From Streptomyces albogriseolus (lineage in GTDB: Bacteria > Actinomycetota > Actinomycetes > Streptomycetales > Streptomycetaceae), in NCBI GenBank assembly GCA_014650475.1, contig BMVA01000012.1:174924-238923 (forward strand): a DNA stretch of 64,000 nt, read 5' to 3'. This document shows, one piece after another, positions 1 to 64,000 of the stretch (its first letter is position 1; every line of letters begins with the position of its first letter). Both the position numbers and the translations under genes were made by a program. The notes under the pieces are model-generated. The model saw only the letters and a program-made list of their open reading frames with translations. It made no database searches and was not told the origin of the DNA.

Positions 1-2081
1 CCCGAGGACATGTAGGCGTCGAGGATGCCGACCAGGTGACCGGCGCGTTCCGCGGGGACGTGCCCGAGGCCCTCCGGGGTGATCGTGGTGGTCAGGGAGA
101 TGCCGTCCCGCGCCGCCTCGTACGGGAGCTTGGCCACCGAGAGGGCCGAGGCGGCGACCCCGTGCCGGTCACGGCCGTTCATCGGGTTGGCGCCGGGGGC
201 GAACGGGGCGCCCGCGCGCCGGCCGTCGGGGGTGTTGCCGGTGTGCTTGCCGTAGACCACGTTCGAGGTGATGGTCAGCACGGACTGCGTGTGCTCGGCG
301 TCGCGGTAGGTGGGGTGCCTGCGCACCTTCGCCATGAACGACTCCACCAGGTCGACGGCGAGCGCGTCGACGCGGTCGTCGTTGTTGCCGTAGGCCGGGA
401 ACTCGCCCTCGGTCTTGAAGTCCACGGCCAGTCCGGTGGCGTCGCGGAACACCTTCACCCGGGCGTGCTTGACGGCGGACAGGCTGTCCACGGCGACCGA
501 CAGGCCGGCGATGCCGCACGCCATGAAGCGGTGCACGGGGTGGTCGTGCAGGGCCATCTCGATGCGCTCGTAGGCGTACTTGTCGTGCATGTAGTGGATG
601 ACGTTCAGCGCGTCCACGTACGTCTGCGCGAGCCAGTCCAGGACGCGGTCGTACGCGGCGGACAGCTCGTCGTAGTCCAGGTACTCCCCCGTCAGCGGCG
701 GCGTCTCCGGGGCCACCTGCTCGCCGGTCATCTCGTCCCGGCCGCCGTTGACCGCGTACAGCAGCGCCTTGGCGAGGTTGACCCGCGCGCCGAAGAACTG
801 CATCTGCTTGCCGACCGCCATCGCCGAGACGCAGCAGGCGATCGCGGTGTCGTCACCGGTGCGCGGGCGCATCAGCTCGTCCGACTCGTACTGGACGGCG
901 CTGGTGTCGATGGAGACCTGGGCGCAGAACTCCTTGAAGCCGTCCGGGAGCCGCGGCGACCACAGCACGGTCAGGTTGGGCTCGGGGGCGGGTCCGAGGT
1001 TGTACAGGGTCTGCAGGAAGCGGAAGGAGGTGCGGGTGACCAGCGTGCGTCCGTCGGTGCCGATGCCGCCGATGGACTCCGTGACCCAGGTGGGGTCGCC
1101 GGAGAAGAGGGCGTCGTACTCCGGGGTGCGCAGGAACCGCACGATCCGCAGTTTGATCACGAAGTCGTCGATCAGCTCCTGGGCGCGGCTCTCGTCGAGG
1201 ATCCCTTCGTCCAGGTCCCTCTGGAGGTAGACGTCCAGGAAGGTGGAGGTGCGGCCCAGTGACATCGCGGCGCCGTTCTGCTCCTTCACCGCCGCCAGGA
1301 AGCCCAGGTAGAGCCACTGCACCGCCTCGTGCGCGGTGGTCGCGGGCCGGGTGACGTCGCAGCCGTACGAGGCCGCCATCTCGGCCAGTTCGCCCAGTGC
1401 GCGGATCTGTTCGGCCAGTTCCTCGCGGTCGCGGACGACGTCCGCGGTGGACGGCCGCGCGTCCAGCAGGGCGCGCTCGGCCCGCTTGGCCTCGATCAAC
1501 CGGCCGGTGCCGTAGAGCGCGACGCGCCGGTAGTCGCCGATGATCCGGCCCCGGCCGTAGGCGTCCGGCAGCCCGGTGATGATGCCTGCCTTGCGGGCGG
1601 CCCGCATCGCCGGGGTGTAGGCGTCGAAGACGCCGTCGTTGTGGGTCTTGCGGTAGGTCCCGAACACCTTCGACACGAAGGGGTCGGTCTCGTAGCCGTA
1701 CGCCCTCAGACCGTTCTCCACCATGCGCAGCCCGCCGCCCGGCATGATCGCCCGCTTGAGCGGTGCGTCGGTCTGCAGGCCGACGACCAGTTCGCGGTCC
1801 CGGTCGATGTAGCCCGGCGCGTGCGAGGTGATCGTGGAGGGGGTGGCGGTGTCCACGTCGAGGATGCCCCGGCGCCGCTCCTCGGGGAAGAGCGCGCTGA
1901 CCTTCTCCCAGACGGCGCGCGTGCGGTCCGTGGGGCCGGTCAGAAAGGCGGCGTCACCCTCGTACGGGGTGTAGTTGGCCTGGATGAAGTCGCGCACGTC
2001 GATGCGCTCGCGCCATCCGCTTCCGGCGAACTGCCGCCAGGCATCGGCGGTTCGGGGGCCGGCCGGCACCGTCGCGGTCAT
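1..2081 (-). CDS. pflB: Formate acetyltransferase (pyruvate formate-lyase), C-terminus cut by window edge
   Basis: Converts pyruvate and CoA to acetyl-CoA and formate without oxygen by glycyl-radical chemistry. About 693 codons are present, starting MTATVPAGPRT at 2081, where a GAGAGGA ribosome site precedes the ATG. The paired active-site cysteines are visible as IACCVSAMAVG near residues 415-416, matching the Cys-Cys of the E. coli enzyme. The frame is still open at base 1 (…GHLVGILDAYMSSG), so roughly the last 50-60 residues, which should carry the RVSGYA-type glycyl radical loop, lie outside the window. A PflA activating enzyme would be expected further left. It is divergent from ppdK across a 357 bp region holding DevR-like boxes. 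Pfl is an unexpected enzyme in a genus treated as strictly aerobic. Family assignment is secure; function depends on the unseen activase. Confidence 0.95.
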   Translation of the reverse strand, partial: MTATVPAGPRTADAWRQFAGSGWRERIDVRDFIQANYTPYEGDAAFLTGPTDRTRAVWEKVSALFPEERRRGILDVDTATPSTITSHAPGYIDRDRELVVGLQTDAPLKRAIMPGGGLRMVENGLRAYGYETDPFVSKVFGTYRKTHNDGVFDAYTPAMRAARKAGIITGLPDAYGRGRIIGDYRRVALYGTGRLIEAKRAERALLDARPSTADVVRDREELAEQIRALGELAEMAASYGCDVTRPATTAHEAVQWLYLGFLAAVKEQNGAAMSLGRTSTFLDVYLQRDLDEGILDESRAQELIDDFVIKLRIVRFLRTPEYDALFSGDPTWVTESIGGIGTDGRTLVTRTSFRFLQTLYNLGPAPEPNLTVLWSPRLPDGFKEFCAQVSIDTSAVQYESDELMRPRTGDDTAIACCVSAMAVGKQMQFFGARVNLAKALLYAVNGGRDEMTGEQVAPETPPLTGEYLDYDELSAAYDRVLDWLAQTYVDALNVIHYMHDKYAYERIEMALHDHPVHRFMACGIAGLSVAVDSLSAVKHARVKVFRDATGLAVDFKTEGEFPAYGNNDDRVDALAVDLVESFMAKVRRHPTYRDAEHTQSVLTITSNVVYGKHTGNTPDGRRAGAPFAPGANPMNGRDRHGVAASALSVAKLPYEAARDGISLTTTITPEGLGHVPAERAGHLVGILDAYMSS

Positions 2082-2191
2082 CAGAGGTCCTCTCGTCGAA
2101 CGGCCTTGTCACGGTCGATGCTCGTCGTGCGGGCCCGCGGCGAGGAGTGCCGGACAGGGCACAGGGCGGGTCCCTCCGCCCTCGTCCGGCC

Positions 2192-2205
2192 GGGACCTTC
2201 GGCCC
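2192..2205. promoter_or_regulatory. DevR/OsdR-like box, GGGAC-CTTC-GGCCC
   Basis: A 5-4-5 interrupted inverted repeat with the same arm length and spacing as the mycobacterial DevR/DosR box core GGGAC-N4-GTCCC. It differs from perfect symmetry at one position. It sits between pflB and ppdK and could serve both promoters. The assignment to an OsdR-type regulator is inference. Confidence 0.5.
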
Positions 2206-2336
2206 CCTGTGCCGAACGGCGCGCAGCGCGGCTCGGGGCCGTCGGGTGGTGGCGGACGACCGGAGAGCAGGGTGTGCGCCCGGCCATGACGCGGCAGGGC
2301 CCCCGAAGGTCCTTCCGGCACGGACGGCGTGAACCC

Positions 2337-2351
2337 GGGCCGACCGGTCCC
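2337..2351. promoter_or_regulatory. Second DevR/OsdR-like repeat, GGGCCGACCGGTCCC
   Basis: A near-palindromic 15-mer about 90 bp upstream of the ppdK start. The GGGCC and GTCCC arms are separated by five bases rather than four, so it is weaker than the 2192 box. It closely resembles the repeat before adhE. Confidence 0.35.
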
Positions 2352-2438
2352 CCGGGCAGGACGGCCGGCACCTCGCGCCGGGCACGCCCCCGCCCGACGC
2401 TGGGACCGTCACGCCCCCACGCTTAGGAGCGCAGCGTC

Positions 2439-5135
<2,697 letters not shown>

Positions 5136-5141
5136 GGCCCG

Positions 5142-5180
5142 GGGGCTCCTCGGCCCTGGGGTCAGGGGCCGAGGAGCCCC
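5142..5180 (+). terminator. Rho-independent-type hairpin after ppdK
   Basis: A perfect 15 bp stem, GGGGCTCCTCGGCCC paired with GGGCCGAGGAGCCCC, begins seven bases after the ppdK stop. There is no T tract, as is common for streptomycete terminators. Confidence 0.8.
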
Positions 5181-5267
5181 GGTGCCGGGGCCGACCGCCT
5201 CTGGGGCGCCGACGGGAAACGCAGCAGTCTTGAGGTGTTCGCAGAACGATCAGAGGGAGCGGAACAC

Positions 5268-5651
5268 ATGACTGCCAAGGACATCGGCGACCAGGGGACC
5301 ACCGCCGCCGTGCGGGTGCGTGCCGACGGCGGGCTGGACGAGGAGTCGCTCGCCTATCTCCGCGAGAAGGTCGCCGCCGCCCTGGACCGGCCGGGACTGC
5401 CGCCCGTGAGTGGTGAGGTGCGCGTCCAGCGGGCCGAGGCCCACCACGTGGACCTGCCCTGGTCCGCCGTCGCCGACATCCGGGTCGGACGCCGCCTCGT
5501 GACCGTCCACGCCCGCGAGGCGAGCGCACGCGAACTCGCCGACCGGCTCCACGACCGGCTGTGCGCCGGTACCGGACGCGCCGTCCACCGGGACGACGCC
5601 GGCCGCCGGGCGGCCGCGCCGCCCCCGTGGCGCGGCGGCCCGCGGAGGTAG
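5268..5651 (+). CDS. Short HPF/RaiA-like ribosome hibernation protein
   Basis: A 127 aa product starting MTAKDIGDQGTTAAV. The ATG at 5268 is preferred over the in-frame upstream start at 5235 because AGAGGGAGCGG sits just ahead of it. The core VRVRADGGLDEESLAYLREKV, then a strand-rich middle (EVRVQRAEAHHVDLP, ADIRVGRRLVTVHAR) and a second helix (SARELADRLHDRL), matches the beta-alpha-beta-beta-beta-alpha fold of HPF/RaiA proteins. These bind the small subunit and hold ribosomes inactive. The long-HPF dimerisation domain is absent, and the tail is Arg/Pro rich instead. A half-box resembling the adhE repeat lies at about 5187-5201. Family call is moderate because sequence conservation in short HPFs is low. 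Confidence 0.65.
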   Translation: MTAKDIGDQGTTAAVRVRADGGLDEESLAYLREKVAAALDRPGLPPVSGEVRVQRAEAHHVDLPWSAVADIRVGRRLVTVHAREASARELADRLHDRLCAGTGRAVHRDDAGRRAAAPPPWRGGPRR

Positions 5652-5737
5652 GCGCCGCGCGGCGTCCGCCCGGACCGGCGGGGGAGCCGGCCTCCGGCGC
5701 CGGCCCTCCCCGTCCCGCTTGTGAAGGAGAATCCGCC

Positions 5738-6385
5738 ATGACCGCTCACACCGTCGGTGAAGTGATGACCAGGGACGTCGTGCAGGCCCGCCGGACGACG
5801 CCGTTCAAGGAGGTGGTGCGCCTGCTCGACCTCCACCGGATCAGCGGACTGCCGGTGGTCGACGCCGACGACAAGGTCCTCGGCGTCCTGTCCGGCAGCG
5901 ATCTGGTACGCGCTCAGGCCTACCGGGACGGCACCGTTCCGCCTCCGGCCGTGACGGCGGGGGACGTGATGTCGAGTCCCGCGGTCACCGTGCACCCGGA
6001 GCAGTCCGTCCCGGACGCCGCCCGGCTGATGGAGCGCCGTGGCATCGAGCGGCTGCCCGTGGTGGACGAGGAGGACCGGCTCATCGGCATCGCCACCCGC
6101 CGGGATCTGCTCCGGGTCTTTCTGCGCGCGGACGACGACATCCGCCGCCAGGTGACCGCGGAGATCGTCGTCGGCGCGCTGGACCTGCCGTCCGACGCCG
6201 TCCGCGTCTCCGTGCGCGACGGTGTCGTCACCCTCGTCGGCCGCGTCGAGCGGCGCAGTCAGGTGCCGGAGCTCGTCCACGCCGTCTGGCGCCTCGAAGG
6301 CGTGGTCGGCGTGGTGAACCGGCTCGGCTTCCGCACCGACGACTGCGCGGCGTCCACCCGGCTCGTCCGGACCGGGAATCCGTGA
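5738..6385 (+). CDS. CBS-domain pair plus BON domain protein
   Basis: A 215 aa soluble protein whose ATG at 5738 follows GAAGGAGAA. Residues about 8-60 and 75-130 form two CBS motifs (VGEVMTRDVVQARRTTPF…GLPVVDADDKVLGVLSGSDLV and AGDVMSSPAVTVHPEQSV…RLPVVDEEDRLIGIATRRDLL). The last 70 residues are a BON domain (RVSVRDGVVTLVGRVERRSQV). CBS pairs bind adenylates and report energy charge; BON domains are thought to bind lipid or membrane. Similar CBS proteins occur in DevR/OsdR regulons. No enzymatic domain is present, so it is probably a sensor or adaptor. Partner unknown. Confidence 0.85.
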   Translation: MTAHTVGEVMTRDVVQARRTTPFKEVVRLLDLHRISGLPVVDADDKVLGVLSGSDLVRAQAYRDGTVPPPAVTAGDVMSSPAVTVHPEQSVPDAARLMERRGIERLPVVDEEDRLIGIATRRDLLRVFLRADDDIRRQVTAEIVVGALDLPSDAVRVSVRDGVVTLVGRVERRSQVPELVHAVWRLEGVVGVVNRLGFRTDDCAASTRLVRTGNP

Positions 6386-6421
6386 GCGGAGCGGCGAGCG
6401 GTCCCGTGGCTCGGCCGGCCG

Positions 6422-6435
6422 GGGCCGACGGTCCC
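6422..6435. promoter_or_regulatory. DevR/OsdR-like box upstream of adhE, GGGCC-GACG-GTCCC
   Basis: A 5-4-5 interrupted inverted repeat about 130 bp before the adhE start, matching the DevR box geometry. A further GGTCCTTCGGCGGCCCC segment at about 6465-6481 resembles the pflB/ppdK repeat but is less symmetric. Confidence 0.5.
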
Positions 6436-6566
6436 TGCGGGGCCGGGCCGGACGGACACGGGAGGGGTCCTTCGGCGGCCCCTGCGGAGGGCGGACCCGG
6501 AGGACAGTGAAGGCAGAGAGCGCCGCCGTACACCACGGCGGCCCCTGACGACGGAGGCGGACCACC

Positions 6567-9209
6567 ATGACCCGACAGGACGTGCGGACCAGAGACCGCG
6601 TCGAGGCCGACGCGCCCTCGGACACCGCGGTCGCCGTGGACCGTCTGGTCACGGCCGGCCTCAAGGCACTCGCCGATTACGAGGGTCTCAGCCAGGAGCA
6701 GGTCGACCACATCGTGAAGAAGGCGTCGGTCGCCGCCCTGGACCAGCACACCGCACTGGCCCTTCTGGCGGTCGAGGAGACCGGGCGGGGGGTGTTCGAG
6801 GACAAGGCGGCCAAGAACATGTTCGCCTGCGAGCACGTCACGCACAGCATGGGCCCCATGAAGACCGTCGGCGTCATCGCCCGCGACGACATCGAGGACA
6901 TGGTCGAGATCGCCGAACCGGTGGGCGTCGTGTGCGCGATCACCCCCGTCACCAACCCGACCTCCACCACGATCTTCAAGGCGCTGATGGCCCTGAAGAC
7001 CCGCAACCCGGTCGTCTTCGCCTTCCACCCCTCCGCCCAGCGGTGCAGTGCCGAAGCCGCCCGCATCGTGCGCGACGCGGCCGTCGCCGCGGGCGCGCCG
7101 GAGCACTGCGTGCAGTGGATCGAGCAGCCGTCGGTCGAGGCCACCGGCACGCTGATGCGCCACCCGGGCGTCTCGCTGATCCTCGCCACCGGCGGCAACG
7201 CCATGGTCAAGGCCGCCTACTCGGCCGGCAAGCCCGCCCTCGGCGTGGGCGCGGGCAACGTCCCGGCCTATGTCCACAAGAGCGCGAAGCTGCGCCGTGC
7301 CGTCAACGACCTGGTGCTGTCGAAGTCGTTCGACAACGGCATGATCTGCGCCTCCGAGCAGGCCGTCATCCTGGACGACGAGATCTACGACGCGGCGCTG
7401 GCGGAGTTCCGGACCCTGCACGCCCATCTGGCGACCGCCGAGGAGAAGGCGAAGCTGGAGTCCTTCCTGTTCCCCTCCTCCGGAGGCTCGGGCGCCGGCT
7501 GCGAACCCAAGGTCAACGCCGCCGCCGTCGGCCAGAGCCCCGCCTGGATCGCCGAGCGGGCCGGATTCTCCGTGCCGGAGGACACGTCGGTCATCCTCGT
7601 CGAGGCCGGACGGGTCGGCCCGGACGAGCCGCTGACCCGGGAGAAGCTCTGCCCCGTGCTGGCCGTGCTCCGGGCCGCGGACGAACAGCAGGGATTCGGC
7701 CTGGCCGCCGACATGGTCGCCTTCCACGGCCAGGGCCACAGCGCCGTCATCCACACCGAGGACCGCGCCCTGGCCGAGGCGTACGGCACCCGCATGAAGA
7801 CCGTGCGCGTCATCGTCAACGCCCCGTCCTCCCAAGGGGCGATCGGCGGCATCTACAACGGCCTGCTGCCGTCGCTGACCCTCGGCTGCGGCTCCTGGGG
7901 GAGCACATCGGTGTCCAACAACGTCTCCGCCGCCCAGCTTCTCAACGTCAAGCGGGTCGGTACGCGCCGCAACAACCTGCAGTGGTTCAAGGTCCCGCCG
8001 AAGATCTACTTCGAGCCGCAGGCCATCCGCTATCTGACCTCCATGCCGGACGTCCACCGCGTCACCGTCGTCACCGACGCGACCATGACCCGCCTCGGCT
8101 TCGTCGACCGGATCACGCGGGTGCTGCAGCGGCGGCGTGAGCCCGTGACCGTGCAGATCATCGACAGCGTCGAACCGGAACCCAGCATCGACTCCGTGCA
8201 GCGCGGCGCCGCCCTCATGCGGGAATTCCGCCCCGACACGATCATCGCGCTGGGCGGTGGCTCCCCCATGGACGCGGCCAAGGTGATGTGGCTGCTGTAC
8301 GAGCAGCCCGACGTCGACTTCGCCGACATGCGGCAGAAGTTCTCCGACATCCGCAAGCGCGCCTTCCGCTTCCCGGCCCTGGGCGAGCTGGCCCGCCTGG
8401 TGTGCGTGCCCACCACCTCCGGTACCGGCGCCGAGGTCACCCCCTTCGCCGTGATCTCCGACCCCGCCACCGGCAAGAAGTACCCGCTGGCCGACTACGC
8501 GCTCACCCCCAGCGTGGCCATCGTGGACCCGCTCCTCACCACCGCCCTGCCCCCGGCGCTGGCCGCCGACAGCGGCTTCGACGCCCTCACCCACGCCATC
8601 GAGGCGTACGTGTCCGTCTACGCCAACGACTTCACCGACGGTCTCGCCCTGCACGCGATCCGCCTGGTCTTCGGCCATCTCGAGGCGGCCGTGAACGACC
8701 GTGGGGACGCGGCGGAGGCCCGGGAAAAGATGCACAACGCCGGCACCATCGCCGGCATGGCCTTCGGCAACGCCTTCCTCGGCATCGTCCACGCCATGTC
8801 CCACACCCTCGGCGCCACCTTCCACATCGCGCACGGCCGCACCAACGCGGTCCTGCTTCCCCACGTCATCCGCTACAACGGCACCGTGCCCACGAAGCTC
8901 ACGGGCTGGCCCAAGTACGAGAACTACCGCGCCCCCGAACGCTTCCAGGACATCGCCCGCGCCCTGGGACTGCCCGCCGCCACCCCGGCCGAGGGCGTGG
9001 AGTCCCTCGCCGCCGCCGTCGAACGCCTGCGCGACGCCGTCGGCATCGAGCCGACGTTCGCGGCTGTGGGAATCGACGAGCGGACCTTCCTGGACGCCCT
9101 GCCGCAGCAAGCCCTCAACGCCTACGAGGACCAGTGCGCACCGGCCAACCCGCGCATGCCGATGCTGGACGACATGCAGGACATCATGCGCGCCGCCTAC
9201 CGCGGCTGA
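6567..9209 (+). CDS. adhE: Bifunctional acetaldehyde-CoA/alcohol dehydrogenase
   Basis: Reduces acetyl-CoA to acetaldehyde and then ethanol, regenerating two NAD+. At 880 aa it has full AdhE length. The N-terminal half is a CoA-acylating aldehyde dehydrogenase with the catalytic cysteine in FDNGMICASEQ (about residue 261). The C-terminal half is an iron-type alcohol dehydrogenase with the nucleotide motif GGGSPMDAAKVMW and the metal-ligand segment HAMSHTLGATFHIAHGR (about residues 742-758). The ATG follows GACGGAGGCGG. Together with pflB it makes a complete pyruvate-to-ethanol-plus-formate route, which is why I read this block as fermentative. Confidence 0.96.
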   Translation: MTRQDVRTRDRVEADAPSDTAVAVDRLVTAGLKALADYEGLSQEQVDHIVKKASVAALDQHTALALLAVEETGRGVFEDKAAKNMFACEHVTHSMGPMKTVGVIARDDIEDMVEIAEPVGVVCAITPVTNPTSTTIFKALMALKTRNPVVFAFHPSAQRCSAEAARIVRDAAVAAGAPEHCVQWIEQPSVEATGTLMRHPGVSLILATGGNAMVKAAYSAGKPALGVGAGNVPAYVHKSAKLRRAVNDLVLSKSFDNGMICASEQAVILDDEIYDAALAEFRTLHAHLATAEEKAKLESFLFPSSGGSGAGCEPKVNAAAVGQSPAWIAERAGFSVPEDTSVILVEAGRVGPDEPLTREKLCPVLAVLRAADEQQGFGLAADMVAFHGQGHSAVIHTEDRALAEAYGTRMKTVRVIVNAPSSQGAIGGIYNGLLPSLTLGCGSWGSTSVSNNVSAAQLLNVKRVGTRRNNLQWFKVPPKIYFEPQAIRYLTSMPDVHRVTVVTDATMTRLGFVDRITRVLQRRREPVTVQIIDSVEPEPSIDSVQRGAALMREFRPDTIIALGGGSPMDAAKVMWLLYEQPDVDFADMRQKFSDIRKRAFRFPALGELARLVCVPTTSGTGAEVTPFAVISDPATGKKYPLADYALTPSVAIVDPLLTTALPPALAADSGFDALTHAIEAYVSVYANDFTDGLALHAIRLVFGHLEAAVNDRGDAAEAREKMHNAGTIAGMAFGNAFLGIVHAMSHTLGATFHIAHGRTNAVLLPHVIRYNGTVPTKLTGWPKYENYRAPERFQDIARALGLPAATPAEGVESLAAAVERLRDAVGIEPTFAAVGIDERTFLDALPQQALNAYEDQCAPANPRMPMLDDMQDIMRAAYRG

Positions 9210-9241
9210 ACACGGTGCTCGTCGCCGGGGAACCCCGTGCG

Positions 9242-9274
9242 GGTGCCCCGGCGTCGCCCGTCCGGAGGGGCACC
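9242..9274 (+). terminator. Probable adhE terminator hairpin
   Basis: GGTGCCCC and GGGGCACC form a perfect 8 bp stem, extended by inner GG/CC pairs across a small bulge, 33 bp after the adhE stop. No T tract. Confidence 0.45.
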
Positions 9275-9303
9275 GTCTCCCGGCCGGTCGGCGGGCCGGG
9301 TCA

Positions 9304-9317
9304 GGGCCGAGTGGCCC
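9304..9317. promoter_or_regulatory. DevR/OsdR-like box upstream of usp, GGGCC-GAGT-GGCCC
   Basis: A perfect 5-4-5 inverted repeat about 100 bp before the universal stress gene, followed closely by a second weaker copy (GGCCCTGTCGGTCCC at 9325-9339). Two adjacent boxes are common in DevR-controlled promoters of mycobacteria. Confidence 0.5.
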
Positions 9318-9414
9318 GGGTCCCGGCCCTGTCGGTCCCTGGCCGGGGTGATCGTCCTGCTGGAGAGTGGAACCGTAAGGCCGCGTCCGCGGCCTGCCTA
9401 TGAGGGAGAGCACA

Positions 9415-10296
9415 GTGAGTGATCCGGTGATCGTCGGAGTGGACGGTTCGGCGTCGAGCCTCACCGCGGTCGATGTCGCGGCCCGCGAGGCCCGCCTGCG
9501 CGGCACCTCGCTGCGCATCGTCCACGCCATCGGCCGCCCGTCCGCCCACCTGCCGTCCGGCGCGGCGCCGTGGAGTCCGGCCGACCACGGCCTGGAGCCG
9601 CTGGTGCACGGACAACTGGCCCAGGCGGAGGAGCGGGCGCACGCGGTCGCGCCGGGAGTCGAGATCACTCGCTCGGTGGTGACCGGTGACGCGATCGAGG
9701 TCCTGGAGATCGAGTCACGGTCGGCGGCGCTGACCGTGGTCGGCAGTCGCGGCCTGACGGGCTTCTCCGGGCTGCTGCTCGGCTCGACGGCGGTGCATCT
9801 GGCCGCGCACGGCCACGGCCCGCTGATGGTGGTACGCGGCCGTCCGGACCCGGACGGGCCGGTGCTGCTCGCCGTGGACGGTTCCCCGGCCGGGGAGCGG
9901 GCGGTGGAGTTCGCGTTCGCCGAGGCCGCGCTGCGCGGTGCCCCGCTCGTGGCACTGCATGTGTGGAACACCTGGAGCGAAGGCGCCTACGATGGGTCCC
10001 TCGATCCGCTGGCCTCGATGGTGGCGAACGCCGACCAGCTGCAAGAGGCCGAACAGCGGGTCCTCGACCGGACCGTGACCCCCTGGCAGGAGGCCTATCC
10101 GCAGGTCACCGTCGAGCGCCGCCTGGTGCGGTCCCGGATCCGCAACGCGCTGATCGACGCCAGCAAGGAGGCTGGGCTGGTGGTGGCCGGCGCCCGGGGC
10201 AGCGGCGGCTTCACCGGCCTGCTCCTGGGATCGGTCAGCCAGGCGCTGCTGCACCACGCCCACTGCCCCGTCACCGTCGTCCGCGGCAAGGAGTGA
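9415..10296 (+). CDS. Tandem universal stress protein (two UspA domains)
   Basis: A 293 aa protein with two UspA domains (about residues 3-143 and 150-293). Each ends with an ATP-binding loop: GSRGLTGFSGLLLGS and GARGSGGFTGLLLGS, fitting G-x2-G-x9-G[ST]. The GTG at 9415 is chosen over the ATG at 9400 because GAGGGAGAG, overlapping that ATG, is the natural ribosome site. Tandem Usp proteins bind ATP and are hallmark members of hypoxia/dormancy regulons (DevR in Mycobacterium, OsdR in Streptomyces). The following ATPase begins two bases after the stop, so the two are almost surely cotranscribed. Confidence 0.93.
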   Translation: MSDPVIVGVDGSASSLTAVDVAAREARLRGTSLRIVHAIGRPSAHLPSGAAPWSPADHGLEPLVHGQLAQAEERAHAVAPGVEITRSVVTGDAIEVLEIESRSAALTVVGSRGLTGFSGLLLGSTAVHLAAHGHGPLMVVRGRPDPDGPVLLAVDGSPAGERAVEFAFAEAALRGAPLVALHVWNTWSEGAYDGSLDPLASMVANADQLQEAEQRVLDRTVTPWQEAYPQVTVERRLVRSRIRNALIDASKEAGLVVAGARGSGGFTGLLLGSVSQALLHHAHCPVTVVRGKE

Positions 10297-10298
10297 CC

Positions 10299-13022
10299 GT
10301 GCCCGAGCGGACCGCGGTCCCCGTCCCGCCCTCGCTTCACTGCGAGGACGCCTACGCGCGGGAGGCCACCGACGTGGCCGACCTGCTGGGCGTCGCTCCG
10401 GCCACGGGCCTGACCACGGCCGAGGCCGAGCGGCGGGCCGCCGACCACGGAGCCAACGAACTGGCCGAACCGGCCCGCAGGCCGCAGTGGCTGCGCCTGC
10501 TGGACCAGTTCCGCAGCTGGCTGATCGGCATCCTGCTCGCCGCGGCGGTCGTCGCCGGCGTCATCGGCGAGATCAAGGACGCGGTCGTCATCACCGTCGT
10601 GCTGTTCGTCAACGCCGTCATCGGCTATGCGCAGGAACGCCGCGCCGAGCGCAGCCTGGAAGCGCTGCGCCGCATGCTCGTCGCCGTCGCCCGGGTGCGC
10701 CGCGACGGCCGGGTGCTGAACATTCCGGCCGGCGCCCTCGTACCGGGCGACATCGTCCTGCTGGAAGCCGGCGACCGCGTACCGGCCGACGGGCGGCTGA
10801 CGGTCGCGGTGTCCGTCGAGGCCGCCGAGGCCGCGCTGACCGGCGAGTCGCACCCGGTAGCGAAATCGACCGCGCCCGCCGTCGGGGAAGGCGACGGCGA
10901 GGCGCCCGTCGCCGAGCGCACCGCCATGCTCTTCATGAACACGGTGCTGACCCGGGGCCGTGCCGAGATGATCGTCACCGCCACCGGCATGCACACCGCG
11001 GTCGGCGCGATCGCCGAGGAACTGCGCACGGGGGGCGACGCGCCCAGTCCGCTGCAGATCCAGATGGACAGTCTCGGCAGGAGACTCGCGCTCGTCAGCG
11101 GGGCCGCCGTGAGCGCCTACGTGCTCGTGTCGCTCGTCCGCGGCGAACCGCTCGCCGACCTCGCGCTGCGGGCCGTCGCGCTGGCGGTCGCGGCCATCCC
11201 CGAAGGGCTGCCCGCGGTCCTCGCGCTCACCCTCGCCCTGGGCGTCTACCGCATGGCCCGCCGCGGCGCCATCGTCAAGCGTCTGGCGTCCGTGGAGGCG
11301 CTCGGCTCGGCGACCGTGGTGTGCAGCGACAAGACCGGCACGCTGACGATGAACGAGATGACCACCCGGGCCCTGTGGGTCGCCGGACGCCGGTACGACG
11401 TGACGGGTGAGGGCTACGACACCGCCGGGGCCGTCCGCGCGGCCGAAGGGCAGCCCGTCCCCGACCTGCGCGACGCGGTCCTGCCCTTCGCCCTGTGCAA
11501 CGACGCCCGGCCCGGCGCCGAGGGCATGACCGGCGATCCCACCGAGGCCGCCCTGCTCGTCCTCGCCGCGAAGGCGGGCCTCGACACCGGCCTGCACACC
11601 CGGACCCCGCGCGTCGGGGAGATCCCCTTCGACCCCGCCGCGAAGTACATGGCCACCTTCCACCCGGGCCCGCACGGATCCGTCCACGTGCACGCCAAGG
11701 GCGCGGTCGACGTCCTGCTGGACCGGTGCACCCACCTGATGACCGACCAGGGTCCCGCCCCCCTCACCGCGGAGCGCCGCCGCGAGGTCTTCGACGTCGC
11801 ACGGCAGATGGGCGAAGAGGGCCTGCGCGTCCTCGGTGCCGCCACCGCCGTGAGCGACCGGCCCGACACCGGTCAGGTGACCGGACTGACGCTCACCGCT
11901 GTCGCGGGCATCACCGACCCACCGCGTCCCCAGGCGCGCGACGCCGTCGCCCTCGCCCAGGCCGCCGGCGTCACCGTGAAGATGATCACGGGGGACCATG
12001 CGGACACCGCCACCGCCATCGCCCGCGAGCTGGGCATCACCGGCGACGTCGTCACCGGGGCCGAGCTGACCCGGATGGGCGAGCAGGACCTCGCGGACCG
12101 CGTCGAGGGCATCGGGGTCTTCGCCCGCGTCGCGCCCGAGCACAAGGTCTCCATCGTCCGCGCCCTCTCCCGGCGCGGGCACATCGTGGCCATGACCGGC
12201 GACGGCGTCAACGACGCGGCCGCCCTGCGCGCCGCGCACATCGGCGTCGCCATGGGCGTCACCGGCACCGACGTCGCCAAGGAAGCCGCCGACATGGTGC
12301 TCACGGACGACGACTTCTCCACCATCGTGCGCGCGGTCCGAGAGGGCCGTTCCATCTACGACAACATCGTCACCTTCGTGCGCTTCCAGCTGTCCACCAA
12401 CATCGGCGCCATCCTCACCCTGCTCGCCACCGTGCTGGCCGGACTGCCCGCCCCCATGTCGGCGATCCAGCTGCTGTGGGTCAACATCATCATGGACGGA
12501 CCGCCCGCCATGGCGCTCGGCATCGACCCGCCACGGGACGACGTGATGCGGCGTCCGCCCCGTCCGCCCGGCGAGCGCATCCTCAACGGCCGACGCCTGA
12601 TCGCCATCACCCGCTCCGGCGTGGTCATGGCCGCCGGCACCGTGGCCGTGTTCGCCTCCGCCCGTGCCCTCACCGACGACACCGCGACAGCGACGACGAT
12701 GGCGTTCACCACGTTCGTACTGTTCCAGCTCTTCAACGCCCTGGCCGTCCGCAGCGAGGGCGGCCCGGTGCTGGGGCGCCATCAGCTGCACAACCGCACC
12801 CTCTGGATCTGCCTGGCGGCAGTGCTCGTCCTTCAGGTCATCGCCGTTCAGGCCCCGTTCGCCCAGGACGTCTTCGACACCGTCGCCCTCAGCGCCGCCC
12901 AGTGGGCCGTCTGCCTGCTCACCGCCTCCAGCGTGCTCCTGACGGAACACGCCTGGCGCGCCGTGCACGCACGACGCGGCACCACAGGTGACGCGGGCGG
13001 GTCGAGCCGCCTCGGGAACTGA
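10299..13022 (+). CDS. P2-type cation-transporting ATPase (Ca2+/Mn2+ type)
   Basis: A 907 aa P-type ATPase. The GTG at 10299 lies five bases after AAGGAG. Visible landmarks in order are the N-terminal cation ATPase domain (DVADLLGVAPATGLT), actuator motif LTGES, PEGLP in TM4 (AAIPEGLPAVLALTLALG), phosphorylation site DKTGTLTMNEMT (Asp about 344), hinge TGDGVND and the TM6 segment LLWVNIIMDGPPAMALG. The PEGL and N-x4-DG motifs fit the P2 calcium/manganese/magnesium branch and exclude heavy-metal P1B pumps. Coupling to usp suggests ion or membrane-potential homeostasis during energy limitation. The exact ion cannot be read from sequence. Confidence 0.92.
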   Translation: MPERTAVPVPPSLHCEDAYAREATDVADLLGVAPATGLTTAEAERRAADHGANELAEPARRPQWLRLLDQFRSWLIGILLAAAVVAGVIGEIKDAVVITVVLFVNAVIGYAQERRAERSLEALRRMLVAVARVRRDGRVLNIPAGALVPGDIVLLEAGDRVPADGRLTVAVSVEAAEAALTGESHPVAKSTAPAVGEGDGEAPVAERTAMLFMNTVLTRGRAEMIVTATGMHTAVGAIAEELRTGGDAPSPLQIQMDSLGRRLALVSGAAVSAYVLVSLVRGEPLADLALRAVALAVAAIPEGLPAVLALTLALGVYRMARRGAIVKRLASVEALGSATVVCSDKTGTLTMNEMTTRALWVAGRRYDVTGEGYDTAGAVRAAEGQPVPDLRDAVLPFALCNDARPGAEGMTGDPTEAALLVLAAKAGLDTGLHTRTPRVGEIPFDPAAKYMATFHPGPHGSVHVHAKGAVDVLLDRCTHLMTDQGPAPLTAERRREVFDVARQMGEEGLRVLGAATAVSDRPDTGQVTGLTLTAVAGITDPPRPQARDAVALAQAAGVTVKMITGDHADTATAIARELGITGDVVTGAELTRMGEQDLADRVEGIGVFARVAPEHKVSIVRALSRRGHIVAMTGDGVNDAAALRAAHIGVAMGVTGTDVAKEAADMVLTDDDFSTIVRAVREGRSIYDNIVTFVRFQLSTNIGAILTLLATVLAGLPAPMSAIQLLWVNIIMDGPPAMALGIDPPRDDVMRRPPRPPGERILNGRRLIAITRSGVVMAAGTVAVFASARALTDDTATATTMAFTTFVLFQLFNALAVRSEGGPVLGRHQLHNRTLWICLAAVLVLQVIAVQAPFAQDVFDTVALSAAQWAVCLLTASSVLLTEHAWRAVHARRGTTGDAGGSSRLGN

Positions 13023-13129
13023 ACGGACGGCCGGCGCGGGCACCGCACCTCCAGCCGACCGAGTACGAGCCACGCGTGCCGACGCGCCCGCCGCTCGGCG
13101 CCCCCGCGTGACGTCGCCTCGTCCGCCGG

Positions 13130-13163
13130 TCCGGACGGCCGCCGGCACCGAGGACCGTCCGGA
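13130..13163. terminator. Hairpin between convergent ATPase and exporter genes
   Basis: TCCGGACGG and CCGTCCGGA form a perfect 9 bp stem with a 16-base loop in the 167 bp between two convergent genes. It could end transcription from either side. Confidence 0.4.
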
Positions 13164-13189
13164 TCCCGCCGCTCCGGGTCACGACCAGC

Positions 13190-14626
13190 TCAGTGCACGT
13201 GCGGGCCACCGGTCGACCGCGGTGTGCCTGGCGGGACGAGCCCCAGGGACACGGCGGCGCCGAGAGCGGCCGCCACGGCGCACACCGTGAACGCGTCGCC
13301 GAAGCCTTCCACCGAGCCGCGCTCGAAGCCGGAGGCTGCCACGGTCGAGACGACGGCGACGCCGACCGAGCCACCCACCTCGTGGAAGGTGTTGACGACT
13401 CCGGAGGCGAGCCCTGCCTCCTGGTGCCCGACCATGCCCAGGGCGGTCGTGGTGGCGGTGACGAAGACCGCGCCGAGGCCGAGGGAGGCGATGACGAAAC
13501 CCGGCAGAAGCCCGCCGTACACACTGCCGGTCTCGGACAACCGGGTCAGCGGGAGGGTGCCGACGGCCGCGAGGGCCATGCCGGCGACGGCCGTCGGACG
13601 GCTGCCGATCCGCCCCACGAGCCGGGAGGCGAGGTGGGCGCCCGTACCGGTGGCCACGGCGACGGGCAGGAAGACCACGCCGGTCTTCAGCGCACTGAGG
13701 CCGCGGATGTGCTGGAGGTAGACGGACCCGAGGAAGAAGTACGCGATCAGCAGCCCCGTCGCGATCAGCATCAGGAACGCTCCCGCCAGCACCGGCCGCC
13801 GAGTGAACATCCGCAGGTCCATCAGAGGGGCGCGACTGGTTCGTTCGACCGCCGCGAAGGCCGCGTACGCGACCGCCGCACCGGCCAGTGGCAGCAGGGT
13901 CGAGGCGTCCGCCCAGCCGGCCTCCCCCGCCTCGACCAGGCCGTAGATCAGAGCGGCCGTGCCCGTGGTGACGAGCAGCGCACCAGGGACGTCGAGCCGC
14001 GCGGGCCGCGGGGCCCGGGCCGGCACGAAGGCGGGCAGGGCGGCCAGCAGGAGCAGTCCGACCGGCACGTTGACGAAGAACACCCACGGCCAGCCGGGGC
14101 CGTCGGTCAGAGCCCCGCCGAGGAGCACGCCGGCCGCCGAACCGGTCCCGCCGATCGCCGCCCAGACACCGAGGGCCTTGGTGCGTTCCGCGCCGTGGAA
14201 GGTCGTGGTGACGATGGACAGCGCGGCCGGGGACAGCAAGGCCGCGCCGACGCCCTGGCCGATCCTGCCGCCGAGCAGTGCCGGGGCGTTCTGGGCCAGA
14301 CCGGTGACCAGTGAGGCGGCGGTGAAGAGGGCGAGTCCGGCGAGCAGGGTCCGGCGGGCGCCGAGAGCGTCGGCGAGTCGGCCGCCGAGCAGCATCAGCC
14401 CGCCGAAGCAGAGGGTGTAGGCGGTGACCGCCCAGGTCAGCGTCTCCCGGCCGAGGCCGAGGTCGGCCGCCATGTCGGGCAGGGCGACGTTCACGACGGT
14501 GACGTCGAGGATCAGCATGAACTGGGCGAGGCAGACCAGTGCGAGGGCTGCCCAGCGGCGTGGGTCGGCGGGCGGGTGGTGGCCGTGTTCGGCCGTGTGC
14601 GCGGCACCGGCTGCGGAGTGGGTCAT
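13190..14626 (-). CDS. MFS drug exporter, DHA2-like (second gene of pair)
   Basis: A 478 aa major facilitator protein starting MTHSAAGAAHTAEHGHH. The His-rich soluble leader precedes a first helix typical of DHA2 exporters (LAQFMLILDVTVVNVALPDMA). The motif-A-like loop GGRLADALGARRTLLAG is present, and about 14 hydrophobic segments are expected. These proteins expel cationic drugs or secondary metabolites using the proton gradient. Its ATG overlaps the stop of the upstream exporter (ATGA), so both are translated from one message controlled by the divergent TetR. Substrate unknown. Confidence 0.9.
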   Translation of the reverse strand: MTHSAAGAAHTAEHGHHPPADPRRWAALALVCLAQFMLILDVTVVNVALPDMAADLGLGRETLTWAVTAYTLCFGGLMLLGGRLADALGARRTLLAGLALFTAASLVTGLAQNAPALLGGRIGQGVGAALLSPAALSIVTTTFHGAERTKALGVWAAIGGTGSAAGVLLGGALTDGPGWPWVFFVNVPVGLLLLAALPAFVPARAPRPARLDVPGALLVTTGTAALIYGLVEAGEAGWADASTLLPLAGAAVAYAAFAAVERTSRAPLMDLRMFTRRPVLAGAFLMLIATGLLIAYFFLGSVYLQHIRGLSALKTGVVFLPVAVATGTGAHLASRLVGRIGSRPTAVAGMALAAVGTLPLTRLSETGSVYGGLLPGFVIASLGLGAVFVTATTTALGMVGHQEAGLASGVVNTFHEVGGSVGVAVVSTVAASGFERGSVEGFGDAFTVCAVAAALGAAVSLGLVPPGTPRSTGGPHVH

Positions 14627-16203
14627 GGCGAGTCCTTCTGGTGCGTTGTTCCGGTCGTGTCCGCGCCTCGGGACGGCGCGAGGAGAAGGGCGAGGAGCAC
14701 GCCGGCCGCGGTGACGCCTGCTCCGGCGGCCATCGCCGGCCCCATGCCGTCGACGAAGGCGCGGCGGGCGGCTTCGGCGAACACGGTCCCGGCGTCGCCG
14801 GGCAGGTGCTCGGCGAGGGCGAGCGCGGTGCCCAGGGAGTCCATGGCGGATTCGAGGAGCCTCTCGGGAACAGGGGCAGGGACGGCTCCGGTTTCGAGTC
14901 CGCTGCGGTAGCGGTCGGAGAGCAGGCTGCCCATGACCGCGACTCCGGTCGCCGCTCCGAGCTGGATGGCGGCGCTGTTGGTGGCCGAGCCGACGCCGAG
15001 GTCGGTTTCCGGCAGCGAGCCGACGATGGCGTCGCTGGTGGCCGTGATGACGAGCCCGGCGCCCGCTCCCAGCAGCAGCGTCGCCACAAGCGCCCGGCCG
15101 TAGCCGTCCGTCGCCTCGGTGGTGGCGAGCACCGCGGCGGAGGCAGAGAGCAGGGCGAGCCCTGCGGCCGACACCGCGCGCATGCCGAGGCGCGGTGCGA
15201 GCACGCCTGCCAGCGGGCCGGCGACCAGCAGGGCGAGCGCGGCGGGGCCGAGCCGCACTCCGGTCTGTCCGGCGCTGTACCCGAGCACGAACTGGAAGTG
15301 CTGTACGGCCACGAACAGCGTGCCGATCAGTGCGAACGCTCCCAGCATGACCAGCAGGTCACCGGCCGCGAGCGCACGGTGCCGGAAGATCCGGGGCGGC
15401 AGCATGGGAGAGGCGGACCTGCGCTGCCAGACGACGAAGGCGGTCAGCAGGAGGGCGCCCGCCGCGAAGGCGGTCCGCACCGCGGGGCTCGTCCAGCCGC
15501 GGTCGGGCCCTTCGATGACTGCCCACAGCACACTCCCCACGGCCGCGACGGACAGCAGGGCCCCGGCCGGGTCCAGCCGCCCGCTCCCGGGGGCGCGGGA
15601 GTCGGGCACCAGCAGCGCGGCGGCGATCAGGCCCGCGACACCGAGGGGGAGATTGATCAGGAACACCGAGCCCCACCAGTAGTGGCTCAGCAGCCAGCCG
15701 CCGACCATCGGCCCGATCACCGTCCCGACGCCGACGGCCGCCGACCAGATGCCGATCGCCTTGGTGCGTTCGGCACCGCGCGGGAAGACCGTCCCGATGA
15801 CGGCGAGCGTGGCCGGCATGATCAACGCCTCCCCGACCCCCATGGCCCCACGCGCGAGCACGAGGGTGGTGACGGAGCCGGCATACGCGGCGAGCACGGA
15901 CGCCGCCGTGAACAGCGCCAGCCCCGACATGAAGATCCATTTGCGGCCGAGCCGGTCCGCCAGGCTGCCGCAGAACAGCACCAGGCTGCCCGACATCAAC
16001 GCATAGCTGTCGACGATCCACTGCAACTGGCTGGTGGAGGCGCCGAGTTCACCGACGAGGGTCGGCAGGGCCACGTTCAGCACGGTGGTGTCGAGCCCGA
16101 CGACCAGCATGCTCACACTCACGACGGCGAGGGTGAGCCATCGCCGGGCCGGCGGGTCGCCGGTCCGTGGCGGGGCGGTCACCGGGTGAGTCACGGAGGG
16201 CAT
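14623..16203 (-). CDS. MFS drug exporter, DHA2-like (first gene of pair)
   Basis: A 526 aa 14-helix major facilitator protein. The ATG at 16203 (MPSVTHPVTAPPRTG) is chosen because AAAGGGGA precedes it. The in-frame ATG seven codons upstream would place that site inside the gene. Helix 1 shows SVSMLVVGLDTTVLNVALPTL and the loop motif CGSLADRLGRKWIFMSG, both typical of EmrB/QacA-type exporters. Helix 5 contains the antiporter-like GVGTVIGPMVGG. It is divergent from a TetR gene across a repeat-rich operator, a classic self-regulated efflux arrangement. The two exporters are different proteins, not recent duplicates. Confidence 0.92.
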   Translation of the reverse strand: MPSVTHPVTAPPRTGDPPARRWLTLAVVSVSMLVVGLDTTVLNVALPTLVGELGASTSQLQWIVDSYALMSGSLVLFCGSLADRLGRKWIFMSGLALFTAASVLAAYAGSVTTLVLARGAMGVGEALIMPATLAVIGTVFPRGAERTKAIGIWSAAVGVGTVIGPMVGGWLLSHYWWGSVFLINLPLGVAGLIAAALLVPDSRAPGSGRLDPAGALLSVAAVGSVLWAVIEGPDRGWTSPAVRTAFAAGALLLTAFVVWQRRSASPMLPPRIFRHRALAAGDLLVMLGAFALIGTLFVAVQHFQFVLGYSAGQTGVRLGPAALALLVAGPLAGVLAPRLGMRAVSAAGLALLSASAAVLATTEATDGYGRALVATLLLGAGAGLVITATSDAIVGSLPETDLGVGSATNSAAIQLGAATGVAVMGSLLSDRYRSGLETGAVPAPVPERLLESAMDSLGTALALAEHLPGDAGTVFAEAARRAFVDGMGPAMAAGAGVTAAGVLLALLLAPSRGADTTGTTHQKDSP

Positions 16204-16247
16204 GGGGTCCCCTTTCGTACGCATGGCCTTGCTCGACGGGCTCTCAT

Positions 16248-16293
16248 CTGAACCATACCGTTCAGTTCACTTGAACTCAACAGTTCAGTTCAG
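16248..16293. promoter_or_regulatory. Dense TetR operator region with GTTCA/TGAAC repeats
   Basis: Three overlapping symmetric elements lie between the exporter and tetR starts: CTGAAC-CATACC-GTTCAG (16248-16265), AGTTCA-CT-TGAACT (16264-16277), and a direct repeat GTTCAGTTCA at 16260-16269 and 16283-16292. This is what a cooperative TetR dimer site would look like. Binding by the adjacent regulator is inference. Confidence 0.65.
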
Positions 16294-16312
16294 TGGGTGT
16301 TAGGGTCGAGGC

Positions 16313-16960
16313 ATGAGCGTGGACAGCGTCAAACGGCCCCCCAGCGGGCCCCGCGCGGAGCTCAAGCGGCAGGCCATCCTGCGGGCCGCCCGCGAGCTGT
16401 TCCTGCGGGAGGGCTTCGGCGTGGGCATGGACAGCATCGCCGCCGAGGCAGGCGTGTCGAAGGTGACCGTCTACAACCACTTCGGCAGCAAGGAAGCCCT
16501 GTTCACCTCGGTGATCACGAGCGCACTCGACGAACCGCTCGCCGGAGAGTCGTCCGCCGCGCTGGAGGGCCTGGCCGACGCCGGGGACCTGCGGGCCGCC
16601 CTCGTCGAGGCGGCCCGCACGTGGGTGCACGCCGTCCGCGCCAACCACGAGGTCACCGCCCTGCGCAACCTCGTCGCCGCCGAGCTCCACCGCTTCCCCG
16701 AGCTGGGCGAGGCCTGGAGACACCGCGGCACGGAAGGCCACCACCCCGCGGTCGCGGGCGCCCTGCGCACCCTCGCGGATCAGGGCCGGCTCGTGATCCC
16801 CGACCTCCAGGTGGCGGTCATCCAGTTCTACGGGCTTCTGGTCTTTCCCCACGTGGTCTTCAGTTCCTACGGCACACAGATCGACGAGGATCTGACCGAC
16901 CGTCTCATCACCGGCGGCGTCGACATGTTCCTGGCCCACTACGGCACACAGAGCACATAG
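16313..16960 (+). CDS. TetR/AcrR-family repressor of the exporter pair
   Basis: A 215 aa regulator. Residues about 15-65 form the TetR helix-turn-helix (AILRAARELFLREGFG…SKVTVYNHFGSKEALF). The rest is an all-helical ligand domain with the YbiH/RutR-like C-terminus (LVFPHVVFSSYGTQIDEDL). It is divergent from the two DHA2 exporters with a palindromic spacer, so it should repress both its own gene and the exporters until a substrate binds. The inducer cannot be named from sequence. Confidence 0.92.
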   Translation: MSVDSVKRPPSGPRAELKRQAILRAARELFLREGFGVGMDSIAAEAGVSKVTVYNHFGSKEALFTSVITSALDEPLAGESSAALEGLADAGDLRAALVEAARTWVHAVRANHEVTALRNLVAAELHRFPELGEAWRHRGTEGHHPAVAGALRTLADQGRLVIPDLQVAVIQFYGLLVFPHVVFSSYGTQIDEDLTDRLITGGVDMFLAHYGTQST

Positions 16961-17014
16961 CGGCACACCCGCGTCGAGGCAGGCCGGCGCCCGGACCAGG
17001 GTGACGGCGGCGGC

Positions 17015-18994
17015 TCACTCGGCGGCCCGCCTCCAGGCCGCTTCGCGCAGCAGCCGCAGTCCGTTGAGTCCGACGATGACGGTGGAGCCCTCGTGTCCCG
17101 CGACGCCGAGCGGCAACGGCAGGCTGCCGGCCAGGTCCCAGATCACCAGGCCGGTGATGAAGACCCCGGCGATGACCAGGTTCTGCACGACAAGCCTGCG
17201 GGCGCGCCGGGACAGGGCGATCACGGCGGGGACGGTGGCGAGTTCGTCGCGGACGACGACGGCGTCGGCGGTCTCCAGAGCGAGGTCGGAGCCCGCCCGT
17301 CCCATCGCGACGCCGGTGTGCGCGGCTGCCAGCGCCGGGGCGTCGTTGACGCCGTCGCCGACCACCATCACCTTGCGGCCGGCGTTCTCCAGTTCCCGGA
17401 CCGCGCTCACCTTGTGCTGGGGCAGCAGTCCGGCCCGTACGTCCTCGATGCCGACCTCGGCGGCCAGGCGGGCGGCAGCGCGCGGGGCGTCACCGGTCAG
17501 CAGTACGGGTGCGGTCCCCGTGAGGGACGTCAGCGAGGTGACGGTGGCGGTGGCGTCGGGGCGCAGCCGGTCCGCGATGCCGAGCACACCCGCCGGCGTG
17601 CCGTCCACCGTGACCAGCACGGCGGTCCGCCCGCCGTCCTCCAGCTCCCCGGCGAGCACCGCCGCACGGGCGGCGTCCACGTCCGCCGCTCCGCCGAGGA
17701 ACCGCCCAGGGGCTCCGACGGCGACCACGCGTCCGTCGACGGTGGCGATCACCCCGACGCCGGGGGTGGAGCCGAAGTCCTCCGCCACCGGCAGCACGAG
17801 CCCGCGTTCGCGTGCCGCGTCCACGACGGCACGGGCCAGCGGATGCTCGCTCGGGTGCTCCACGGCGGCCGCGAGGCGCAGCAACTCGCCCTCGTCCAGC
17901 CCGGATCCGGCCAGCGGGCGGACATCGGTGACCCGCGGCGTGCCCTCGGTCAGGGTGCCGGTCTTGTCGAGCGCCACCGCGTCGACCTGCCCCAGCCGCT
18001 CCATCACCACCGCCGACTTGACCAGCACGCCGTGCCGTCCGGCGTTCGCGATGGCCGACAGCAGGGGCGGCATCGTCGCCAGGACGACCGCGCACGGCGA
18101 GGCCACGATCATGAAGGTCATCGCTCGCAACAGCGCGTCGGCGAGGTTCGCGCCGAAGAACAGCGGGACGAGGAACACCGCGAGGGTCGCCACCACCATG
18201 CCCAGTGAGTAGCGCTGTTCGACCTTCTCGATGAACAACTGGGTCGGCGCCTTGGTCTCGGACGCCTCCTCCACCATCCGCACGATCCGGGCGATCACCG
18301 TGTCGGAGGCGTCGCGCTCGACGCGGATCCGCAGGGCGCCGGTGCCGTTGAGGGTGCCCGCGAAGACCTCGTCGCCCCGCTCCTTGGCCACGGGCAGCGG
18401 CTCACCGGTGATGGTCGCCTGGTCGACGTCGCTCGCTCCGTCGAGCACACGGCCGTCGGCGCCGATGCGCTCTCCGGGCCGTACGAGGACGGTGTCCCCG
18501 ACGGCCAGCTCCGCCACGCCGACGGACGCCTCGCCGCCGTCGGCGTCGACGCGGGTGGCCGTGGCCGGCGCCAGGTCGAGCAGACCGCGCACCGAGTCGG
18601 CGGTCCGTGCCGTGGCCAGGGCCTCCAGCGCACCGGACGTGGCGAAGATGACGATCAGCAGCGCGCCGTCCATCACCTGTCCGATCGACGCCGCCCCGAG
18701 AGCGGCGACGACCATCAGCAGGTCGACATCGAGGGTCTTCTCCCGCAGCGCCCGCAGGCCCGCCCACCCCGGCTCCCAGCCGCCGGCCGCGTACGTCACC
18801 GCGTACAGCGGACCCCACGCCCAGGCCGGGGCGCCGGCCAGCTGCAGCGGCAGCGCGAGCAGGAAGAAGACGGTGGCCGCGGCCGCCCAGCGCGCCTCGG
18901 GCAGGGCGAGGACGCGGGTACGGCGCCGGGGCGCCGCGCCGTCGCGCGGAGAAAGGGCCTGGTCGGCCGGGGCGGGAGCGAGGGCGGAAGTCAT
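17015..18994 (-). CDS. P1B-4-type heavy-metal ATPase (Co/Ni/Zn/Fe class exporter)
   Basis: A 659 aa P-type ATPase without an N-terminal metal-binding HMA domain. The TM metal site is SPC (IVASPCAVVLATMPPLL) and a late helix carries HEGST (AGHEGSTVIVGLNGLRLL). This SPC…HEG[GS]T combination defines the P1B-4 class, represented by CoaT and mycobacterial CtpD. Other landmarks are TITGEPLPVAKE, DKTGTLTEGTPR (Asp about 343), SEHPLARAV and GDGVND. It should export a divalent metal such as Co2+, Zn2+, Ni2+ or Fe2+. It is divergent from a SmtB/ArsR sensor with an intact alpha-5 metal site, which supports metal-induced expression. Confidence 0.93.
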   Translation of the reverse strand: MTSALAPAPADQALSPRDGAAPRRRTRVLALPEARWAAAATVFFLLALPLQLAGAPAWAWGPLYAVTYAAGGWEPGWAGLRALREKTLDVDLLMVVAALGAASIGQVMDGALLIVIFATSGALEALATARTADSVRGLLDLAPATATRVDADGGEASVGVAELAVGDTVLVRPGERIGADGRVLDGASDVDQATITGEPLPVAKERGDEVFAGTLNGTGALRIRVERDASDTVIARIVRMVEEASETKAPTQLFIEKVEQRYSLGMVVATLAVFLVPLFFGANLADALLRAMTFMIVASPCAVVLATMPPLLSAIANAGRHGVLVKSAVVMERLGQVDAVALDKTGTLTEGTPRVTDVRPLAGSGLDEGELLRLAAAVEHPSEHPLARAVVDAARERGLVLPVAEDFGSTPGVGVIATVDGRVVAVGAPGRFLGGAADVDAARAAVLAGELEDGGRTAVLVTVDGTPAGVLGIADRLRPDATATVTSLTSLTGTAPVLLTGDAPRAAARLAAEVGIEDVRAGLLPQHKVSAVRELENAGRKVMVVGDGVNDAPALAAAHTGVAMGRAGSDLALETADAVVVRDELATVPAVIALSRRARRLVVQNLVIAGVFITGLVIWDLAGSLPLPLGVAGHEGSTVIVGLNGLRLLREAAWRRAAE

Positions 18995-19087
18995 CGCAGC
19001 GTTGTTCCTTCACGACGGCATGACGGCATGACGGCACAGCGGTCGGCCGGAACGCCGGCGCCGCTCGCTCCACGCTACAGGACCACT

Positions 19088-19115
19088 TGAAGAGCCATTC
19101 ATGTGTTCATGGGTT
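19088..19115. promoter_or_regulatory. Probable ArsR/SmtB operator
   Basis: TGAA-GAGCCA-TTCA (19088-19101) is an interrupted palindrome, followed by a direct repeat of TTCATG. It lies between the divergent metal ATPase and the ArsR gene. TGAA…TTCA arms are typical of SmtB-family sites. Confidence 0.5.
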
Positions 19116-19145
19116 GTGCTCGTCGTACTCCGTAGGATGAGGGCC

Positions 19146-19526
19146 ATGGGCCATGGAGCTGACGCCAAGAACACCACCACCGCGCGGGAGCGGCTCGAGA
19201 CCGTAGGCGCCGCTGACGTGGCCGCCACCCTCCAGGCCCTCGCCACGCCCTCCCGGCTGCGGATCCTGGCCCGCCTCCAGGAAGGCCCGTGCGCGGCGAC
19301 CGAACTCGCCGACGCCGTCGGCATGGAACAGTCCGCCTGCTCCCATCAACTGCGCCTGCTCCGCAACCTCGGCCTGGTCACCGGTGAGCGCCGGGGCCGC
19401 TCGATCATCTACGCCCTCTACGACAACCACGTCGCCGAACTTCTCGAGCAGGCCCTCTACCACGTCGAGCACCTGCGCGTCGGCCTGCGCGACACCCCGG
19501 CCTCGGCCCCGACCGCCGTCACGTGA
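19146..19526 (+). CDS. ArsR/SmtB-family metal-sensing repressor
   Basis: A 126 aa winged-helix repressor. I place the start at ATG 19146 (MGHGADAKN), preceded by GATGAGGG; two earlier in-frame starts exist. The DNA-binding helices are in LATPSRLRILARLQEG…EQSACSHQLRLLRNLGLV. The C-terminal helix reads DNHVAELLEQALYHVEH. Its D, H(+2), H(+13) and H(+16) spacing reproduces the alpha-5 zinc/cobalt site of CzrA and SmtB exactly. The protein should therefore release DNA on binding Zn2+, Co2+ or Ni2+ and derepress the divergent P1B-4 pump. Confidence 0.9.
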   Translation: MGHGADAKNTTTARERLETVGAADVAATLQALATPSRLRILARLQEGPCAATELADAVGMEQSACSHQLRLLRNLGLVTGERRGRSIIYALYDNHVAELLEQALYHVEHLRVGLRDTPASAPTAVT

Positions 19527-19590
19527 GGCCCGCATCGTCGCCCCGCCGACACCGTCATGGTGCCCCCACGCACTCCCACTTCCAGAACTA

Positions 19591-19603
19591 TGGTGTCCCA
19601 CCA
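19591..19603. promoter_or_regulatory. Small palindrome upstream of MHS transporter, TGGTG-TCC-CACCA
   Basis: A perfect 5-3-5 inverted repeat in the 152 bp between arsR and the transporter gene, about 75 bp before its start. It could be a binding site for the PucR-type regulator encoded downstream. No direct evidence. Confidence 0.25.
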
Positions 19604-19678
19604 CATACGCCACTGATCTGCGGCTTCCTACGGTATGGCGACACGCAAACGTCCCCGCAACGCCAGGAAGTGGTGCCG

Positions 19679-21070
19679 ATGTCGTCGCCCTCTACCGCCC
19701 CACCAGCACCGAGCAACCTCAAGCGCATCGTCGCCGCGTCCCTCATCGGCACCACCATCGAGTGGTACGACTTCTTCCTCTACGGGTCGGCCGCCGCGCT
19801 CGTCTTCAACGAGCTGTTCTTCCCGGACTCCGATCCGCTGGTCGGCACGCTGCTGTCGTTCCTGACGTACGCCGTCGGGTTCGCCGCGCGGCCGATCGGC
19901 GCGCTGGTGTTCGGGCACTACGGCGACCGGCTCGGACGCAAGAAGCTGCTGGTGCTGAGTCTGCTGATGATGGGCGGGGCGACCTTCGCCATCGGCCTGC
20001 TGCCCACCCACGCCACCATCGGCAGCATGGCGCCGGTCCTGCTGACCGTGCTCCGGCTGGTGCAGGGCTTCGCGCTCGGCGGTGAGTGGGGCGGCGCCGT
20101 GCTGCTGGTGTCCGAGCACGGCGACGCGCGACGGCGCGGTTTCTGGGCGTCGTGGCCGCAGACCGGCGCGCCGGCCGGGCAGTTGCTGGCGACCGGTGTG
20201 CTGGCGCTGCTGACCGCCGTGCTGTCGGAGTCGGCGTTCGGCTCCTGGGGCTGGCGGATCCCGTTCCTGCTGTCCGGTGTGCTGGTGATCGTCGGTCTGT
20301 GGATCCGGCTCTCCGTCGACGAGTCGCCGGTGTTCAAGCAGGCGCTGAAGCGTGCCGAGGCACGCAAGGCGGACGCCCCCGCCGAGCGCATGCCGCTCGT
20401 CGCCGTGCTCAAGCACCACTGGCGTGACGTGCTGGTGGCGATGGGCGCGCGGATGGCGGAGAACATCAGCTACTACGTGATCACCGCGTTCATCCTGGTG
20501 TACGCCACCACCTCGGCCGGGGTGTCCAAGCAGACCGCCCTCAACGCGGTGCTCATCGCCTCCGCGGTGCATTTCGCCGTGATCCCCGCCTGGGGCGCCC
20601 TGTCGGACCGGCTGGGCCGGCGTCCGGTGTATCTGATCGGCGCGGTCGGCGTGGGGCTGTGGATGTTCCCCTTCTTCGCGCTCATCGACACCGGCGGCTT
20701 CGGCGCCCTGCTGCTCGCGGTGACCGTGGGTCTCGTCATGCACGGGGCGATGTACGCGCCGCAGGCGGCCTTCTTCTCCGAGATGTTCGCGACCCGGATG
20801 CGCTACTCCGGCGCCTCCATCGGCGCCCAGTTCGCCTCGGTCGCGGCCGGCGCCCCCGCCCCGCTGATCGCCACCGCGCTGCTGTCGGACTACGGCACCT
20901 CCACCCCGATCGCCCTCTACGTCATCGCCGCGAGCCTGCTCACGGTCGTCGCGATCCTGGCGGCCAAGGAGACCCGGCACCGGGATCTCGCGGACGTGTC
21001 CCCCGGGACGGAGGACGGGGCGGACGCCCCCGTGAAGACCGGGGCCGCGGAGGACGCGCGCGCCCTCTGA
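19679..21070 (+). CDS. MHS-family MFS transporter (metabolite:H+ symporter)
   Basis: A 463 aa 12-helix transporter. The ATG at 19679 follows AGGAAG; the open frame extends upstream but has no ribosome site there. Family markers are the opening IVAASLIGTTIEWYDFFLYG, the loop GHYGDRLGRKKLLVLSL and the mid-protein GGEWGGAVLLVSEHG, all hallmarks of the ShiA/ProP/KgtP metabolite:H+ symporters. Substrates of the family are carboxylic acids, shikimate or osmolytes. The next genes are a PucR-type regulator and a 3-hydroxybutyrate dehydrogenase, both on the opposite strand. I infer uptake of a short hydroxy acid or ketone body. Confidence 0.88.
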   Translation: MSSPSTAPPAPSNLKRIVAASLIGTTIEWYDFFLYGSAAALVFNELFFPDSDPLVGTLLSFLTYAVGFAARPIGALVFGHYGDRLGRKKLLVLSLLMMGGATFAIGLLPTHATIGSMAPVLLTVLRLVQGFALGGEWGGAVLLVSEHGDARRRGFWASWPQTGAPAGQLLATGVLALLTAVLSESAFGSWGWRIPFLLSGVLVIVGLWIRLSVDESPVFKQALKRAEARKADAPAERMPLVAVLKHHWRDVLVAMGARMAENISYYVITAFILVYATTSAGVSKQTALNAVLIASAVHFAVIPAWGALSDRLGRRPVYLIGAVGVGLWMFPFFALIDTGGFGALLLAVTVGLVMHGAMYAPQAAFFSEMFATRMRYSGASIGAQFASVAAGAPAPLIATALLSDYGTSTPIALYVIAASLLTVVAILAAKETRHRDLADVSPGTEDGADAPVKTGAAEDARAL

Positions 21071-21091
21071 TCACCCGAGCCGCATCCCCGG

Positions 21092-21120
21092 CCCCCGTGT
21101 CCGCCCCGGCGGCGCGGGGG
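21092..21120. terminator. Bidirectional hairpin between convergent genes
   Basis: Outer stem CCCCCG/CGGGGG with an inner CCGCC-CC-GGCGG stem fills most of the 50 bp between the transporter stop and the stop of the convergent regulator. Confidence 0.45.
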
Positions 21121-23112
21121 TCAGCGCTGTGCGGGCGGCGGCTGCGTGACGCCGGACAGCCGGTGCAGACGCAGGGCCAGCTGTATCTCCAGGGCGCGCT
21201 CCGGGCTCTGCCAGTCGCCGCCGAGGAGCCGGCCGACGCGGTCGAGGCGCTGCGCCACCGTGTTGACGTGGACGTGCAGTTCGTCCTTGGTGCGGGCCGG
21301 GCTCATCCCGCACGCGAAGTAGGCGTCCAGCGTGCGCAGCAGCTCCGTGCCGCGCCGCTCGTCGTACGCCACGACCCGGCCGATGGTGCGGTCGACGAAG
21401 CCGGCGATGTCCCGCTCACCCGCCAGCAGCAGCCCGAGGAATCCGAAGTCCTCGGCGGCCGAGCCGTCGCCCGCGCGGCCGAGCAGCCGCAGGGTGTCGA
21501 GGCAGCGCCGGGCCTCCGCGTACGCCGAGGCGACCGTGTCCGGGCGGGCGAGGAGCTGACCGACCGGGGCGGAGGCGCCGACCGTGACCGGTTCGTGGAC
21601 GGCGGTGCCCAGCTCGCGGGCGGTGCGGCGGGCCAGGTCGGTGGCGGTGTGCCCGGGGGCGAGGGGCAGCAGCAGGACCGTGCCGCCGTCGCGGGCGGCG
21701 GCGAGGCCGTGCCGGGTCGCGGCGAGGTGGGAGGCGGCGGCCCACAGGCGTCTGCGGGCGTCGGCCTCCTGGTCGGCGTCGGCGGTGCCGCCCTCCAGCC
21801 GGGCGGCGAGCACCGCGTGCGTGGCGTCGAGGTCGGCGCGCAGCCGGGTGGCGCGGTCCCGCAGGAGGCGGGGGTCGCGGTCACGGGCGTCGAGCAGGTC
21901 GTCGAGCAGCTCGCCGCGGACGCGCTGCTCGGCCTCGGCGGCGGAGCGGCGGGCCAGCAGCAGCAGCGAGGTGACCAAGGCGGCGCGCTCGAGAGTGCGC
22001 TGGTCGACGGGGTCGAGGCCCGGGTGGCCGCGCAGCACGAGGGCGCCCGGCAGTTCGTCCCCGGCGGCGACGGCGGCGATCCAGTCGTCCCCGTGCCGCA
22101 CGGCGTGGCCCTCGGCGCGGGAGGACTCCAGGGCGCGCGCGGGCGCCGCCGGGGCCTCGGTGAACTCGACGGTGCCGTCCAGCACCTCGGAGACGGCGGC
22201 GGCCACGTCGTGCACCCCGCCGCCGCGCAGGACCAGCTCGGCGAGCCGGTCGTGGACGTCGGAGGCACGCTCGATGACGGCGCTGCGGTCCTGGATGATC
22301 TCGTTGGCCCGCTCCAGGCCGGCGAGGGCCTCGCGGGTCTCGGCGAGCAGGTTGGCCGTGTCGATGGCGGCCGCGGCGAGCGCCGCGAACGAGCCGAGCA
22401 GGGCGATCTGCTCCCGCTCGAACACCCGGGAGCGGCGGTCGGCGGCGAACAGCACGCCGATGACGTGGTCCCCGAGCGTCAGGGGCACCCCGAGGATCGC
22501 GACGAGCCCTTCGTCGCGGACCCCGGTGTCGATGGAGTGGGTGTGCTGGAAGCGGTCGTCGCGGAAGTAGTCGTCCGTGACGTACGGCCGGGCGGTCTGG
22601 GCGACGAGGCCGCCGAGGCCCTCGCCCATGCCCAGGCGCAGCTGCTGGAAGCGGGCCGCCACCGAGCCCTCGGTGACCCGCATGTAGGTGTCGCCCCGCT
22701 CCGGGTCGTTGAGGCTGAGGTAGGCGACGTCGGTGCCGAGCAGGGAGCGGGCGCGCTGCACGATCGCGCGCAGCACGGCGTCCAGGTCGCGCAGTCCGGC
22801 GAGGTCGTGAGCCGTCTCGAACAGGGCGGACAGCTCGGCCTCCCGGCGGCGGCGCCCCTCGATCTCGGAGCGCACGCGCAGGGCGAGCAGCTTGGCCCGC
22901 TCCAGGGCCGCGACCCGCTCGGCGGGGCGGCCCTCGGCGCGGGCGAGCAGCACCGGCTGCTCGTAGGCCTCGGCGGGGGCGCCGCGGGCGAGCAGCTCCA
23001 GGAACGGCGCCTCGGCGCCGTCGGCGGCGGGCAGGCCGGCGTCGGGGCGGGTCCGGGCCGGTGTGCCGGCGGAGGCGGACCGTTCGGCGGACTGCAGGTG
23101 ATCGCGGGGCAT
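21121..23112 (-). CDS. GAF-domain PucR/CdaR-type transcriptional regulator
   Basis: A 663 aa regulator. Residues about 95-250 form a GAF sensor domain (ELSALFETAHDLAGLRDLDA…LGVPLTLGDHVIGVLFAADR). A linker and GGDEF-like central region follow. The C-terminus carries the PucR helix-turn-helix (LLRTLDAYFACGMSPARTKDELHVHVNTVAQRLDRVGRLLG). Such proteins are usually activators of nearby catabolic genes responding to small organic ligands. It sits between an MHS transporter and a 3-hydroxybutyrate dehydrogenase, its likely targets. Start at ATG 23112 with a GAGGA some distance upstream; a shorter start is possible. Confidence 0.88.
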   Translation of the reverse strand: MPRDHLQSAERSASAGTPARTRPDAGLPAADGAEAPFLELLARGAPAEAYEQPVLLARAEGRPAERVAALERAKLLALRVRSEIEGRRRREAELSALFETAHDLAGLRDLDAVLRAIVQRARSLLGTDVAYLSLNDPERGDTYMRVTEGSVAARFQQLRLGMGEGLGGLVAQTARPYVTDDYFRDDRFQHTHSIDTGVRDEGLVAILGVPLTLGDHVIGVLFAADRRSRVFEREQIALLGSFAALAAAAIDTANLLAETREALAGLERANEIIQDRSAVIERASDVHDRLAELVLRGGGVHDVAAAVSEVLDGTVEFTEAPAAPARALESSRAEGHAVRHGDDWIAAVAAGDELPGALVLRGHPGLDPVDQRTLERAALVTSLLLLARRSAAEAEQRVRGELLDDLLDARDRDPRLLRDRATRLRADLDATHAVLAARLEGGTADADQEADARRRLWAAASHLAATRHGLAAARDGGTVLLLPLAPGHTATDLARRTARELGTAVHEPVTVGASAPVGQLLARPDTVASAYAEARRCLDTLRLLGRAGDGSAAEDFGFLGLLLAGERDIAGFVDRTIGRVVAYDERRGTELLRTLDAYFACGMSPARTKDELHVHVNTVAQRLDRVGRLLGGDWQSPERALEIQLALRLHRLSGVTQPPPAQR

Positions 23113-23200
23113 GGGTCTCAGGATTCCTCATCCGGCGGCCGCCCCGTCAGCCCTGTGGAAAACTCCGCCGGCCGACGGCCGGCCGCGGTCGGTGCCGGGT

Positions 23201-24001
23201 CTAGTGCGCGGTCCAGCCGCCGTCCAGGACCAGCGAGGTGCCGGTGACGAACGACGCCTGCGGGCCGCACAGGTAGGCGACCGCCTGGGCGACCTCCTCC
23301 GGTTCGATCAGGCGCTTGACGGCGCTGTCCTGGAGCAGCACCTCGGCCACGACGCGTTCCTCGGGGATGCCGTGGGCGCGGGCCTGGTCGGCGATCTGCT
23401 TCTCGACCAGTGCGGTGCGCACATAGCCGGGGTTCACACAGTTGGAGGTGACGCCGTGGGACGCGCCCTCCAGGGCGGTGGTCTTGGACAGCCCCTCCAG
23501 GCCGTGCTTGGCGGTCACGTACGCGGACTTGTAGGCCGAGGCGCGCAGACCGTGCACGGAGGAGATGTTGACGACGCGGCCCCAGCCCTGCCCGTACATG
23601 TGCGGCAGGGCGCCCCTGATGAGGCGGAAGGGCGCCTCCAGCATCACGGTGAGCACCGTGTGGAAGACGTCCGGCGGGAACTCCTCGATGGGCCGCACCA
23701 GCTGGAGTCCGGCGTTGTTGACCAGGACGTCCGTCCCGGCGGCGGCGGACTCGGCGGCGTCCAGGTCGGTGAGGTCCAGGACGTGCGGCTCGACGGCGCC
23801 GCCGAGGTCCGCGGCTGCCGCGGCGAGCGCCTCCAGTCCCGCGGCGTCCCGGTCGACGGCTCTGACCTTGGCGCCGGCGGCCGCGAGGCGCAGCGCGCAG
23901 GCGCGGCCGATGCCGCCGGCGGCGCCGGTGACGAGCGCGGTACGGCCGCCGAGGTCGAGAGGGGTGTCGTGGGGAGCCGGGAGGGCACTGGGCGCGGTCA
24001 T
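23201..24001 (-). CDS. 3-hydroxybutyrate dehydrogenase (SDR family)
   Basis: A 266 aa short-chain dehydrogenase oxidising (R)-3-hydroxybutyrate to acetoacetate with NAD+. The Rossmann start is TGAAGGIGRACALRLA, the structural motif is NNAG, and the catalytic Ser/Tyr/Lys are in NISSVHGLRASAYKSAYVTAKHG. YKSAYVTAKHGL and the late LLQDSAVKRLIEPEEVA segment closely match bacterial BdhA proteins. The ATG at 24001 is preferred over one seven codons upstream because AGGGTC lies between them. It is transcribed toward the PucR regulator (88 bp gap), probably as one unit. Confidence 0.88.
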   Translation of the reverse strand: MTAPSALPAPHDTPLDLGGRTALVTGAAGGIGRACALRLAAAGAKVRAVDRDAAGLEALAAAAADLGGAVEPHVLDLTDLDAAESAAAGTDVLVNNAGLQLVRPIEEFPPDVFHTVLTVMLEAPFRLIRGALPHMYGQGWGRVVNISSVHGLRASAYKSAYVTAKHGLEGLSKTTALEGASHGVTSNCVNPGYVRTALVEKQIADQARAHGIPEERVVAEVLLQDSAVKRLIEPEEVAQAVAYLCGPQASFVTGTSLVLDGGWTAH

Positions 24002-24056
24002 GGGGTTGACCCTAGGCAGCACGCCTCGGTCGACCCATGTGGTCGCACCCCACAGT

Positions 24057-24557
24057 TCAGCCGTTTCCAGTGGGGTCGAGCCATGTGGGTGCCGGCTCGA
24101 ACCAGGTGGGGGCGTCGGCCAGGGCCTGCTTGATGCGGAAGCTCGCGAACTCGTTCAGCTGGGGTAGCGCGTCCACCGCGAACCAGGCGACGTCCAGCGA
24201 CTCGTCGTCGTTCACCCGCGCCTCGCCGCCGACGGCACGGCAGCGGAAGGTGATGTCCATGTACTGGCAGATGTCGCCGTTGTCGTACGTCACCGGCTGC
24301 AGGGCCTGGACCAGCACCACCCGCTCCACCGCGCAGCACACGGCGGTCTCCTCCTCGACCTCCCGCACCGCGCAGGCCGCGGGCTGCTCCCCCGGGTCGG
24401 GGATGCCCCCGATCACCGACCACGTGCGGGTGTCGGCCCGGCGGTTGAGCAGCACGCGGCCCTCGTCGTCGAAGACGAGGGCGGTGACGCCGGGCAGCCA
24501 CAGCAGCTGATGGCCGGCCGAGGCGCGCAGGGTGCGGATGAAGTCAGGAGTAGCCAT
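24057..24557 (-). CDS. Nudix hydrolase
   Basis: A 166 aa Nudix-fold enzyme that cleaves a nucleoside diphosphate linked to another group. The Nudix box is GGIPDPGEQPAACAVREVEEET, with the metal-binding REVEEE intact. The final conserved glycine is alanine (ETAV), a tolerated change. It begins MATPDFIRTLRASAGHQLLW and resembles the actinobacterial group annotated as ADP-ribose pyrophosphatase-like or MutT-like. Substrate uncertain. It lies between the SDR gene and lnt, all on the minus strand, with short gaps. Confidence 0.9.
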   Translation of the reverse strand: MATPDFIRTLRASAGHQLLWLPGVTALVFDDEGRVLLNRRADTRTWSVIGGIPDPGEQPAACAVREVEEETAVCCAVERVVLVQALQPVTYDNGDICQYMDITFRCRAVGGEARVNDDESLDVAWFAVDALPQLNEFASFRIKQALADAPTWFEPAPTWLDPTGNG

Positions 24558-24613
24558 GCCCCGACCCTAACCGGCGCCCGGGGGCGCATCCGGGCACGTC
24601 GGGGGGCGTTCCC

Positions 24614-26224
24614 CTACTGCTCGCCGGTGCGCCGGGCGCGTACCGCGGCGGCCACGCCCCAGCCGAGGCCGCCCGCGGCGAGGAGGACGACGAGGCCCTC
24701 CGGGAGGGCGCCGAGGCGGGTGGCGGGGGTCTGCGAGGTGCGCAGCGGCACCTCCTGCACCAGGGAGTCGGCGACGAACATGCCGGTCCTCTGCGTGATT
24801 TCCCCGTCCGGCATGATGACGGCGCTGACGCCGCTGGTGACCGGCACGGTGACCGCGCGGCTGTGCTCGACGGCACGGACCCGGGACATGGCGAGCTGCT
24901 GGTAGGTCATCTCGCTGCGGCCGAAGGTGGCGTTGTTGCTGGGCACGGAGATCATCTTCGCGCCGTCGGTGACGGTGTCGCGCACGGCCCAGTCGAAGGC
25001 GGCCTCGTAGCAGGTGACCAGGCCGACGGCGGCGCCGTCCCGGTCGAACACGCCCGGCTCGGAGCCGCGGCTGAAGTCCTGGCGGACCATCGAGGTCCAC
25101 TCCCCGTTGATCGCGCCGACCAGGGAGCGCAGCGGGAGGTACTCGCCGAACGGCTGGATCTGCCGCTTGTCGTAGACGTCGACGGGGCCCTTCACCGGGT
25201 CCCAGAGAATCTGCTCGTTGAGCAGCTTCCCGTCCCGGGAGACCACGGCGCCGACCGAGATGGGCGCTCCGACGGCCTTCGCGGCGCGGTCGACGACCTC
25301 GCGGGCGTCGTCGTTGGCGAAGGGGTCGATGTCGGAGGAGTTCTCCGGCCACAGCACGATGTCCGGGCGCTCGACGCGGCCCGCCGCGACCTCGGCGGCC
25401 AGCCGCTCCGTCTCGCGCGCGTGGTAGTCGAGGACGGCCCGGCGCTGGGAGTTGAAGTCGAGGCCGAGGCGGGGCACGTTGCCCTGGATCACCGCGACGG
25501 TGACCGTGCCGCTCTCGGCCTTGTCGCCGACCAGCGTGCGCGCCGCGAACGCCCCGGCGACCGGAACGGCGACGCTCAGCACGCCGGCGACCGCGGCGGC
25601 CCGGTGCAGGTCTCCCGTGCGCCGCGCCCTCACGGCGAGCCGCACCACCTCGTACAGACCGAAGCCGCACAGCACCACGGCGAAGCCGAGCACCGGCGTG
25701 CCGCCGAGCGCGGCGAGCGGCAGGAACACGCCGTCCGCCTGACCGAAGGCGATCTTGCCCCAGGGGAAGCCGCTGAACGGCACGCGCGCGCGTGCCGCCT
25801 CGCCGGCGATCCACAGCGCCGCCGCCCACACCGGCCACGCGGGCAGCCGCGACACCACGGTGATGCCCGCGCCGACCAGCGCGACGTACACCGCCTCGAT
25901 CACCACCAGCGCGATCCACGGGCCGGGGCCGACCTCCACTCCGGTCCACACCAGCAGCGGCAGCAGGAAGCCGAGGCCGAAGAGGTAGCCGAGGCCCAGG
26001 CCCGCCTTCCAGCTCCGGCCGCGCAGCACCCGGCCGAGGACGGCGAAGGCGGGCAGGGCCAGCCACCACAGGGTGCGCGGCGGGAAGCTGACGTAGAGGA
26101 GGAGGCCCGCGAGCGCGGCGGCGCCGGGCGGGAGGAGGCGCGCGCGCCACTTCTGCCAGGCCGAGGGCGTGGTCTGCGGCGGCATGGGGTCCGACGCGCC
26201 GACGGAGGTTGCGGTGACGGTCAC
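24614..26224 (-). CDS. lnt: Apolipoprotein N-acyltransferase
   Basis: Adds the third acyl chain to the N-terminal cysteine of lipoproteins in the membrane. A 536 aa protein with about six N-terminal hydrophobic helices (LAGLLLYVSFPPRTLWWLALPAF…), then a carbon-nitrogen hydrolase domain. The catalytic triad is visible: Glu in VLWPENSSDIDP, Lys in YDKRQIQPFGEYLP and Cys in GLVTCYEAAFD. A last helix precedes the C-terminus. The start is uncertain: GTG 26224 (MTVTATSV) lacks a good ribosome site, and ATG 26185 is an alternative. Actinomycetes do possess functional Lnt, unlike most Gram-positives. Confidence 0.93.
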   Translation of the reverse strand: MTVTATSVGASDPMPPQTTPSAWQKWRARLLPPGAAALAGLLLYVSFPPRTLWWLALPAFAVLGRVLRGRSWKAGLGLGYLFGLGFLLPLLVWTGVEVGPGPWIALVVIEAVYVALVGAGITVVSRLPAWPVWAAALWIAGEAARARVPFSGFPWGKIAFGQADGVFLPLAALGGTPVLGFAVVLCGFGLYEVVRLAVRARRTGDLHRAAAVAGVLSVAVPVAGAFAARTLVGDKAESGTVTVAVIQGNVPRLGLDFNSQRRAVLDYHARETERLAAEVAAGRVERPDIVLWPENSSDIDPFANDDAREVVDRAAKAVGAPISVGAVVSRDGKLLNEQILWDPVKGPVDVYDKRQIQPFGEYLPLRSLVGAINGEWTSMVRQDFSRGSEPGVFDRDGAAVGLVTCYEAAFDWAVRDTVTDGAKMISVPSNNATFGRSEMTYQQLAMSRVRAVEHSRAVTVPVTSGVSAVIMPDGEITQRTGMFVADSLVQEVPLRTSQTPATRLGALPEGLVVLLAAGGLGWGVAAAVRARRTGEQ

Positions 26225-26462
26225 CCGGGGAGTCTACGGCGCGTGACCTGGGGCCCGACAGCACGGTCGTACGGCCCCGGGGCGGCGGGACGATGCTCGC
26301 CGGCGGCACCCGTCGCCGTTTCCCGGGAGTCGTCACCAGGCGTCCCCAAACGGGCCACCAGCCGTTACCGTGTGCCGGTGCCTTGTCCGCGCGGCCCGAC
26401 GGGGGGTCCGCGGGCGGGGACCGTCACAGGGGGCCGGGGGCACGACGTGGGCGGGGTGCGGG

Positions 26463-27539
26463 GTGGGTTCAGGTTCGACGGAGAGGGCGTCCGCGGGTGC
26501 GGACGCGGACGGCGGGAGACGGACGGGGCCGGACGCGGCGGGCGTGGTGGTGCTGGGCGCGTGCGCGGCCTGGCCCCTGATCACCGCGGCGGCCCGTGAC
26601 GGCCGGCCGGAGGGGATGCTGCTCGCGGTGCTGGCCGTGGCCGCGGGATACGCGGCGGGCCGCATGGGCGGGGCGCTGCTGCCGGTGGCCGCGCCCTGCG
26701 CGGGAGCGCTGGCCGGCATCACGCTCATGACATGGGTCCCCCATCTGGCGCCGGGCCCGCAGATCACCGCCCCGCTCGGGCACGCCGGGGCGACGACCGC
26801 CATGGTGATCCTGTCGGCGGGGGCCGCCTGCTGCGCGGCCTCGGGAGCCTCCGGACCGGCGGTACGGTCCGCGATGCGGCTGCTCGCGGCGGGCATCGCG
26901 GTGACGGCGGCGGTGCTGGGCTCGGTCATGGGATGCGTGGCCGCGGCACTGGTGCTGGCGTGCTCGCTGGCCGCCGGCCGGGTACGACGCCGTGGCGCCG
27001 CCCTCGCCGGACTGGGACTTGCCGCCGCCGTGGCGGCCGGGCTGGCCTGGGCCGTCGCCGGGAACGCGGTGCCGGAAGGTTTCGCCGCGTCGCTCGAGGG
27101 CCGGCTCACCCCGCACCGCGTGGCGTTGTGGCACGACGCGCTCGACCTGGCCCGTACGCACGCGGGCCTGGGCGTGGGACCGGGACGCTTCGGCGAGCTG
27201 AGCGTGGCGTCCCTCGGGTCGCCGCTGTCCGACGGCAAGCCGCACTCCGCTCCGCTCCAGCTCGCGGCGGAACAGGGCGTCGTCGGGGTGCTGCTGCTGG
27301 CAGCGGCGTTCGGCTGGCTGCTGTACGCGCTGTGGCGCAGTCCGCGCCCGACGCCGGTGGTGCTGACCGCGGCCGCCGCCCTGACCGCGCTGGCCGTCGT
27401 CGCCACGGTGGGCAACGCGCTCAGCTTCACGGCGGTCGCGGTCGGCGCGGGTTACCTCGCGGGCCTCGCCACGTCCCGCCCCTTCGCCCTGGACACGGCC
27501 CGCCGTGCGGGGGAGGTGCGGGGCGGGGCCGTCCGATGA
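26463..27539 (+). CDS. O-antigen ligase/polymerase-like membrane protein (Wzy_C-type)
   Basis: A 358 aa polytopic membrane protein. GTG 26463 starts a short polar N-terminus followed by about nine hydrophobic segments. The large loop RVALWHDALDLARTHAGLG, then VGPGRFGELS and HSAPLQLAAEQGVVGVLLL reproduces the signature of the WaaL/Wzy superfamily (R…W…A…GxGxGxF…H…Q…E.G..G). These enzymes transfer or polymerise lipid-linked glycans on the outer face of the membrane. Divergent from lnt and convergent with a membrane protein; no glycan gene cluster is next to it. Start choice and exact reaction are uncertain. Confidence 0.75.
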   Translation: MGSGSTERASAGADADGGRRTGPDAAGVVVLGACAAWPLITAAARDGRPEGMLLAVLAVAAGYAAGRMGGALLPVAAPCAGALAGITLMTWVPHLAPGPQITAPLGHAGATTAMVILSAGAACCAASGASGPAVRSAMRLLAAGIAVTAAVLGSVMGCVAAALVLACSLAAGRVRRRGAALAGLGLAAAVAAGLAWAVAGNAVPEGFAASLEGRLTPHRVALWHDALDLARTHAGLGVGPGRFGELSVASLGSPLSDGKPHSAPLQLAAEQGVVGVLLLAAAFGWLLYALWRSPRPTPVVLTAAAALTALAVVATVGNALSFTAVAVGAGYLAGLATSRPFALDTARRAGEVRGGAVR

Positions 27540-27576
27540 GGGTCCAGGCTCGCCGTGCGCCCGAAGCGCCGGCGGC

Positions 27577-28122
27577 TCACAGCTTGGTGCCCGGCCTCCT
27601 CGGCCGCAGGCGGTCGCGGATGACGCGGACCGCCGCCTCCGCGTCGTCCACCGTCACGGTGAACGTGTGGCCGTCGGCGAGACGGAGGACCACGCCCTCG
27701 CCACGGCGGACGACGACCGCCGTGCCCTTCTCGGGGCGCCAGCGGTAACCCCAGCCGCCCCAGTTGCGGGGCGTGACGTGCGGGGCGAAATCGGCGCCGG
27801 CGACGTGGGACAGCGGGATGCGGCGGCGCGGCACGCCGATGTGGCCGCAGCGCACCTCGAGGTGGTCCTCGTCGACCCGCAGCGCGACATGCACGAAGGC
27901 GAGGGTGCCGAACAGCACCAGGAGTCCGGCAGCGATGCACCCGACGACGGCCATGGCGAGCGGTGCGACTCCGGACGTCCACGCGGAGTCGACGGCCAGG
28001 CCGATGCCGAGCGCCATGCAGGCGGCGCCGATCAGCGCCAGAAGCCACTGGAAGCGGGCGGTGGCGCGACCGGTCCAGACCTCGGAGTACGGGCCGTGCT
28101 CGCCTGAGCGGTGGTCCCTCAT
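27577..28122 (-). CDS. Membrane protein with PH-like domain
   Basis: A 181 aa protein. Two adjacent transmembrane helices (about residues 27-50 and 55-77: LLALIGAACMALGIGLAV and AMAVVGCIAAGLLVLFG) precede a beta-rich domain of about 100 residues (LRVDEDHLEVRCG…RIPLSHVAGADFAP…RWRPEKGTAVVVRRGEG). This layout resembles bacterial bPH or DUF3093-type membrane proteins, whose function is not settled. About 50 bp downstream on the same strand lies the racemase gene, so cotranscription is possible. Confidence 0.7.
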   Translation of the reverse strand: MRDHRSGEHGPYSEVWTGRATARFQWLLALIGAACMALGIGLAVDSAWTSGVAPLAMAVVGCIAAGLLVLFGTLAFVHVALRVDEDHLEVRCGHIGVPRRRIPLSHVAGADFAPHVTPRNWGGWGYRWRPEKGTAVVVRRGEGVVLRLADGHTFTVTVDDAEAAVRVIRDRLRPRRPGTKL

Positions 28123-28171
28123 GCCTCGAGGTTACTCAGGATCCGCTCGGTCGGTACCGCGTCGCAGTGCG

Positions 28172-28966
28172 TCACTGAGCCGTCCGGGCGGGGACGGCCG
28201 CCTGGAGCAGTCCGCCCTCCGGATAGGTGAGGGCGGCCTCGGGCAGCGGGCCCGGGCGTCCGCTGAGCAGCACGGTCAGCGAGCCCGTGGCGGGGGCGTC
28301 GGGGGCCGGCTGCTCGCCGAGCCGCCGCAGGGCCTGGGCGGCCACCGCGCCGGCGGAGCCGTGCAGGGCGAGCGGCTGCGGCCCCGGGCTCGGCACGGCG
28401 GCCCGGATACGGTCGGCGACCAGTTCGTAGTGGGTGCAGCCGAGGACGACGGTGGTCACGTCGTCCGGGGTGAGCGCGGCGGCCGCGGCGACCGCCTCGT
28501 CGATCGCCGTGTCGTCCGCGCGCTCCACGGCCTCGGCCAGTCCCCAGCAGGGCACCTCGGTGACGGTGACGTCCGCGGCGAACCGCTTGATCAGGTCTCT
28601 CTGGTAGGGGCTGCCCGTGGTCGCGGGGGTGGCCCAGATGGCCAGCGGGCCGCCGCCGGCCGCGGCCGGCTTGATGGCGGGGACGGTGCCGACGACCGGC
28701 AGGTCGGGTTCGTGACGGTCGCGCAGGGCGGTGAGGGCGTGCACGGTGGCCGTGTTGCAGCCGACGATCAGGGCGTCGGGCCGGTGCACGGCGGCCGCCT
28801 CGGCGACGGCCAGGGCGCGCCGGGTGAGGTCGGCCGGCGTCCTCGGTCCCCACGGCATGCCGTCGGGGTCGAGGGAGAGCACCAGATCGGCGTCGGGGCG
28901 CAGTCGCCGTACCGCGGCGGTGGCCGCCAGCAGCCCGATTCCGGAGTCCATGAGCGCGATTTTCAC
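28172..28966 (-). CDS. Aspartate/glutamate racemase family protein
   Basis: A 264 aa member of the cofactor-independent Asp/Glu racemase superfamily. The GTG at 28966 gives VKIALMDSGIGLLAATAAV, the canonical MurI opening (…DSGIGG…). Both catalytic cysteines are present: GCNTATVHAL (about residue 69) and GCTHYELV (about residue 177). True MurI supplies D-glutamate for peptidoglycan. The DSGIGLL rather than DSGVGGL motif suggests a paralogue rather than the housekeeping enzyme. The upstream ribosome site is poor, so the start could be slightly different. Confidence 0.85.
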   Translation of the reverse strand: MKIALMDSGIGLLAATAAVRRLRPDADLVLSLDPDGMPWGPRTPADLTRRALAVAEAAAVHRPDALIVGCNTATVHALTALRDRHEPDLPVVGTVPAIKPAAAGGGPLAIWATPATTGSPYQRDLIKRFAADVTVTEVPCWGLAEAVERADDTAIDEAVAAAAALTPDDVTTVVLGCTHYELVADRIRAAVPSPGPQPLALHGSAGAVAAQALRRLGEQPAPDAPATGSLTVLLSGRPGPLPEAALTYPEGGLLQAAVPARTAQ

Positions 28967-29023
28967 CCGGCCACGATAGACGATGGGCCGCTGCCGGGCC
29001 GTGCCGTGGGGCAGACTGCGCAC

Positions 29024-30199
29024 GTGAGCGCCGTCGTGTGGAGTGCCGCCGTGTCCCTCGCCGCGTGGCTGTGGCTGCTGCTGTTCCAGGGGTGGTTCTG
29101 GCGCACCGACGTGCGGCTTCCGGCGTCGCGCGAGCCGGACGGGTGGCCGGACGTGTGCGTGGTGGTCCCCGCGCGGGACGAGGCGGCGGTGCTGCCCGCG
29201 AGCCTGCCGTCGCTGCTCGCCCAGGACTATCCCGGCCGGGCGGAGGTCTTCCTGGTCGACGACGGCAGCACGGACGGCACCGGGGACCTCGCGCGGGAGC
29301 TGGCGCGGCGGCGGGGCGGGCTTCCGCTCACCGTGGTCCCGCCCGGCGAGCCGCCGGCCGGGTGGACGGGCAAGCTGTGGGCGGTGCGGCACGGCATGGA
29401 GCTGGCCCTCGCCCGGGACCCGGAGTACCTGCTGCTGACGGACGCCGACATCGCGCACGCCCCGGACAGTCTGCGGCGGCTGGTGGCGGCGGCCGGGACC
29501 GGCGGGTTCGACCTCGTGTCCCAGATGGCGCGGCTGCGGGTGGAGAGCCGGTGGGAGCGGCTGGTCGTGCCGGCGTTCGTGTACTTCTTCGCGCAGCTCT
29601 ACCCGTTCCGCCGGATCTCCCGGCCGGGTTCGAGGACGGCCGCGGCGGCCGGCGGCTGTGTGCTGCTGCGCGCCGACGCCGCCGCGCGGGCGCGGATCCC
29701 GGACGCCGTACGGCACGCCGTGATCGACGACGTGGCCGTGGCCCGCGCGGTCAAGCGGAGCGGCGGGCGCGTCTGGCTGGGTCTCGCGGACGGCGTGGAC
29801 AGCGTGCGCCCCTATCCGCGGCTGGGTGACCTGTGGCGCATGGTGTCGCGCAGCGCGTACGCGCAGCTGCGGCACAGCCCGCTGCTGCTGGCGGGGACGG
29901 TCGCCGGTCTGGCGCTGGTGTACCTGGTGCCGCCGGCCGCGGTGGCCGTGGGCGCGGCGGCGGGGAGTCCGCCGTGCGTGCTGCTGGGTGCGGCGGCGTG
30001 GCTGGTGATGGCGGGGACGTACGTCCCGATACTGCGGTACTACCGGCAGCCGCTGTGGCTCGCCCCGCTGCTGCCGGTGACCGCGTTCCTCTATCTGCTG
30101 ATGACGGTGGACTCGGCGGTGCAGCACCGCCGCGGGCGTGGCGCCGCCTGGAAGGGCCGCACCTACGCCCGCCCGGAGGCCGCCGCCGAAGAGGCCTGA
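29024..30199 (+). CDS. HpnB-like membrane glycosyltransferase (GT2)
   Basis: A 391 aa family-2 glycosyltransferase. An N-terminal hydrophobic helix (AAVSLAAWLWLLLFQGWFW) precedes the catalytic domain with VVVPARDEAAVLPASLPSLLAQDY, nucleotide-sugar motif VDDGSTDGTGDLA, TDADIAHAP and the acceptor-side D-D motif VIDDVAVARAVK. Three C-terminal helices follow. The order and the GWTGKLWAVRHG segment match HpnB of hopanoid gene clusters, which modifies hopanoid lipids. No squalene-hopene cyclase or other hpn gene is near, so it may act on another lipid carrier. GTG 29024 is chosen; the ribosome site is weak. Confidence 0.85.
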   Translation: MSAVVWSAAVSLAAWLWLLLFQGWFWRTDVRLPASREPDGWPDVCVVVPARDEAAVLPASLPSLLAQDYPGRAEVFLVDDGSTDGTGDLARELARRRGGLPLTVVPPGEPPAGWTGKLWAVRHGMELALARDPEYLLLTDADIAHAPDSLRRLVAAAGTGGFDLVSQMARLRVESRWERLVVPAFVYFFAQLYPFRRISRPGSRTAAAAGGCVLLRADAAARARIPDAVRHAVIDDVAVARAVKRSGGRVWLGLADGVDSVRPYPRLGDLWRMVSRSAYAQLRHSPLLLAGTVAGLALVYLVPPAAVAVGAAAGSPPCVLLGAAAWLVMAGTYVPILRYYRQPLWLAPLLPVTAFLYLLMTVDSAVQHRRGRGAAWKGRTYARPEAAAEEA

Positions 30200-30220
30200 C
30201 CGGCCGTCACTTGCGGCCGG
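30200..30220. terminator. Short bidirectional hairpin
   Basis: CCGGCCG-TCACTTG-CGGCCGG at the junction of the convergent glycosyltransferase and TerD genes. It overlaps the TerD stop codon. Confidence 0.4.
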
Positions 30221-31484
30221 GCGTCCAGTTCATGCCCCAGCCGTAGGCGTGGTCGACGGTGCGCTGCGGGCTGACGCCGCGCTCCGGGACGAGGTAGCGG
30301 GCCTCGCGCTGGACGACCAGGTCGCCGCCGTTGTTGGTGATGAGCGCGAGCGCGCACACCGTGGAGGGGACGGTGCACTCGTCGAGGGAGAAGTCGATGG
30401 GCGCGCCGTGCTGCGGGCGGAGCGTGACCGTCGCGTGCAGGTCGGCGAAGGAGCGTGCGCCCTCGTAGACGGTGACGAAGACGAGGATGCGCCGGAACTG
30501 GTGCTTGTGGTCGAGGTTGACGGTGAGGTTCTCGCCGCTCGCGGCCGCACCGGTGCGGTCGTCGCCGTCGAGGTGGATGAACGGCGGGTGGTGCAGCGAG
30601 CCGAAGGCGTTGCCGAGGGCCTGGACGACGCCCTTCCTGCCGTCGGTGAGCTCCCACAGGGCGCACAGGTCGAGGTCGAGGTCGGAGTGCATGGCGACCG
30701 GGCGGCCCAGCTTGGCGGCCCAGCCGGAGAACTGCTTGCGCACCTCCCAGTTGAGGTTGACGTGCAGGGAGCCCGAGGTGCCGCCCTGCTTGGTCAGCGA
30801 CACGGAGGGCGCGGCCTTGGTGAGCGTCACCTTGGTGAGCTGGACGGGCGCCGGGGGTGCGACGGGCGGGGGCGGCGGCTGCGGCACGGTGACCGGAGGC
30901 GCGACCGGCGTGACCGGCGGGGGCGCCACGGGCGGCGCGGCGGGCGGCGCGGCGTGCTGCGGTTCGTCCACGGTGATGCCGTAGTCGGTGGCGAGTCCCT
31001 CGAGCCCGCTGCTGTAGCCCTGTCCGACGGCGCGGAACTTCCAGGCGCCCTGGCGCCGGTAGAACTCGCCGAGCACGAAGGCCGTCTCGGTGGTGGCGCC
31101 GGCGCTGTCGAAGCGGGCGGCCACGGCGCCGTTCGCCGCGTCCTTCACCTCGATGAAGAGGTCCGGGACCTGCCCGAAGGCGCCGCCGTCGCTGGAGGCG
31201 GCGAGGAGGACGGTCTCGATGCCGGGCTCGACGCGCGTGAGGTCGACGAGCAGGGTGTCGGTGACCCGGCCCCCGTCCTGCCGCTTGCCCTCGTGTCGTA
31301 CGGCGCCGGAGGCGTGGGCCGGCTGGTTGTAGAAGACGAAGTCGCCGTCGGAGCGGACCTTGCCGCCGGCCAGCAGCAGCGCCGAGGCGTCCGCGTCCGG
31401 CACGCCGGGGCCGGAGCGCCAGCCCACGTCGACCCGGAGCGCCGTGGCCGGCACCGGTGTGTTCGATCCCTTCGACATGGACAT
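30207..31484 (-). CDS. Double-domain TerD-family protein
   Basis: A 425 aa soluble protein with two TerD-like domains. Residues about 1-175 form the first ([18 protein letters not shown]…[19 protein letters not shown]…[21 protein letters not shown]). A Pro/Ala/Val linker of about 45 residues follows (repeated PPVAPPPV-type units). The second domain (about 225-425) contains [21 protein letters not shown] and [11 protein letters not shown], the acidic calcium-binding signature of TerD. TerD proteins bind Ca2+ and take part in stress, phage-resistance or membrane-associated complexes in Streptomyces. No other ter genes are adjacent, so it works apart from a classical ter operon. Confidence 0.88.
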
Positions 31485-31786
31485 GTCCCGCCCCCATCAC
31501 AGGTCGCCGCGCCGGGCGAGTCCCCGGCATCCGTCGGTGTGCGTCCGCCCAACCTATTCCCCCGCGCGCGGGACGCCCACGCCCGCGGGTGCGGACCACC
31601 CGGGAGCCACCCCCTGCGACCGCCGGTAACGCCCTCGGAACTCGGCCTTTACACGAAATTCGCGCGGCAGTACGCCCGTTTTCCATAAGTTCGCTCACAT
31701 TGGGGATCGCGAGTCACCCGGGGCGCGGAAAACAACCCTCTTATCGGTCTCCCCAACCAGCACATCGTGGGCTTAACTTATGTGCC
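31485..31786. promoter_or_regulatory. Divergent intergenic region, terD-like/small Pro-rich gene
   Basis: 302 bp without a gene, noticeably more A+T-rich near 31640-31780 than its surroundings, as expected for promoters of the divergent genes. GGGCTTAACTTATGTGCC lies directly before the plus-strand ATG. I found no strong palindrome. Confidence 0.35.
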
Positions 31787-32224
31787 ATGACCTCCCCCCG
31801 CTCCATGTATGGCGGCGGCTACTCCTCCGCTGCTTTCCCGGACACCCCGATCTACGACTCGCTCGTGGCCGAGCGGGGCACCCCGCAGATCGCCCCGATC
31901 CGGGTCCCCGCCGCGTACGAGGCGCCGGCCAGTCACCTGCCCGCGCTTCCCTCGGCGTTGCCGGCCCTCCCGGCGGCACCGTCCCAGCCGTCCTACGGCT
32001 ACCCCCAGCCCTCCGTGCCGCAGCCCGCCCCGCTCCAGCAGGCGCACACGGCGTACATCCCGCAGCAGGCCACCGCGCCGCGCGGCTACCCCGGCCCCCA
32101 GCCGCAGCCGCCGCGCCCGCCGCAGCCCGCCGGGTACGAGGCGATGCGCCCCGCGGCCGCCCCGCGGCCGGCGCCCGTGCCGTACCAGGACCCGTACAAC
32201 AACCAGCAGTACCGGGGGTACTGA
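31787..32224 (+). CDS. Small Pro/Ala/Gln/Tyr-rich protein (DUF6643-like)
   Basis: A 145 aa protein starting MTSPRSMYGGGYSSAAFPDT. The first 45 residues are ordered in composition (PIYDSLVAERGTPQIAPIRV). The rest is low-complexity, rich in Pro, Gln, Ala and Tyr (SYGYPQPSVPQPAP, PYNNQQYRGY). No membrane segment, signal peptide or catalytic motif is visible. The conserved head matches my recollection of a streptomycete family called DUF6643; I cannot check this. An A+T-rich leader and the absence of a strong ribosome site suggest specialised expression. Function unknown; an adaptor or condensate-forming role is speculation. Confidence 0.7.
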   Translation: MTSPRSMYGGGYSSAAFPDTPIYDSLVAERGTPQIAPIRVPAAYEAPASHLPALPSALPALPAAPSQPSYGYPQPSVPQPAPLQQAHTAYIPQQATAPRGYPGPQPQPPRPPQPAGYEAMRPAAAPRPAPVPYQDPYNNQQYRGY

Positions 32225-32282
32225 GCGGCCGAGCCGCGCCGAACGGGCCGGGGCCGTCGTCCGCCGATGGCACGATGGCCCC

Positions 32283-33110
32283 ATGGGGAACGCTCGTGTG
32301 CGCTCGATCCACGTTCATCCGGTCAAGGCCTTCCGGAGCCTGCCGCTCCGGGAGGTCGTCGTGGAGCGCTGGGGTCCGGCCGGTGACCGGCGCTGGATGC
32401 TGATCGACGACGGGGGAAAGGTCGTCACCCAGCGCCGCCATCCGCGCCTGGCCCTCGCCGCCGCCGAGCTGCTGCCCGGCGGCGGCGTCGTGCTGTCGGC
32501 GCCCGGCTGTGACCCGGTCACCGTGCCCGTGCCGGCGCCCGGCGCGACCGTCCCGGCGGACGTGTTCGGCGACAAGGTGGAGGCCGTCCCCGCGGAGGAC
32601 GCGGCCGTGCACGCCTGGTGCGGCGACTTCCTGGGCACACCGGTGCGGCTGGTGCACCTCGACGACCCGGCCGTGCGGCGGCCGGTGGACCCCGCGTACG
32701 CGCTCCCCGGCGAGACGGTCACGTTCGCCGACGGATACCCGCTGCTGCTCACCACGACCGCCTCCCTGGACCGGCTCAACTCCCTCGTCGCGCAGGGCGA
32801 GCACGCGCACGAGGGCCCGCTGCCGATGAGCCGCTTCCGGCCCAACGTGGTCATCGAGGGGACGGAGCCGTGGGCCGAGGACCGCTGGACCCGCGTCACC
32901 GTCGGCGAGGTGGCGTTCCGGATCCCCAAGGCCAGCGGACGGTGTGTGGTCACCACCACCGACCAGGACACCGCCCGCCGCGGACGCGAACCCCTGCACA
33001 CCCTGGGCCGGCACCGGTCCGTCGGCGGCCGGCTCCTCTTCGGCGTGAACCTGGTGCCCCTCTCCCCCGGCACCCTGCGCGTCGGCGATCCGCTGGAGGT
33101 CGTGGCCTGA
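32283..33110 (+). CDS. MOSC-domain (molybdenum cofactor sulfurase C-terminal-like) protein
   Basis: A 275 aa protein. The N-terminal beta-barrel MOSC_N domain (VRSIHVHPVKAFRSLPL…GDRRWMLIDDGGKVVTQRRHPRL) precedes a MOSC domain (about 150-275: PMSRFRPNVVIEG…AFRIPKASGRCVVTTTDQDT). The conserved cysteine in the GRCVVTTTD motif is the one tied to sulfur or Mo-cofactor handling in the mARC/YcbX family. Many such proteins reduce N-hydroxylated compounds with a Mo cofactor. ATG 32283 is the first codon that gives the family N-terminus. Substrate not predictable. Confidence 0.9.
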   Translation: MGNARVRSIHVHPVKAFRSLPLREVVVERWGPAGDRRWMLIDDGGKVVTQRRHPRLALAAAELLPGGGVVLSAPGCDPVTVPVPAPGATVPADVFGDKVEAVPAEDAAVHAWCGDFLGTPVRLVHLDDPAVRRPVDPAYALPGETVTFADGYPLLLTTTASLDRLNSLVAQGEHAHEGPLPMSRFRPNVVIEGTEPWAEDRWTRVTVGEVAFRIPKASGRCVVTTTDQDTARRGREPLHTLGRHRSVGGRLLFGVNLVPLSPGTLRVGDPLEVVA

Positions 33111-33201
33111 CGCGCGCTCAGATCCTCCGGGCGCCGTCCCGCGACGCGGGAACCCGTGCCCGCTCCGGTGCGTTGGGCAGCGTGAGGGAACCGGGGAGGG
33201 G

Positions 33202-33813
33202 GTGCGTGCCGTGCGGGCGGTCAGCGGTCTCTGGCGCTGGCGGCGCAACCCGCTGCGCCGCGCCACCGACCTCGCGGAGGCCTGGCTGGCGCTCACCGCG
33301 CTCCTGCTGGTCACGCTCGCCGCGCCACTGATCGGCGTCCTCTCCGGGAGCGCCGCCCACACGTGGCTGCAGCGGTCGGTCCGCGTCCAGCAGCAGTCCC
33401 GGCACCTGGTCACGGCCGCGGTGGTGCGCGAGCTGGACCCGGCCCCGGCGGCCACGGACCCGGAGCTGGTGGGCGGAGCCCCGGGCAGCCGCGTCCTGGC
33501 CCGCTGGACCGCCCCGGACGGCACCGCCCGGCGGGAGGCCGTGCAGGCGCGCCTGCCGGATCCCCGGCCGGGCGACACCTTCCGGATATGGACCGACGGA
33601 CACGGGGACCGGGTCGCGCGCCCGCTGGACCCCGGCACCGCGACGGCGCACGCGGTGCTGGCGGGCGCGGGGGCCGCGCTGCTGGCCGCCGGACTGTTCG
33701 AGGGCGGCCGGCGTCTGGTGCTGCGGCGGATGCTCCTGCGCCGGTACGCCTGCTGGGGCCGGGAGTGGGGCCGCGTGGGCCCGGACTGGGGCAGGACGGG
33801 CGCCGGCAGCTGA
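33202..33813 (+). CDS. Rv1733c-like two-helix membrane protein
   Basis: A 203 aa protein with a basic N-terminus ([19 protein letters not shown]), a transmembrane helix at about 27-50 ([21 protein letters not shown]), an extracytoplasmic domain of about 100 residues beginning [18 protein letters not shown], and a second helix at about 152-172 ([20 protein letters not shown]). This layout and the RRNPLRR motif match the Rv1733c family, whose M. tuberculosis member belongs to the DosR dormancy regulon. Function unknown. GTG 33202 or GTG 33211 could start it; GGGGAGGGG precedes both. Confidence 0.75.
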
Positions 33814-33937
33814 CGGCGTTCCGCCTCTGGTCAACTCGCCGCCCCCGCGCACGCTACGGTGGTCCGGCCGAACGGATCGGCAGCGACTCGGTCGGGAACG
33901 AGCCACAGGTACGACGAGGTGGGGGCACGGCAACACG

Positions 33938-36382
33938 ATGGCACAGGGCACGGTCCAGGTGACGCACACCGGCACATCGAGGTGGCGCCGCCGCACGGGT
34001 GAGTACCCATCGCTCGCCGCCGCCCTGGAGGCCGCGGGCGAGGGCGACGTGCTCACCGTCGCTCCCGGCACCTACCGGGAGAACCTCGTGGTGCGGCGGG
34101 CGGTGACCCTGCGCGGCCCCGAGGGGGCGCCCGGCTCGGTGCGCATCGCGCCGCCGGACGGCGTGCCGCTCACCGTGCGCGCCTCCGCGGTGGTGCAGGA
34201 CCTGCACGTGGAGGGGCAGGACGCCACCGCCCCGGCCGTGCTGGTGGAGGAGGGCACCCCCGAGCTGCGGGACATCCGCGTGGTCAGCCGGTCCGCGGCC
34301 GGCATCGAGGTGCGCGGCGCCGCGCGGCCCACGGTGCGCCGGTGCACGGTCGACAACCCGGCGGGCGCCGGCATCGCCGTGGTGGACGGCGGGGGCGGGG
34401 TGTTCGAGGACTGCGAGGTGGTCGCCGCCGGACAGGCGGGCGTCGCCGTGCGCGGCGGAGGCCACCCCCGCCTGGAGCGCTGCACGGTGCATCACGCCTC
34501 CGGTTCCGGCCTGACCGCGACCGGGGAGAACTCGGCGCTGGAGGCCGTCGGCTGCGAGGTGTACGAGGTGCGCGGCAGCGGGGTGCAGGTGACCGGCCGC
34601 GCCACCGCCCATCTCACCGACTGCGACGTGCACCGCACCACCGGGGACGGCGTCACGCTCGACACGGACGCCGTGCTGACGCTGGCCGACTGCCGCATCC
34701 ACGACATCCCGGAGAACGCGGTCGACCTGCGTTCCCGCTCGGTGCTCACCCTGACCCGCACCACGGTGCGTCAGTTCGGCCGCAACGGCCTGTCGGTGTG
34801 GGACCCGGGGACGCGGGTGGACGCCAACCAGTGCGAGATCTTCGACAGCACGGGCGACTACCCGGCGGTGTGGGTGAGCGACGGCGCGACGGCCGTCCTG
34901 GACTCCTGCCGGGTGCACGACGTGCCCGACGCGCTGTTCGTGCTCGACCGCGGCTCGCGCGCGGACGTCGTCGACAGCGACCTCTCCCAGGTGCGCAACA
35001 CGGCGGTCTCGGTGAGCGACGGCGCGACCGCCCAGCTCGACGACTGCCGCATCCGGGAGGCCGCGACCGGCGCCTGGTTCCGCGACCACGGCAGCGGCGG
35101 CACCCTCAGCAACTGCACCCTGGACGGCACCCAGACCGGTGTCATCGTCACCAAGGGCGCCGACCCGACCGTCGAGCGCTGCACGGTCGACTCCCCCGCC
35201 GAGGCCGGCGTGTACGTGTCCGCGGGCGGCCGCGGCACCTTCGAGCACTGCCGGGTCACCGGCAGCGGCGGCTACGGCTTCCACGTCATCGACGGCAGCC
35301 GTACGACGCTGCGCAAGTGCCGCACCGAGCGCTGCGCGCGCGGGGGTTACGAGTTCGCCGAGGGCGCCGACGGGACGTCCGGCTCGGGCGGGCCGGTCGT
35401 CGAGGACTGCACGAGCGACGAGTCCGGCAGCCTGCGCGCCGAACCGCCCGCGCCGGAGCCCGCGGTGCAGACGACCGGGCACACCACGGGACTGCTGGGC
35501 ACGGTCCCCGCCCCGGCCGGCGCCCCGGCGCCGGCCGCCCCCGCCGCCGTGCCGGAACCGCGGCGCGAGACGCGCACCTCCAAGGACGTCCTCGGCGAAC
35601 TCGACGCCCTGGTGGGCCTGGAGAGCGTCAAGCGCGAGGTGCGGGCCCTCACCGACATGATCGAGGTGGGCCGGCGCCGGCAGCAGGCCGGGCTGAAGGC
35701 CGCGTCCGTGAAGCGGCACCTCGTGTTCACCGGTTCCCCCGGCACCGGCAAGACCACCGTGGCGCGCCTGTACGGCGAGATCCTCGCCTCGCTCGGGGTG
35801 CTGGAGCAGGGCCATCTGGTCGAGGTGTCCCGGGTGGACCTGGTGGGCGAGCACATCGGCTCGACGGCGATCCGCACCCAGGAGGCGTTCGAGAGGGCGC
35901 GCGGCGGGGTGCTGTTCATCGACGAGGCGTACGCGCTGTCGCCGGAGGACGCGGGCCGGGACTTCGGCAAGGAGGCCATCGACACGCTGGTGAAGCTGAT
36001 GGAGGACCAGCGGGACGCGGTGGTGGTCATCGTGGCCGGTTACACGGCCGAGATGGAGCGCTTCCTGTCGGTCAACCCCGGTGTGGCGTCCCGTTTCTCG
36101 CGGACGATCACGTTCGGCGACTACGGCCCCGAGGAGTTGCTGCGGATCGTGGAGCAGCAGGCCGAGGAGCACGAGTACCGGCTGGCGCCGGGCGCCGCGG
36201 AGGCGCTGCTGAAGTACTTCGCCGACCTCCCCAAGGGGCCCGCGTTCGGCAACGGACGTACGGCGCGGCAGACGTTCGAGGCGATGGTGGAGCGGCACGC
36301 GAGCCGTGTCGCCCAGCTCGACGAGCCCACCACCGACGACCTGACGCTGCTCTACGCGGAGGACCTGCCCGCGCTGCCCTGA
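33938..36382 (+). CDS. Parallel beta-helix domain fused to a CbxX/EccA-type AAA+ ATPase
   Basis: An 814 aa two-part protein. Residues about 20-505 are right-handed beta-helix repeats of roughly 22-24 residues with recurring turn motifs (…[14 protein letters not shown]…[14 protein letters not shown]…[14 protein letters not shown]…), seen in carbohydrate-binding or pectate-lyase-like proteins. A Pro/Ala linker (about 515-545) leads to an AAA+ domain of the CbxX/CfqX family: Walker A GSPGTGKT (599-606), Walker [12 protein letters not shown] (about 657), arginine-finger-type [10 protein letters not shown]. That ATPase type includes EccA of type VII secretion and Rubisco activases. No signal peptide, so cytoplasmic. 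I infer a remodelling ATPase that uses the helix as a target-binding scaffold. Target unknown. Confidence 0.88.
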
Positions 36383-36392
36383 GCGCGGGCCG

Positions 36393-38729
36393 TCAGGCCG
36401 CCGGACCGGGCTCCCCGGTCCGGCGCGGGGCGGGCACCTCGGGCCGCAGCCGGGCGAGCAGGCGCCGGCGTTCCTCCGCGAACGCCGGGTCGGCCCGGTA
36501 GTCGGAGTGGCCGAGGATCGGCGCGGGCAGCGGGTGTTCCGCGGTGCGGCCGTAGGCGAGGGGGTCCTTCAGCGGCGGGCGGTCCACGTCGGGTCCGCCG
36601 TCGCCGGGCAGTCGCACGGGGCCGCCGATGGGGTCGGTGCGCCGGTACAGGTTGCGCCAGCAGACGACGTCGCGGTGCAGGGAGTCCAGCGCGTCCGGCC
36701 CGAAGTGCGCGGGGAACCAGCGGCCGTACAGCCGCTCCAGCGGGGAGCCGTAGGTGAGCAGGGCGACGCGTCTGCGGGCGGACGGCGGGAGCTGCCAGGC
36801 CGCGGCGGCGGCGAGCACGCTGCCCTGGGAGTGCCCGGAGAGCACCAGCCGTCCTCCGGTGGCGCCGGTCCAGGTGGCGATCCGCCAGGTCAGGTCGGGC
36901 ACCGCGCGCTCGGCGTAGCAGGGCGGCGCGAAGGGGTGCGCGGCGCGCGGCCAGAAGGTGCCGACGTCCCACAGGATCCCTATGGTGCGGCGGGCGGAGG
37001 CGTCCTTGTAGGCGCGCCGGCCCCAGGTGACGAGGAGGACGAAGCCGAGGCCGATCAGCCAGGAGCCGAGGGCCTGCGCGGTCTGCGCGGCGCCGTGCAC
37101 GACGGGGTGGGCGCCGCGCGCCGCCTCGCCCGGCGTCTCCCCGGTGGCCGTCGCGCCGACCAGGGCCCCGGCGCCCAGCAGCAGGGTGGCGGCGGAGGTG
37201 GCGGCGAGGATGCGCGGCCCCCGGTCGGTGAGGGCGGCCATGGCGCGTACGGAGGCGATCCGCCGGGTGCGGCCGGGATCGCCTGTCTCACCGGCGTACT
37301 CCTCCTCGACGGCGGCGCGTTCGGCCCGTGCGAGGTGCCAGGCGCGGCGGGCGAGCCAGCAGCACATGACGAGCAGCAGCAGGAGCAACGGCGGGATGAC
37401 GGACGCCTGCCAGGTGAGCAGCACCGGCGGCCCCGGGAGGGAGGCACGGGTGCCGTCCAGCCAGTCGGACACCCGCTGCGAGACCCCGCCCGACATCACT
37501 CCGCCGAGGGCGCAGGCGAGCATGGCGACCGCCGGCCCGGCCAGCCCGCGCAGCGCGGCGCGCCGGTCGGGGTCGGTGCGGTGCAGGGCGTGCGCGACGC
37601 CGGCCAGGACGGTCACCAGCAGGCCCTGCGCGAGGGTGAGGGCGCCGAAGGTGACGTTGCCGGGCAGCCGGCCCGCCGACTCCCAGCCGGGCCGCTCCCA
37701 CCCCGAGTAGAGCGCGCCGAGGACGAGCAGGGCGAGGGCGGCGAGGGGCAGCCCTCGCACCAGCCGGCGGTCGGCGTCGCCGTCGGGGCGGCGTTCGCTG
37801 CGGCCGCGGCGGCAGACCACCCACACCACCGCGCCCGCCCCGGCGGCCAGGGCGGCCTCCAGCAGCACGCCCAGGACGGCGAGGACGGCCGGGCCGCCCG
37901 GCTCGCGGTCGTAGCGGGCGGCGGCGGAGCCCACGGCCGCGGCGACCGTCAGCAGCGCGGCGGCGGTGTGGGCGGCGCGCAGCCGGGCGCCCAGGCGGCG
38001 GCCGTACCAGAAGCCGGGGCGGCTCAGCGCGGTCGGGCCGGTGTCCTCCTCCGCCTCGGAGCCGCCGGGCGGCTGCTGCGACTCGTACGCGCTCCAGGTG
38101 CGCAAGGACAGGAACCACAGCAGCCCGGTCAGGGCGGCGGGCACCACGGCCGCGAGGGCGAGCCGGCGGCCGGGCGCGCCCCACCAGCCGCCCTCGGGCG
38201 ACAGGAAGCCGAGCCAGGAGTGCCGGTCGGCGCAGGCGGGCGTGCCGGCGCACTGCCAGGCGGTGAGGTCGAGGGCGACCTCGCAGGCGGCGGCGACGAG
38301 GAGCACGGTGAGGCTGAGGCCGGTCAGCCGCACCAGCAGCCCGTACAGCCGGACCGTGCGGCGGCGGCCGTGGGCGCTGGGGCGCATCCAGTGGGCCAGG
38401 TTGACCACCATGAACGGCAGGAGCAGCAGCCACAGGGCACGGGTGCCGTTGCCGGAGGTGAGGTTGCACCAGACGTACGCCTCCGGGACGGGCCCGTCGC
38501 GGCGGGCGCCGGGGTCCCGTTCGGCGTCGGCGTCGTCGGCGCGGCGGAACACGGCGGCGATGCCGTCGCCGGTGACCCGGACCGTGCGCGGGTCGTCGAG
38601 CATCTGCTCCGGGGTGGTGCCGCCCACCCCGTGGACCAGGAGTTCCAGCGCGGCACCGGGCCCGCCGGGCCCCTCTCCGGCCGGTTCTCCGCCGTCCTCG
38701 GCCGGTCTGTGCTGCTGTGCGTTCTCCAC
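36393..38729 (-). CDS. Large integral membrane protein with split alpha/beta-hydrolase motifs
   Basis: A 778 aa protein. GTG 38729 (VENAQQHRPAEDGG) is chosen because GGGGGAGG precedes it; the frame extends upstream. Near residue 29 it has LELLVHGVGGTTP, a typical oxyanion-hole HG motif. Roughly eight to ten transmembrane helices follow (for example LWLLLLPFMVVNLAHW, LSLTVLLVAAACEVAL, LLLLLLVMCCWLA). Near residue 630 comes LSGHSQGSVLAAAAA, a perfect nucleophile elbow GxSxG. The hydrolase fold thus seems interrupted by a large membrane insertion. A lipase, esterase or acyltransferase acting at the membrane is plausible; the substrate is not known. Confidence 0.78.
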   Translation of the reverse strand: MENAQQHRPAEDGGEPAGEGPGGPGAALELLVHGVGGTTPEQMLDDPRTVRVTGDGIAAVFRRADDADAERDPGARRDGPVPEAYVWCNLTSGNGTRALWLLLLPFMVVNLAHWMRPSAHGRRRTVRLYGLLVRLTGLSLTVLLVAAACEVALDLTAWQCAGTPACADRHSWLGFLSPEGGWWGAPGRRLALAAVVPAALTGLLWFLSLRTWSAYESQQPPGGSEAEEDTGPTALSRPGFWYGRRLGARLRAAHTAAALLTVAAAVGSAAARYDREPGGPAVLAVLGVLLEAALAAGAGAVVWVVCRRGRSERRPDGDADRRLVRGLPLAALALLVLGALYSGWERPGWESAGRLPGNVTFGALTLAQGLLVTVLAGVAHALHRTDPDRRAALRGLAGPAVAMLACALGGVMSGGVSQRVSDWLDGTRASLPGPPVLLTWQASVIPPLLLLLLVMCCWLARRAWHLARAERAAVEEEYAGETGDPGRTRRIASVRAMAALTDRGPRILAATSAATLLLGAGALVGATATGETPGEAARGAHPVVHGAAQTAQALGSWLIGLGFVLLVTWGRRAYKDASARRTIGILWDVGTFWPRAAHPFAPPCYAERAVPDLTWRIATWTGATGGRLVLSGHSQGSVLAAAAAWQLPPSARRRVALLTYGSPLERLYGRWFPAHFGPDALDSLHRDVVCWRNLYRRTDPIGGPVRLPGDGGPDVDRPPLKDPLAYGRTAEHPLPAPILGHSDYRADPAFAEERRRLLARLRPEVPAPRRTGEPGPAA

Positions 38730-39018
38730 CGTGCGGCCTCCCCCGTGACGCCCCGTCGGATCCGTCCGTGCGGGACAGGATCTCCCGCGCCCGGACGCTG
38801 TGCGTCCGTCGTCACTCAATCTCCCCGATCCGTGTGACACGCACGCCCCGCGCGGGCCCCCAGAACCGCCATGTACGCGACGAGCGACCGGTGGCGCCGC
38901 CGGGGGCCCGGCATGGGAGGATGGGGCGTCCGCGCACCGGTGCCCGGGAGGATGCCGCCCGAGGCCGTGGACGCGCGGGAGTGTCGGACGGCTGTGCGGC
39001 GAAAGGACCGGAGCGTAC
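38730..39018. promoter_or_regulatory. Divergent intergenic region, membrane hydrolase/DeoR
   Basis: About 290 bp between divergent genes. It contains short G+C-rich segments but no repeat I consider a convincing operator. The DeoR product may bind here. Confidence 0.3.
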
Positions 39019-39870
39019 GTGAGCGAGAATCAGAACCTGCTCGCCGAGCAGCGGCGCACCCTGATCCTCGACGAGGTCCGGCGGCGGGGCGGGGTCCGGG
39101 TCAACGAGCTGACCCGCAGGCTCGGTGTGTCGGACATGACGGTCCGCCGCGACCTCGACGCGCTGGCCCGGCAGGGCGTTCTGGAGAAGGTGCACGGCGG
39201 CGCGGTCCCGGTGGTCGAGGCGAGCACCCACGAGCCGGGGTTCGAGGCCAAGTCGGGACTGGAGCTGACCGCCAAGGAGGACATCGCGCGCACGGCGGCC
39301 GAGCTGGTCCCGCCGGGCGCGGCGATCGCGCTGTCCGGCGGCACGACGACGTTCGCGCTGGCGCACCGGCTGACCGAGGTCCCCGATCTCACGGTGGTCA
39401 CCAACTCGGTGCGTGTGGCGGACGTCTTCCACGCGGCGCAGCGCTCCTCGGGCAGCCGGCAGGGGGCGGCCACGGTGGTCCTGACCGGCGGGGTGCGCAC
39501 CCCGTCCGACTCGCTGGTGGGCCCGGTGGCCGACCAGGCGATCGCGGCGCTCCACTTCGACCTGCTGTTCCTCGGGGTGCACGGGATATCGGTCGAGGCG
39601 GGGCTGTCGACGCCGAACCTCGCGGAGGCGGAGACCAACCGGCGGCTGGTCCAGTCGGCCCGGCGGGTGATCGTGGTCGCCGACCACACCAAGTGGGGGA
39701 CCGTCGGCCTGAGTTCGTTCGCCTCGCTGGAGCAGGTGGACACGCTGGTCACGGACTCCGGGCTGTCCGCCGAGGCCCGCGCGGAGGTCTCCGAGCATCT
39801 GCGTCGGCTGGTGGTGGCCGGCGAGTCCGAGCGGTCCGAGGACGAGCCGGCGGCGGCCGCCGACGCCTGA
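39019..39870 (+). CDS. DeoR-family transcriptional regulator
   Basis: A 283 aa repressor of sugar-phosphate-responsive type. GTG 39019 (VSENQNLLAEQRRTLILDE) gives the family N-terminus. The winged helix is RVNELTRRLGVSDMTVRRDLDALARQGVLEKVHGGAVP, a textbook DeoR signature. The effector domain has ALSGGTTTFALAHRL, TVVTNSVRVADVF, VHGISVEAGLSTPNLAEAETNRRLVQSA and VVADHTKWG, all matching sugar-phosphate isomerase-like DeoR_C domains. No sugar operon is adjacent, so its targets are probably elsewhere. Convergent with the Cds1-like gene. Confidence 0.92.
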   Translation: MSENQNLLAEQRRTLILDEVRRRGGVRVNELTRRLGVSDMTVRRDLDALARQGVLEKVHGGAVPVVEASTHEPGFEAKSGLELTAKEDIARTAAELVPPGAAIALSGGTTTFALAHRLTEVPDLTVVTNSVRVADVFHAAQRSSGSRQGAATVVLTGGVRTPSDSLVGPVADQAIAALHFDLLFLGVHGISVEAGLSTPNLAEAETNRRLVQSARRVIVVADHTKWGTVGLSSFASLEQVDTLVTDSGLSAEARAEVSEHLRRLVVAGESERSEDEPAAAADA

Positions 39871-39904
39871 CCGGGGCGCCGCTCCCGCTCGCCGTCCCCC
39901 GACC

Positions 39905-41056
39905 TCACCGGACCGCCGGCTCGCGGGGTGATCCCTCGGGCCAGACGCCCGTGCGCAGCAGGGAGTCGATGGCCTCCGCGTACGGCGTCACGTCCAGGCC
40001 CTGTCCGGCCAGCCAGGCGTCCGAGTAGTACTTGTCGAGGTAGCGGTCGCCCGGGTCGCACAGCAGTGTGACCACGCTGCCCCGCCTGCCCTCCGCGGCC
40101 ATCTCCGCCACGATCTTCAGCGCGCTCCACAGCCCGGTGCCGGTGGAACCGCCCGCCTTGCGGCCGATGACCCGCTCCAGGGCCCGTACGGCGGCGACGG
40201 CGGCCGCGTCGGGCACCTTCATCATCCGGTCGACGGCGCCGGGCACGAAGCTCGGCTCCATCCGGGGGCGTCCGATGCCCTCGATGCGGGAGGCGCTGTC
40301 GCAGGAGACGTCCGGGTCGCCGGTCGTCCAGCCCTGGAAGAAGCAGGAGTTCTCCGGGTCGGCGACGCAGATGCGGGTGTCGTACTGCATGTAGTGCACG
40401 TAGCGGGCGAGGGTCGCGGAGGTGCCGCCGGTGCCGGCGGTGGCGACGATCCACTCGGGCTGCGGGAACCGCTCCATCCGCAGCTGACGGAAGATCGACT
40501 CGGCGATGTTGTTGTTGCCGCGCCAGTCCGTGGCCCGTTCCGCGTAGGTGAACTGGTCCATGTAGTGGCCGCCGGTCTCCGCCGCCAGGGCGGCGGACGC
40601 CTCGTACATCGTGCGCGGGTCGTCCACGAAGTGGCAGCGGCCGCCGTGGAACTCGATCAGGCGGCACTTCTCGGCGCTCGTCGTACGCGGCATGACGGCG
40701 ATGAAGGGCACGCCGATCAGCTTCGCGAAGTACGCCTCGGACACGGCGGTCGAGCCGCTGGACGCCTCGATCACCGGGCGGCCCGGACGGATCCAGCCGT
40801 TGCACAGGCCGTACAGGAACAGCGAGCGGGCCAGCCGGTGCTTGAGGCTGCCGGTGGGGTGGGTCGACTCGTCCTTGAGGTAGAGGTCGATGCCCCACCG
40901 CTCGGGCAGCGGGAAGAGCAGCAGATGGGTGTCGGCCGAGCGGTTGGCGTCGGCCTGCACCCGGCGCACGGCCTCTTTCAGCCAGGCACGGTAGGCGGGG
41001 TCGCTGCGGTCGACGTCGGGAGTGGCGCCGGTCGGGGTCTGTTGGGGAGTGCTCAC
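39905..41056 (-). CDS. PLP-dependent cysteine desulfhydrase (Cds1-like, cysteine synthase fold)
   Basis: A 383 aa fold-type II PLP enzyme. The PLP lysine is in [15 protein letters not shown], the substrate loop is [15 protein letters not shown], and the phosphate-binding loop is [16 protein letters not shown]-terminal and C-terminal extensions and the segment YADRATDW-like [17 protein letters not shown] place it with mycobacterial Cds1 (Rv3684), which degrades L-cysteine to H2S, ammonia and pyruvate, rather than with CysK/CysM. GTG 41056 follows AAGGAGC. A TATGAT hexamer in the upstream strand-specific region could be its -10. It stands alone in transcription. Confidence 0.88.
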
Positions 41057-41379
41057 GACTGGGCTCCTTACACTGAGCGCCGACGGCGTCCAGCGCGGCC
41101 GACACTCCGATCATAAGCACCTCGCGCACCACCTCTCACCTGCATAAACACATCTTTGGTGGCCTGAAAGCAAGTGCTGGGGCGGCGGGGGCGCGCGGGT
41201 GGGGGCGCATGGACGCGAGTGCCCCCCGCGCTCCGGCCGGCGGGGGCGCGGGCTCTGGTGCTCGGCGGCGGGTGCGGGCAGACTGCACCGGCGGGAGCAG
41301 GGGCACACTGGTTCTGGACAGTGGCCGGCCCGCGCAGCGCGGGCCGGTACACCGACGCGCACAGAGGGGGCGGGTGGCA
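41057..41379. promoter_or_regulatory. Divergent intergenic region, cds1-like/hypothetical gene
   Basis: 323 bp. On the minus strand TATGAT is present about 60 bp before the Cds1 start and is the best -10-like hexamer. An A+T-richer patch (around 41140-41170) reading on the minus strand CAAAGATGTGTTTATGCAGG lies further upstream. The remainder is G+C-rich with no gene I can support; a longer open frame on the plus strand from 41209 has no ribosome site. Confidence 0.35.
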
Positions 41380-41703
41380 ATGGCGGAGCCGGAGTTCAAG
41401 GCCACGGGCGTGCGGATCGGCCGGCGGCTGCGGTCGCTCACCCGGGCCGGACAGGTCCGGATCAGCGACGGGCGGCTGGAGTTGCTCACCAGCTACGGCA
41501 CCGAGATAGACAGCGCGCCGGTGCAGGCCGTGCGGGCCACGCGGCCCTGGTTCGCACCCGACGGCCGGGCGCTGGCCGACCTCAACGGCCACCGGTACCT
41601 GCTGACCCTCGGGGACCACGACCCGGCGCCCGGGGAGCCCGGCCCGCCCGCGGCCCGCCGATTCATCGAGGCCGTCCGCCGGGCGGCGGGGCGCGGCGCC
41701 TGA
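41380..41703 (+). CDS. Small conserved hypothetical protein
   Basis: A 107 aa soluble protein, MAEPEFKATGVRIGRRLRS at its start, preceded by AGAGGGGGCGG; GTG 41374 two codons earlier is equally possible. It is made of short strands with a basic stretch (VRISDGRLELLTSYG…PVQAVRATRPWFAPDGRALADLNGHRYLLTLGD), looking like a small beta-rich fold related to PH-like or bacterial PH-domain proteins. I do not recognise a family. It precedes the anti-sigma-type ATPase gene by 184 bp on the same strand. Function unknown. Confidence 0.6.
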   Translation: MAEPEFKATGVRIGRRLRSLTRAGQVRISDGRLELLTSYGTEIDSAPVQAVRATRPWFAPDGRALADLNGHRYLLTLGDHDPAPGEPGPPAARRFIEAVRRAAGRGA

Positions 41704-41886
41704 GATGTCCGTGAGTTGCGCCACATCCTCCGCTGGGTCACGCTGTTCTCACGTCACTCTGGGTTTACCGGCGATAACGCTGCGAACCAGCCCGCCGGCC
41801 ACGACAGCAGGCGGCAGCGTCACGCAGGCGCCCTGCTGGATCCGTACTCCGTGTTCTTCCGGACCTCACGTCGGGGAGTCGCAGCC

Positions 41887-42429
41887 GTGATCAGTCACCC
41901 AAGCAGGCACTGCACGGTGGAGCTCCAAGCCCTGCCGTCGCGGATCGGCCAGGTCCGCAGAATCGTCTCTGCGCAGTTGCGCTACTGGCACATGGATGTC
42001 CTGATAGACCGGGCCTCGCTCGGTGTGACGGAGCTGTTGTCCAACGTCCACCGGCATGCCCAGCCCGACAAGACGTGCACCGTGGAGATCGAACTGCTCC
42101 TCGACCGGCTGAAGGTGTCGGTGCACGACCACGATCCGCGGCTGCCGGTCGTCGCGGACGCCGGACCGCTCGCCACCTGTGGCCGCGGACTGGCGATGGT
42201 GGCCGCCATGAGCGAGAGCTGGGGCGTGCTGCCGGACGACCCGGGCAAGGTCGTGTGGTTCACCTTGCCGACGCCCTCGGCGGCCGAACCGGCGGCCTGG
42301 GACCGGCGCCCGCACCTCACGGCCGCCGCACCGGACCGGCCACGGTTCACGGAGGTCGCGCTCGGCGACCACGTGGCCGGGGTCCACCGGCCCGAACCCG
42401 CTCCCGCCCGGTCCGCCGTTCCGGGCTGA
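41887..42429 (+). CDS. Anti-sigma-factor-type HATPase (RsbW/SpoIIAB-like)
   Basis: A 180 aa protein with a GHKL ATPase core. GTG 41887 follows GGGGAG. The N-box helix is ASLGVTELLSNVHRHAQP, the G1 box VSVHDHDPRLP and the G2-like box CGRGLAMVAAMSESWG. Streptomycetes encode dozens of these single-domain kinases, which usually bind a sigma factor or phosphorylate an anti-anti-sigma partner. No partner gene is adjacent. The C-terminal 45 residues are Pro/Ala rich and unlike the core. A strong hairpin follows the stop. Confidence 0.88.
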   Translation: MISHPSRHCTVELQALPSRIGQVRRIVSAQLRYWHMDVLIDRASLGVTELLSNVHRHAQPDKTCTVEIELLLDRLKVSVHDHDPRLPVVADAGPLATCGRGLAMVAAMSESWGVLPDDPGKVVWFTLPTPSAAEPAAWDRRPHLTAAAPDRPRFTEVALGDHVAGVHRPEPAPARSAVPG

Positions 42430-42460
42430 CCGGGCGGTGACACAACTAGGCGCCACCGAC

Positions 42461-42505
42461 GGGCGCGGTGTCCGGCGGACCTCCTGTCCGCCGGACACCG
42501 CGCCC
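42461..42505. terminator. Strong 20 bp hairpin terminator
   Basis: A perfect 20 bp stem (42461-42480 with 42486-42505) around the five-base loop CTCCT lies between the convergent HATPase and amidase genes. It should stop transcription from both. No T tract. Confidence 0.9.
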
Positions 42506-42528
42506 CGGCCGGCTGCCTCATGCGGCGG

Positions 42529-44691
42529 CTACCTGATGTAGACCAGACCGTCCGTGGTGATGGTGGGCCGGCCGCTGGTGCCGACGACCACGATCTTCAC
42601 GGTGTGCTGGGCGTTGGCCGTCCAGGTCTTCGTCCAGATCGCCTGCCGGTAGCTCGTGGCCGTCGACCTCAGGTCCACCGTGGCGGCCTTGACACCGTCG
42701 ACGTACACGTACGCCTGCCCCGAACTCGACGCCCGGGAGACCACCCAGGCCGCCGAGCGTCCGGTGAACGTCCAGCTCAGGCTGGCGCCCTTGGAGGCGC
42801 TGGAGTACGACCTGCCGCCGAGGTAGCCGGTGGAGCTGCGCGTGCTCCAGGTGCCCGTCCGGACCGCCGCGCTCTCCTGGAGGATCACCGGGGTGTAGGT
42901 GGCCGCCGCGTCGCGGTAGTTGCCGGCGTAGTCGTACGCCCGCATCGACCAGGTGGATGCGGTGCCCGGCCTCGCGGTCCGGCTGGACAGGTAGGCGGCC
43001 GCGCTGAACGTGGCGGTCTGCGGGGCCAGCAACTGCACCTGGCGCAGGGCCTGGTCGTCGGTCGCCTTCCAGCGCAGGGTGACCGGGACGGACCCGGTGT
43101 ACACGGTGCCGGCACGCAGGCCGAGCGTCGGCGTGGCGGTGAACACCGGCGCGGTCGTCTCCGCCACGACGGTCAGCGCGTCGGTGGTCGAGACGGCGCC
43201 GGACTGGTGCGTGGCGCGCACGCTCACGGTGTGGCTTCCGGGGGTGAGGGTGATGCGCTTGGCGTAGCCGGCGCCGGAGGTGCCGGCGACGGACTGGCCG
43301 TCGACGAGCACGTCGTACCTCTTGATCAGCGCCGCCGGTGTGGTGGCCGACCAGCGCACCACCGGCGTGCCCTTGGTGTAGTACGTCGAGCCCTTGGCGG
43401 TCGCGTCGGTGAGGGACACGATCCGCAGCCCGTCGACGGGGCCCGCGGCCCAGGTGCGGACGGTCGGCAGCTGGGCGTACAGGGCGTCGCCCGGGCACTG
43501 GGTGTTGAAGCCGTCGCGGTGCCCGGACACCCGGTGGAACGTGTACTGCTCGCCCGCGGTGAAGGCGGTGTTGAAGTAGTTGGTCTGCGTCGCGCCGGCG
43601 GTGAGCATCACGGAGCCCGCCGGGTCGGCGCCGTACTGGCCGAGCTTCCAGGCCGTCACGCGCGCCACGGACGCCAGGGCGGCGTCGGAGGCGGCGCCGG
43701 TGCCGTGCGTGCCGAGGACGGCGATGCCGGCGGACTCACGGTTGAAGCCGTAGGTGTGGGCGCCGAGCACGGGCCGGTCGATGCCGCCCTTGCGGCCCTC
43801 GAAGACCGTGCCGCACTTGTCGACGAGGAAGTTGTAGCCGACGTCGTTCCACCCGTTGACCTCGGTGTGGTACGCGTAGATGCCCCGCACGATCGCCGCC
43901 GACTCCGCGCAGTCGTAGTCGTTGGCGCCGTCGGTGTGGTGCACGAACACCGCCTTCACCTCGGCGTTGTACTCCGACGGGTCGGGGCTCTTCGACTCGT
44001 CCGCGCCCCAGTCGGCACGCGAGGTGACGGGCGGCTGCGGCATCGTGGACGGCGGCGCGGTGGGCTCCGGCGACGGGGACGGGGACGGCGACTCCTCCAC
44101 GGCGAACGCGGCCGGCTCGGGCGCGTCGACGCGCGTCTCGGCCTCGGTCACCACGCCCGGGTCGACCAGGTTCACCTCCAGGCCCTTGGGCAGCGCGGCG
44201 GTGGTGCCGTCCTCGTGGACGACGCGGGCCTCCACACCGTCGGAGGGTCCGACCCACAGCGGCTGGGACGCGCCGCGCATGCCGGCCTCGGCCTCCTCCG
44301 GCGGGGCGGCGTTCAGCTCCAGGTCCTGCCAGGTCCCCCACTCGCCCGTCTCCAGGCCTCGGGTGCGCACCTGCGCGGTGCCCTCCAGCGGCTTCAGCGC
44401 CCCGGTCCAGGAGACGCCGACCAGCGAGAACTGCTCCGTCTCGGTGCGGGGCAGCTTGCGCTCGCCGGCCGCGGTGCCCTTCAGGGCCAGGCCGTAGACC
44501 TCGACCGGCCGCCGCTCCTGCCCGGGGGCGCCGGAACCGCCGGACGGGCTGGCCGTGGCGTAGGTGACGACGCCCCCTCCCCCGATGAGCACGGCGCCGA
44601 GCGTCAGCCACGCCCGGCGTCTCATGCTCAGCGGTCTGTACGCGTGCGACACGGCACGACGCCGGCTACGACGGCTCAAAGAGATCCCCAC
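42529..44691 (-). CDS. Secreted PGRP-type N-acetylmuramoyl-L-alanine amidase
   Basis: About 720 aa. A basic N-terminus and hydrophobic core (RRRAWLTLGAVLIGGGGVV) form a signal peptide. A Ser/Pro spacer leads to the amidase_2/PGRP domain with TSRADWGADES, zinc ligand VFVHHTDGANDYDC, YNFLVDKCGTVFEGRKGG and FHRVSGHRDGFNTQCPG (second histidine and cysteine). It cleaves the stem peptide from muramic acid in peptidoglycan. The C-terminal third is beta-sandwich-like with repeated Ig-type segments (GTPVVRWSATTPA, GSVPVTLRWKATDDQ) and a jelly-roll-like end (GGRSYSSASKGASLSWTF). Start is unresolved: GTG 44691 or ATG 44625, neither with a clear ribosome site. Confidence 0.88.
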   Translation of the reverse strand: MGISLSRRSRRRAVSHAYRPLSMRRRAWLTLGAVLIGGGGVVTYATASPSGGSGAPGQERRPVEVYGLALKGTAAGERKLPRTETEQFSLVGVSWTGALKPLEGTAQVRTRGLETGEWGTWQDLELNAAPPEEAEAGMRGASQPLWVGPSDGVEARVVHEDGTTAALPKGLEVNLVDPGVVTEAETRVDAPEPAAFAVEESPSPSPSPEPTAPPSTMPQPPVTSRADWGADESKSPDPSEYNAEVKAVFVHHTDGANDYDCAESAAIVRGIYAYHTEVNGWNDVGYNFLVDKCGTVFEGRKGGIDRPVLGAHTYGFNRESAGIAVLGTHGTGAASDAALASVARVTAWKLGQYGADPAGSVMLTAGATQTNYFNTAFTAGEQYTFHRVSGHRDGFNTQCPGDALYAQLPTVRTWAAGPVDGLRIVSLTDATAKGSTYYTKGTPVVRWSATTPAALIKRYDVLVDGQSVAGTSGAGYAKRITLTPGSHTVSVRATHQSGAVSTTDALTVVAETTAPVFTATPTLGLRAGTVYTGSVPVTLRWKATDDQALRQVQLLAPQTATFSAAAYLSSRTARPGTASTWSMRAYDYAGNYRDAAATYTPVILQESAAVRTGTWSTRSSTGYLGGRSYSSASKGASLSWTFTGRSAAWVVSRASSSGQAYVYVDGVKAATVDLRSTATSYRQAIWTKTWTANAQHTVKIVVVGTSGRPTITTDGLVYIR

Positions 44692-44856
44692 CCTGAGAAG
44701 CGGCCCGTACGGGCCGACGGAAGTCACGGCCGTCGCACGGGATTCGTCCGCCTCGTACGACGCCTCACCTCTCCAGCGCCGCCCGTGCCCCGTCCGTCAC
44801 AGGGTGGGATGGTGATATGGATCACTTGTGCGGGCCGGGGGCCTCGCGGGGGCCTC

Positions 44857-45123
44857 TCAGCCGCGTCGTCCGAACTCCTCCTCCAGGACCGACAGACGGC
44901 GCCAGTACTCGTCCTCGTCGATCTCGCCGGAGGCGAAGCGGCGGCCGAGGACGGCGAGCGGCGAGTCGTCGCGGGCGGCGGGTCCGTGCGGGCCGCGGCG
45001 GCCGCGCCACCCCGTGCGGCGCAGCAGGGTGATGCCGAACCCCACGACGAGGGCCCAGAACAGGGGGAAGAGCAGGATCCACGGGCCGGGCCCGCCGTCA
45101 CCGAAGTGCGCCAGGGTCTGCAT
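44857..45123 (-). CDS. Small membrane SHOCT-domain protein
   Basis: An 88 aa protein. One transmembrane helix (about 14-35: WILLFPLFWALVVGFGITLL) is followed by a basic linker and a C-terminal SHOCT motif (LAVLGRRFASGEIDEDEYWRRLSVLEEE). SHOCT modules bind nucleic acids or act as oligomerisation pieces. ATG 45123 follows GAGGAGTTG. It stands alone, about 165 bp from each same-strand neighbour. Many streptomycete paralogues exist and none has an assigned role that I know. Confidence 0.85.
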   Translation of the reverse strand: MQTLAHFGDGGPGPWILLFPLFWALVVGFGITLLRRTGWRGRRGPHGPAARDDSPLAVLGRRFASGEIDEDEYWRRLSVLEEEFGRRG

Positions 45124-45286
45124 GATCGTTCAACTCCTCGGGTGCGGTGTCCCGTCGCCCCTCGGCGACACTTCGAGACTCGCTCCGAAGAGGGGGTCCG
45201 GTCGTCGTGCGGCCGGCGGCAGCCGGCGTACCACCCGGGGAGTACGCGGATGGTGCGCGGCTGCTCCCGCGACCCGGTTCAGCCGG

Positions 45287-45706
45287 TCAGCCGGTCTGGT
45301 CGCTGTCCTTCATCGCGCCCCAGCCGTGCCACCGCTCGACCTCGACCCAGGCGCTGACGCGGCGGCGCTCACGGTCGGGGTACGCGTCGCCGCCGTAGTG
45401 GCGGGAGAGGCGGTCGATGTCGGCGAGGTCCTCGTCGTCGCGCATCTCGGTGACCCGGCCGATCAGGGTGACGTGGGTGTACCAGTTGTCCGCGTCGAGG
45501 ACGGTGAGGGTGACGCGCGGGTCGCGGCGGAGGTGGCGCAGACGGACCCGTCCCTCGTCGAGGTTGACCAGGACGCGGCCGTCCTCCCAGAGGTACCAGG
45601 TGGGGGTGGAGACGGGCGAGCCGTCGGAGCGGAGGGTGGCCATCACGCACGGGTTGGGCTTGCGCAGCAGCGCCTCGGCCTCCGGCGGCAGTGGGGGCTT
45701 GGACAC
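45287..45706 (-). CDS. PPOX-class F420-dependent oxidoreductase
   Basis: A 139 aa split-barrel flavin/F420-binding protein. The core CVMATLRSDGSPVSTPTWYLWEDGRVLVNLDEGRVRLRHLRRDPRVTLTV is typical of the Rv1155/Rv3547-like family, actinobacterial F420H2-dependent reductases. GTG 45706 is preceded by GAGGAG. It starts 48 bp after the end of the dehydrogenase gene, so the two are likely cotranscribed. The substrate is not predictable. Confidence 0.88.
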   Translation of the reverse strand: MSKPPLPPEAEALLRKPNPCVMATLRSDGSPVSTPTWYLWEDGRVLVNLDEGRVRLRHLRRDPRVTLTVLDADNWYTHVTLIGRVTEMRDDEDLADIDRLSRHYGGDAYPDRERRRVSAWVEVERWHGWGAMKDSDQTG

Positions 45707-45754
45707 GTGAACTCCTCGTTGTGCGGGGGGGATCGGGGGAGGTGGTGCAGGCGG

Positions 45755-46651
45755 TCAGGTGGCGGACGCGGGACCGTCGTCGAAGCTCGCGTAGTAGGCG
45801 GCGGCCATGTCCTCGTCGCCGTGCCCCTGGGCGGCGGCCCGCTCCAGACGGCGGGCGCTCGCGGCGGCGACGTCGAGGCGGGCGCCGTGGCGCTCACCGG
45901 CCCACACGATGAGTCCGGCGTCCTTGGCGGCGGTCTTCACCGCGAACTGGGCCGGGGACAGCCGCTCCTCGAGGATCAGCCGCGCCTTGGCGTGCAGATA
46001 GCCCATGTCGAGCGGTCCGCCGGCGATGAGGCCGAAGAAGTCGTCCGGTGCGACGTCGAGGGCTCGGGCCAGCGCGAGCGTCTCGCCCGCGGCGGCGGTG
46101 GCCGCGAGCACCCAGCTGTTGGCGACGAGCTTCAGCCGGGTGGCGCTCGCCGCGGCGCCGTCCTCGCCGGTCCACACGGTGCGGGCGCCCACCGCGTCGA
46201 ACACCGGGGCCACCGTGTCCCGGCCCTCGGCGGGGCCGGCGGCGAGCACGGTGAGCTGCCCGTCCTCGGCGGGCTTGCGGGTGCCGAGAACCGGCGCGTC
46301 GTAGAAGCGCAGGCCGTGGTCGCGGGCGAAGGCGGCCATCTCGGCGACGTCCTCGATGCCGCTGGTGGTGCACTGCGCCCAGACGGCTCCGCGGGGGAGC
46401 GCCGGGGCGGCGGCGCGCATGGTCTCCAGGGTCGCGGGGCCGTCGTACAGCATGGTGAGGACCACGTCGGCGGACTCGACCGCCTCGGCGGGGGCGCCGG
46501 CGACGTGGGCGCCGGCGGCGGCGAGCGGGTCCGCCTTGGCGCGGGTGCGGTTCCACGCGCGGACGGTGTGTCCCGCCCTCAGGAGATTGCGGGCCATCGC
46601 GGCGCCCATGATGCCGGTGCCCAGGACGGTGACGGTGAGCGTGTCGGTCAT
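45755..46651 (-). CDS. NAD(P)-dependent beta-hydroxyacid dehydrogenase family oxidoreductase
   Basis: A 298 aa 3-hydroxyisobutyrate dehydrogenase-like enzyme. The Rossmann opening is TVTVLGTGIMGAAMARNLLRAGH. The central motif DAPVLGTRKPAEDGQLTVLAAG matches the DAPVSGG family signature. The catalytic lysine is in RLKLVANSWVLAATAAAGE. Family members oxidise small beta-hydroxyacids or reduce imines. ATG 46651 follows GGAAGG. It lies 32 bp after the ROK gene and 48 bp before the F420-type gene, suggesting a three-gene unit. Exact substrate unknown. Confidence 0.88.
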   Translation of the reverse strand: MTDTLTVTVLGTGIMGAAMARNLLRAGHTVRAWNRTRAKADPLAAAGAHVAGAPAEAVESADVVLTMLYDGPATLETMRAAAPALPRGAVWAQCTTSGIEDVAEMAAFARDHGLRFYDAPVLGTRKPAEDGQLTVLAAGPAEGRDTVAPVFDAVGARTVWTGEDGAAASATRLKLVANSWVLAATAAAGETLALARALDVAPDDFFGLIAGGPLDMGYLHAKARLILEERLSPAQFAVKTAAKDAGLIVWAGERHGARLDVAAASARRLERAAAQGHGDEDMAAAYYASFDDGPASAT

Positions 46652-46683
46652 ACGGTCGGCCTTCCGTCGTGCGGTCGTCGTCC

Positions 46684-47922
46684 TTACGCCAGTGCCCCGA
46701 GAGGATCGTCCAGCACCGGCTGCCAGGCCAGCTCCGCCGCCCCGACCAGACTGTTGTGGTCCAGCGTGCAGGCGAGGATCGGCACCCCGCCACTGCGGCC
46801 CCACAGGCTGCGGTCGGCGACGACGGCCCGCAGCCGGTCGGGGTCGGCCTCCAGGAGGGTGCGGTGCAGGCCGCCGAGGATGATCCGGTCGGGGTTGAGG
46901 ATGTTGACCAGCCCGGCCAGTCCGAGGCCGAGCCGGTCGATGAGCTGTTCGGTGGCGGTGCGCACCCGCGGGTCGCCGTACTGGCCGCGGATCAGGTCGT
47001 CGGCCTGCTTCAGCAGCGACATCTCCGGGCCCGGCTCGCGGCCGGCCGCGGTGAGCAGGGCCAGCGGGTCCGCCTCGACGTCGAGACAGCCCCGGCTGCC
47101 GCAGTGGCAGGGGCGGCCGTCGGGGTTGACGCCGAGGTGGCCGACCTCCAGGGCGAGGCCCGAACTGCCGGTGTGCAGGCGGCCGTCGAGGACCAGCGCG
47201 CCGCCGACGCCGCGGTGGCCGGTGGCCACGCACAGCAGGTCGCGCGCGCCCCGCCCGGCGCCGTGCCGGTGTTCGGCGAGGGCGGCGAGGTTGACGTCGT
47301 TGGCGGCGAAGGCGGGTCCGTCGAGGCCGGCGGCGCGCACCTGCTCGGCGAAGATCTCCCGCACCGGGGCCCCGGCGGGCCAGGCCAGGTGCAGCGGGTT
47401 GAGCGCCAGCCCTTCCGGTTCGGCGACCGCCGACGGCACGGCGAGCCCGGCGCCCACGCAGCGCCGTCCGGTCTCCCGCAGCAGTTCCGCGCCGGCCGCG
47501 ACGACGGAGCCCAGCACCTTCGCCGGGTCGGGGTCGACGACCTCGCAGCCGGGCGCGGTGGCGACGATCCGGCCGCCGAGCCCGACCAGGGCGGCGCGGA
47601 AGCCGTCGGCGTGGATCTGCGCGGCGAGCGCCACGGGGCCGTCCTCGGCGACGGACAGCCGGTGCGAGGGGCGTCCCTGGGAGCCGGCGGCCGCGCCGGG
47701 CCTGGCGTCCACCCGGATCAGTCCGAGCGCCTCCAGTTCGGCGGCCACCGCGCCGGCCGTGGCACGGGTGACGCCGAGCTCCGCGGTGAGCACCGCGCGG
47801 GTCGGGGCGCGTCCGGTGTGCACCAGCTCCAGCGCGGGTCCGAGCGCCCCCCGCCCCCGGTCCAGCCGCGTCCTCGAGGTGGTCCCTTCCCCCGCCGGCC
47901 GGGGGTCCGCCTTCCCGCTCAT
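46684..47922 (-). CDS. ROK-family transcriptional regulator
   Basis: A 412 aa protein starting MSGKADPRPAGEG at 47922. It has an N-terminal winged helix (RAVLTAELGVTRATAGAVAAELEALGLIRV), then a ROK sugar-kinase-like domain with the zinc motif CHCGSRGCLDVEADP and the phosphate loop FAANDVNLAALAEHRHG. The ExGH equivalent is EVGHLGVNPDG, so the kinase-like fold is intact. ROK repressors usually bind sugars. A longer open frame extends upstream over the rlmG and GH15 genes but has no support there. It is divergent from the rlmG-like gene. Confidence 0.92.
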   Translation of the reverse strand: MSGKADPRPAGEGTTSRTRLDRGRGALGPALELVHTGRAPTRAVLTAELGVTRATAGAVAAELEALGLIRVDARPGAAAGSQGRPSHRLSVAEDGPVALAAQIHADGFRAALVGLGGRIVATAPGCEVVDPDPAKVLGSVVAAGAELLRETGRRCVGAGLAVPSAVAEPEGLALNPLHLAWPAGAPVREIFAEQVRAAGLDGPAFAANDVNLAALAEHRHGAGRGARDLLCVATGHRGVGGALVLDGRLHTGSSGLALEVGHLGVNPDGRPCHCGSRGCLDVEADPLALLTAAGREPGPEMSLLKQADDLIRGQYGDPRVRTATEQLIDRLGLGLAGLVNILNPDRIILGGLHRTLLEADPDRLRAVVADRSLWGRSGGVPILACTLDHNSLVGAAELAWQPVLDDPLGALA

Positions 47923-48081
47923 GGGGGCGAGTCTCCCATGATCCGCAACGCTCGCGGACGACAGGCCGCCGACGTGCGGGACCCCGGCGGGGCGTACGGG
48001 GCGCACGGGGCGTGTGCCCACGGCGGCCGCGCCCGTCCGCCGCGCCGGACCCGTCCGGGGCTCGGCTAGCCTGGCTGCACG

Positions 48082-49227
48082 ATGAACGACCGTATGACGA
48101 CTCCCTGGGGCGAGCCGGTGCTGTCCCGCTTCCCCGAGGACCCGCGGGACAGGCTGCGCGCCTGGGACGCCTCCGACGAGTATCTCCTCAGGCATCTCGC
48201 CGAGCGGCGGACGCCGTTGTCCGGGACGGTCGTGGTGGTAGGCGACCGGTGGGGCGCGCTGGTCACGGCGCTGGCCGCGCACCGGCCGACGCAGATCACC
48301 GACTCCTGGCTCGGTCAGGAGGCGACCCGCGCCAACCTCGCCCGCAACGGCGTCGAGCCCGGCACGGTGCGGCTGCTGACCACGCAGGACGCCCCGCCGG
48401 AGCGGATCGACGTGCTGCTGGTGCGGGTGCCCAAGAGTTTGGCGCTGCTGGAGGACCAGCTGCTGCGGCTGGCGCCGTCGGTGCACGCGGACACGGTCGT
48501 GGCCGGCACGGGCATGGTGAAGGAGATCCACACCTCGACGCTGAAGCTGTTCGAGCGGATCCTCGGCCCGACCCGCACCTCCCTGGCGGAGAGGAAGGCC
48601 CGGCTGATCTTCTGCACGCCGGACCCGTCCCTGGTCCGCCCGCCGAACCCGTGGCCGTACCGCTACACGCTGCCCGGGGACGTCGGTGCCGTGTCGGGCC
48701 GTACGGTCGTCAACCACGCCGGGGTGTTCTGCGCGGACCGGCTCGACATCGGCACCCGCTTCTTCCTGCGCCATCTGCCCGCCGGGCGGGACGGCGGCCG
48801 GGTGGTGGACCTGGGCTGCGGCAACGGCGTGGTGGGGACGGCGATGGCGCTGGCCGACCCGAAGGCCGAGGTGCTGTTCGTGGACGAGTCCTTCCAGGCG
48901 GTGGCGTCGGCGCAGGACACCTACCGGGCGAACGACGTGAGCGGGCAGGCCGAGTTCCGGGTCGGCGACGGTCTGACGGGCGTCCCGGCGGGCAGCGTCG
49001 ACCTGGTGCTCAACAATCCGCCCTTCCACTCCCACCAGGCGACCACCGACGCCACGGCCTGGCGCATGTTCACCGGCGCCCGCCGCACCCTGCGCCCGGG
49101 CGGCGAGCTCTGGGTGGTCGGCAACCGGCACCTCGGCCACCATGTGAGGCTGCGCCGCCTGTTCGGCAACAGCGAGGTGGTGGCGTCGGACCCGAAGTTC
49201 GTGATCCTCAGGGCCGTCCGCCGGTAG
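48082..49227 (+). CDS. RlmG/RsmC-like rRNA guanine-N2 methyltransferase
   Basis: A 381 aa class I methyltransferase. A degenerate N-terminal methyltransferase-like half (GTVVVVGDRWGALVTAL) precedes the active half with SAM motif VVDLGCGNGVVGTAMAL and the catalytic NPPF motif (LVLNNPPFHSHQATTD), which is specific to base N-methylases. The two-domain layout, with the FERILGPTRTS-type linker helix, matches RlmG, which modifies G1835 of 23S rRNA, more than RsmC. ATG 48082 matches the family start. Divergent from the ROK gene. Confidence 0.88.
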   Translation: MNDRMTTPWGEPVLSRFPEDPRDRLRAWDASDEYLLRHLAERRTPLSGTVVVVGDRWGALVTALAAHRPTQITDSWLGQEATRANLARNGVEPGTVRLLTTQDAPPERIDVLLVRVPKSLALLEDQLLRLAPSVHADTVVAGTGMVKEIHTSTLKLFERILGPTRTSLAERKARLIFCTPDPSLVRPPNPWPYRYTLPGDVGAVSGRTVVNHAGVFCADRLDIGTRFFLRHLPAGRDGGRVVDLGCGNGVVGTAMALADPKAEVLFVDESFQAVASAQDTYRANDVSGQAEFRVGDGLTGVPAGSVDLVLNNPPFHSHQATTDATAWRMFTGARRTLRPGGELWVVGNRHLGHHVRLRRLFGNSEVVASDPKFVILRAVRR

Positions 49228-49317
49228 GTCCTTCAGGGTGCGCCGCCCGCCGGAAGGCCGGCCCCGCTCCCCCTGCCTAAGCTGGCAGGAGGACACGCGC
49301 CGGCCGAGGAGGCTGCG

Positions 49318-51156
49318 ATGGACGGGACGACGAACCGGCCGGGCGACGGATCCGGCGGCCGGCGGTACATGCCCATCGCCGACCACGGGCTGATCGGCGA
49401 CCTGCGCAGCGTGGCGCTGGTGGCGACGGACGGCACCATCGACTGGTACTGCGCGCCGCGCTTCGACGCGCCGAGCGTGTTCGCCGCGCTGCTGGACGCC
49501 GACCGGGGCGGCTGCTTCGAGCTGGGGACGGCCGTGCCGGCCCGCACCAAGCAGTTCTACTTCCCCGACACGAACGTGCTGATCACCCGGTACTTCACCG
49601 AGGACGGCGTCGGCGAGGTGCAGGACTTCATGCCCGTGTCCGGCGACTCGGTGCAGGAGGACCGGCACCGGCTGATCCGGCGGGTGCTGTGCGTGCGCGG
49701 GTCGCTGCCGTTCCGCGCGCTGGTGGCGCCGCGGTTCGGTTACGCCGCGCTGCCGCACACGCTGCGGGTGACCGGGGACGTCGCCGTCTTCGCGTCCGGC
49801 GCGCTGGACCTCGCCCTGACCGCCACGGTCCCGCTGGAGCAGGACGGGCTCGACGTGCGGTCCGACTTCAAGCTGGCCGAGGGTGAGACGGCGGTGTTCG
49901 CGCTGGACCAGGTCGGCGGGGAGCTGGCGCCACGCGGGTGCGCCCACGAGGAGGCGGAGCAGGAGTTCGCCGCGACGGTGCGCTACTGGCGGGACTGGCT
50001 GTCCGCGTCCCGCTACCGGGGCCGCTGGCGGGAGATGGTGCACCGCTCGGCGCTCACCCTGAAGCTGCTCACATTCGCGCCCACCGGGGCGATCGTCGCC
50101 GCGCCGACGACGAGTCTGCCGGAGGAGTTCGGCGGCGAACGCAACTGGGACTACCGGTACATGTGGGTGCGCGACGCGGCGTTTTGCGTCTACGCCATGC
50201 TGCGGCTGGGCTTCACCGAGGAGGCGGAGGCGTTCATGGCGTTCGTCTCCCGGCACATCAGCCCCGGCGAGGGCAAACCGTCGGGCCCGCTCCAGATCAT
50301 GTACGGCATCGACGGCCGCACCGACCTGTCCGAACAGACCCTGGACCACCTGGAGGGCCACTGCGGCTCACGCCCGGTCCGGGTGGGCAACGCGGCGGCC
50401 GACCAGCTCCAGCTGGACGTCTACGGCGCGCTGATCGACTCGATCTACCTGTACGACAAGTGGGCCGAGCCGATCTCCAGCGAACAGTGGGACCATGTGA
50501 CGGCGCTGGTCGACTGGGTGTGCGGGAACTGGGACCAGCCCGACGAGGGCATCTGGGAGACGCGGGGCGGGCGGAAGAACTTCCTGTACTCGCGGCTGAT
50601 GTGCTGGGTGGCGATCGAGCGCGGCGTCCGCATGGCCCGCCGCCGGGGCCTGCCCGCGGACCTGCCGCGCTGGACGGCGTGCCGGGACGTGATCTACCGG
50701 CGGATCATGACCGAGTGCTGGTCGGACGAGCTGCGGGCGTTCGTCCAGCACGAGGGCGGCGAGGTGCTGGACGCGGCGCTGCTGATGATGCCGATGGCGA
50801 AGTTCATCGCGCCGAAGGACCCCAAGTGGCTGTCCACGCTGGACTGTCTGACCCGTGAGCTGGTCTCCGACTCGCTGGTCTACCGCTACGACCCGAACGT
50901 GAGCCCCGACGGCCTGCACGGTGCGGAGGGCACGTTCTCCATCTGCTCGTTCTGGTACGTCGAGGCCCTCACCCGCGCCGGCCGTCTGGACGAGGCCCGG
51001 CTGGCCTTCGAGAAGATGCTCACCTACGGCAACCATCTCGGCCTCTACGCCGAGGAGATCGGCCACACCGGCCGGCAACAGGGCAACTTCCCCCAGGCGT
51101 TCACCCACCTCGCCCTGATCAGCGCGGCGTACAACCTGGACCGGGCGCTGGGCTGA
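49318..51156 (+). CDS. Glycoside hydrolase family 15 protein (trehalase/glucoamylase-like)
   Basis: A 612 aa GH15 enzyme. The N-terminal beta-sandwich starts ADHGLIGDLRSVALVATDGTIDWYC. The (alpha/alpha)6 barrel has NWDYRYMWVRDAAFCVYAML and the acid/base region NWDQPDEGIWETRGGRKNFLYS, the hallmark of actinobacterial trehalases and glucoamylases. The second catalytic glutamate sits in GLYAEEIGHTGRQQGNFPQAFTH. Trehalose hydrolysis is the likely activity, since mycobacterial members of this subgroup are trehalases. GAGGAGG precedes ATG 49318. No signal peptide: cytoplasmic. Confidence 0.9.
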   Translation: MDGTTNRPGDGSGGRRYMPIADHGLIGDLRSVALVATDGTIDWYCAPRFDAPSVFAALLDADRGGCFELGTAVPARTKQFYFPDTNVLITRYFTEDGVGEVQDFMPVSGDSVQEDRHRLIRRVLCVRGSLPFRALVAPRFGYAALPHTLRVTGDVAVFASGALDLALTATVPLEQDGLDVRSDFKLAEGETAVFALDQVGGELAPRGCAHEEAEQEFAATVRYWRDWLSASRYRGRWREMVHRSALTLKLLTFAPTGAIVAAPTTSLPEEFGGERNWDYRYMWVRDAAFCVYAMLRLGFTEEAEAFMAFVSRHISPGEGKPSGPLQIMYGIDGRTDLSEQTLDHLEGHCGSRPVRVGNAAADQLQLDVYGALIDSIYLYDKWAEPISSEQWDHVTALVDWVCGNWDQPDEGIWETRGGRKNFLYSRLMCWVAIERGVRMARRRGLPADLPRWTACRDVIYRRIMTECWSDELRAFVQHEGGEVLDAALLMMPMAKFIAPKDPKWLSTLDCLTRELVSDSLVYRYDPNVSPDGLHGAEGTFSICSFWYVEALTRAGRLDEARLAFEKMLTYGNHLGLYAEEIGHTGRQQGNFPQAFTHLALISAAYNLDRALG

Positions 51157-51159
51157 CCC

Positions 51160-52131
51160 TCAGTGGCCGTGCCCGTCGGAGTGTCCGGGCGACTCCGTGT
51201 GGCCGGGTGAGGTGGAAGCGGGCTTCTCCGGCGCGGCCTTGCCCGCCTCGACGGTGAAGGCGGCCGTGCGGACGACTCCGTTGTGCTTGAAGTCCAGGAA
51301 CAGGCGGTAGCTGCCGCCGCTGGGCGCCGTGGCGGTGAAGGAGACGTGCGGTCCCGGCCTGGTCGTGCCGTCGCCCGGTTCCCCCTCGGGGTGGACGTGC
51401 AGGTAGGCGAGGTCTCCGGCGCGCAGGGCGACCAGGTGGCCGTAGGCGCCCAGGTAGGGCTGGAGGTCGGTGACCGGCTTGCCGTCGCGGGAGACGGTCA
51501 GGCGCAGCTCGCCCGCCCGGCCGGGCGTGAGCGCCCCGGTCAGCTTCACGTCGTAGCCGTCGACGCGGGCCGTGGCGGAGGGCCGCGGCAGCTCGCGAGG
51601 GCTGTAGGGGCCGGAGGCGGCCAGGTCGGCGCCGAGGGTGAGGTTCTCCGCGCCCGGCCGGTCCGGGGTGAAGTCGGCGAACACCCGGTAGCCGCCGGCG
51701 CGGGGCAGGTCGACGGGTGTGCTCCAGGTGCCGTCGGGGGCGCGCTCGGGGTGGAGGTGGCGGTAGGTCACCAGGTCGCGGGAGGCCACGATCAGGTGCA
51801 GTTCCTTGTCGTGCTCCCGGCGGTAGTCGTCGACGGCCCGCCCGTCCGCTTCCCGCACGGTGAACCGCAGTTCGGCCCGCTCGCCGGCGGTGACCGCCGG
51901 GGTGTCCAGGTCGAGGGTGTAGCCGCCCTCGGAGATCTGCAGCCCGCCGGGCGCCTGCGCGGCGGCGGTCCCGCCGTGTTCGCTCTCCCCCGCCCCCGAC
52001 GGATGCCGCTCCTCGTGCGCCGGGGGACGTTCCGCGACGACCGGGTCGAAGGTCTGGCCGACCCCGTAGGCGGTGCCGAACGCGCCGGCCAGTGCGGCGG
52101 CGAACGCGGTGATCTTCAATCCGGTCTTCAT
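51160..52131 (-). CDS. Secreted His-rich putative copper-binding protein
   Basis: A 323 aa protein with a signal peptide ([22 protein letters not shown] 52131 after GGGGAGAG). The mature part has two similar beta-sandwich halves with H-x-H pairs: [18 protein letters not shown] and [20 protein letters not shown]. The tail is [13 protein letters not shown]. Such pairs and a His-rich tail suggest surface or extracytoplasmic Cu binding. The gene is divergent from copA and has its own CsoR-like box, so it should be copper-induced. The two halves look internally duplicated. I do not know an experimentally named family. Confidence 0.72.
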
Positions 52132-52194
52132 GGCCGTCTCTCCCCTGGAAGCAGCGGCCCGCAACCCGTCACGAGCCGATCGACACAGCTCACC

Positions 52195-52211
52195 ATACCC
52201 CTAGGGGGTAC
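52195..52211. promoter_or_regulatory. CsoR-like copper operator 1
   Basis: TACCCC-TAG-GGGGTA, a 6-3-6 palindrome, lies about 65 bp upstream of the secreted copper protein's start. TACCCC/GGGGTA arms are the known signature of CsoR operators in Streptomyces and other Gram-positives. Confidence 0.7.
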
Positions 52212-52241
52212 CAAGTCAAGTCGACGGACGCCTTGCGTTGC

Positions 52242-52258
52242 ATACCCCACCGGGGTAT
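52242..52258. promoter_or_regulatory. CsoR-like copper operator 2
   Basis: ATACCCC-ACC-GGGGTAT, a perfect 7-3-7 palindrome, lies 53 bp upstream of the copA start. It is the better of the two CsoR-type sites in this divergent spacer. Confidence 0.78.
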
Positions 52259-52310
52259 ACAGGTAACCCCTCGGGCGATACCCCTGCCCCGTATCTGCAA
52301 GGAGCCAGCG

Positions 52311-54557
52311 ATGACTGTCCGTACGACAACCGGTGCCGATGCCGAGGTGGAACTCTCCGTCGGAGGGATGACCTGCGCCTCGTGCGCCGCGCGGATCGAG
52401 AGGAAGCTCAACCGGATGGAGGGCGTCACCGCCACGGTCAACTACGCCACCGAGAAGGCCCGGATCAGCTACGGCGCCGGCGTGACCGTCCCCGATCTGA
52501 TCGCCACGGTCGAGGCGACCGGATACACGGCGAGGGAACCCTCCCCGCCCGACGTCGGCGAGCAGCGGTCGGAACCGGACGAGCTCCGCCCGCTGCGCGA
52601 CCGCCTGCTGACGGCCGTCGTGCTGTCGGCGCCCGTCGTCGCGATGGCGATGATCCCGGCCCTGCAGTTCGAGTACTGGCAGTGGCTGTCCCTGACCCTC
52701 GCGGCGCCCGTCGTCACCTACGCGGCCTGGCCGTTCCATCGCGCGGCCCTCACCAACGCCCGTCACGGCGCGGCCACGATGGACACGCTGGTCTCCGTCG
52801 GCACGACGGCCGCGTTCCTGTGGTCCGTCTGGGCCCTGTTCCTGGGCACCGCGGGCACCCCGGGCATGACGCACCCCTTCGAGTTCACGGTGGCCCGCTC
52901 GGACGGCGCCGGGAACCTCTACCTGGAGGCGGCGGCAGGCGTCACGACGTTCATCCTGGCCGGCCGTTACTTCGAGGCCCGCGCCAAGCGCAGGGCCGGA
53001 GCCGCCCTGCGCGCGCTGCTGGAGCTGGGCGCGAAGGACGTCACCGTCCTCCTGCCGGACGGCGGCGAGGAGACCCGCCCGGTGTCGGATCTGGCCGTCG
53101 GGGACCACTTCCTGGTCCGCCCCGGCGAGAAGATCGCGACCGACGGCACGGTCGTGGAGGGCTCCTCCGCGGTGGACGCGTCGATGCTGACGGGCGAGTC
53201 GGTCCCGGTGGAGGTCACCGCCGGGGACGCGGTCACGGGCGCCACGGTCAACGCCGGCGGCCGTCTCGTCGTGCGGGCCACCCGGGTCGGCGCGGACACC
53301 CAACTTGCGCGCATGGCACGGCTGGTGGAGGACGCGCAGAACGGCAAGGCGTCCGCCCAGCGGCTCGCCGACCGCATCTCCGCCGTCTTCGTCCCCGTGG
53401 TCATCGCCCTCGCCCTGGCCACCCTGGGCTTCTGGATCGGCAACGGCGCGGGCACCACGGCCGCGTTCACCGCGGCGGTGGCCGTCCTGATCATCGCCTG
53501 CCCCTGCGCCCTCGGGCTGGCCACCCCGACCGCGCTGATGGTCGGCACCGGCCGGGGCGCCCAGCTCGGCATCCTCATCAAGGGCCCGGAGGTCCTGGAG
53601 TCCACCCGCCGCGTCGACACGGTGGTCCTGGACAAGACCGGAACCGTCACCACCGGCCGGATGAGCCTGGTGGCCGTCCACTCCCCCGACACCGACGAGA
53701 CGGACGTCCTGCGCCTGGCCGGCGCCCTGGAGCACGCCTCGGAACACCCGATCGCCCGGGCCGTGGCGGACGCGGCCCTGGCCAAGCTGGGCACCCTGCC
53801 CACCCCGGAGGACTTCACGGCCGTGCCCGGCCTGGGCGTCCAGGGCATCGTCGAGGGCCACGCGGTCCTGGTGGGCCGCCCCCGCCTGATGGCGGAATGG
53901 TCCCTCCCCCTTCCCGCCCACCTGGCCGGCACCCTCACCGCAACCGAGACGACGGGCCACACAGCCGTCCTGGTCGCATGGGACGGCGAGGTACGCGCCG
54001 TGCTGGAGATCGCCGACACGGTGAAGGAGACCAGCCCGGAGGCGATCCGCCGCCTGCGCGCACTGGGCCTGCGCCCCGTCCTCCTGACCGGCGACAACGA
54101 GGCGGTGGCGCATTCGGTGGCCCGCGAGCTGGACATCGCCCCCGACGACGTGATCGCGGAGGTGCTCCCCCAGGACAAGGTGGACGTCGTCAAGCGCCTG
54201 CAGTCACAGGGCCACTCCGTGGCGATGGTCGGCGACGGAGTGAACGACGCGGCGGCCCTCGCCCAGGCCGACCTGGGCCTGGCGATGGGCACCGGCACGG
54301 ACGCGGCGATCGAGGCGGGCGACCTCACGCTGGTCCGCGGCGACCTGCGGGCCGCGGCGGACGCCGTCCGGCTCGCCCGCCGCACCCTGGGCACGATCAG
54401 GTCCAACCTGTTCTGGGCGTTCGCCTACAACGTCGCCGCGCTGCCCCTCGCGGCGTCCGGTCTGCTGAACCCCATGATCGCGGGGGCGGCCATGGCGTTC
54501 TCGTCGGTGTTCGTGGTGGGCAACTCCCTGCGGCTGCGGACGTTCCGGGCGGCCTGA
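52311..54557 (+). CDS. copA: Copper-exporting P1B-1-type ATPase
   Basis: A 748 aa Cu+ exporter. ATG 52311 follows AAGGAG. Residues about 13-78 are an HMA domain with [15 protein letters not shown]. The TM6 metal site is CPC in [17 protein letters not shown] (about residue 397). Other landmarks are [20 protein letters not shown] (Asp about 441), [13 protein letters not shown] and [16 protein letters not shown]. Two CsoR-type boxes lie upstream, and a divergent secreted His-rich protein shares the control region. No CopZ chaperone gene and no csoR gene are within this window. Confidence 0.96.
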
Positions 54558-54676
54558 AGGGCGTACGGGCGGGGCGGCCGGGCCCGTGGCGTGGACCATG
54601 CGTACCGTGGGCACCCGGTGCACCCCGCCCCACGGTGCGGGTGGGCCACTGGACGATGTCACCGCGGGAGAGAGAG

Positions 54677-55303
54677 ATGAGCGAGCTCACCAGACCCGTA
54701 CCGCCCGCCGACGGCCTGCGCAGGATCGCCCGCAACGTCCTGAGCGACCTGAGAGCGGTGGACGGCGCGCTGTACGCGGCGGTCGCCGCGACCCCGACGC
54801 CGACGCTCGACCGCGCGCTGCGCCGGCTCTCCCACGCGGCCGACCACTCCAAGATCTCGTTCGCCATCGCCGGCGCGCTGGCCCTGGCCGGCTCCCGCCC
54901 CCGCAGGGCGGCGCTCGCCGGGGTCGGCGCCGTGGCGGTGGCCTCCGCCTCGGCCAACCTGCTCGGCAAACGGCTGGTCCGCCGGGACCGTCCGGACCGG
55001 GAGGCGGCGCGGGTGACGGTGGACCGGCATGTTCCGATGCCGATGTCGGCGTCGTTCCCGTCCGGGCACACGGCGTCCGCGGTCGCCTTCGCGACGGCGG
55101 TGGGGACGGTGCTGCCCGCGGCGTCCGTGCCGTTGGGGGCGTTGGCGGGGGCGGTGGGATATTCCCGTATCCATACGGGGGTGCACTACCCGGGGGACGT
55201 GGCGGCGGGGGCGGTGCTGGGAGTGGCGTCGGCGGCCACGGCCCTGGCGGTCGCCTCGGCACGGCTCCCGGCCTCCTACCCACGGGGGCGGCGCCCCAGG
55301 TAA
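54677..55303 (+). CDS. PAP2-family membrane phosphatase
   Basis: A 208 aa lipid phosphatase. ATG 54677 follows GGGAGAG. All three catalytic motifs are present: KRLVRRDRP (K-x6-RP), PSGHTAS and SRIHTGVHYPGDV, around hydrophobic helices. It dephosphorylates lipid substrates such as phosphatidate, PGP or undecaprenyl pyrophosphate. The gene starts 119 bp after copA in the same direction; functional linkage to copper is not implied. Confidence 0.92.
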   Translation: MSELTRPVPPADGLRRIARNVLSDLRAVDGALYAAVAATPTPTLDRALRRLSHAADHSKISFAIAGALALAGSRPRRAALAGVGAVAVASASANLLGKRLVRRDRPDREAARVTVDRHVPMPMSASFPSGHTASAVAFATAVGTVLPAASVPLGALAGAVGYSRIHTGVHYPGDVAAGAVLGVASAATALAVASARLPASYPRGRRPR

Positions 55304-55322
55304 CCGGGGCGGTCGCCCCCGG
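55304..55322 (+). terminator. Small hairpin after PAP2 gene
   Basis: GGGGC-GGTC-GCCCC plus flanking CC/GG with one bulge, directly after the TAA stop. The remaining 250 bp to the convergent PmoA gene is C-rich and I see nothing else in it. Confidence 0.35.
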
Positions 55323-55579
55323 GCGGGAGCAGTTGACGAAACCCGGTGTCGTGCAGCCGCCCGCGGCGGGGAGGGGACGGGGTGGGGGTGGGCGCCCGCA
55401 GCGGCTGGCGCGTCAACGCCCCGGACCTCTCCAGCACGCACTCTCGCGCCAGACCGAGGACGACCACCCCCACCGCGGCCCCGCACCACGACCCGCCCCC
55501 AGGCGCTACCCCAACCCCCACCGGACAGGACACCGCGCCGCAGGCGTGCGTCCACCGGCAGAGGCCCCCGGCAACGGCA

Positions 55580-56509
55580 TCACCACGGCACCCCCGCCAA
55601 GAACTCCTCCACCCGCTCACTCCCCCACGCCCCGTCGGCGACCACCACCCGGTACCGATACGCGAACGACTCCCCCGCCCGCAGCCCGAACTCCTCGAAG
55701 AACGCCCACGAGAACGCCACCGACGGAATCGGTTCCGACCGCACGAACCAGTGCGACGGATTGACGGCCCGACCACCGTCCAGATTCCCGGGCGCATGCG
55801 CGAACACCACCGTCGACGCCCCGTCGACCTCGTCCCGCTCGGCCGTGAACCCCAGCCACAGCCCCCGCGTCCCCATGAACCGCTCCCCCGGCCCACCCCC
55901 CTCCACCCCCGGCGCGAACACCGTCCCCCCGGTGAAGTCCCGCGGCCCCCGCCACTGCAGCCCGGTGTACCCGGCCATCTCCCGCCCGGCCGTGGTCGGG
56001 GACCCGAACCGCAACTCCTCGCCCCGCACGTTGGTCAGCCGTATCGACCAGTCCAACACCCACACCCCACGCGCCGCGTCCACGGAGTGGACGCTCAGCC
56101 CCCGCTCCTCACGCGCCCACTCCGCACCCCCGTTCTCCACCCACGTGAGCTCCTCCACGCAATCGAACCGCTCGTCGGCCACCTCGAACGACGAGAACCC
56201 GTCGTGCCGCATCCACCCGATCCGCTCCGGCAGGGGCAGGTAACCCCGGCCGTGCACATACGAGTTGCCGCCCCAGAAGTTCTGCCCGGACAGATGACTG
56301 GCCGTCATCTGCAACCCCTTGTGCCACCGGTGATCGTTCGGCCGGTACCCGGTCACCACCCTCCCCCCGAGCGTCCGCACCGGATGCGCGTACGGCTTGC
56401 GCGACTCGAACGCAACGGGATCGGGCCGGTACACGTACCGCAGAATCTCGACGTCCCCCACGCTCACGCCCACGGCGTCCCCGTGCGCGTGCACCACCCG
56501 AAGCGTCAC
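55580..56509 (-). CDS. PmoA/DUF6807-family protein
   Basis: A 309 aa beta-rich protein. GTG 56509 follows GGGGAGGG and overlaps the stop of the upstream gene (GTGA). Characteristic segments are RPNDHRWHKGLQMTASHL, NSYVHGRGYLPLP and FVRSEPIPSVAFSWAFFEEF. The DHRWH and NPSHWFVRSEP motifs are typical of the PmoA (DUF6807) group found beside Gfo/Idh/MocA dehydrogenases in carbohydrate operons. The name PmoA is historical and does not imply methane oxidation. Biochemical role unproven. Confidence 0.85.
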   Translation of the reverse strand: MTLRVVHAHGDAVGVSVGDVEILRYVYRPDPVAFESRKPYAHPVRTLGGRVVTGYRPNDHRWHKGLQMTASHLSGQNFWGGNSYVHGRGYLPLPERIGWMRHDGFSSFEVADERFDCVEELTWVENGGAEWAREERGLSVHSVDAARGVWVLDWSIRLTNVRGEELRFGSPTTAGREMAGYTGLQWRGPRDFTGGTVFAPGVEGGGPGERFMGTRGLWLGFTAERDEVDGASTVVFAHAPGNLDGGRAVNPSHWFVRSEPIPSVAFSWAFFEEFGLRAGESFAYRYRVVVADGAWGSERVEEFLAGVPW

Positions 56510-57630
56510 GCCCTCCCCACCCCGCGCCCGCTCCACGTCTCCCCGAACCCCCCGTGCATGACCTCGTAGAAGGAATCCCCGGGACCGATCTCACCGGCCC
56601 GCACCGCCCGCCCCGTGAACGCGGCCTTGTACAGCGCCGCGGCGAACTCCAGCGTGTCCCGCGCCTCCCGCCCGCTCCCGGGCGGCCGCACCCCCGCGTC
56701 CCAGGCGTCCAGCACGTACCCCAGCTGGGCGGTATGCGAACTGGGCACGTCCACCCCCGCCTCACGCCATGCGGCGACCCGCTCCCGCGCCACATGCGGC
56801 GCGGGCGTGTACACCCAGTCGGCGTTCCTGTGCCCGTAGAGATGCGTCACCTCGACGGTCGCGGCCGCACAGTCCACCCGTACCCGGCTCACCTCGTCCG
56901 GGGACAGCACACTGTTGACGACCGTCGCCAACGCCCCGCCGGCAAAACGCACCAACGCCGTCGACACGTCCTCGCTCTCCGTGTCGTGCACCAGCCGCGC
57001 CGCCATCGCCTGCACCTCCTCCCACTCCCCGAGCAGATGCAGCAGCAGGTCGTACTGGTGAATCCCGTGGCCCATCGTCGGCCCGCCGCCCTCGGTGTCC
57101 CACCGCCCGCGCCAGGGCACGGAGTAGTACCCGGCGTCCCGATGCCAGGTGGTCTGGCAGTGGGCGACCAGCGGCGCGCCCAGTTCCCCGCTCCGGATCA
57201 GCTCCCGTGCGCGCACGGCGCCACTGCCGTACCGGTGCTGGAAGATCACCGACGCGTACGCCCCGGAGGCGGTCTCCGCCGCCGCGATCTCGTCGTACTC
57301 GGCGAGCGACAGGCACAGCGGCTTCTCGCACAGCACCCAGGCCCCCGCCTTCAGCGCGGCGACGATCTGCTCGCGGTGCAGCGACGGCGGCGTGCCGATG
57401 AGCACGAGATCCGGCCGTACGGCGTCCAGCATCGCCTCCGTCGAGGCGAACCCGACCACCTCCTCCCCGGCCTCCGCGCGGAACGCGTCCAGCCGACCGG
57501 GGTCGACGTCGACCGCGGCGACGAGTTCGACGCGGTCGGCGTGCGCCCGCAGCGCGGGCAGATGTCCGCCGACGACGATGGCGCCGGTGCCGATGACGGC
57601 CGCACGACGGCGGCCGGAGGACGGGGTCAT
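56506..57630 (-). CDS. Gfo/Idh/MocA-family oxidoreductase
   Basis: A 374 aa NAD(P)-dependent sugar/inositol dehydrogenase-type protein. ATG 57630 follows GAGGAGCG. The Rossmann opening is AVIGTGAIVVGGHLPAL. The cofactor/catalytic EKP motif is CEKPLCLSLAEYDE, and GGGPTMGHGIHQYDLLLHLLG is the conserved C-domain signature. The preferred substrate (sugar, inositol or sugar acid) is not predictable. It is cotranscribed with the PmoA-like gene (4 bp overlap). A LacI-type half-symmetric element lies upstream. Confidence 0.9.
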   Translation of the reverse strand: MTPSSGRRRAAVIGTGAIVVGGHLPALRAHADRVELVAAVDVDPGRLDAFRAEAGEEVVGFASTEAMLDAVRPDLVLIGTPPSLHREQIVAALKAGAWVLCEKPLCLSLAEYDEIAAAETASGAYASVIFQHRYGSGAVRARELIRSGELGAPLVAHCQTTWHRDAGYYSVPWRGRWDTEGGGPTMGHGIHQYDLLLHLLGEWEEVQAMAARLVHDTESEDVSTALVRFAGGALATVVNSVLSPDEVSRVRVDCAAATVEVTHLYGHRNADWVYTPAPHVARERVAAWREAGVDVPSSHTAQLGYVLDAWDAGVRPPGSGREARDTLEFAAALYKAAFTGRAVRAGEIGPGDSFYEVMHGGFGETWSGRGVGRA

Positions 57631-57704
57631 GCGGCGCTCCTCGGAACGAAAGGGCACTCCACGAGCCGGATCGACAGGGCACTCTGCGAGCCGGAACCTC
57701 GCAG

Positions 57705-57714
57705 AAAGCGCTTA
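57705..57714. promoter_or_regulatory. LacI-type operator candidate around AAAGCGCTTA
   Basis: AAGCGCTT is a perfect 8 bp palindrome in the 107 bp between the Gfo/Idh gene and the response-regulator gene, about 75 bp before the Gfo/Idh start. AAAGCGCTTT is the core of many LacI/GalR-family sites. No LacI gene is in this window. Confidence 0.45.
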
Positions 57715-57737
57715 CCGTCGCCGCTCGAACCCCGACC

Positions 57738-58556
57738 CTAGGCCCGGCTCCCCCCGGAGACAACCCCTCGCCCCGCCCCCACGAACCGGTACCGCCGCTC
57801 AGGCCGCCCGGTCGCCCCGTACCGCAACGACACCTCCGCCGCCCCCACGGCGTGGAAGTACTCCAGGTACCGCCGCGCACTGACCCGCGAGACACCGGTC
57901 AGCCGCGCGCACTCGCTCGCCGACAGACTCCCCTCCGCCTCCCGCAGCGTCCGCTCCACCAGCCCGGCGGTCTCCGCACTCATCCCCTTGGGCAGCCTGT
58001 GCGGCCTGGGCAGCGCGGACGGTACGGACATCGCCGCCCCCGCCAGCACCCGGTCGACGTCCTCCTGCCCCCGCACCACGGTGTCCCGCAGCATCCCCCG
58101 CTGCACTACGTACCGCTCCAGCCTGCCCCGCAGGTCCTCGAAGTCGAAGGGCTTGAGCAGGTAGTCGACGACACCGTGCCGCACCGCACCACGCACCGCG
58201 TCCGCCTCGCGCGCGGCGCTGACGACCATGACGTCGCATTCGTGTCCGGCGGTCCGCAGCCGGGGGATGAGATCGAGGCCGAACACATCGGGCAGATACA
58301 GATCGAGCAGCACGAGATCCGGACGGAGTTCGCCGACGGCGCCCAGGGCCTGCTCACCACTGCCGGCGACGCCGACCACCCGGAAGCAGTCGACGCGCTC
58401 GACGTACGCCCGGTGCACGCGCGCCACCCGGAAGTCGTCGTCCACCACGAGCACCCCGATGGCCCCGGTCGTCCCACCGGGCTCGACGGCCTCGCCGACC
58501 CCGACAGCCCCGCCGGCCCCGCGCGCATCCTCCCTGTCCCGCATAAGCCCCATCAT
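57738..58556 (-). CDS. CitB/DcuR-type response regulator
   Basis: About 272 aa from ATG 58556 (start uncertain; ATG 58544 is possible and the frame is open further). The receiver domain has IGVLVVDDDFRVAR, phospho-acceptor LVLLDLYLPDVFG (Asp about 85) and the lysine in YLLKPFDFEDL. The C-terminus has a helix-turn-helix SASECARLTGVSRVSARRYLEYF typical of CitB/DpiA/DcuR regulators of C4-dicarboxylate and citrate uptake. It is divergent from tctCBA, the likely target. The partner sensor kinase (CitA/DcuS type), usually adjacent, is missing here. Confidence 0.88.
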   Translation of the reverse strand: MMGLMRDREDARGAGGAVGVGEAVEPGGTTGAIGVLVVDDDFRVARVHRAYVERVDCFRVVGVAGSGEQALGAVGELRPDLVLLDLYLPDVFGLDLIPRLRTAGHECDVMVVSAAREADAVRGAVRHGVVDYLLKPFDFEDLRGRLERYVVQRGMLRDTVVRGQEDVDRVLAGAAMSVPSALPRPHRLPKGMSAETAGLVERTLREAEGSLSASECARLTGVSRVSARRYLEYFHAVGAAEVSLRYGATGRPERRYRFVGAGRGVVSGGSRA

Positions 58557-58768
58557 CACCCCCGCCCCCCACCGGGCAAAGGGCCTGCGACAGACCTGCA
58601 CCGGCGGCAACCGCCCCGCTGACACAACGACCACAACCTCCATTGCTTCCGTAACCGCGACAGCCCGCCCCCGCCCAGGCACCATGTGGCCCGCGTCACC
58701 CTCCCCCTCCGCGGGTCACGCATCCCGGAACACACCCCGTACAACCCGACCGACAGGTGGTGGCACCC

Positions 58769-59752
58769 GTGCGCCTGCGCACACCCCTCGCCCTGCTCGG
58801 CGCCGCCCTGCTCGTCCTCGTGGGCCCACCGCTGCTCACGACCGGCAGCGGCGCCGGGAGCGGCACCCACATCCCGGGCCTGCGCCTCATGGTTCCCAAC
58901 TCGCCCGGCGGCGGCTACGACATCACCGCCCGCACCGCCGCGAAGAACGCCGAGGACGCCGGACTCACCCGCTCCGTCGAGGTGTTCAACCTGCCCGGCG
59001 CCGGCGGCACGGTCGGCCTGAGCCGCCTGGTGAACGAGCGCGGCAACGGCAAGCTGGCGATGTCGATGGGGCTCGGCGTCGTCGGCGCCGTCCGCTCCAA
59101 CCACGCGCCGCGCACCCTCGCGGACACCACGCCCATCGCCCGGCTCACCGAGGAGCAGGACGTGGTGGTGGTAGCCAAGGACTCCCCGTACCGGACCGTC
59201 GACGACCTCGTCAAGGCGTGGAAGGCGGCTCCCGGCCGGCTCCCCGTGGGCGGCGGTTCGTCCCCCGGCGGCCCGGACCACCTCGCGCCGATGCTGATGG
59301 CGCGGGCCGCCGGGATCGCTCCGAAGGACGTCAACTACATCCCGTTCGACGGCGGCGGCGAGCTGCTCGCCTCGATCCTCGGCAGCAAGGTCGCCTTCGG
59401 CGTCTCCGGGGTCGGCGAGTACCGCGACCAGATCGAGGCGGGCGAACTGCGGCTGCTGGCGGTGACCGGCCCGGAGCGCGTGCCGGGCCTCGACGCGCCC
59501 ACGCTCAAGGAGTCCGGCTACGACGTGGAGTTCACGAACTGGCGGGGCGTCGTCGCCCCGCCCGGCCTCACCGACGCCGAACGCGGCAAGCTCGTGCGGC
59601 TGCTGGAGGCGCTGCACGACTCGAAGGAGTGGCAGGAGTCCATGAAGCGCAACGGCTGGGACGACGCGTTCCTGACCGGCGACGAGTTCGGCGCGTTCCT
59701 GGCCGCCGAGGACAAGCGCGTGGTGTCGGTACTGAAGGAGCTCGGCCTGTGA
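58769..59752 (+). CDS. tctC: Tripartite tricarboxylate transporter solute-binding protein
   Basis: A 327 aa extracytoplasmic binding protein (TctC/BugD family). GTG 58769 is preceded by AGGTGGTGG; GTG 58757 is the alternative. A signal peptide (LRTPLALLGAALLVLVGPPLL) precedes the TctC core with VPNSPGGGYDITARTAAK, PVGGGSSPGGPDHLAPM and the ligand-loop region. Bug-type proteins bind carboxylates such as citrate, tricarballylate, tartrate or aromatic acids. It forms one operon with tctB and tctA by overlapping and near-contiguous codons. Confidence 0.93.
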   Translation: MRLRTPLALLGAALLVLVGPPLLTTGSGAGSGTHIPGLRLMVPNSPGGGYDITARTAAKNAEDAGLTRSVEVFNLPGAGGTVGLSRLVNERGNGKLAMSMGLGVVGAVRSNHAPRTLADTTPIARLTEEQDVVVVAKDSPYRTVDDLVKAWKAAPGRLPVGGGSSPGGPDHLAPMLMARAAGIAPKDVNYIPFDGGGELLASILGSKVAFGVSGVGEYRDQIEAGELRLLAVTGPERVPGLDAPTLKESGYDVEFTNWRGVVAPPGLTDAERGKLVRLLEALHDSKEWQESMKRNGWDDAFLTGDEFGAFLAAEDKRVVSVLKELGL

Positions 59753-60321
59753 CCACTGCCTCCACCCCGACGCCCGGGCCCGGGGCGAAGCCGGCGCCGG
59801 AGACTAAGCCCACCGCTCCCCGAACCCCCCGCTCCTGGCTCCGCGACCACTCCGAACTGGGCGTCGGCGCCCTCCTCCTCGCCCTCGGCGTGCTGGTCCT
59901 CAACGACGCCCTCACCATGGACGTCGACATCACCCAACGCGGCCCGGTCGGGCCGAAGACCGTTCCCGTCGTCGTCGGGGTCGGCCTGCTCGTCGTCGCC
60001 GCCCTCCTCGCCGTCGACGTGCTGCGCGGCGGCCGGGGCCAGGCGGAGACCGGGGAGGACGTCGACCTCGGCGAACCTGCCGACTGGCGCACGGTCCTGC
60101 TGCTCTCCGGCGTGTTCCTCGGCTCCGCCGTCCTCATCGAGCCGCTCGGCTTCCCCGCCGCGGGCGCCCTGCTGTTCTGGGGCGCCGCGTACGCGCTCGG
60201 CAGCCGCCGGGTGGACCGTGACCCGCTGATCGCGGCGGTGCTCTCGCTGGCCGCCTACGCCCTGTTCGACAAGCTGCTCGGAGTGCCGCTGCCCGGCGGT
60301 CCGCTGATGGGAGTGCTGTGA
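59749..60321 (+). CDS. tctB: Tripartite tricarboxylate transporter small membrane subunit
   Basis: A 190 aa protein starting at GTG 59749, overlapping the tctC stop (GTGA). A disordered Pro/Thr-rich head of about 35 residues is followed by four hydrophobic helices ([53 protein letters not shown] and [18 protein letters not shown]), the standard TctB layout. Small membrane subunit of the secondary uptake system. Confidence 0.93.
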
Positions 60322-60322
60322 C

Positions 60323-61858
60323 ATGAACGCCCTCAACTCCCTGATGGACGGCTTCGGTACCGCCCTCACCCCGCTCAACCTCCTCTGGGCCGCGGTGGGT
60401 GTGCTGCTCGGCACGGCGATCGGCGTGCTGCCGGGCATCGGCCCGGCGATGGCGGTGGCCCTGCTGCTGCCGGTGACGTACGGGCTCGACCCGACCGGCG
60501 CGTTCATCATGTTCGCCGGCATCTACTACGGCGCGATGTTCGGCGGTTCGACGACCTCGATCCTGCTGAACACGCCCGGGGAGAGCGCCGCCGTGGTCGC
60601 CGCCATGGAGGGCAACCCGATGGCGAAGTCGGGGCGCGGCGCGCAGGCCCTCGCGGCCGCCGCCGTCGGCCACTTCGCGGGCGGCATGGTGGGCACGCTG
60701 CTGCTGGTCGCGCTCGCGCCGACGGTCGCCGAGCTGGCGGTGGACATCGGCGCGCCGGACTACTTCGCCATCATGGTGCTGGCGTTCATCGCCGTGACGT
60801 CGGTGCTCGGCTCGTCGCGGATCCGGGGCCTGGCCTCGCTGCTGATCGGTCTGACCATCGGCCTGATCGGCCTGGACCAGATGACCGGGCAGCAGCGGCT
60901 GACCTTCGGTTCGCTGCACCTGGCCGACGGTGTGGACGTGGTGATCGTCGCGGTGGGCCTGTTCGCGATCGGTGAGGCGCTGTGGGTGGCCGCCCATCTG
61001 CGGCGCCGGCCGCCGGAGCCGATCCCGGTGGGCCGGCCGTGGCTGGGCCGCGCCGATCTGCGGCGTGCCTGGAAGTCCTGGGCGCGCGGTCCGTTCATCG
61101 GCTTCCCGTTCGGCGCGATCCCGGCGGGCGGCGCGGAGATCCCGACGTTCCTGTCGTACGTGACGGAGAAGCGGCTGTCGAAGCACAAGGACGAGTGGGG
61201 CAAGGGCGCCATCGAGGGTGTGGCGGGGCCGGAGTCGGCGGCGTCGGCCTCGGCGGCGGGCACGCTGGTGTCGATGCTGACGCTGGGTCTGCCGACCACG
61301 GCGGTCGCGGCGGTGATGCTGGCCGCGTTCCAGCAGTACGGCATCCAGCCGGGCCCGCTGCTCTTCGAGCGGGAGCCCGACCTGGTGTGGGGCCTGATCG
61401 CCTCGCTGTTCGTCGGCATGGTGCTGCTGCTCGCCCTGAACCTGCCGCTCGCGCCGCTGTGGGCGAAGCTGCTGCGCGTCCCGCGGCCGTACCTGTACGC
61501 CGGGATCATGTTCTTCGCGGCGGTGGGCGCGTACGCGGTCGGCGGCGAGGTGATCGACCTGGTGCTGCTGCTGGTCATCGGTCTGATCGGGTTCGGCATG
61601 CGGCGCTACGGACTGCCGGTGCTCCCGGCCGTCATCGGCGTCATCCTCGGCCCGGCCGCCGAGCAGCAGCTGCGCCGCGCGCTGCAGATCAGCGACGGCA
61701 GCGTCACCGGTCTGGTGAACACGCCGTTCTCGGTCACCGTCTACGCGGTCGTGGTGCTGCTGCTCGCCTGGCCGCTGCTCCGCAAGGCGCTGCCGCGTCG
61801 TACGACCACGACGCCCGAGGCGCCCGAACCCCGTACGCCGTCCGGTCGAAGCGCCTGA
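60323..61858 (+). CDS. tctA: Tripartite tricarboxylate transporter large membrane subunit
   Basis: A 511 aa polytopic protein starting one base after the tctB stop. The highly conserved TctA segments are [42 protein letters not shown] and [15 protein letters not shown]. Hydrophobic helices run through the whole length. Together with tctB and tctC it forms a complete ion-driven carboxylate uptake system. Confidence 0.95.
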
Positions 61859-61890
61859 GTCGTCGAACGGCGGTCGAACTCCCCGGTACC

Positions 61891-61920
61891 GGGCCGGGAC
61901 GCCCCGCGGCGTCCCGGCCC
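61891..61920 (+). terminator. Hairpin terminator after tctA
   Basis: A perfect 13 bp stem GGGCCGGGACGCC / GGCGTCCCGGCCC with loop CCGC, about 30 bp after the tctA stop. Confidence 0.8.
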
Positions 61921-62008
61921 GACGCCTCTCACCCCCACAGGTCACGCGACCGATCCACGCCGCACCTCTTGACGCGTAACCGACAACGGTGGCTTCATGA
62001 CCCCTTGA

Positions 62009-62022
62009 TGGGAGCGCTCCCA
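62009..62022. promoter_or_regulatory. CebR-type operator TGGGAGCGCTCCCA
   Basis: A perfect 14 bp palindrome identical to the published CebR-binding consensus of Streptomyces, 24 bp upstream of the GDSL-CBM2 gene's ATG. CebR represses cellulose and cello-oligosaccharide use until cellobiose or cellotriose is present. It is the clearest regulatory site in the window. Confidence 0.85.
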
Positions 62023-62046
62023 CCTCCACTCCGGGAAGGGGACACC

Positions 62047-63159
62047 ATGCGCGACACCCGCCGACTGCGCTTACCCCGCTTGTCCATCCGTTCGTTGCCC
62101 GGCCTGCTGGCCGCCCTGCTCCTGCCGCTCGGCCTGCTCACCCCGGCCGCGGCGGCCGCCTCCCCGCCGGACGCGACCGCGGCCGCCGACCCCGTGCGGA
62201 TCATGCCGCTCGGCGACTCCATCACCGGCTCACCCGGCTGCTGGCGCGCCCTGCTGTGGAACCGGCTCCAGGACGCCGGACACACCGGCATCGACTTCGT
62301 CGGCACCCTGCCCCCGCAGGGCTGCGGGATCGCGCACGACGGCGACAACGAGGGCCACGGCGGCGAACTGGTCACCAACGTGGCGAGCCAGGGCCTGCTG
62401 CCCGCACGGCTGGCCGCCACCCGTCCGGACATCGTTGTCATGCACTTCGGCACGAACGACGTCTGGAGCAACGTCGCGCCCGACCGCATCCTGGCCGCCT
62501 ACGACACGCTGCTGGCGCAGATGCGGGAGTCCAACCCGGACATACGCGTCCTGGTGGCCCAGCTGATCCCCATGCACCCCGCCACCTGCGCCGCGTGCGC
62601 CCAGCGGGTCGTCGACCTCAACGCCCGCATCCCGGCCTGGGCCGCCGGCGCGCACACCAGCCGCTCCCCCGTCGTCGTCGTGGACCAGTGGACGGGCTTC
62701 GACACCGCCACCGACACCTACGACGGCGTCCACCCCGACGCCTCCGGGGACGAGAAGATCGCCGCCCGCTGGTTCCCCGCCCTCGCCGCGCAGTTGGAGA
62801 GCACCCCGGGCGACCCAGGCGACCCCGGTGACCCCACCCTCACCTGCACCGCGTCCTTCCGGTCCGTTTCCGTCTGGCAGGGCGGCTACCAGGCCGAGGT
62901 GACCGTGCGGAACACCTCCGCCGCCCCCGTCCGCGGCTGGACGGTGACGCTGCGGCCGGCCGACGGCGCCCGGGTCACCCAGGTCTGGAACGGCACGCTG
63001 AAGTCGGCCGCCGACGGCACCGCCACCGTCGCCGACGCGGGCTGGAACGGCGCCCTCGCCCCCGGCGCGAGCACGGCGTTCGGACTCATCGCCACCACCA
63101 CCGCGGGGCCGGCCGCCCCCGCCGCCACCGCCGACTGCGCGGCCACACCCGCCTCCTGA
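62047..63159 (+). CDS. Secreted GDSL/SGNH hydrolase with cellulose-binding CBM2
   Basis: A 370 aa protein. Residues 1-47 form the signal peptide region (PGLLAALLLPLGLLTPAAAA). The SGNH domain (about 48-255) has all blocks: IMPLGDSITGSPGCW (Ser 58), MHFGTNDVWSN and the Asp-His pair in YDGVHPDASGDEK. A Gly-Asp-Pro linker precedes the CBM2 (about 268-355: CTASFRSVSVWQGGYQAEV…TVTLRPADGARVTQVWNG…GWNGALAPGASTAFGL). Probably an acetyl xylan or carbohydrate esterase delivered to cellulose. The upstream CebR-type box puts it under cello-oligosaccharide control. GGGAAGGGGAC precedes ATG 62047. Confidence 0.92.
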   Translation: MRDTRRLRLPRLSIRSLPGLLAALLLPLGLLTPAAAAASPPDATAAADPVRIMPLGDSITGSPGCWRALLWNRLQDAGHTGIDFVGTLPPQGCGIAHDGDNEGHGGELVTNVASQGLLPARLAATRPDIVVMHFGTNDVWSNVAPDRILAAYDTLLAQMRESNPDIRVLVAQLIPMHPATCAACAQRVVDLNARIPAWAAGAHTSRSPVVVVDQWTGFDTATDTYDGVHPDASGDEKIAARWFPALAAQLESTPGDPGDPGDPTLTCTASFRSVSVWQGGYQAEVTVRNTSAAPVRGWTVTLRPADGARVTQVWNGTLKSAADGTATVADAGWNGALAPGASTAFGLIATTTAGPAAPAATADCAATPAS

Positions 63160-63217
63160 CCCGGCACACACTCCGACACGGGAACATCCCCTCGCCCACC
63201 CCTCTCCTGGAGCCGCC

Positions 63218-64000
63218 ATGAGAACCCCCGACCGCACCGTCCCCCGGGCCGCCGCCCTCCTCGCGGCGCTCGCGGGTCTGCTCCTGACGCTGCTCGTCCC
63301 GACCACCCCGGCCCACGCGGCGCCCACCGGATTCCGGGTGCAGAACGGACGGCTCCTCGAGGCGTCCGGGAACGACTTCGTGATGCGGGGCGTCAACCAC
63401 GCCCACACCTGGTACGCCGACCGCCTCGACGCGCTGGACCACATCAAGGCCAAGGGCGCCAACACCGTGCGTGTGGTGCTGTCCAGCGGCGACCGGTGGA
63501 CCCGCAACGACACCGCCGACGTGGCGAACGTCGTCGCGCAGTGCAAGCGGAACCGGCTGATCTGCGTCCTGGAGGTGCACGACACCACCGGCTACGGCGA
63601 GCAGAGCGGAGCGGTGACGCTGTCCCGCGCCGCCGACTACTGGATCGAGGTGCGGGACGCGCTCGCCGGCCAGGAGGACTACGTCATCGTCAACATCGGC
63701 AACGAGCCGCACGGCAACACCGACTACACGCGCTGGACCGCCGACACCAAGGCGGCCGTCCAGAAGCTGCGGGCCGCCGGGTTCGGCCACACGCTGATGG
63801 TCGACGCCCCCAACTGGGGCCAGGACTGGGCGTTCACCATGCGCGACAACGCGGCTTCCGTGTTCGCGGCCGACCCGGACGCCAACACGGTGTTCTCCAT
63901 CCACATGTACGGCGTCTTCGACACCGCCGCGGAGGTGAGCGACTACCTCGGCCGCTTCGTCGCCGCGAAACTCCCCGTCGTGGTCGGCGAGTTCGGACAC
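63218..64000 (+). CDS. Secreted GH5 beta-mannanase (cut by window end)
   Basis: 261 codons are visible from ATG 63218, preceded by TGGAG. A signal peptide (RAAALLAALAGLLLTLLVP…AHAA) leads into a GH5 barrel. The landmarks VVLSSGDRWTRND, CVLEVHDTTGYGEQ, VNIGNEPHGN (acid/base Glu), VDAPNWGQDW, HMYGVFDTA and VVVGEFGH (nucleophile Glu) match subfamily GH5_8 mannan endo-1,4-beta-mannosidases of Streptomyces. The frame is open at base 64000; further domains, possibly a CBM, may follow. It lies 58 bp after the CBM2 esterase gene and may share its CebR-controlled transcript. Confidence 0.9.
   Translation, partial: MRTPDRTVPRAAALLAALAGLLLTLLVPTTPAHAAPTGFRVQNGRLLEASGNDFVMRGVNHAHTWYADRLDALDHIKAKGANTVRVVLSSGDRWTRNDTADVANVVAQCKRNRLICVLEVHDTTGYGEQSGAVTLSRAADYWIEVRDALAGQEDYVIVNIGNEPHGNTDYTRWTADTKAAVQKLRAAGFGHTLMVDAPNWGQDWAFTMRDNAASVFAADPDANTVFSIHMYGVFDTAAEVSDYLGRFVAAKLPVVVGEFGH

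What the first reader, a model, noticed from the sequence alone, without database searches (positions are those of the whole stretch)
1..13022. A compact fermentation-plus-dormancy island in a streptomycete
Pyruvate formate-lyase, AdhE, PPDK, an HPF-like protein, CBS-BON, tandem Usp and a P2 ATPase sit together. Seen: complete enzyme signatures and tight spacing. Known: Usp, CBS and P-ATPase genes belong to DevR/OsdR regulons, while Pfl and AdhE are anaerobic enzymes. Inference: the organism can make ethanol and formate or dispose of reductant while storing ribosomes under hypoxia, which is unusual for a strict aerobe. PPDK could add PPi-driven ATP saving.
Basis: partly seen in the sequence, partly recalled or inferred. 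Interest (0 to 1): 0.8.

Follow-up and report, generated by a model that had tools for sequence, protein, structure and literature searches.

The report
Fermentation genes in Streptomyces dormancy island
A soil bacterium of a group usually treated as strictly air-dependent carries an apparently complete set of oxygen-free fermentation genes beside its low-oxygen dormancy switch, with likely switch-binding sites in front of them, so it can now be tested whether such bacteria ferment while dormant.

Summary
In detail: pflB (cut by the window edge), ppdK, an HPF-like gene, CBS-BON, adhE, a tandem Usp and a P2-type ATPase are present. The left flank adds pflA, overlapping pflB, then an OsdR/DevR-type regulator and a DevS/DosT-type GAF kinase. 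So this is the OsdKR dormancy locus with a fermentation module built in. Boxes matching the published S. coelicolor OsdR site lie before osdR, pflB/ppdK (divergent) and adhE. PFL is not rare: 134 of 392 Streptomyces genomes have it. Window-type PFL (class A) lay among dormancy genes in 75 of 75 fetched loci, with an OsdR box before pflB in 63 and a Rex operator in none; other PFLs (class B) lay so in 3 of 44 and had a Rex operator in 21. The 127-aa protein is an HPF N-domain closest to mycobacterial RafH. Gene order is shuffled; membership recurs. In print, S. lividans already shows a putative PFL, with a broken activase, co-expressed with OsdR. Low-oxygen induction, ethanol and formate were not testable here. 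A new variant of a known kind, and a handle on the Streptomyces 'anaerobic paradox'.

The parts
1..2081 (-). pflB, formate C-acetyltransferase (752 aa); its 3' end lies left of the window, at -177
   Evidence: TIGR01255 1136 bits over cut-off 994; alignment to E. coli PFL 1h16 keeps the Cys-Cys pair (IACCVS) and the glycyl-radical loop RVSGYAV. Immediately left of the window, in L003: pflA -920..-174(-), OsdR-type regulator -1712..-1014(-), OsdK-type kinase -3671..-1923(-), DoxX-like -4504..-3830(-)
2191..2206 (.). OsdR/DevR-type box in the pflB/ppdK divergent intergenic region, 125 bases before pflB
   Evidence: PWM score 12.2; 35 of 75 class A pflB genes have a box of score 10 or more in the 120-139 distance bin
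2336..2351 (.). OsdR/DevR-type box 103 bases before ppdK
   Evidence: PWM score 11.4; S. coelicolor ppdK has a predicted box at -102 (PMC5069765 Table 1)
2439..5135 (+). ppdK, pyruvate phosphate dikinase (898 aa)
   Evidence: TIGR01828 1236 bits over cut-off 843
5268..5651 (+). short HPF, N-domain only (127 aa), RafH-like
   Evidence: profile of 18 homologues hits RafH 8whx at E 3.3e-11; model pLDDT 80.8, Foldseek best hit RafH 8wi7 at E 6e-8
5738..6385 (+). CBS-CBS-BON protein (215 aa)
   Evidence: Pfam CBS 7e-33, BON 1e-11 on the longer frame 5561-6385
6421..6436 (.). OsdR/DevR-type box 146 bases before adhE
   Evidence: PWM score 14.2; island adhE genes have a box of score 10 or more in 17 of 26
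6567..9209 (+). adhE, bifunctional acetaldehyde-CoA/alcohol dehydrogenase (880 aa)
   Evidence: NF010378 1333 bits over cut-off 951; residues 24-880 aligned to solved AdhE 6ahc
9303..9318 (.). weak OsdR-type box 97 bases before usp
   Evidence: PWM score 8.8 only
9400..10296 (+). tandem universal stress protein (298 aa)
   Evidence: two Usp stretches, E 4.6e-53
10293..13022 (+). P2-type cation ATPase (909 aa), start codon chosen at the usp stop
   Evidence: Pfam E1-E2_ATPase and Cation_ATPase_C (longer frame 9963-13022); best NCBIfam model TIGR01522 at 751 bits, under its cut-off of 798

Best explanation
The region is the OsdKR (DevSR-type) oxygen/NO dormancy locus of a Streptomyces, in a version that carries an intact PFL-AdhE fermentation module. 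Proposed working: when oxygen falls, the GAF (heme) kinase phosphorylates the OsdR-type regulator, which binds boxes before its own gene, pflB-pflA, ppdK and adhE. PflA (radical SAM) puts the glycyl radical on PflB; PflB splits pyruvate to acetyl-CoA and formate; AdhE reduces acetyl-CoA to ethanol and returns two NAD+; PPDK can make pyruvate and ATP from PEP, AMP and PPi; the short RafH-like HPF parks ribosomes; Usp and CBS-BON proteins support the dormant state. Shown here: genes, catalytic motifs, adjacency, boxes, their conservation, absence of Rex operators. Inferred: heme binding, DNA binding, induction, flux, survival benefit.
For: pflA and the two-component system sit beside pflB. The kinase's first GAF domain matches DosT and DevS heme-domain structures at E 3.5e-50 and 6.7e-45 with the HPPM histidine kept. 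A PWM made only from published S. coelicolor sites finds boxes before osdR (-948), the pyridoxamine oxidase (-5725), pflB (2191), ppdK (2336) and adhE (6421); at score 11 or more 6 sites lie in 19.3 kb of island and 1 in the other 64.6 kb scanned. Class A pflB promoters: box of score 10 or more in 63 of 75, against 3 of 75 after one mononucleotide shuffle each. PFL genes with two or more dormancy marker types nearby: box 60 of 70, Rex 0 of 70; the others: box 10 of 49, Rex 21 of 49. 92 of 94 genomes with AdhE over cut-off have PFL over cut-off, and the other two keep broken PFL pieces. dN/dS of pflB 0.11-0.17 (7 relatives) and adhE 0.15-0.17 (6). In S. lividans a putative PFL (SCO0206) goes from 0 to 74 TPM in the OsdR-correlated group (CelA-producing against reference strain, PMC6302529 Table 2).
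Against: No expression, binding or product data for this strain. A genome-wide pattern search for the box gives no clear excess over its control (102 forward and 98 reverse against 87 and 100), so single sites mean little; at score 8 the island has 12 sites and the rest 14, and one strong site (4499) lies inside ppdK. 12 of 75 class A pflB promoters lack a box at score 10, and other island genes have it less often: PpdK 10 of 19, Usp 27 of 62, zinc ADH 7 of 27. The division from Rex is not clean: 10 of 20 Rex-bearing unlinked adhE genes also reach box score 10. The FocA-family gene and the formate dehydrogenase over cut-off show no box over score 9 within 1.5 kb. PFL has decayed in several dormancy islands and, by annotation, in S. 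lividans. The S. lividans induction was not shown to be hypoxic. Streptomycetes are reported not to grow anaerobically (PMC5069765). Counts are not corrected for shared ancestry.
Confidence: 0.75

Rival explanations
1. The island is the ordinary OsdR core regulon, and PFL-AdhE is an ancestral passenger under weak selection, on its way to loss as in S. lividans; it makes no useful fermentation flux.
For: Broken, partial or truncated PFLs sit in dormancy islands of G042, G290, G034, G106, G087, G264 and G013. S. lividans has a pflA fragment annotated as putative pseudogene. The HPF-like gene shows loose constraint (dN/dS 0.44-0.89 over 5 relatives).
Against: Catalytic motifs are intact in the window, pflB and adhE evolve at dN/dS 0.11-0.17, the pflB box sits in one 20-base distance bin in 35 of 75, and AdhE is kept almost only with PFL (92 of 94).
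Confidence: 0.17
2. PFL and AdhE here answer to the redox repressor Rex, as in other Gram-positives, and their place beside osdKR is incidental.
For: Class B pflB promoters carry a Rex operator in 21 of 44, and 20 of 20 unlinked adhE loci fetched hold one (19 perfect, 1 with one mismatch).
Against: No Rex operator within 3 mismatches in the window or in L003; 0 of 75 class A pflB promoters within 3 mismatches; 1 of 28 island adhE promoters within 3 mismatches.
Confidence: 0.03
3. PFL serves acetyl-CoA and formate (one-carbon) supply at low oxygen without ethanol as main product.
For: 42 of 134 PFL genomes lack an AdhE over cut-off, so PFL often works without AdhE.
Against: 92 of 94 AdhE genomes have PFL; in the window both genes carry boxes of one kind.
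Confidence: 0.05

Closest known systems
OsdKR core regulon of Streptomyces coelicolor (SCO0198-SCO0219)
   Same: GAF kinase and NarL-type regulator with Usp, alcohol dehydrogenase, pyridoxamine oxidase, nitroreductase and ppdK genes around them and OsdR boxes of one kind; the osdR box lies at -81 in both (PMC5069765 Table 1; window box at -948)
   Different: here an intact pflBA lies between osdR and ppdK, and adhE follows; S. lividans is annotated there with a putative PFL (orthologue SCO0206) and a pflA fragment (PMC6302529). No nar gene showed among the frames that I scanned from about 20 kb left of the window to 21 kb inside it (not every frame was scanned)
DevR/DosR dormancy regulon of Mycobacterium tuberculosis
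   Same: DevS/DosT-type sensor, RafH-type HPF; Usp genes in that regulon (PMC5069765); a P-type ATPase (CtpF) there is recalled, from no call
   Different: adds PFL, PflA and AdhE; that the mycobacterial regulon has no PFL is recalled, from no call
Rex-controlled PFL/AdhE sets (class B PFL in Streptomyces; S. aureus pflBA and adhE as cited in PMC5355995)
   Same: same enzymes and presumed products
   Different: different PFL clades; Rex operators in 21 of 44 class B pflB promoters; usually no dormancy genes around (3 of 44)
RafH (MSMEG_3935), ribosome hibernation factor
   Same: N-domain fold, best hit by profile and by fold; RafH is upregulated in hypoxia through DosR (PMC10799931 passages)
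   Different: 127 aa, without the second domain of RafH (264-residue chain)

Membership tests
PFL (formate C-acetyltransferase, TIGR01255) | equivalog score over curated cut-off | tested here: met
   1136 against 994 bits
PFL (formate C-acetyltransferase, TIGR01255) | adjacent catalytic cysteines and C-terminal glycyl-radical loop | tested here: met
   IACCVS and RVSGYAV align with 1h16; their roles are recalled
PFL (formate C-acetyltransferase, TIGR01255) | dedicated radical-SAM activase | tested here: met
   pflA overlaps pflB, TIGR02493 305 against 232 bits; CPLRCLYC motif read from the translation
PFL (formate C-acetyltransferase, TIGR01255) | pyruvate cleavage to formate | not testable with these tools
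   needs an assay
AdhE (NF010378) | both domains, over cut-off | tested here: met
   1333 against 951 bits, residues 18-880; residues 24-880 match 6ahc
DevS/DosT/OsdK sensor kinase | two GAF domains, HisKA_3, HATPase, conserved heme-pocket His | tested here: met
   domains; HHPPM/YHPPM alignment with DosT and DevS; that this His is the heme ligand is recalled. Heme binding itself not tested
OsdR/DevR regulator | receiver + LuxR-type HTH, gene beside the kinase, its own box upstream | tested here: met
   Response_reg and GerE; box at -948, score 14.7
OsdR regulon | OsdR boxes before the fermentation genes, conserved among relatives | tested here: met
   not met in 12 of 75 class A pflB promoters
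OsdR regulon | OsdR-dependent, hypoxia-induced transcription | not testable with these tools
   only indirect: S. lividans RNA-seq in a protein-producing strain
Rex regulon | Rex operator TTGTGAANNNNTTCACAA upstream | tested here: not met
   none within 3 mismatches in window or L003
HPF / RafH | S30AE-type beta-alpha-beta-beta-beta-alpha domain | tested here: met
   no Pfam match even at E 10
HPF / RafH | second (C-terminal) domain | tested here: not met
   protein ends at 127 aa; the 17 aligned homologues are likewise short (17 of 19 homologous frames found were aligned besides the window)
PMR1-type calcium P2A ATPase (TIGR01522) | score over curated cut-off | tested here: not met
   751 against 798 bits: P2-type, substrate open

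The most novel reading that the evidence does not exclude
Streptomycetes with an intact island are conditional fermenters: the hypoxia dormancy switch, not the redox repressor Rex, turns on a dedicated PFL-AdhE pathway that keeps non-growing mycelium energised and NAD+ balanced, while a second, Rex-wired PFL-AdhE set serves other members of the genus; model strains appear unable to ferment this way because their PFL locus has decayed.
Probability: 0.5. Interest if true: 0.7.

Novelty: new variant of a known kind. Interest (0 to 1): 0.55.

Why it matters
Streptomycetes carry genes for anaerobic metabolism yet are reported not to grow anaerobically, called the 'anaerobic paradox' in PMC5069765. 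If the dormancy regulator drives its own fermentation pathway, one answer is that these genes serve survival, not growth. Work in S. lividans and S. coelicolor could miss it because the PFL locus is annotated as damaged in S. lividans. The comparison also offers a natural experiment: one pathway apparently wired to two different regulators within one genus.

Tried and rejected
Rex control of the window genes: scanned and not found. Genome-wide search with an IUPAC box pattern: 102 forward and 98 reverse matches against control counts of 87 and 100, so uninformative; I fell back on a PWM, distance to start codons, and conservation. OsdR or Rex sites near formate genes of this genome: the FocA-family locus L255 has one box-like site of 8.4 and the formate dehydrogenase over cut-off (L256) none at 8 or more; two lower-scoring relatives of that dehydrogenase have sites of 9.5 and 10.2; no Rex site within 3 mismatches in L255-L259. 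Pfam and NCBIfam for the HPF-like protein: no match; solved by a profile and a model. 'PFL is rare in Streptomyces': rejected. A fixed gene order: rejected. Co-occurrence and class comparisons carry no correction for shared ancestry. The P-type ATPase lies mostly outside the 8.8 kb flank fetched, so its low count (2 of 75) is no evidence of rarity.

Literature: 10 searches, each showing a capped list; among the papers listed, PFL together with OsdR was seen only in PMC6302529 (one search listed 10 of 16). Seen: PMC5069765 outline, passages, sections 7, 12, 16; PMC6302529 passages and part 1 of 3 of section 16; PMC5355995 and PMC10799931 passages. All others: search listing only.

Full report
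What is there. The window is G000:C12:174924-238923 of an 8.07 Mb, 66-contig genome. The genus group is Streptomyces: one of its unnamed contigs (G222:C4, 987,818 bases) has the length of a named Streptomyces contig (L037), and the nine best-listed named PflB relatives (L036-L044) are Streptomyces. The listed genes are present, with strong family matches for all but the HPF-like one. Coordinates left of the window are negative here.

The missing left side. pflB (-177 to 2081, minus strand) is followed by pflA (-920 to -174), overlapping by four bases; then a NarL/DevR-type response regulator (-1712 to -1014), a GAF-GAF-HisKA_3-HATPase kinase (-3671 to -1923), a DoxX-like membrane protein (my label; no Pfam match), a zinc alcohol dehydrogenase, a pyridoxamine oxidase, another CBS-BON protein and a nitroreductase-like protein. 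The kinase's first GAF domain matches DosT (2vzw, E 3.5e-50) and DevS (2y8h, E 6.7e-45), with the histidine of the HPPM stretch kept. PflB keeps the Cys-Cys pair and glycyl-radical loop of E. coli PFL. There is one PFL and one PflA over cut-off in this genome.

Regulatory sites. A position weight matrix was built from 26 S. coelicolor OsdR sites in Table 1 of PMC5069765, none from this genome. It finds boxes before the pyridoxamine oxidase (-5725, score 17.5), osdR (-948, 14.7), pflB (2191, 12.2), ppdK (2336, 11.4) and adhE (6421, 14.2), with weaker ones before DoxX (-3754, 9.5) and usp (9303, 8.8). The osdR box starts 81 bases before the gene, the distance given for S. coelicolor osdR. At score 11 or more there are 6 sites in the 19.3 kb island and 1 in the other 64.6 kb scanned, one of the 6 (4499) inside ppdK; at score 8 or more the counts are 12 and 14. 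In S. coelicolor the SCO0207-SCO0208 (usp-ppdK) intergenic region is bound by OsdR in EMSA (PMC5069765 passage). A genome-wide pattern search showed no clear excess over its control, so a lone site is weak evidence.

Comparison across the genus. PFL is over cut-off in 134 of 392 Streptomyces genomes (145 with any match) and AdhE in 94 of the same number searched; 92 genomes have both, and the two AdhE-only genomes (G034, G106) keep broken PFL pieces. I fetched 119 PFL loci with 8.8 kb flanks (shorter at contig ends): 99 of the lower-scoring matches and 20 of the 36 high-scoring ones. Left out were 16 high-scoring matches and one terminal-repeat duplicate; 11 partial or edge cases were fetched later and are not in the counts. 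Identity to the window PflB is two-peaked: 75 loci at 84-94% (class A) and 44 at 70-76% (class B). In a quick tree of 84 rows, which held 18 of the 75 class A and 18 of the 44 class B sequences, class A was one clade at 100% SH-aLRT and class B fell in two other clades. At least one dormancy-type gene (tblastn match to the Usp, pyridoxamine oxidase, CBS-BON, OsdR, OsdK, PpdK or zinc ADH of the window region; Usp and others at family level, often 30-45% identity) lies near 75 of 75 class A and 3 of 44 class B loci; two or more marker types at set identities near 67 of 75 and 3 of 44. Order is strongly shuffled. In class A: OsdR-like 37, AdhE (80% or more) 29, PpdK 22, HPF-like 17 of 75. Eight class B loci have a 68-71% AdhE next to PFL.

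Two wirings. The best box within 300 bases of pflB scores 10 or more in 63 of 75 class A loci (35 of them in the 120-139 distance bin), in 3 of 75 after one mononucleotide shuffle each, and in 7 of 44 class B loci. Other class A island genes: OsdR 35 of 37, DoxX 27 of 28, AdhE 17 of 26, PpdK 10 of 19, Usp 27 of 62, zinc ADH 7 of 27. A Rex operator with at most one mismatch lies before 21 of 44 class B pflB genes; none of 75 class A genes has one within three mismatches. All 20 unlinked adhE loci fetched (of the unlinked ones listed, the 20 that I chose from the top scores) hold a Rex operator, 19 perfect, 105-230 bases outside the 5' edge of the AdhE match. Ten of these 20 also reach box score 10, and 3 class B pflB promoters have both signs: against a clean division. 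Of 28 island adhE promoters one has a Rex-like site within three mismatches. Two class B PFLs that lie in dormancy islands (L200, L214) carry an OsdR box at -105 and no Rex operator; the third (L156) has its box before the adhE that stands upstream of pflB. So place and wiring tend to go together even across clades. None of this is corrected for shared ancestry.

The HPF-like protein. No Pfam or NCBIfam match; alone it hits RafH only at E 0.044. Eighteen sequences give a profile that hits RafH at E 3.3e-11; the AlphaFold2 model (pLDDT 80.8) has the HPF fold, and its best Foldseek matches are RafH on the M. smegmatis ribosome (E 6e-8 and 6.4e-7). RafH is upregulated in hypoxia through DosR (PMC10799931, passages). 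The window protein is an N-domain-only form. Its dN/dS is high (0.44-0.89 over 5 relatives), against 0.11-0.17 for pflB (7), 0.15-0.17 for adhE (6), 0.18-0.20 for ppdK (3) and 0.28-0.35 for pflA (7).

What is already known. The OsdR regulon, its site, ppdK within it and its low-oxygen link are published (PMC5069765). PMC6302529 (section 16 part 1) lists in S. lividans, in the OsdR-correlated group of a CelA-producing strain, a 'putative pyruvate formate-lyase' (SCO0206; 0 to 74 TPM) and a pflA N-terminal fragment marked putative pseudogene, beside ppdK (1 to 65) and OsdR (16 to 391); that paper says hypoxia could not be confirmed there. So PFL in this locus is in print for a strain whose activase is annotated as broken. 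Decay recurs: broken, partial or truncated PFLs lie in the dormancy islands of G042, G290, G034, G106, G087, G264 and G013; G273, G224 and G375 have incomplete or split PFLs with none of these marker genes in the fetched stretch. Among the papers listed by my ten searches (see Tried and rejected) I saw none on an intact OsdR-linked PFL-AdhE set or on the Rex/OsdR division; most subscription journals are not in that library.

How it most likely works, and limits. Loss of oxygen (or NO) at the OsdK-type sensor leads to phosphorylated OsdR, which turns on pflBA, ppdK and adhE with the Usp and HPF genes; pyruvate then goes to formate and ethanol with NAD+ return while ribosomes are parked. Anatomy, motifs, boxes and their conservation are shown; heme binding, DNA binding, induction and products are inferred. 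Formate export or oxidation is open: the genome has one FocA/NirC-family gene and one FDH alpha over cut-off on another contig, without OsdR boxes over score 9 in their flanks. The PPDK direction (ATP saving or gluconeogenic) cannot be told from sequence.

Verdict. It is a variant of the known OsdR/DevR island with an intact fermentation module, in a genus where about a third of sampled genomes have PFL, and useful because it makes the anaerobic paradox testable in strains other than the models. On re-check only one odds value changed: the one-carbon rival from 0.1 to 0.05, so that the odds sum to one; no fact changed it.

Noticed in passing
phylum sample, e.g. G664:C1:289519-291964, G601, G776, G720, G403, G467, G622: In several small-genome Actinomycetota (about 1.5-2.5 Mb) PFL matches stop near model position 665 and the glycyl-radical end (about 664-744) follows a few hundred bases on, in the same frame in some genomes and as a separate short frame (88-121 aa) in others: an insertion or a split PFL.
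   Followed up: no
class B pflB promoters, e.g. L216, L218, L221, L223: Besides the Rex operator these promoters share a GGAC(C/T)TTCGG element, a GGGACCAA(C/T)GC-like element, a TGATCGATCA palindrome and GTGCAATGGA: an unassigned, strongly conserved promoter layout.
   Followed up: partly
L260, L261, L262, L264, L266, L269, L270: Broken, partial or truncated PFL genes inside dormancy islands of seven Streptomyces genomes: repeated decay of the same module.
   Followed up: partly
window 30013-30028: The only OsdR-type box over score 11 outside the island in the stretch scanned (13.9); the nearest gene checked is a TerD-domain gene at 30207-31484 on the minus strand, so the site is not upstream of it.
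   Followed up: no
L002:548-2280 and 4757-5785 (C12 about 155.5-160.8 kb): Beta-ketoacyl synthase, cupin and O-methyltransferase genes left of the island look like the edge of a polyketide cluster.
   Followed up: no
window 13190-16960: Two MFS transporter genes overlapping by four bases, divergent from a TetR-family regulator: a likely efflux unit that borders the island on the right.
   Followed up: no
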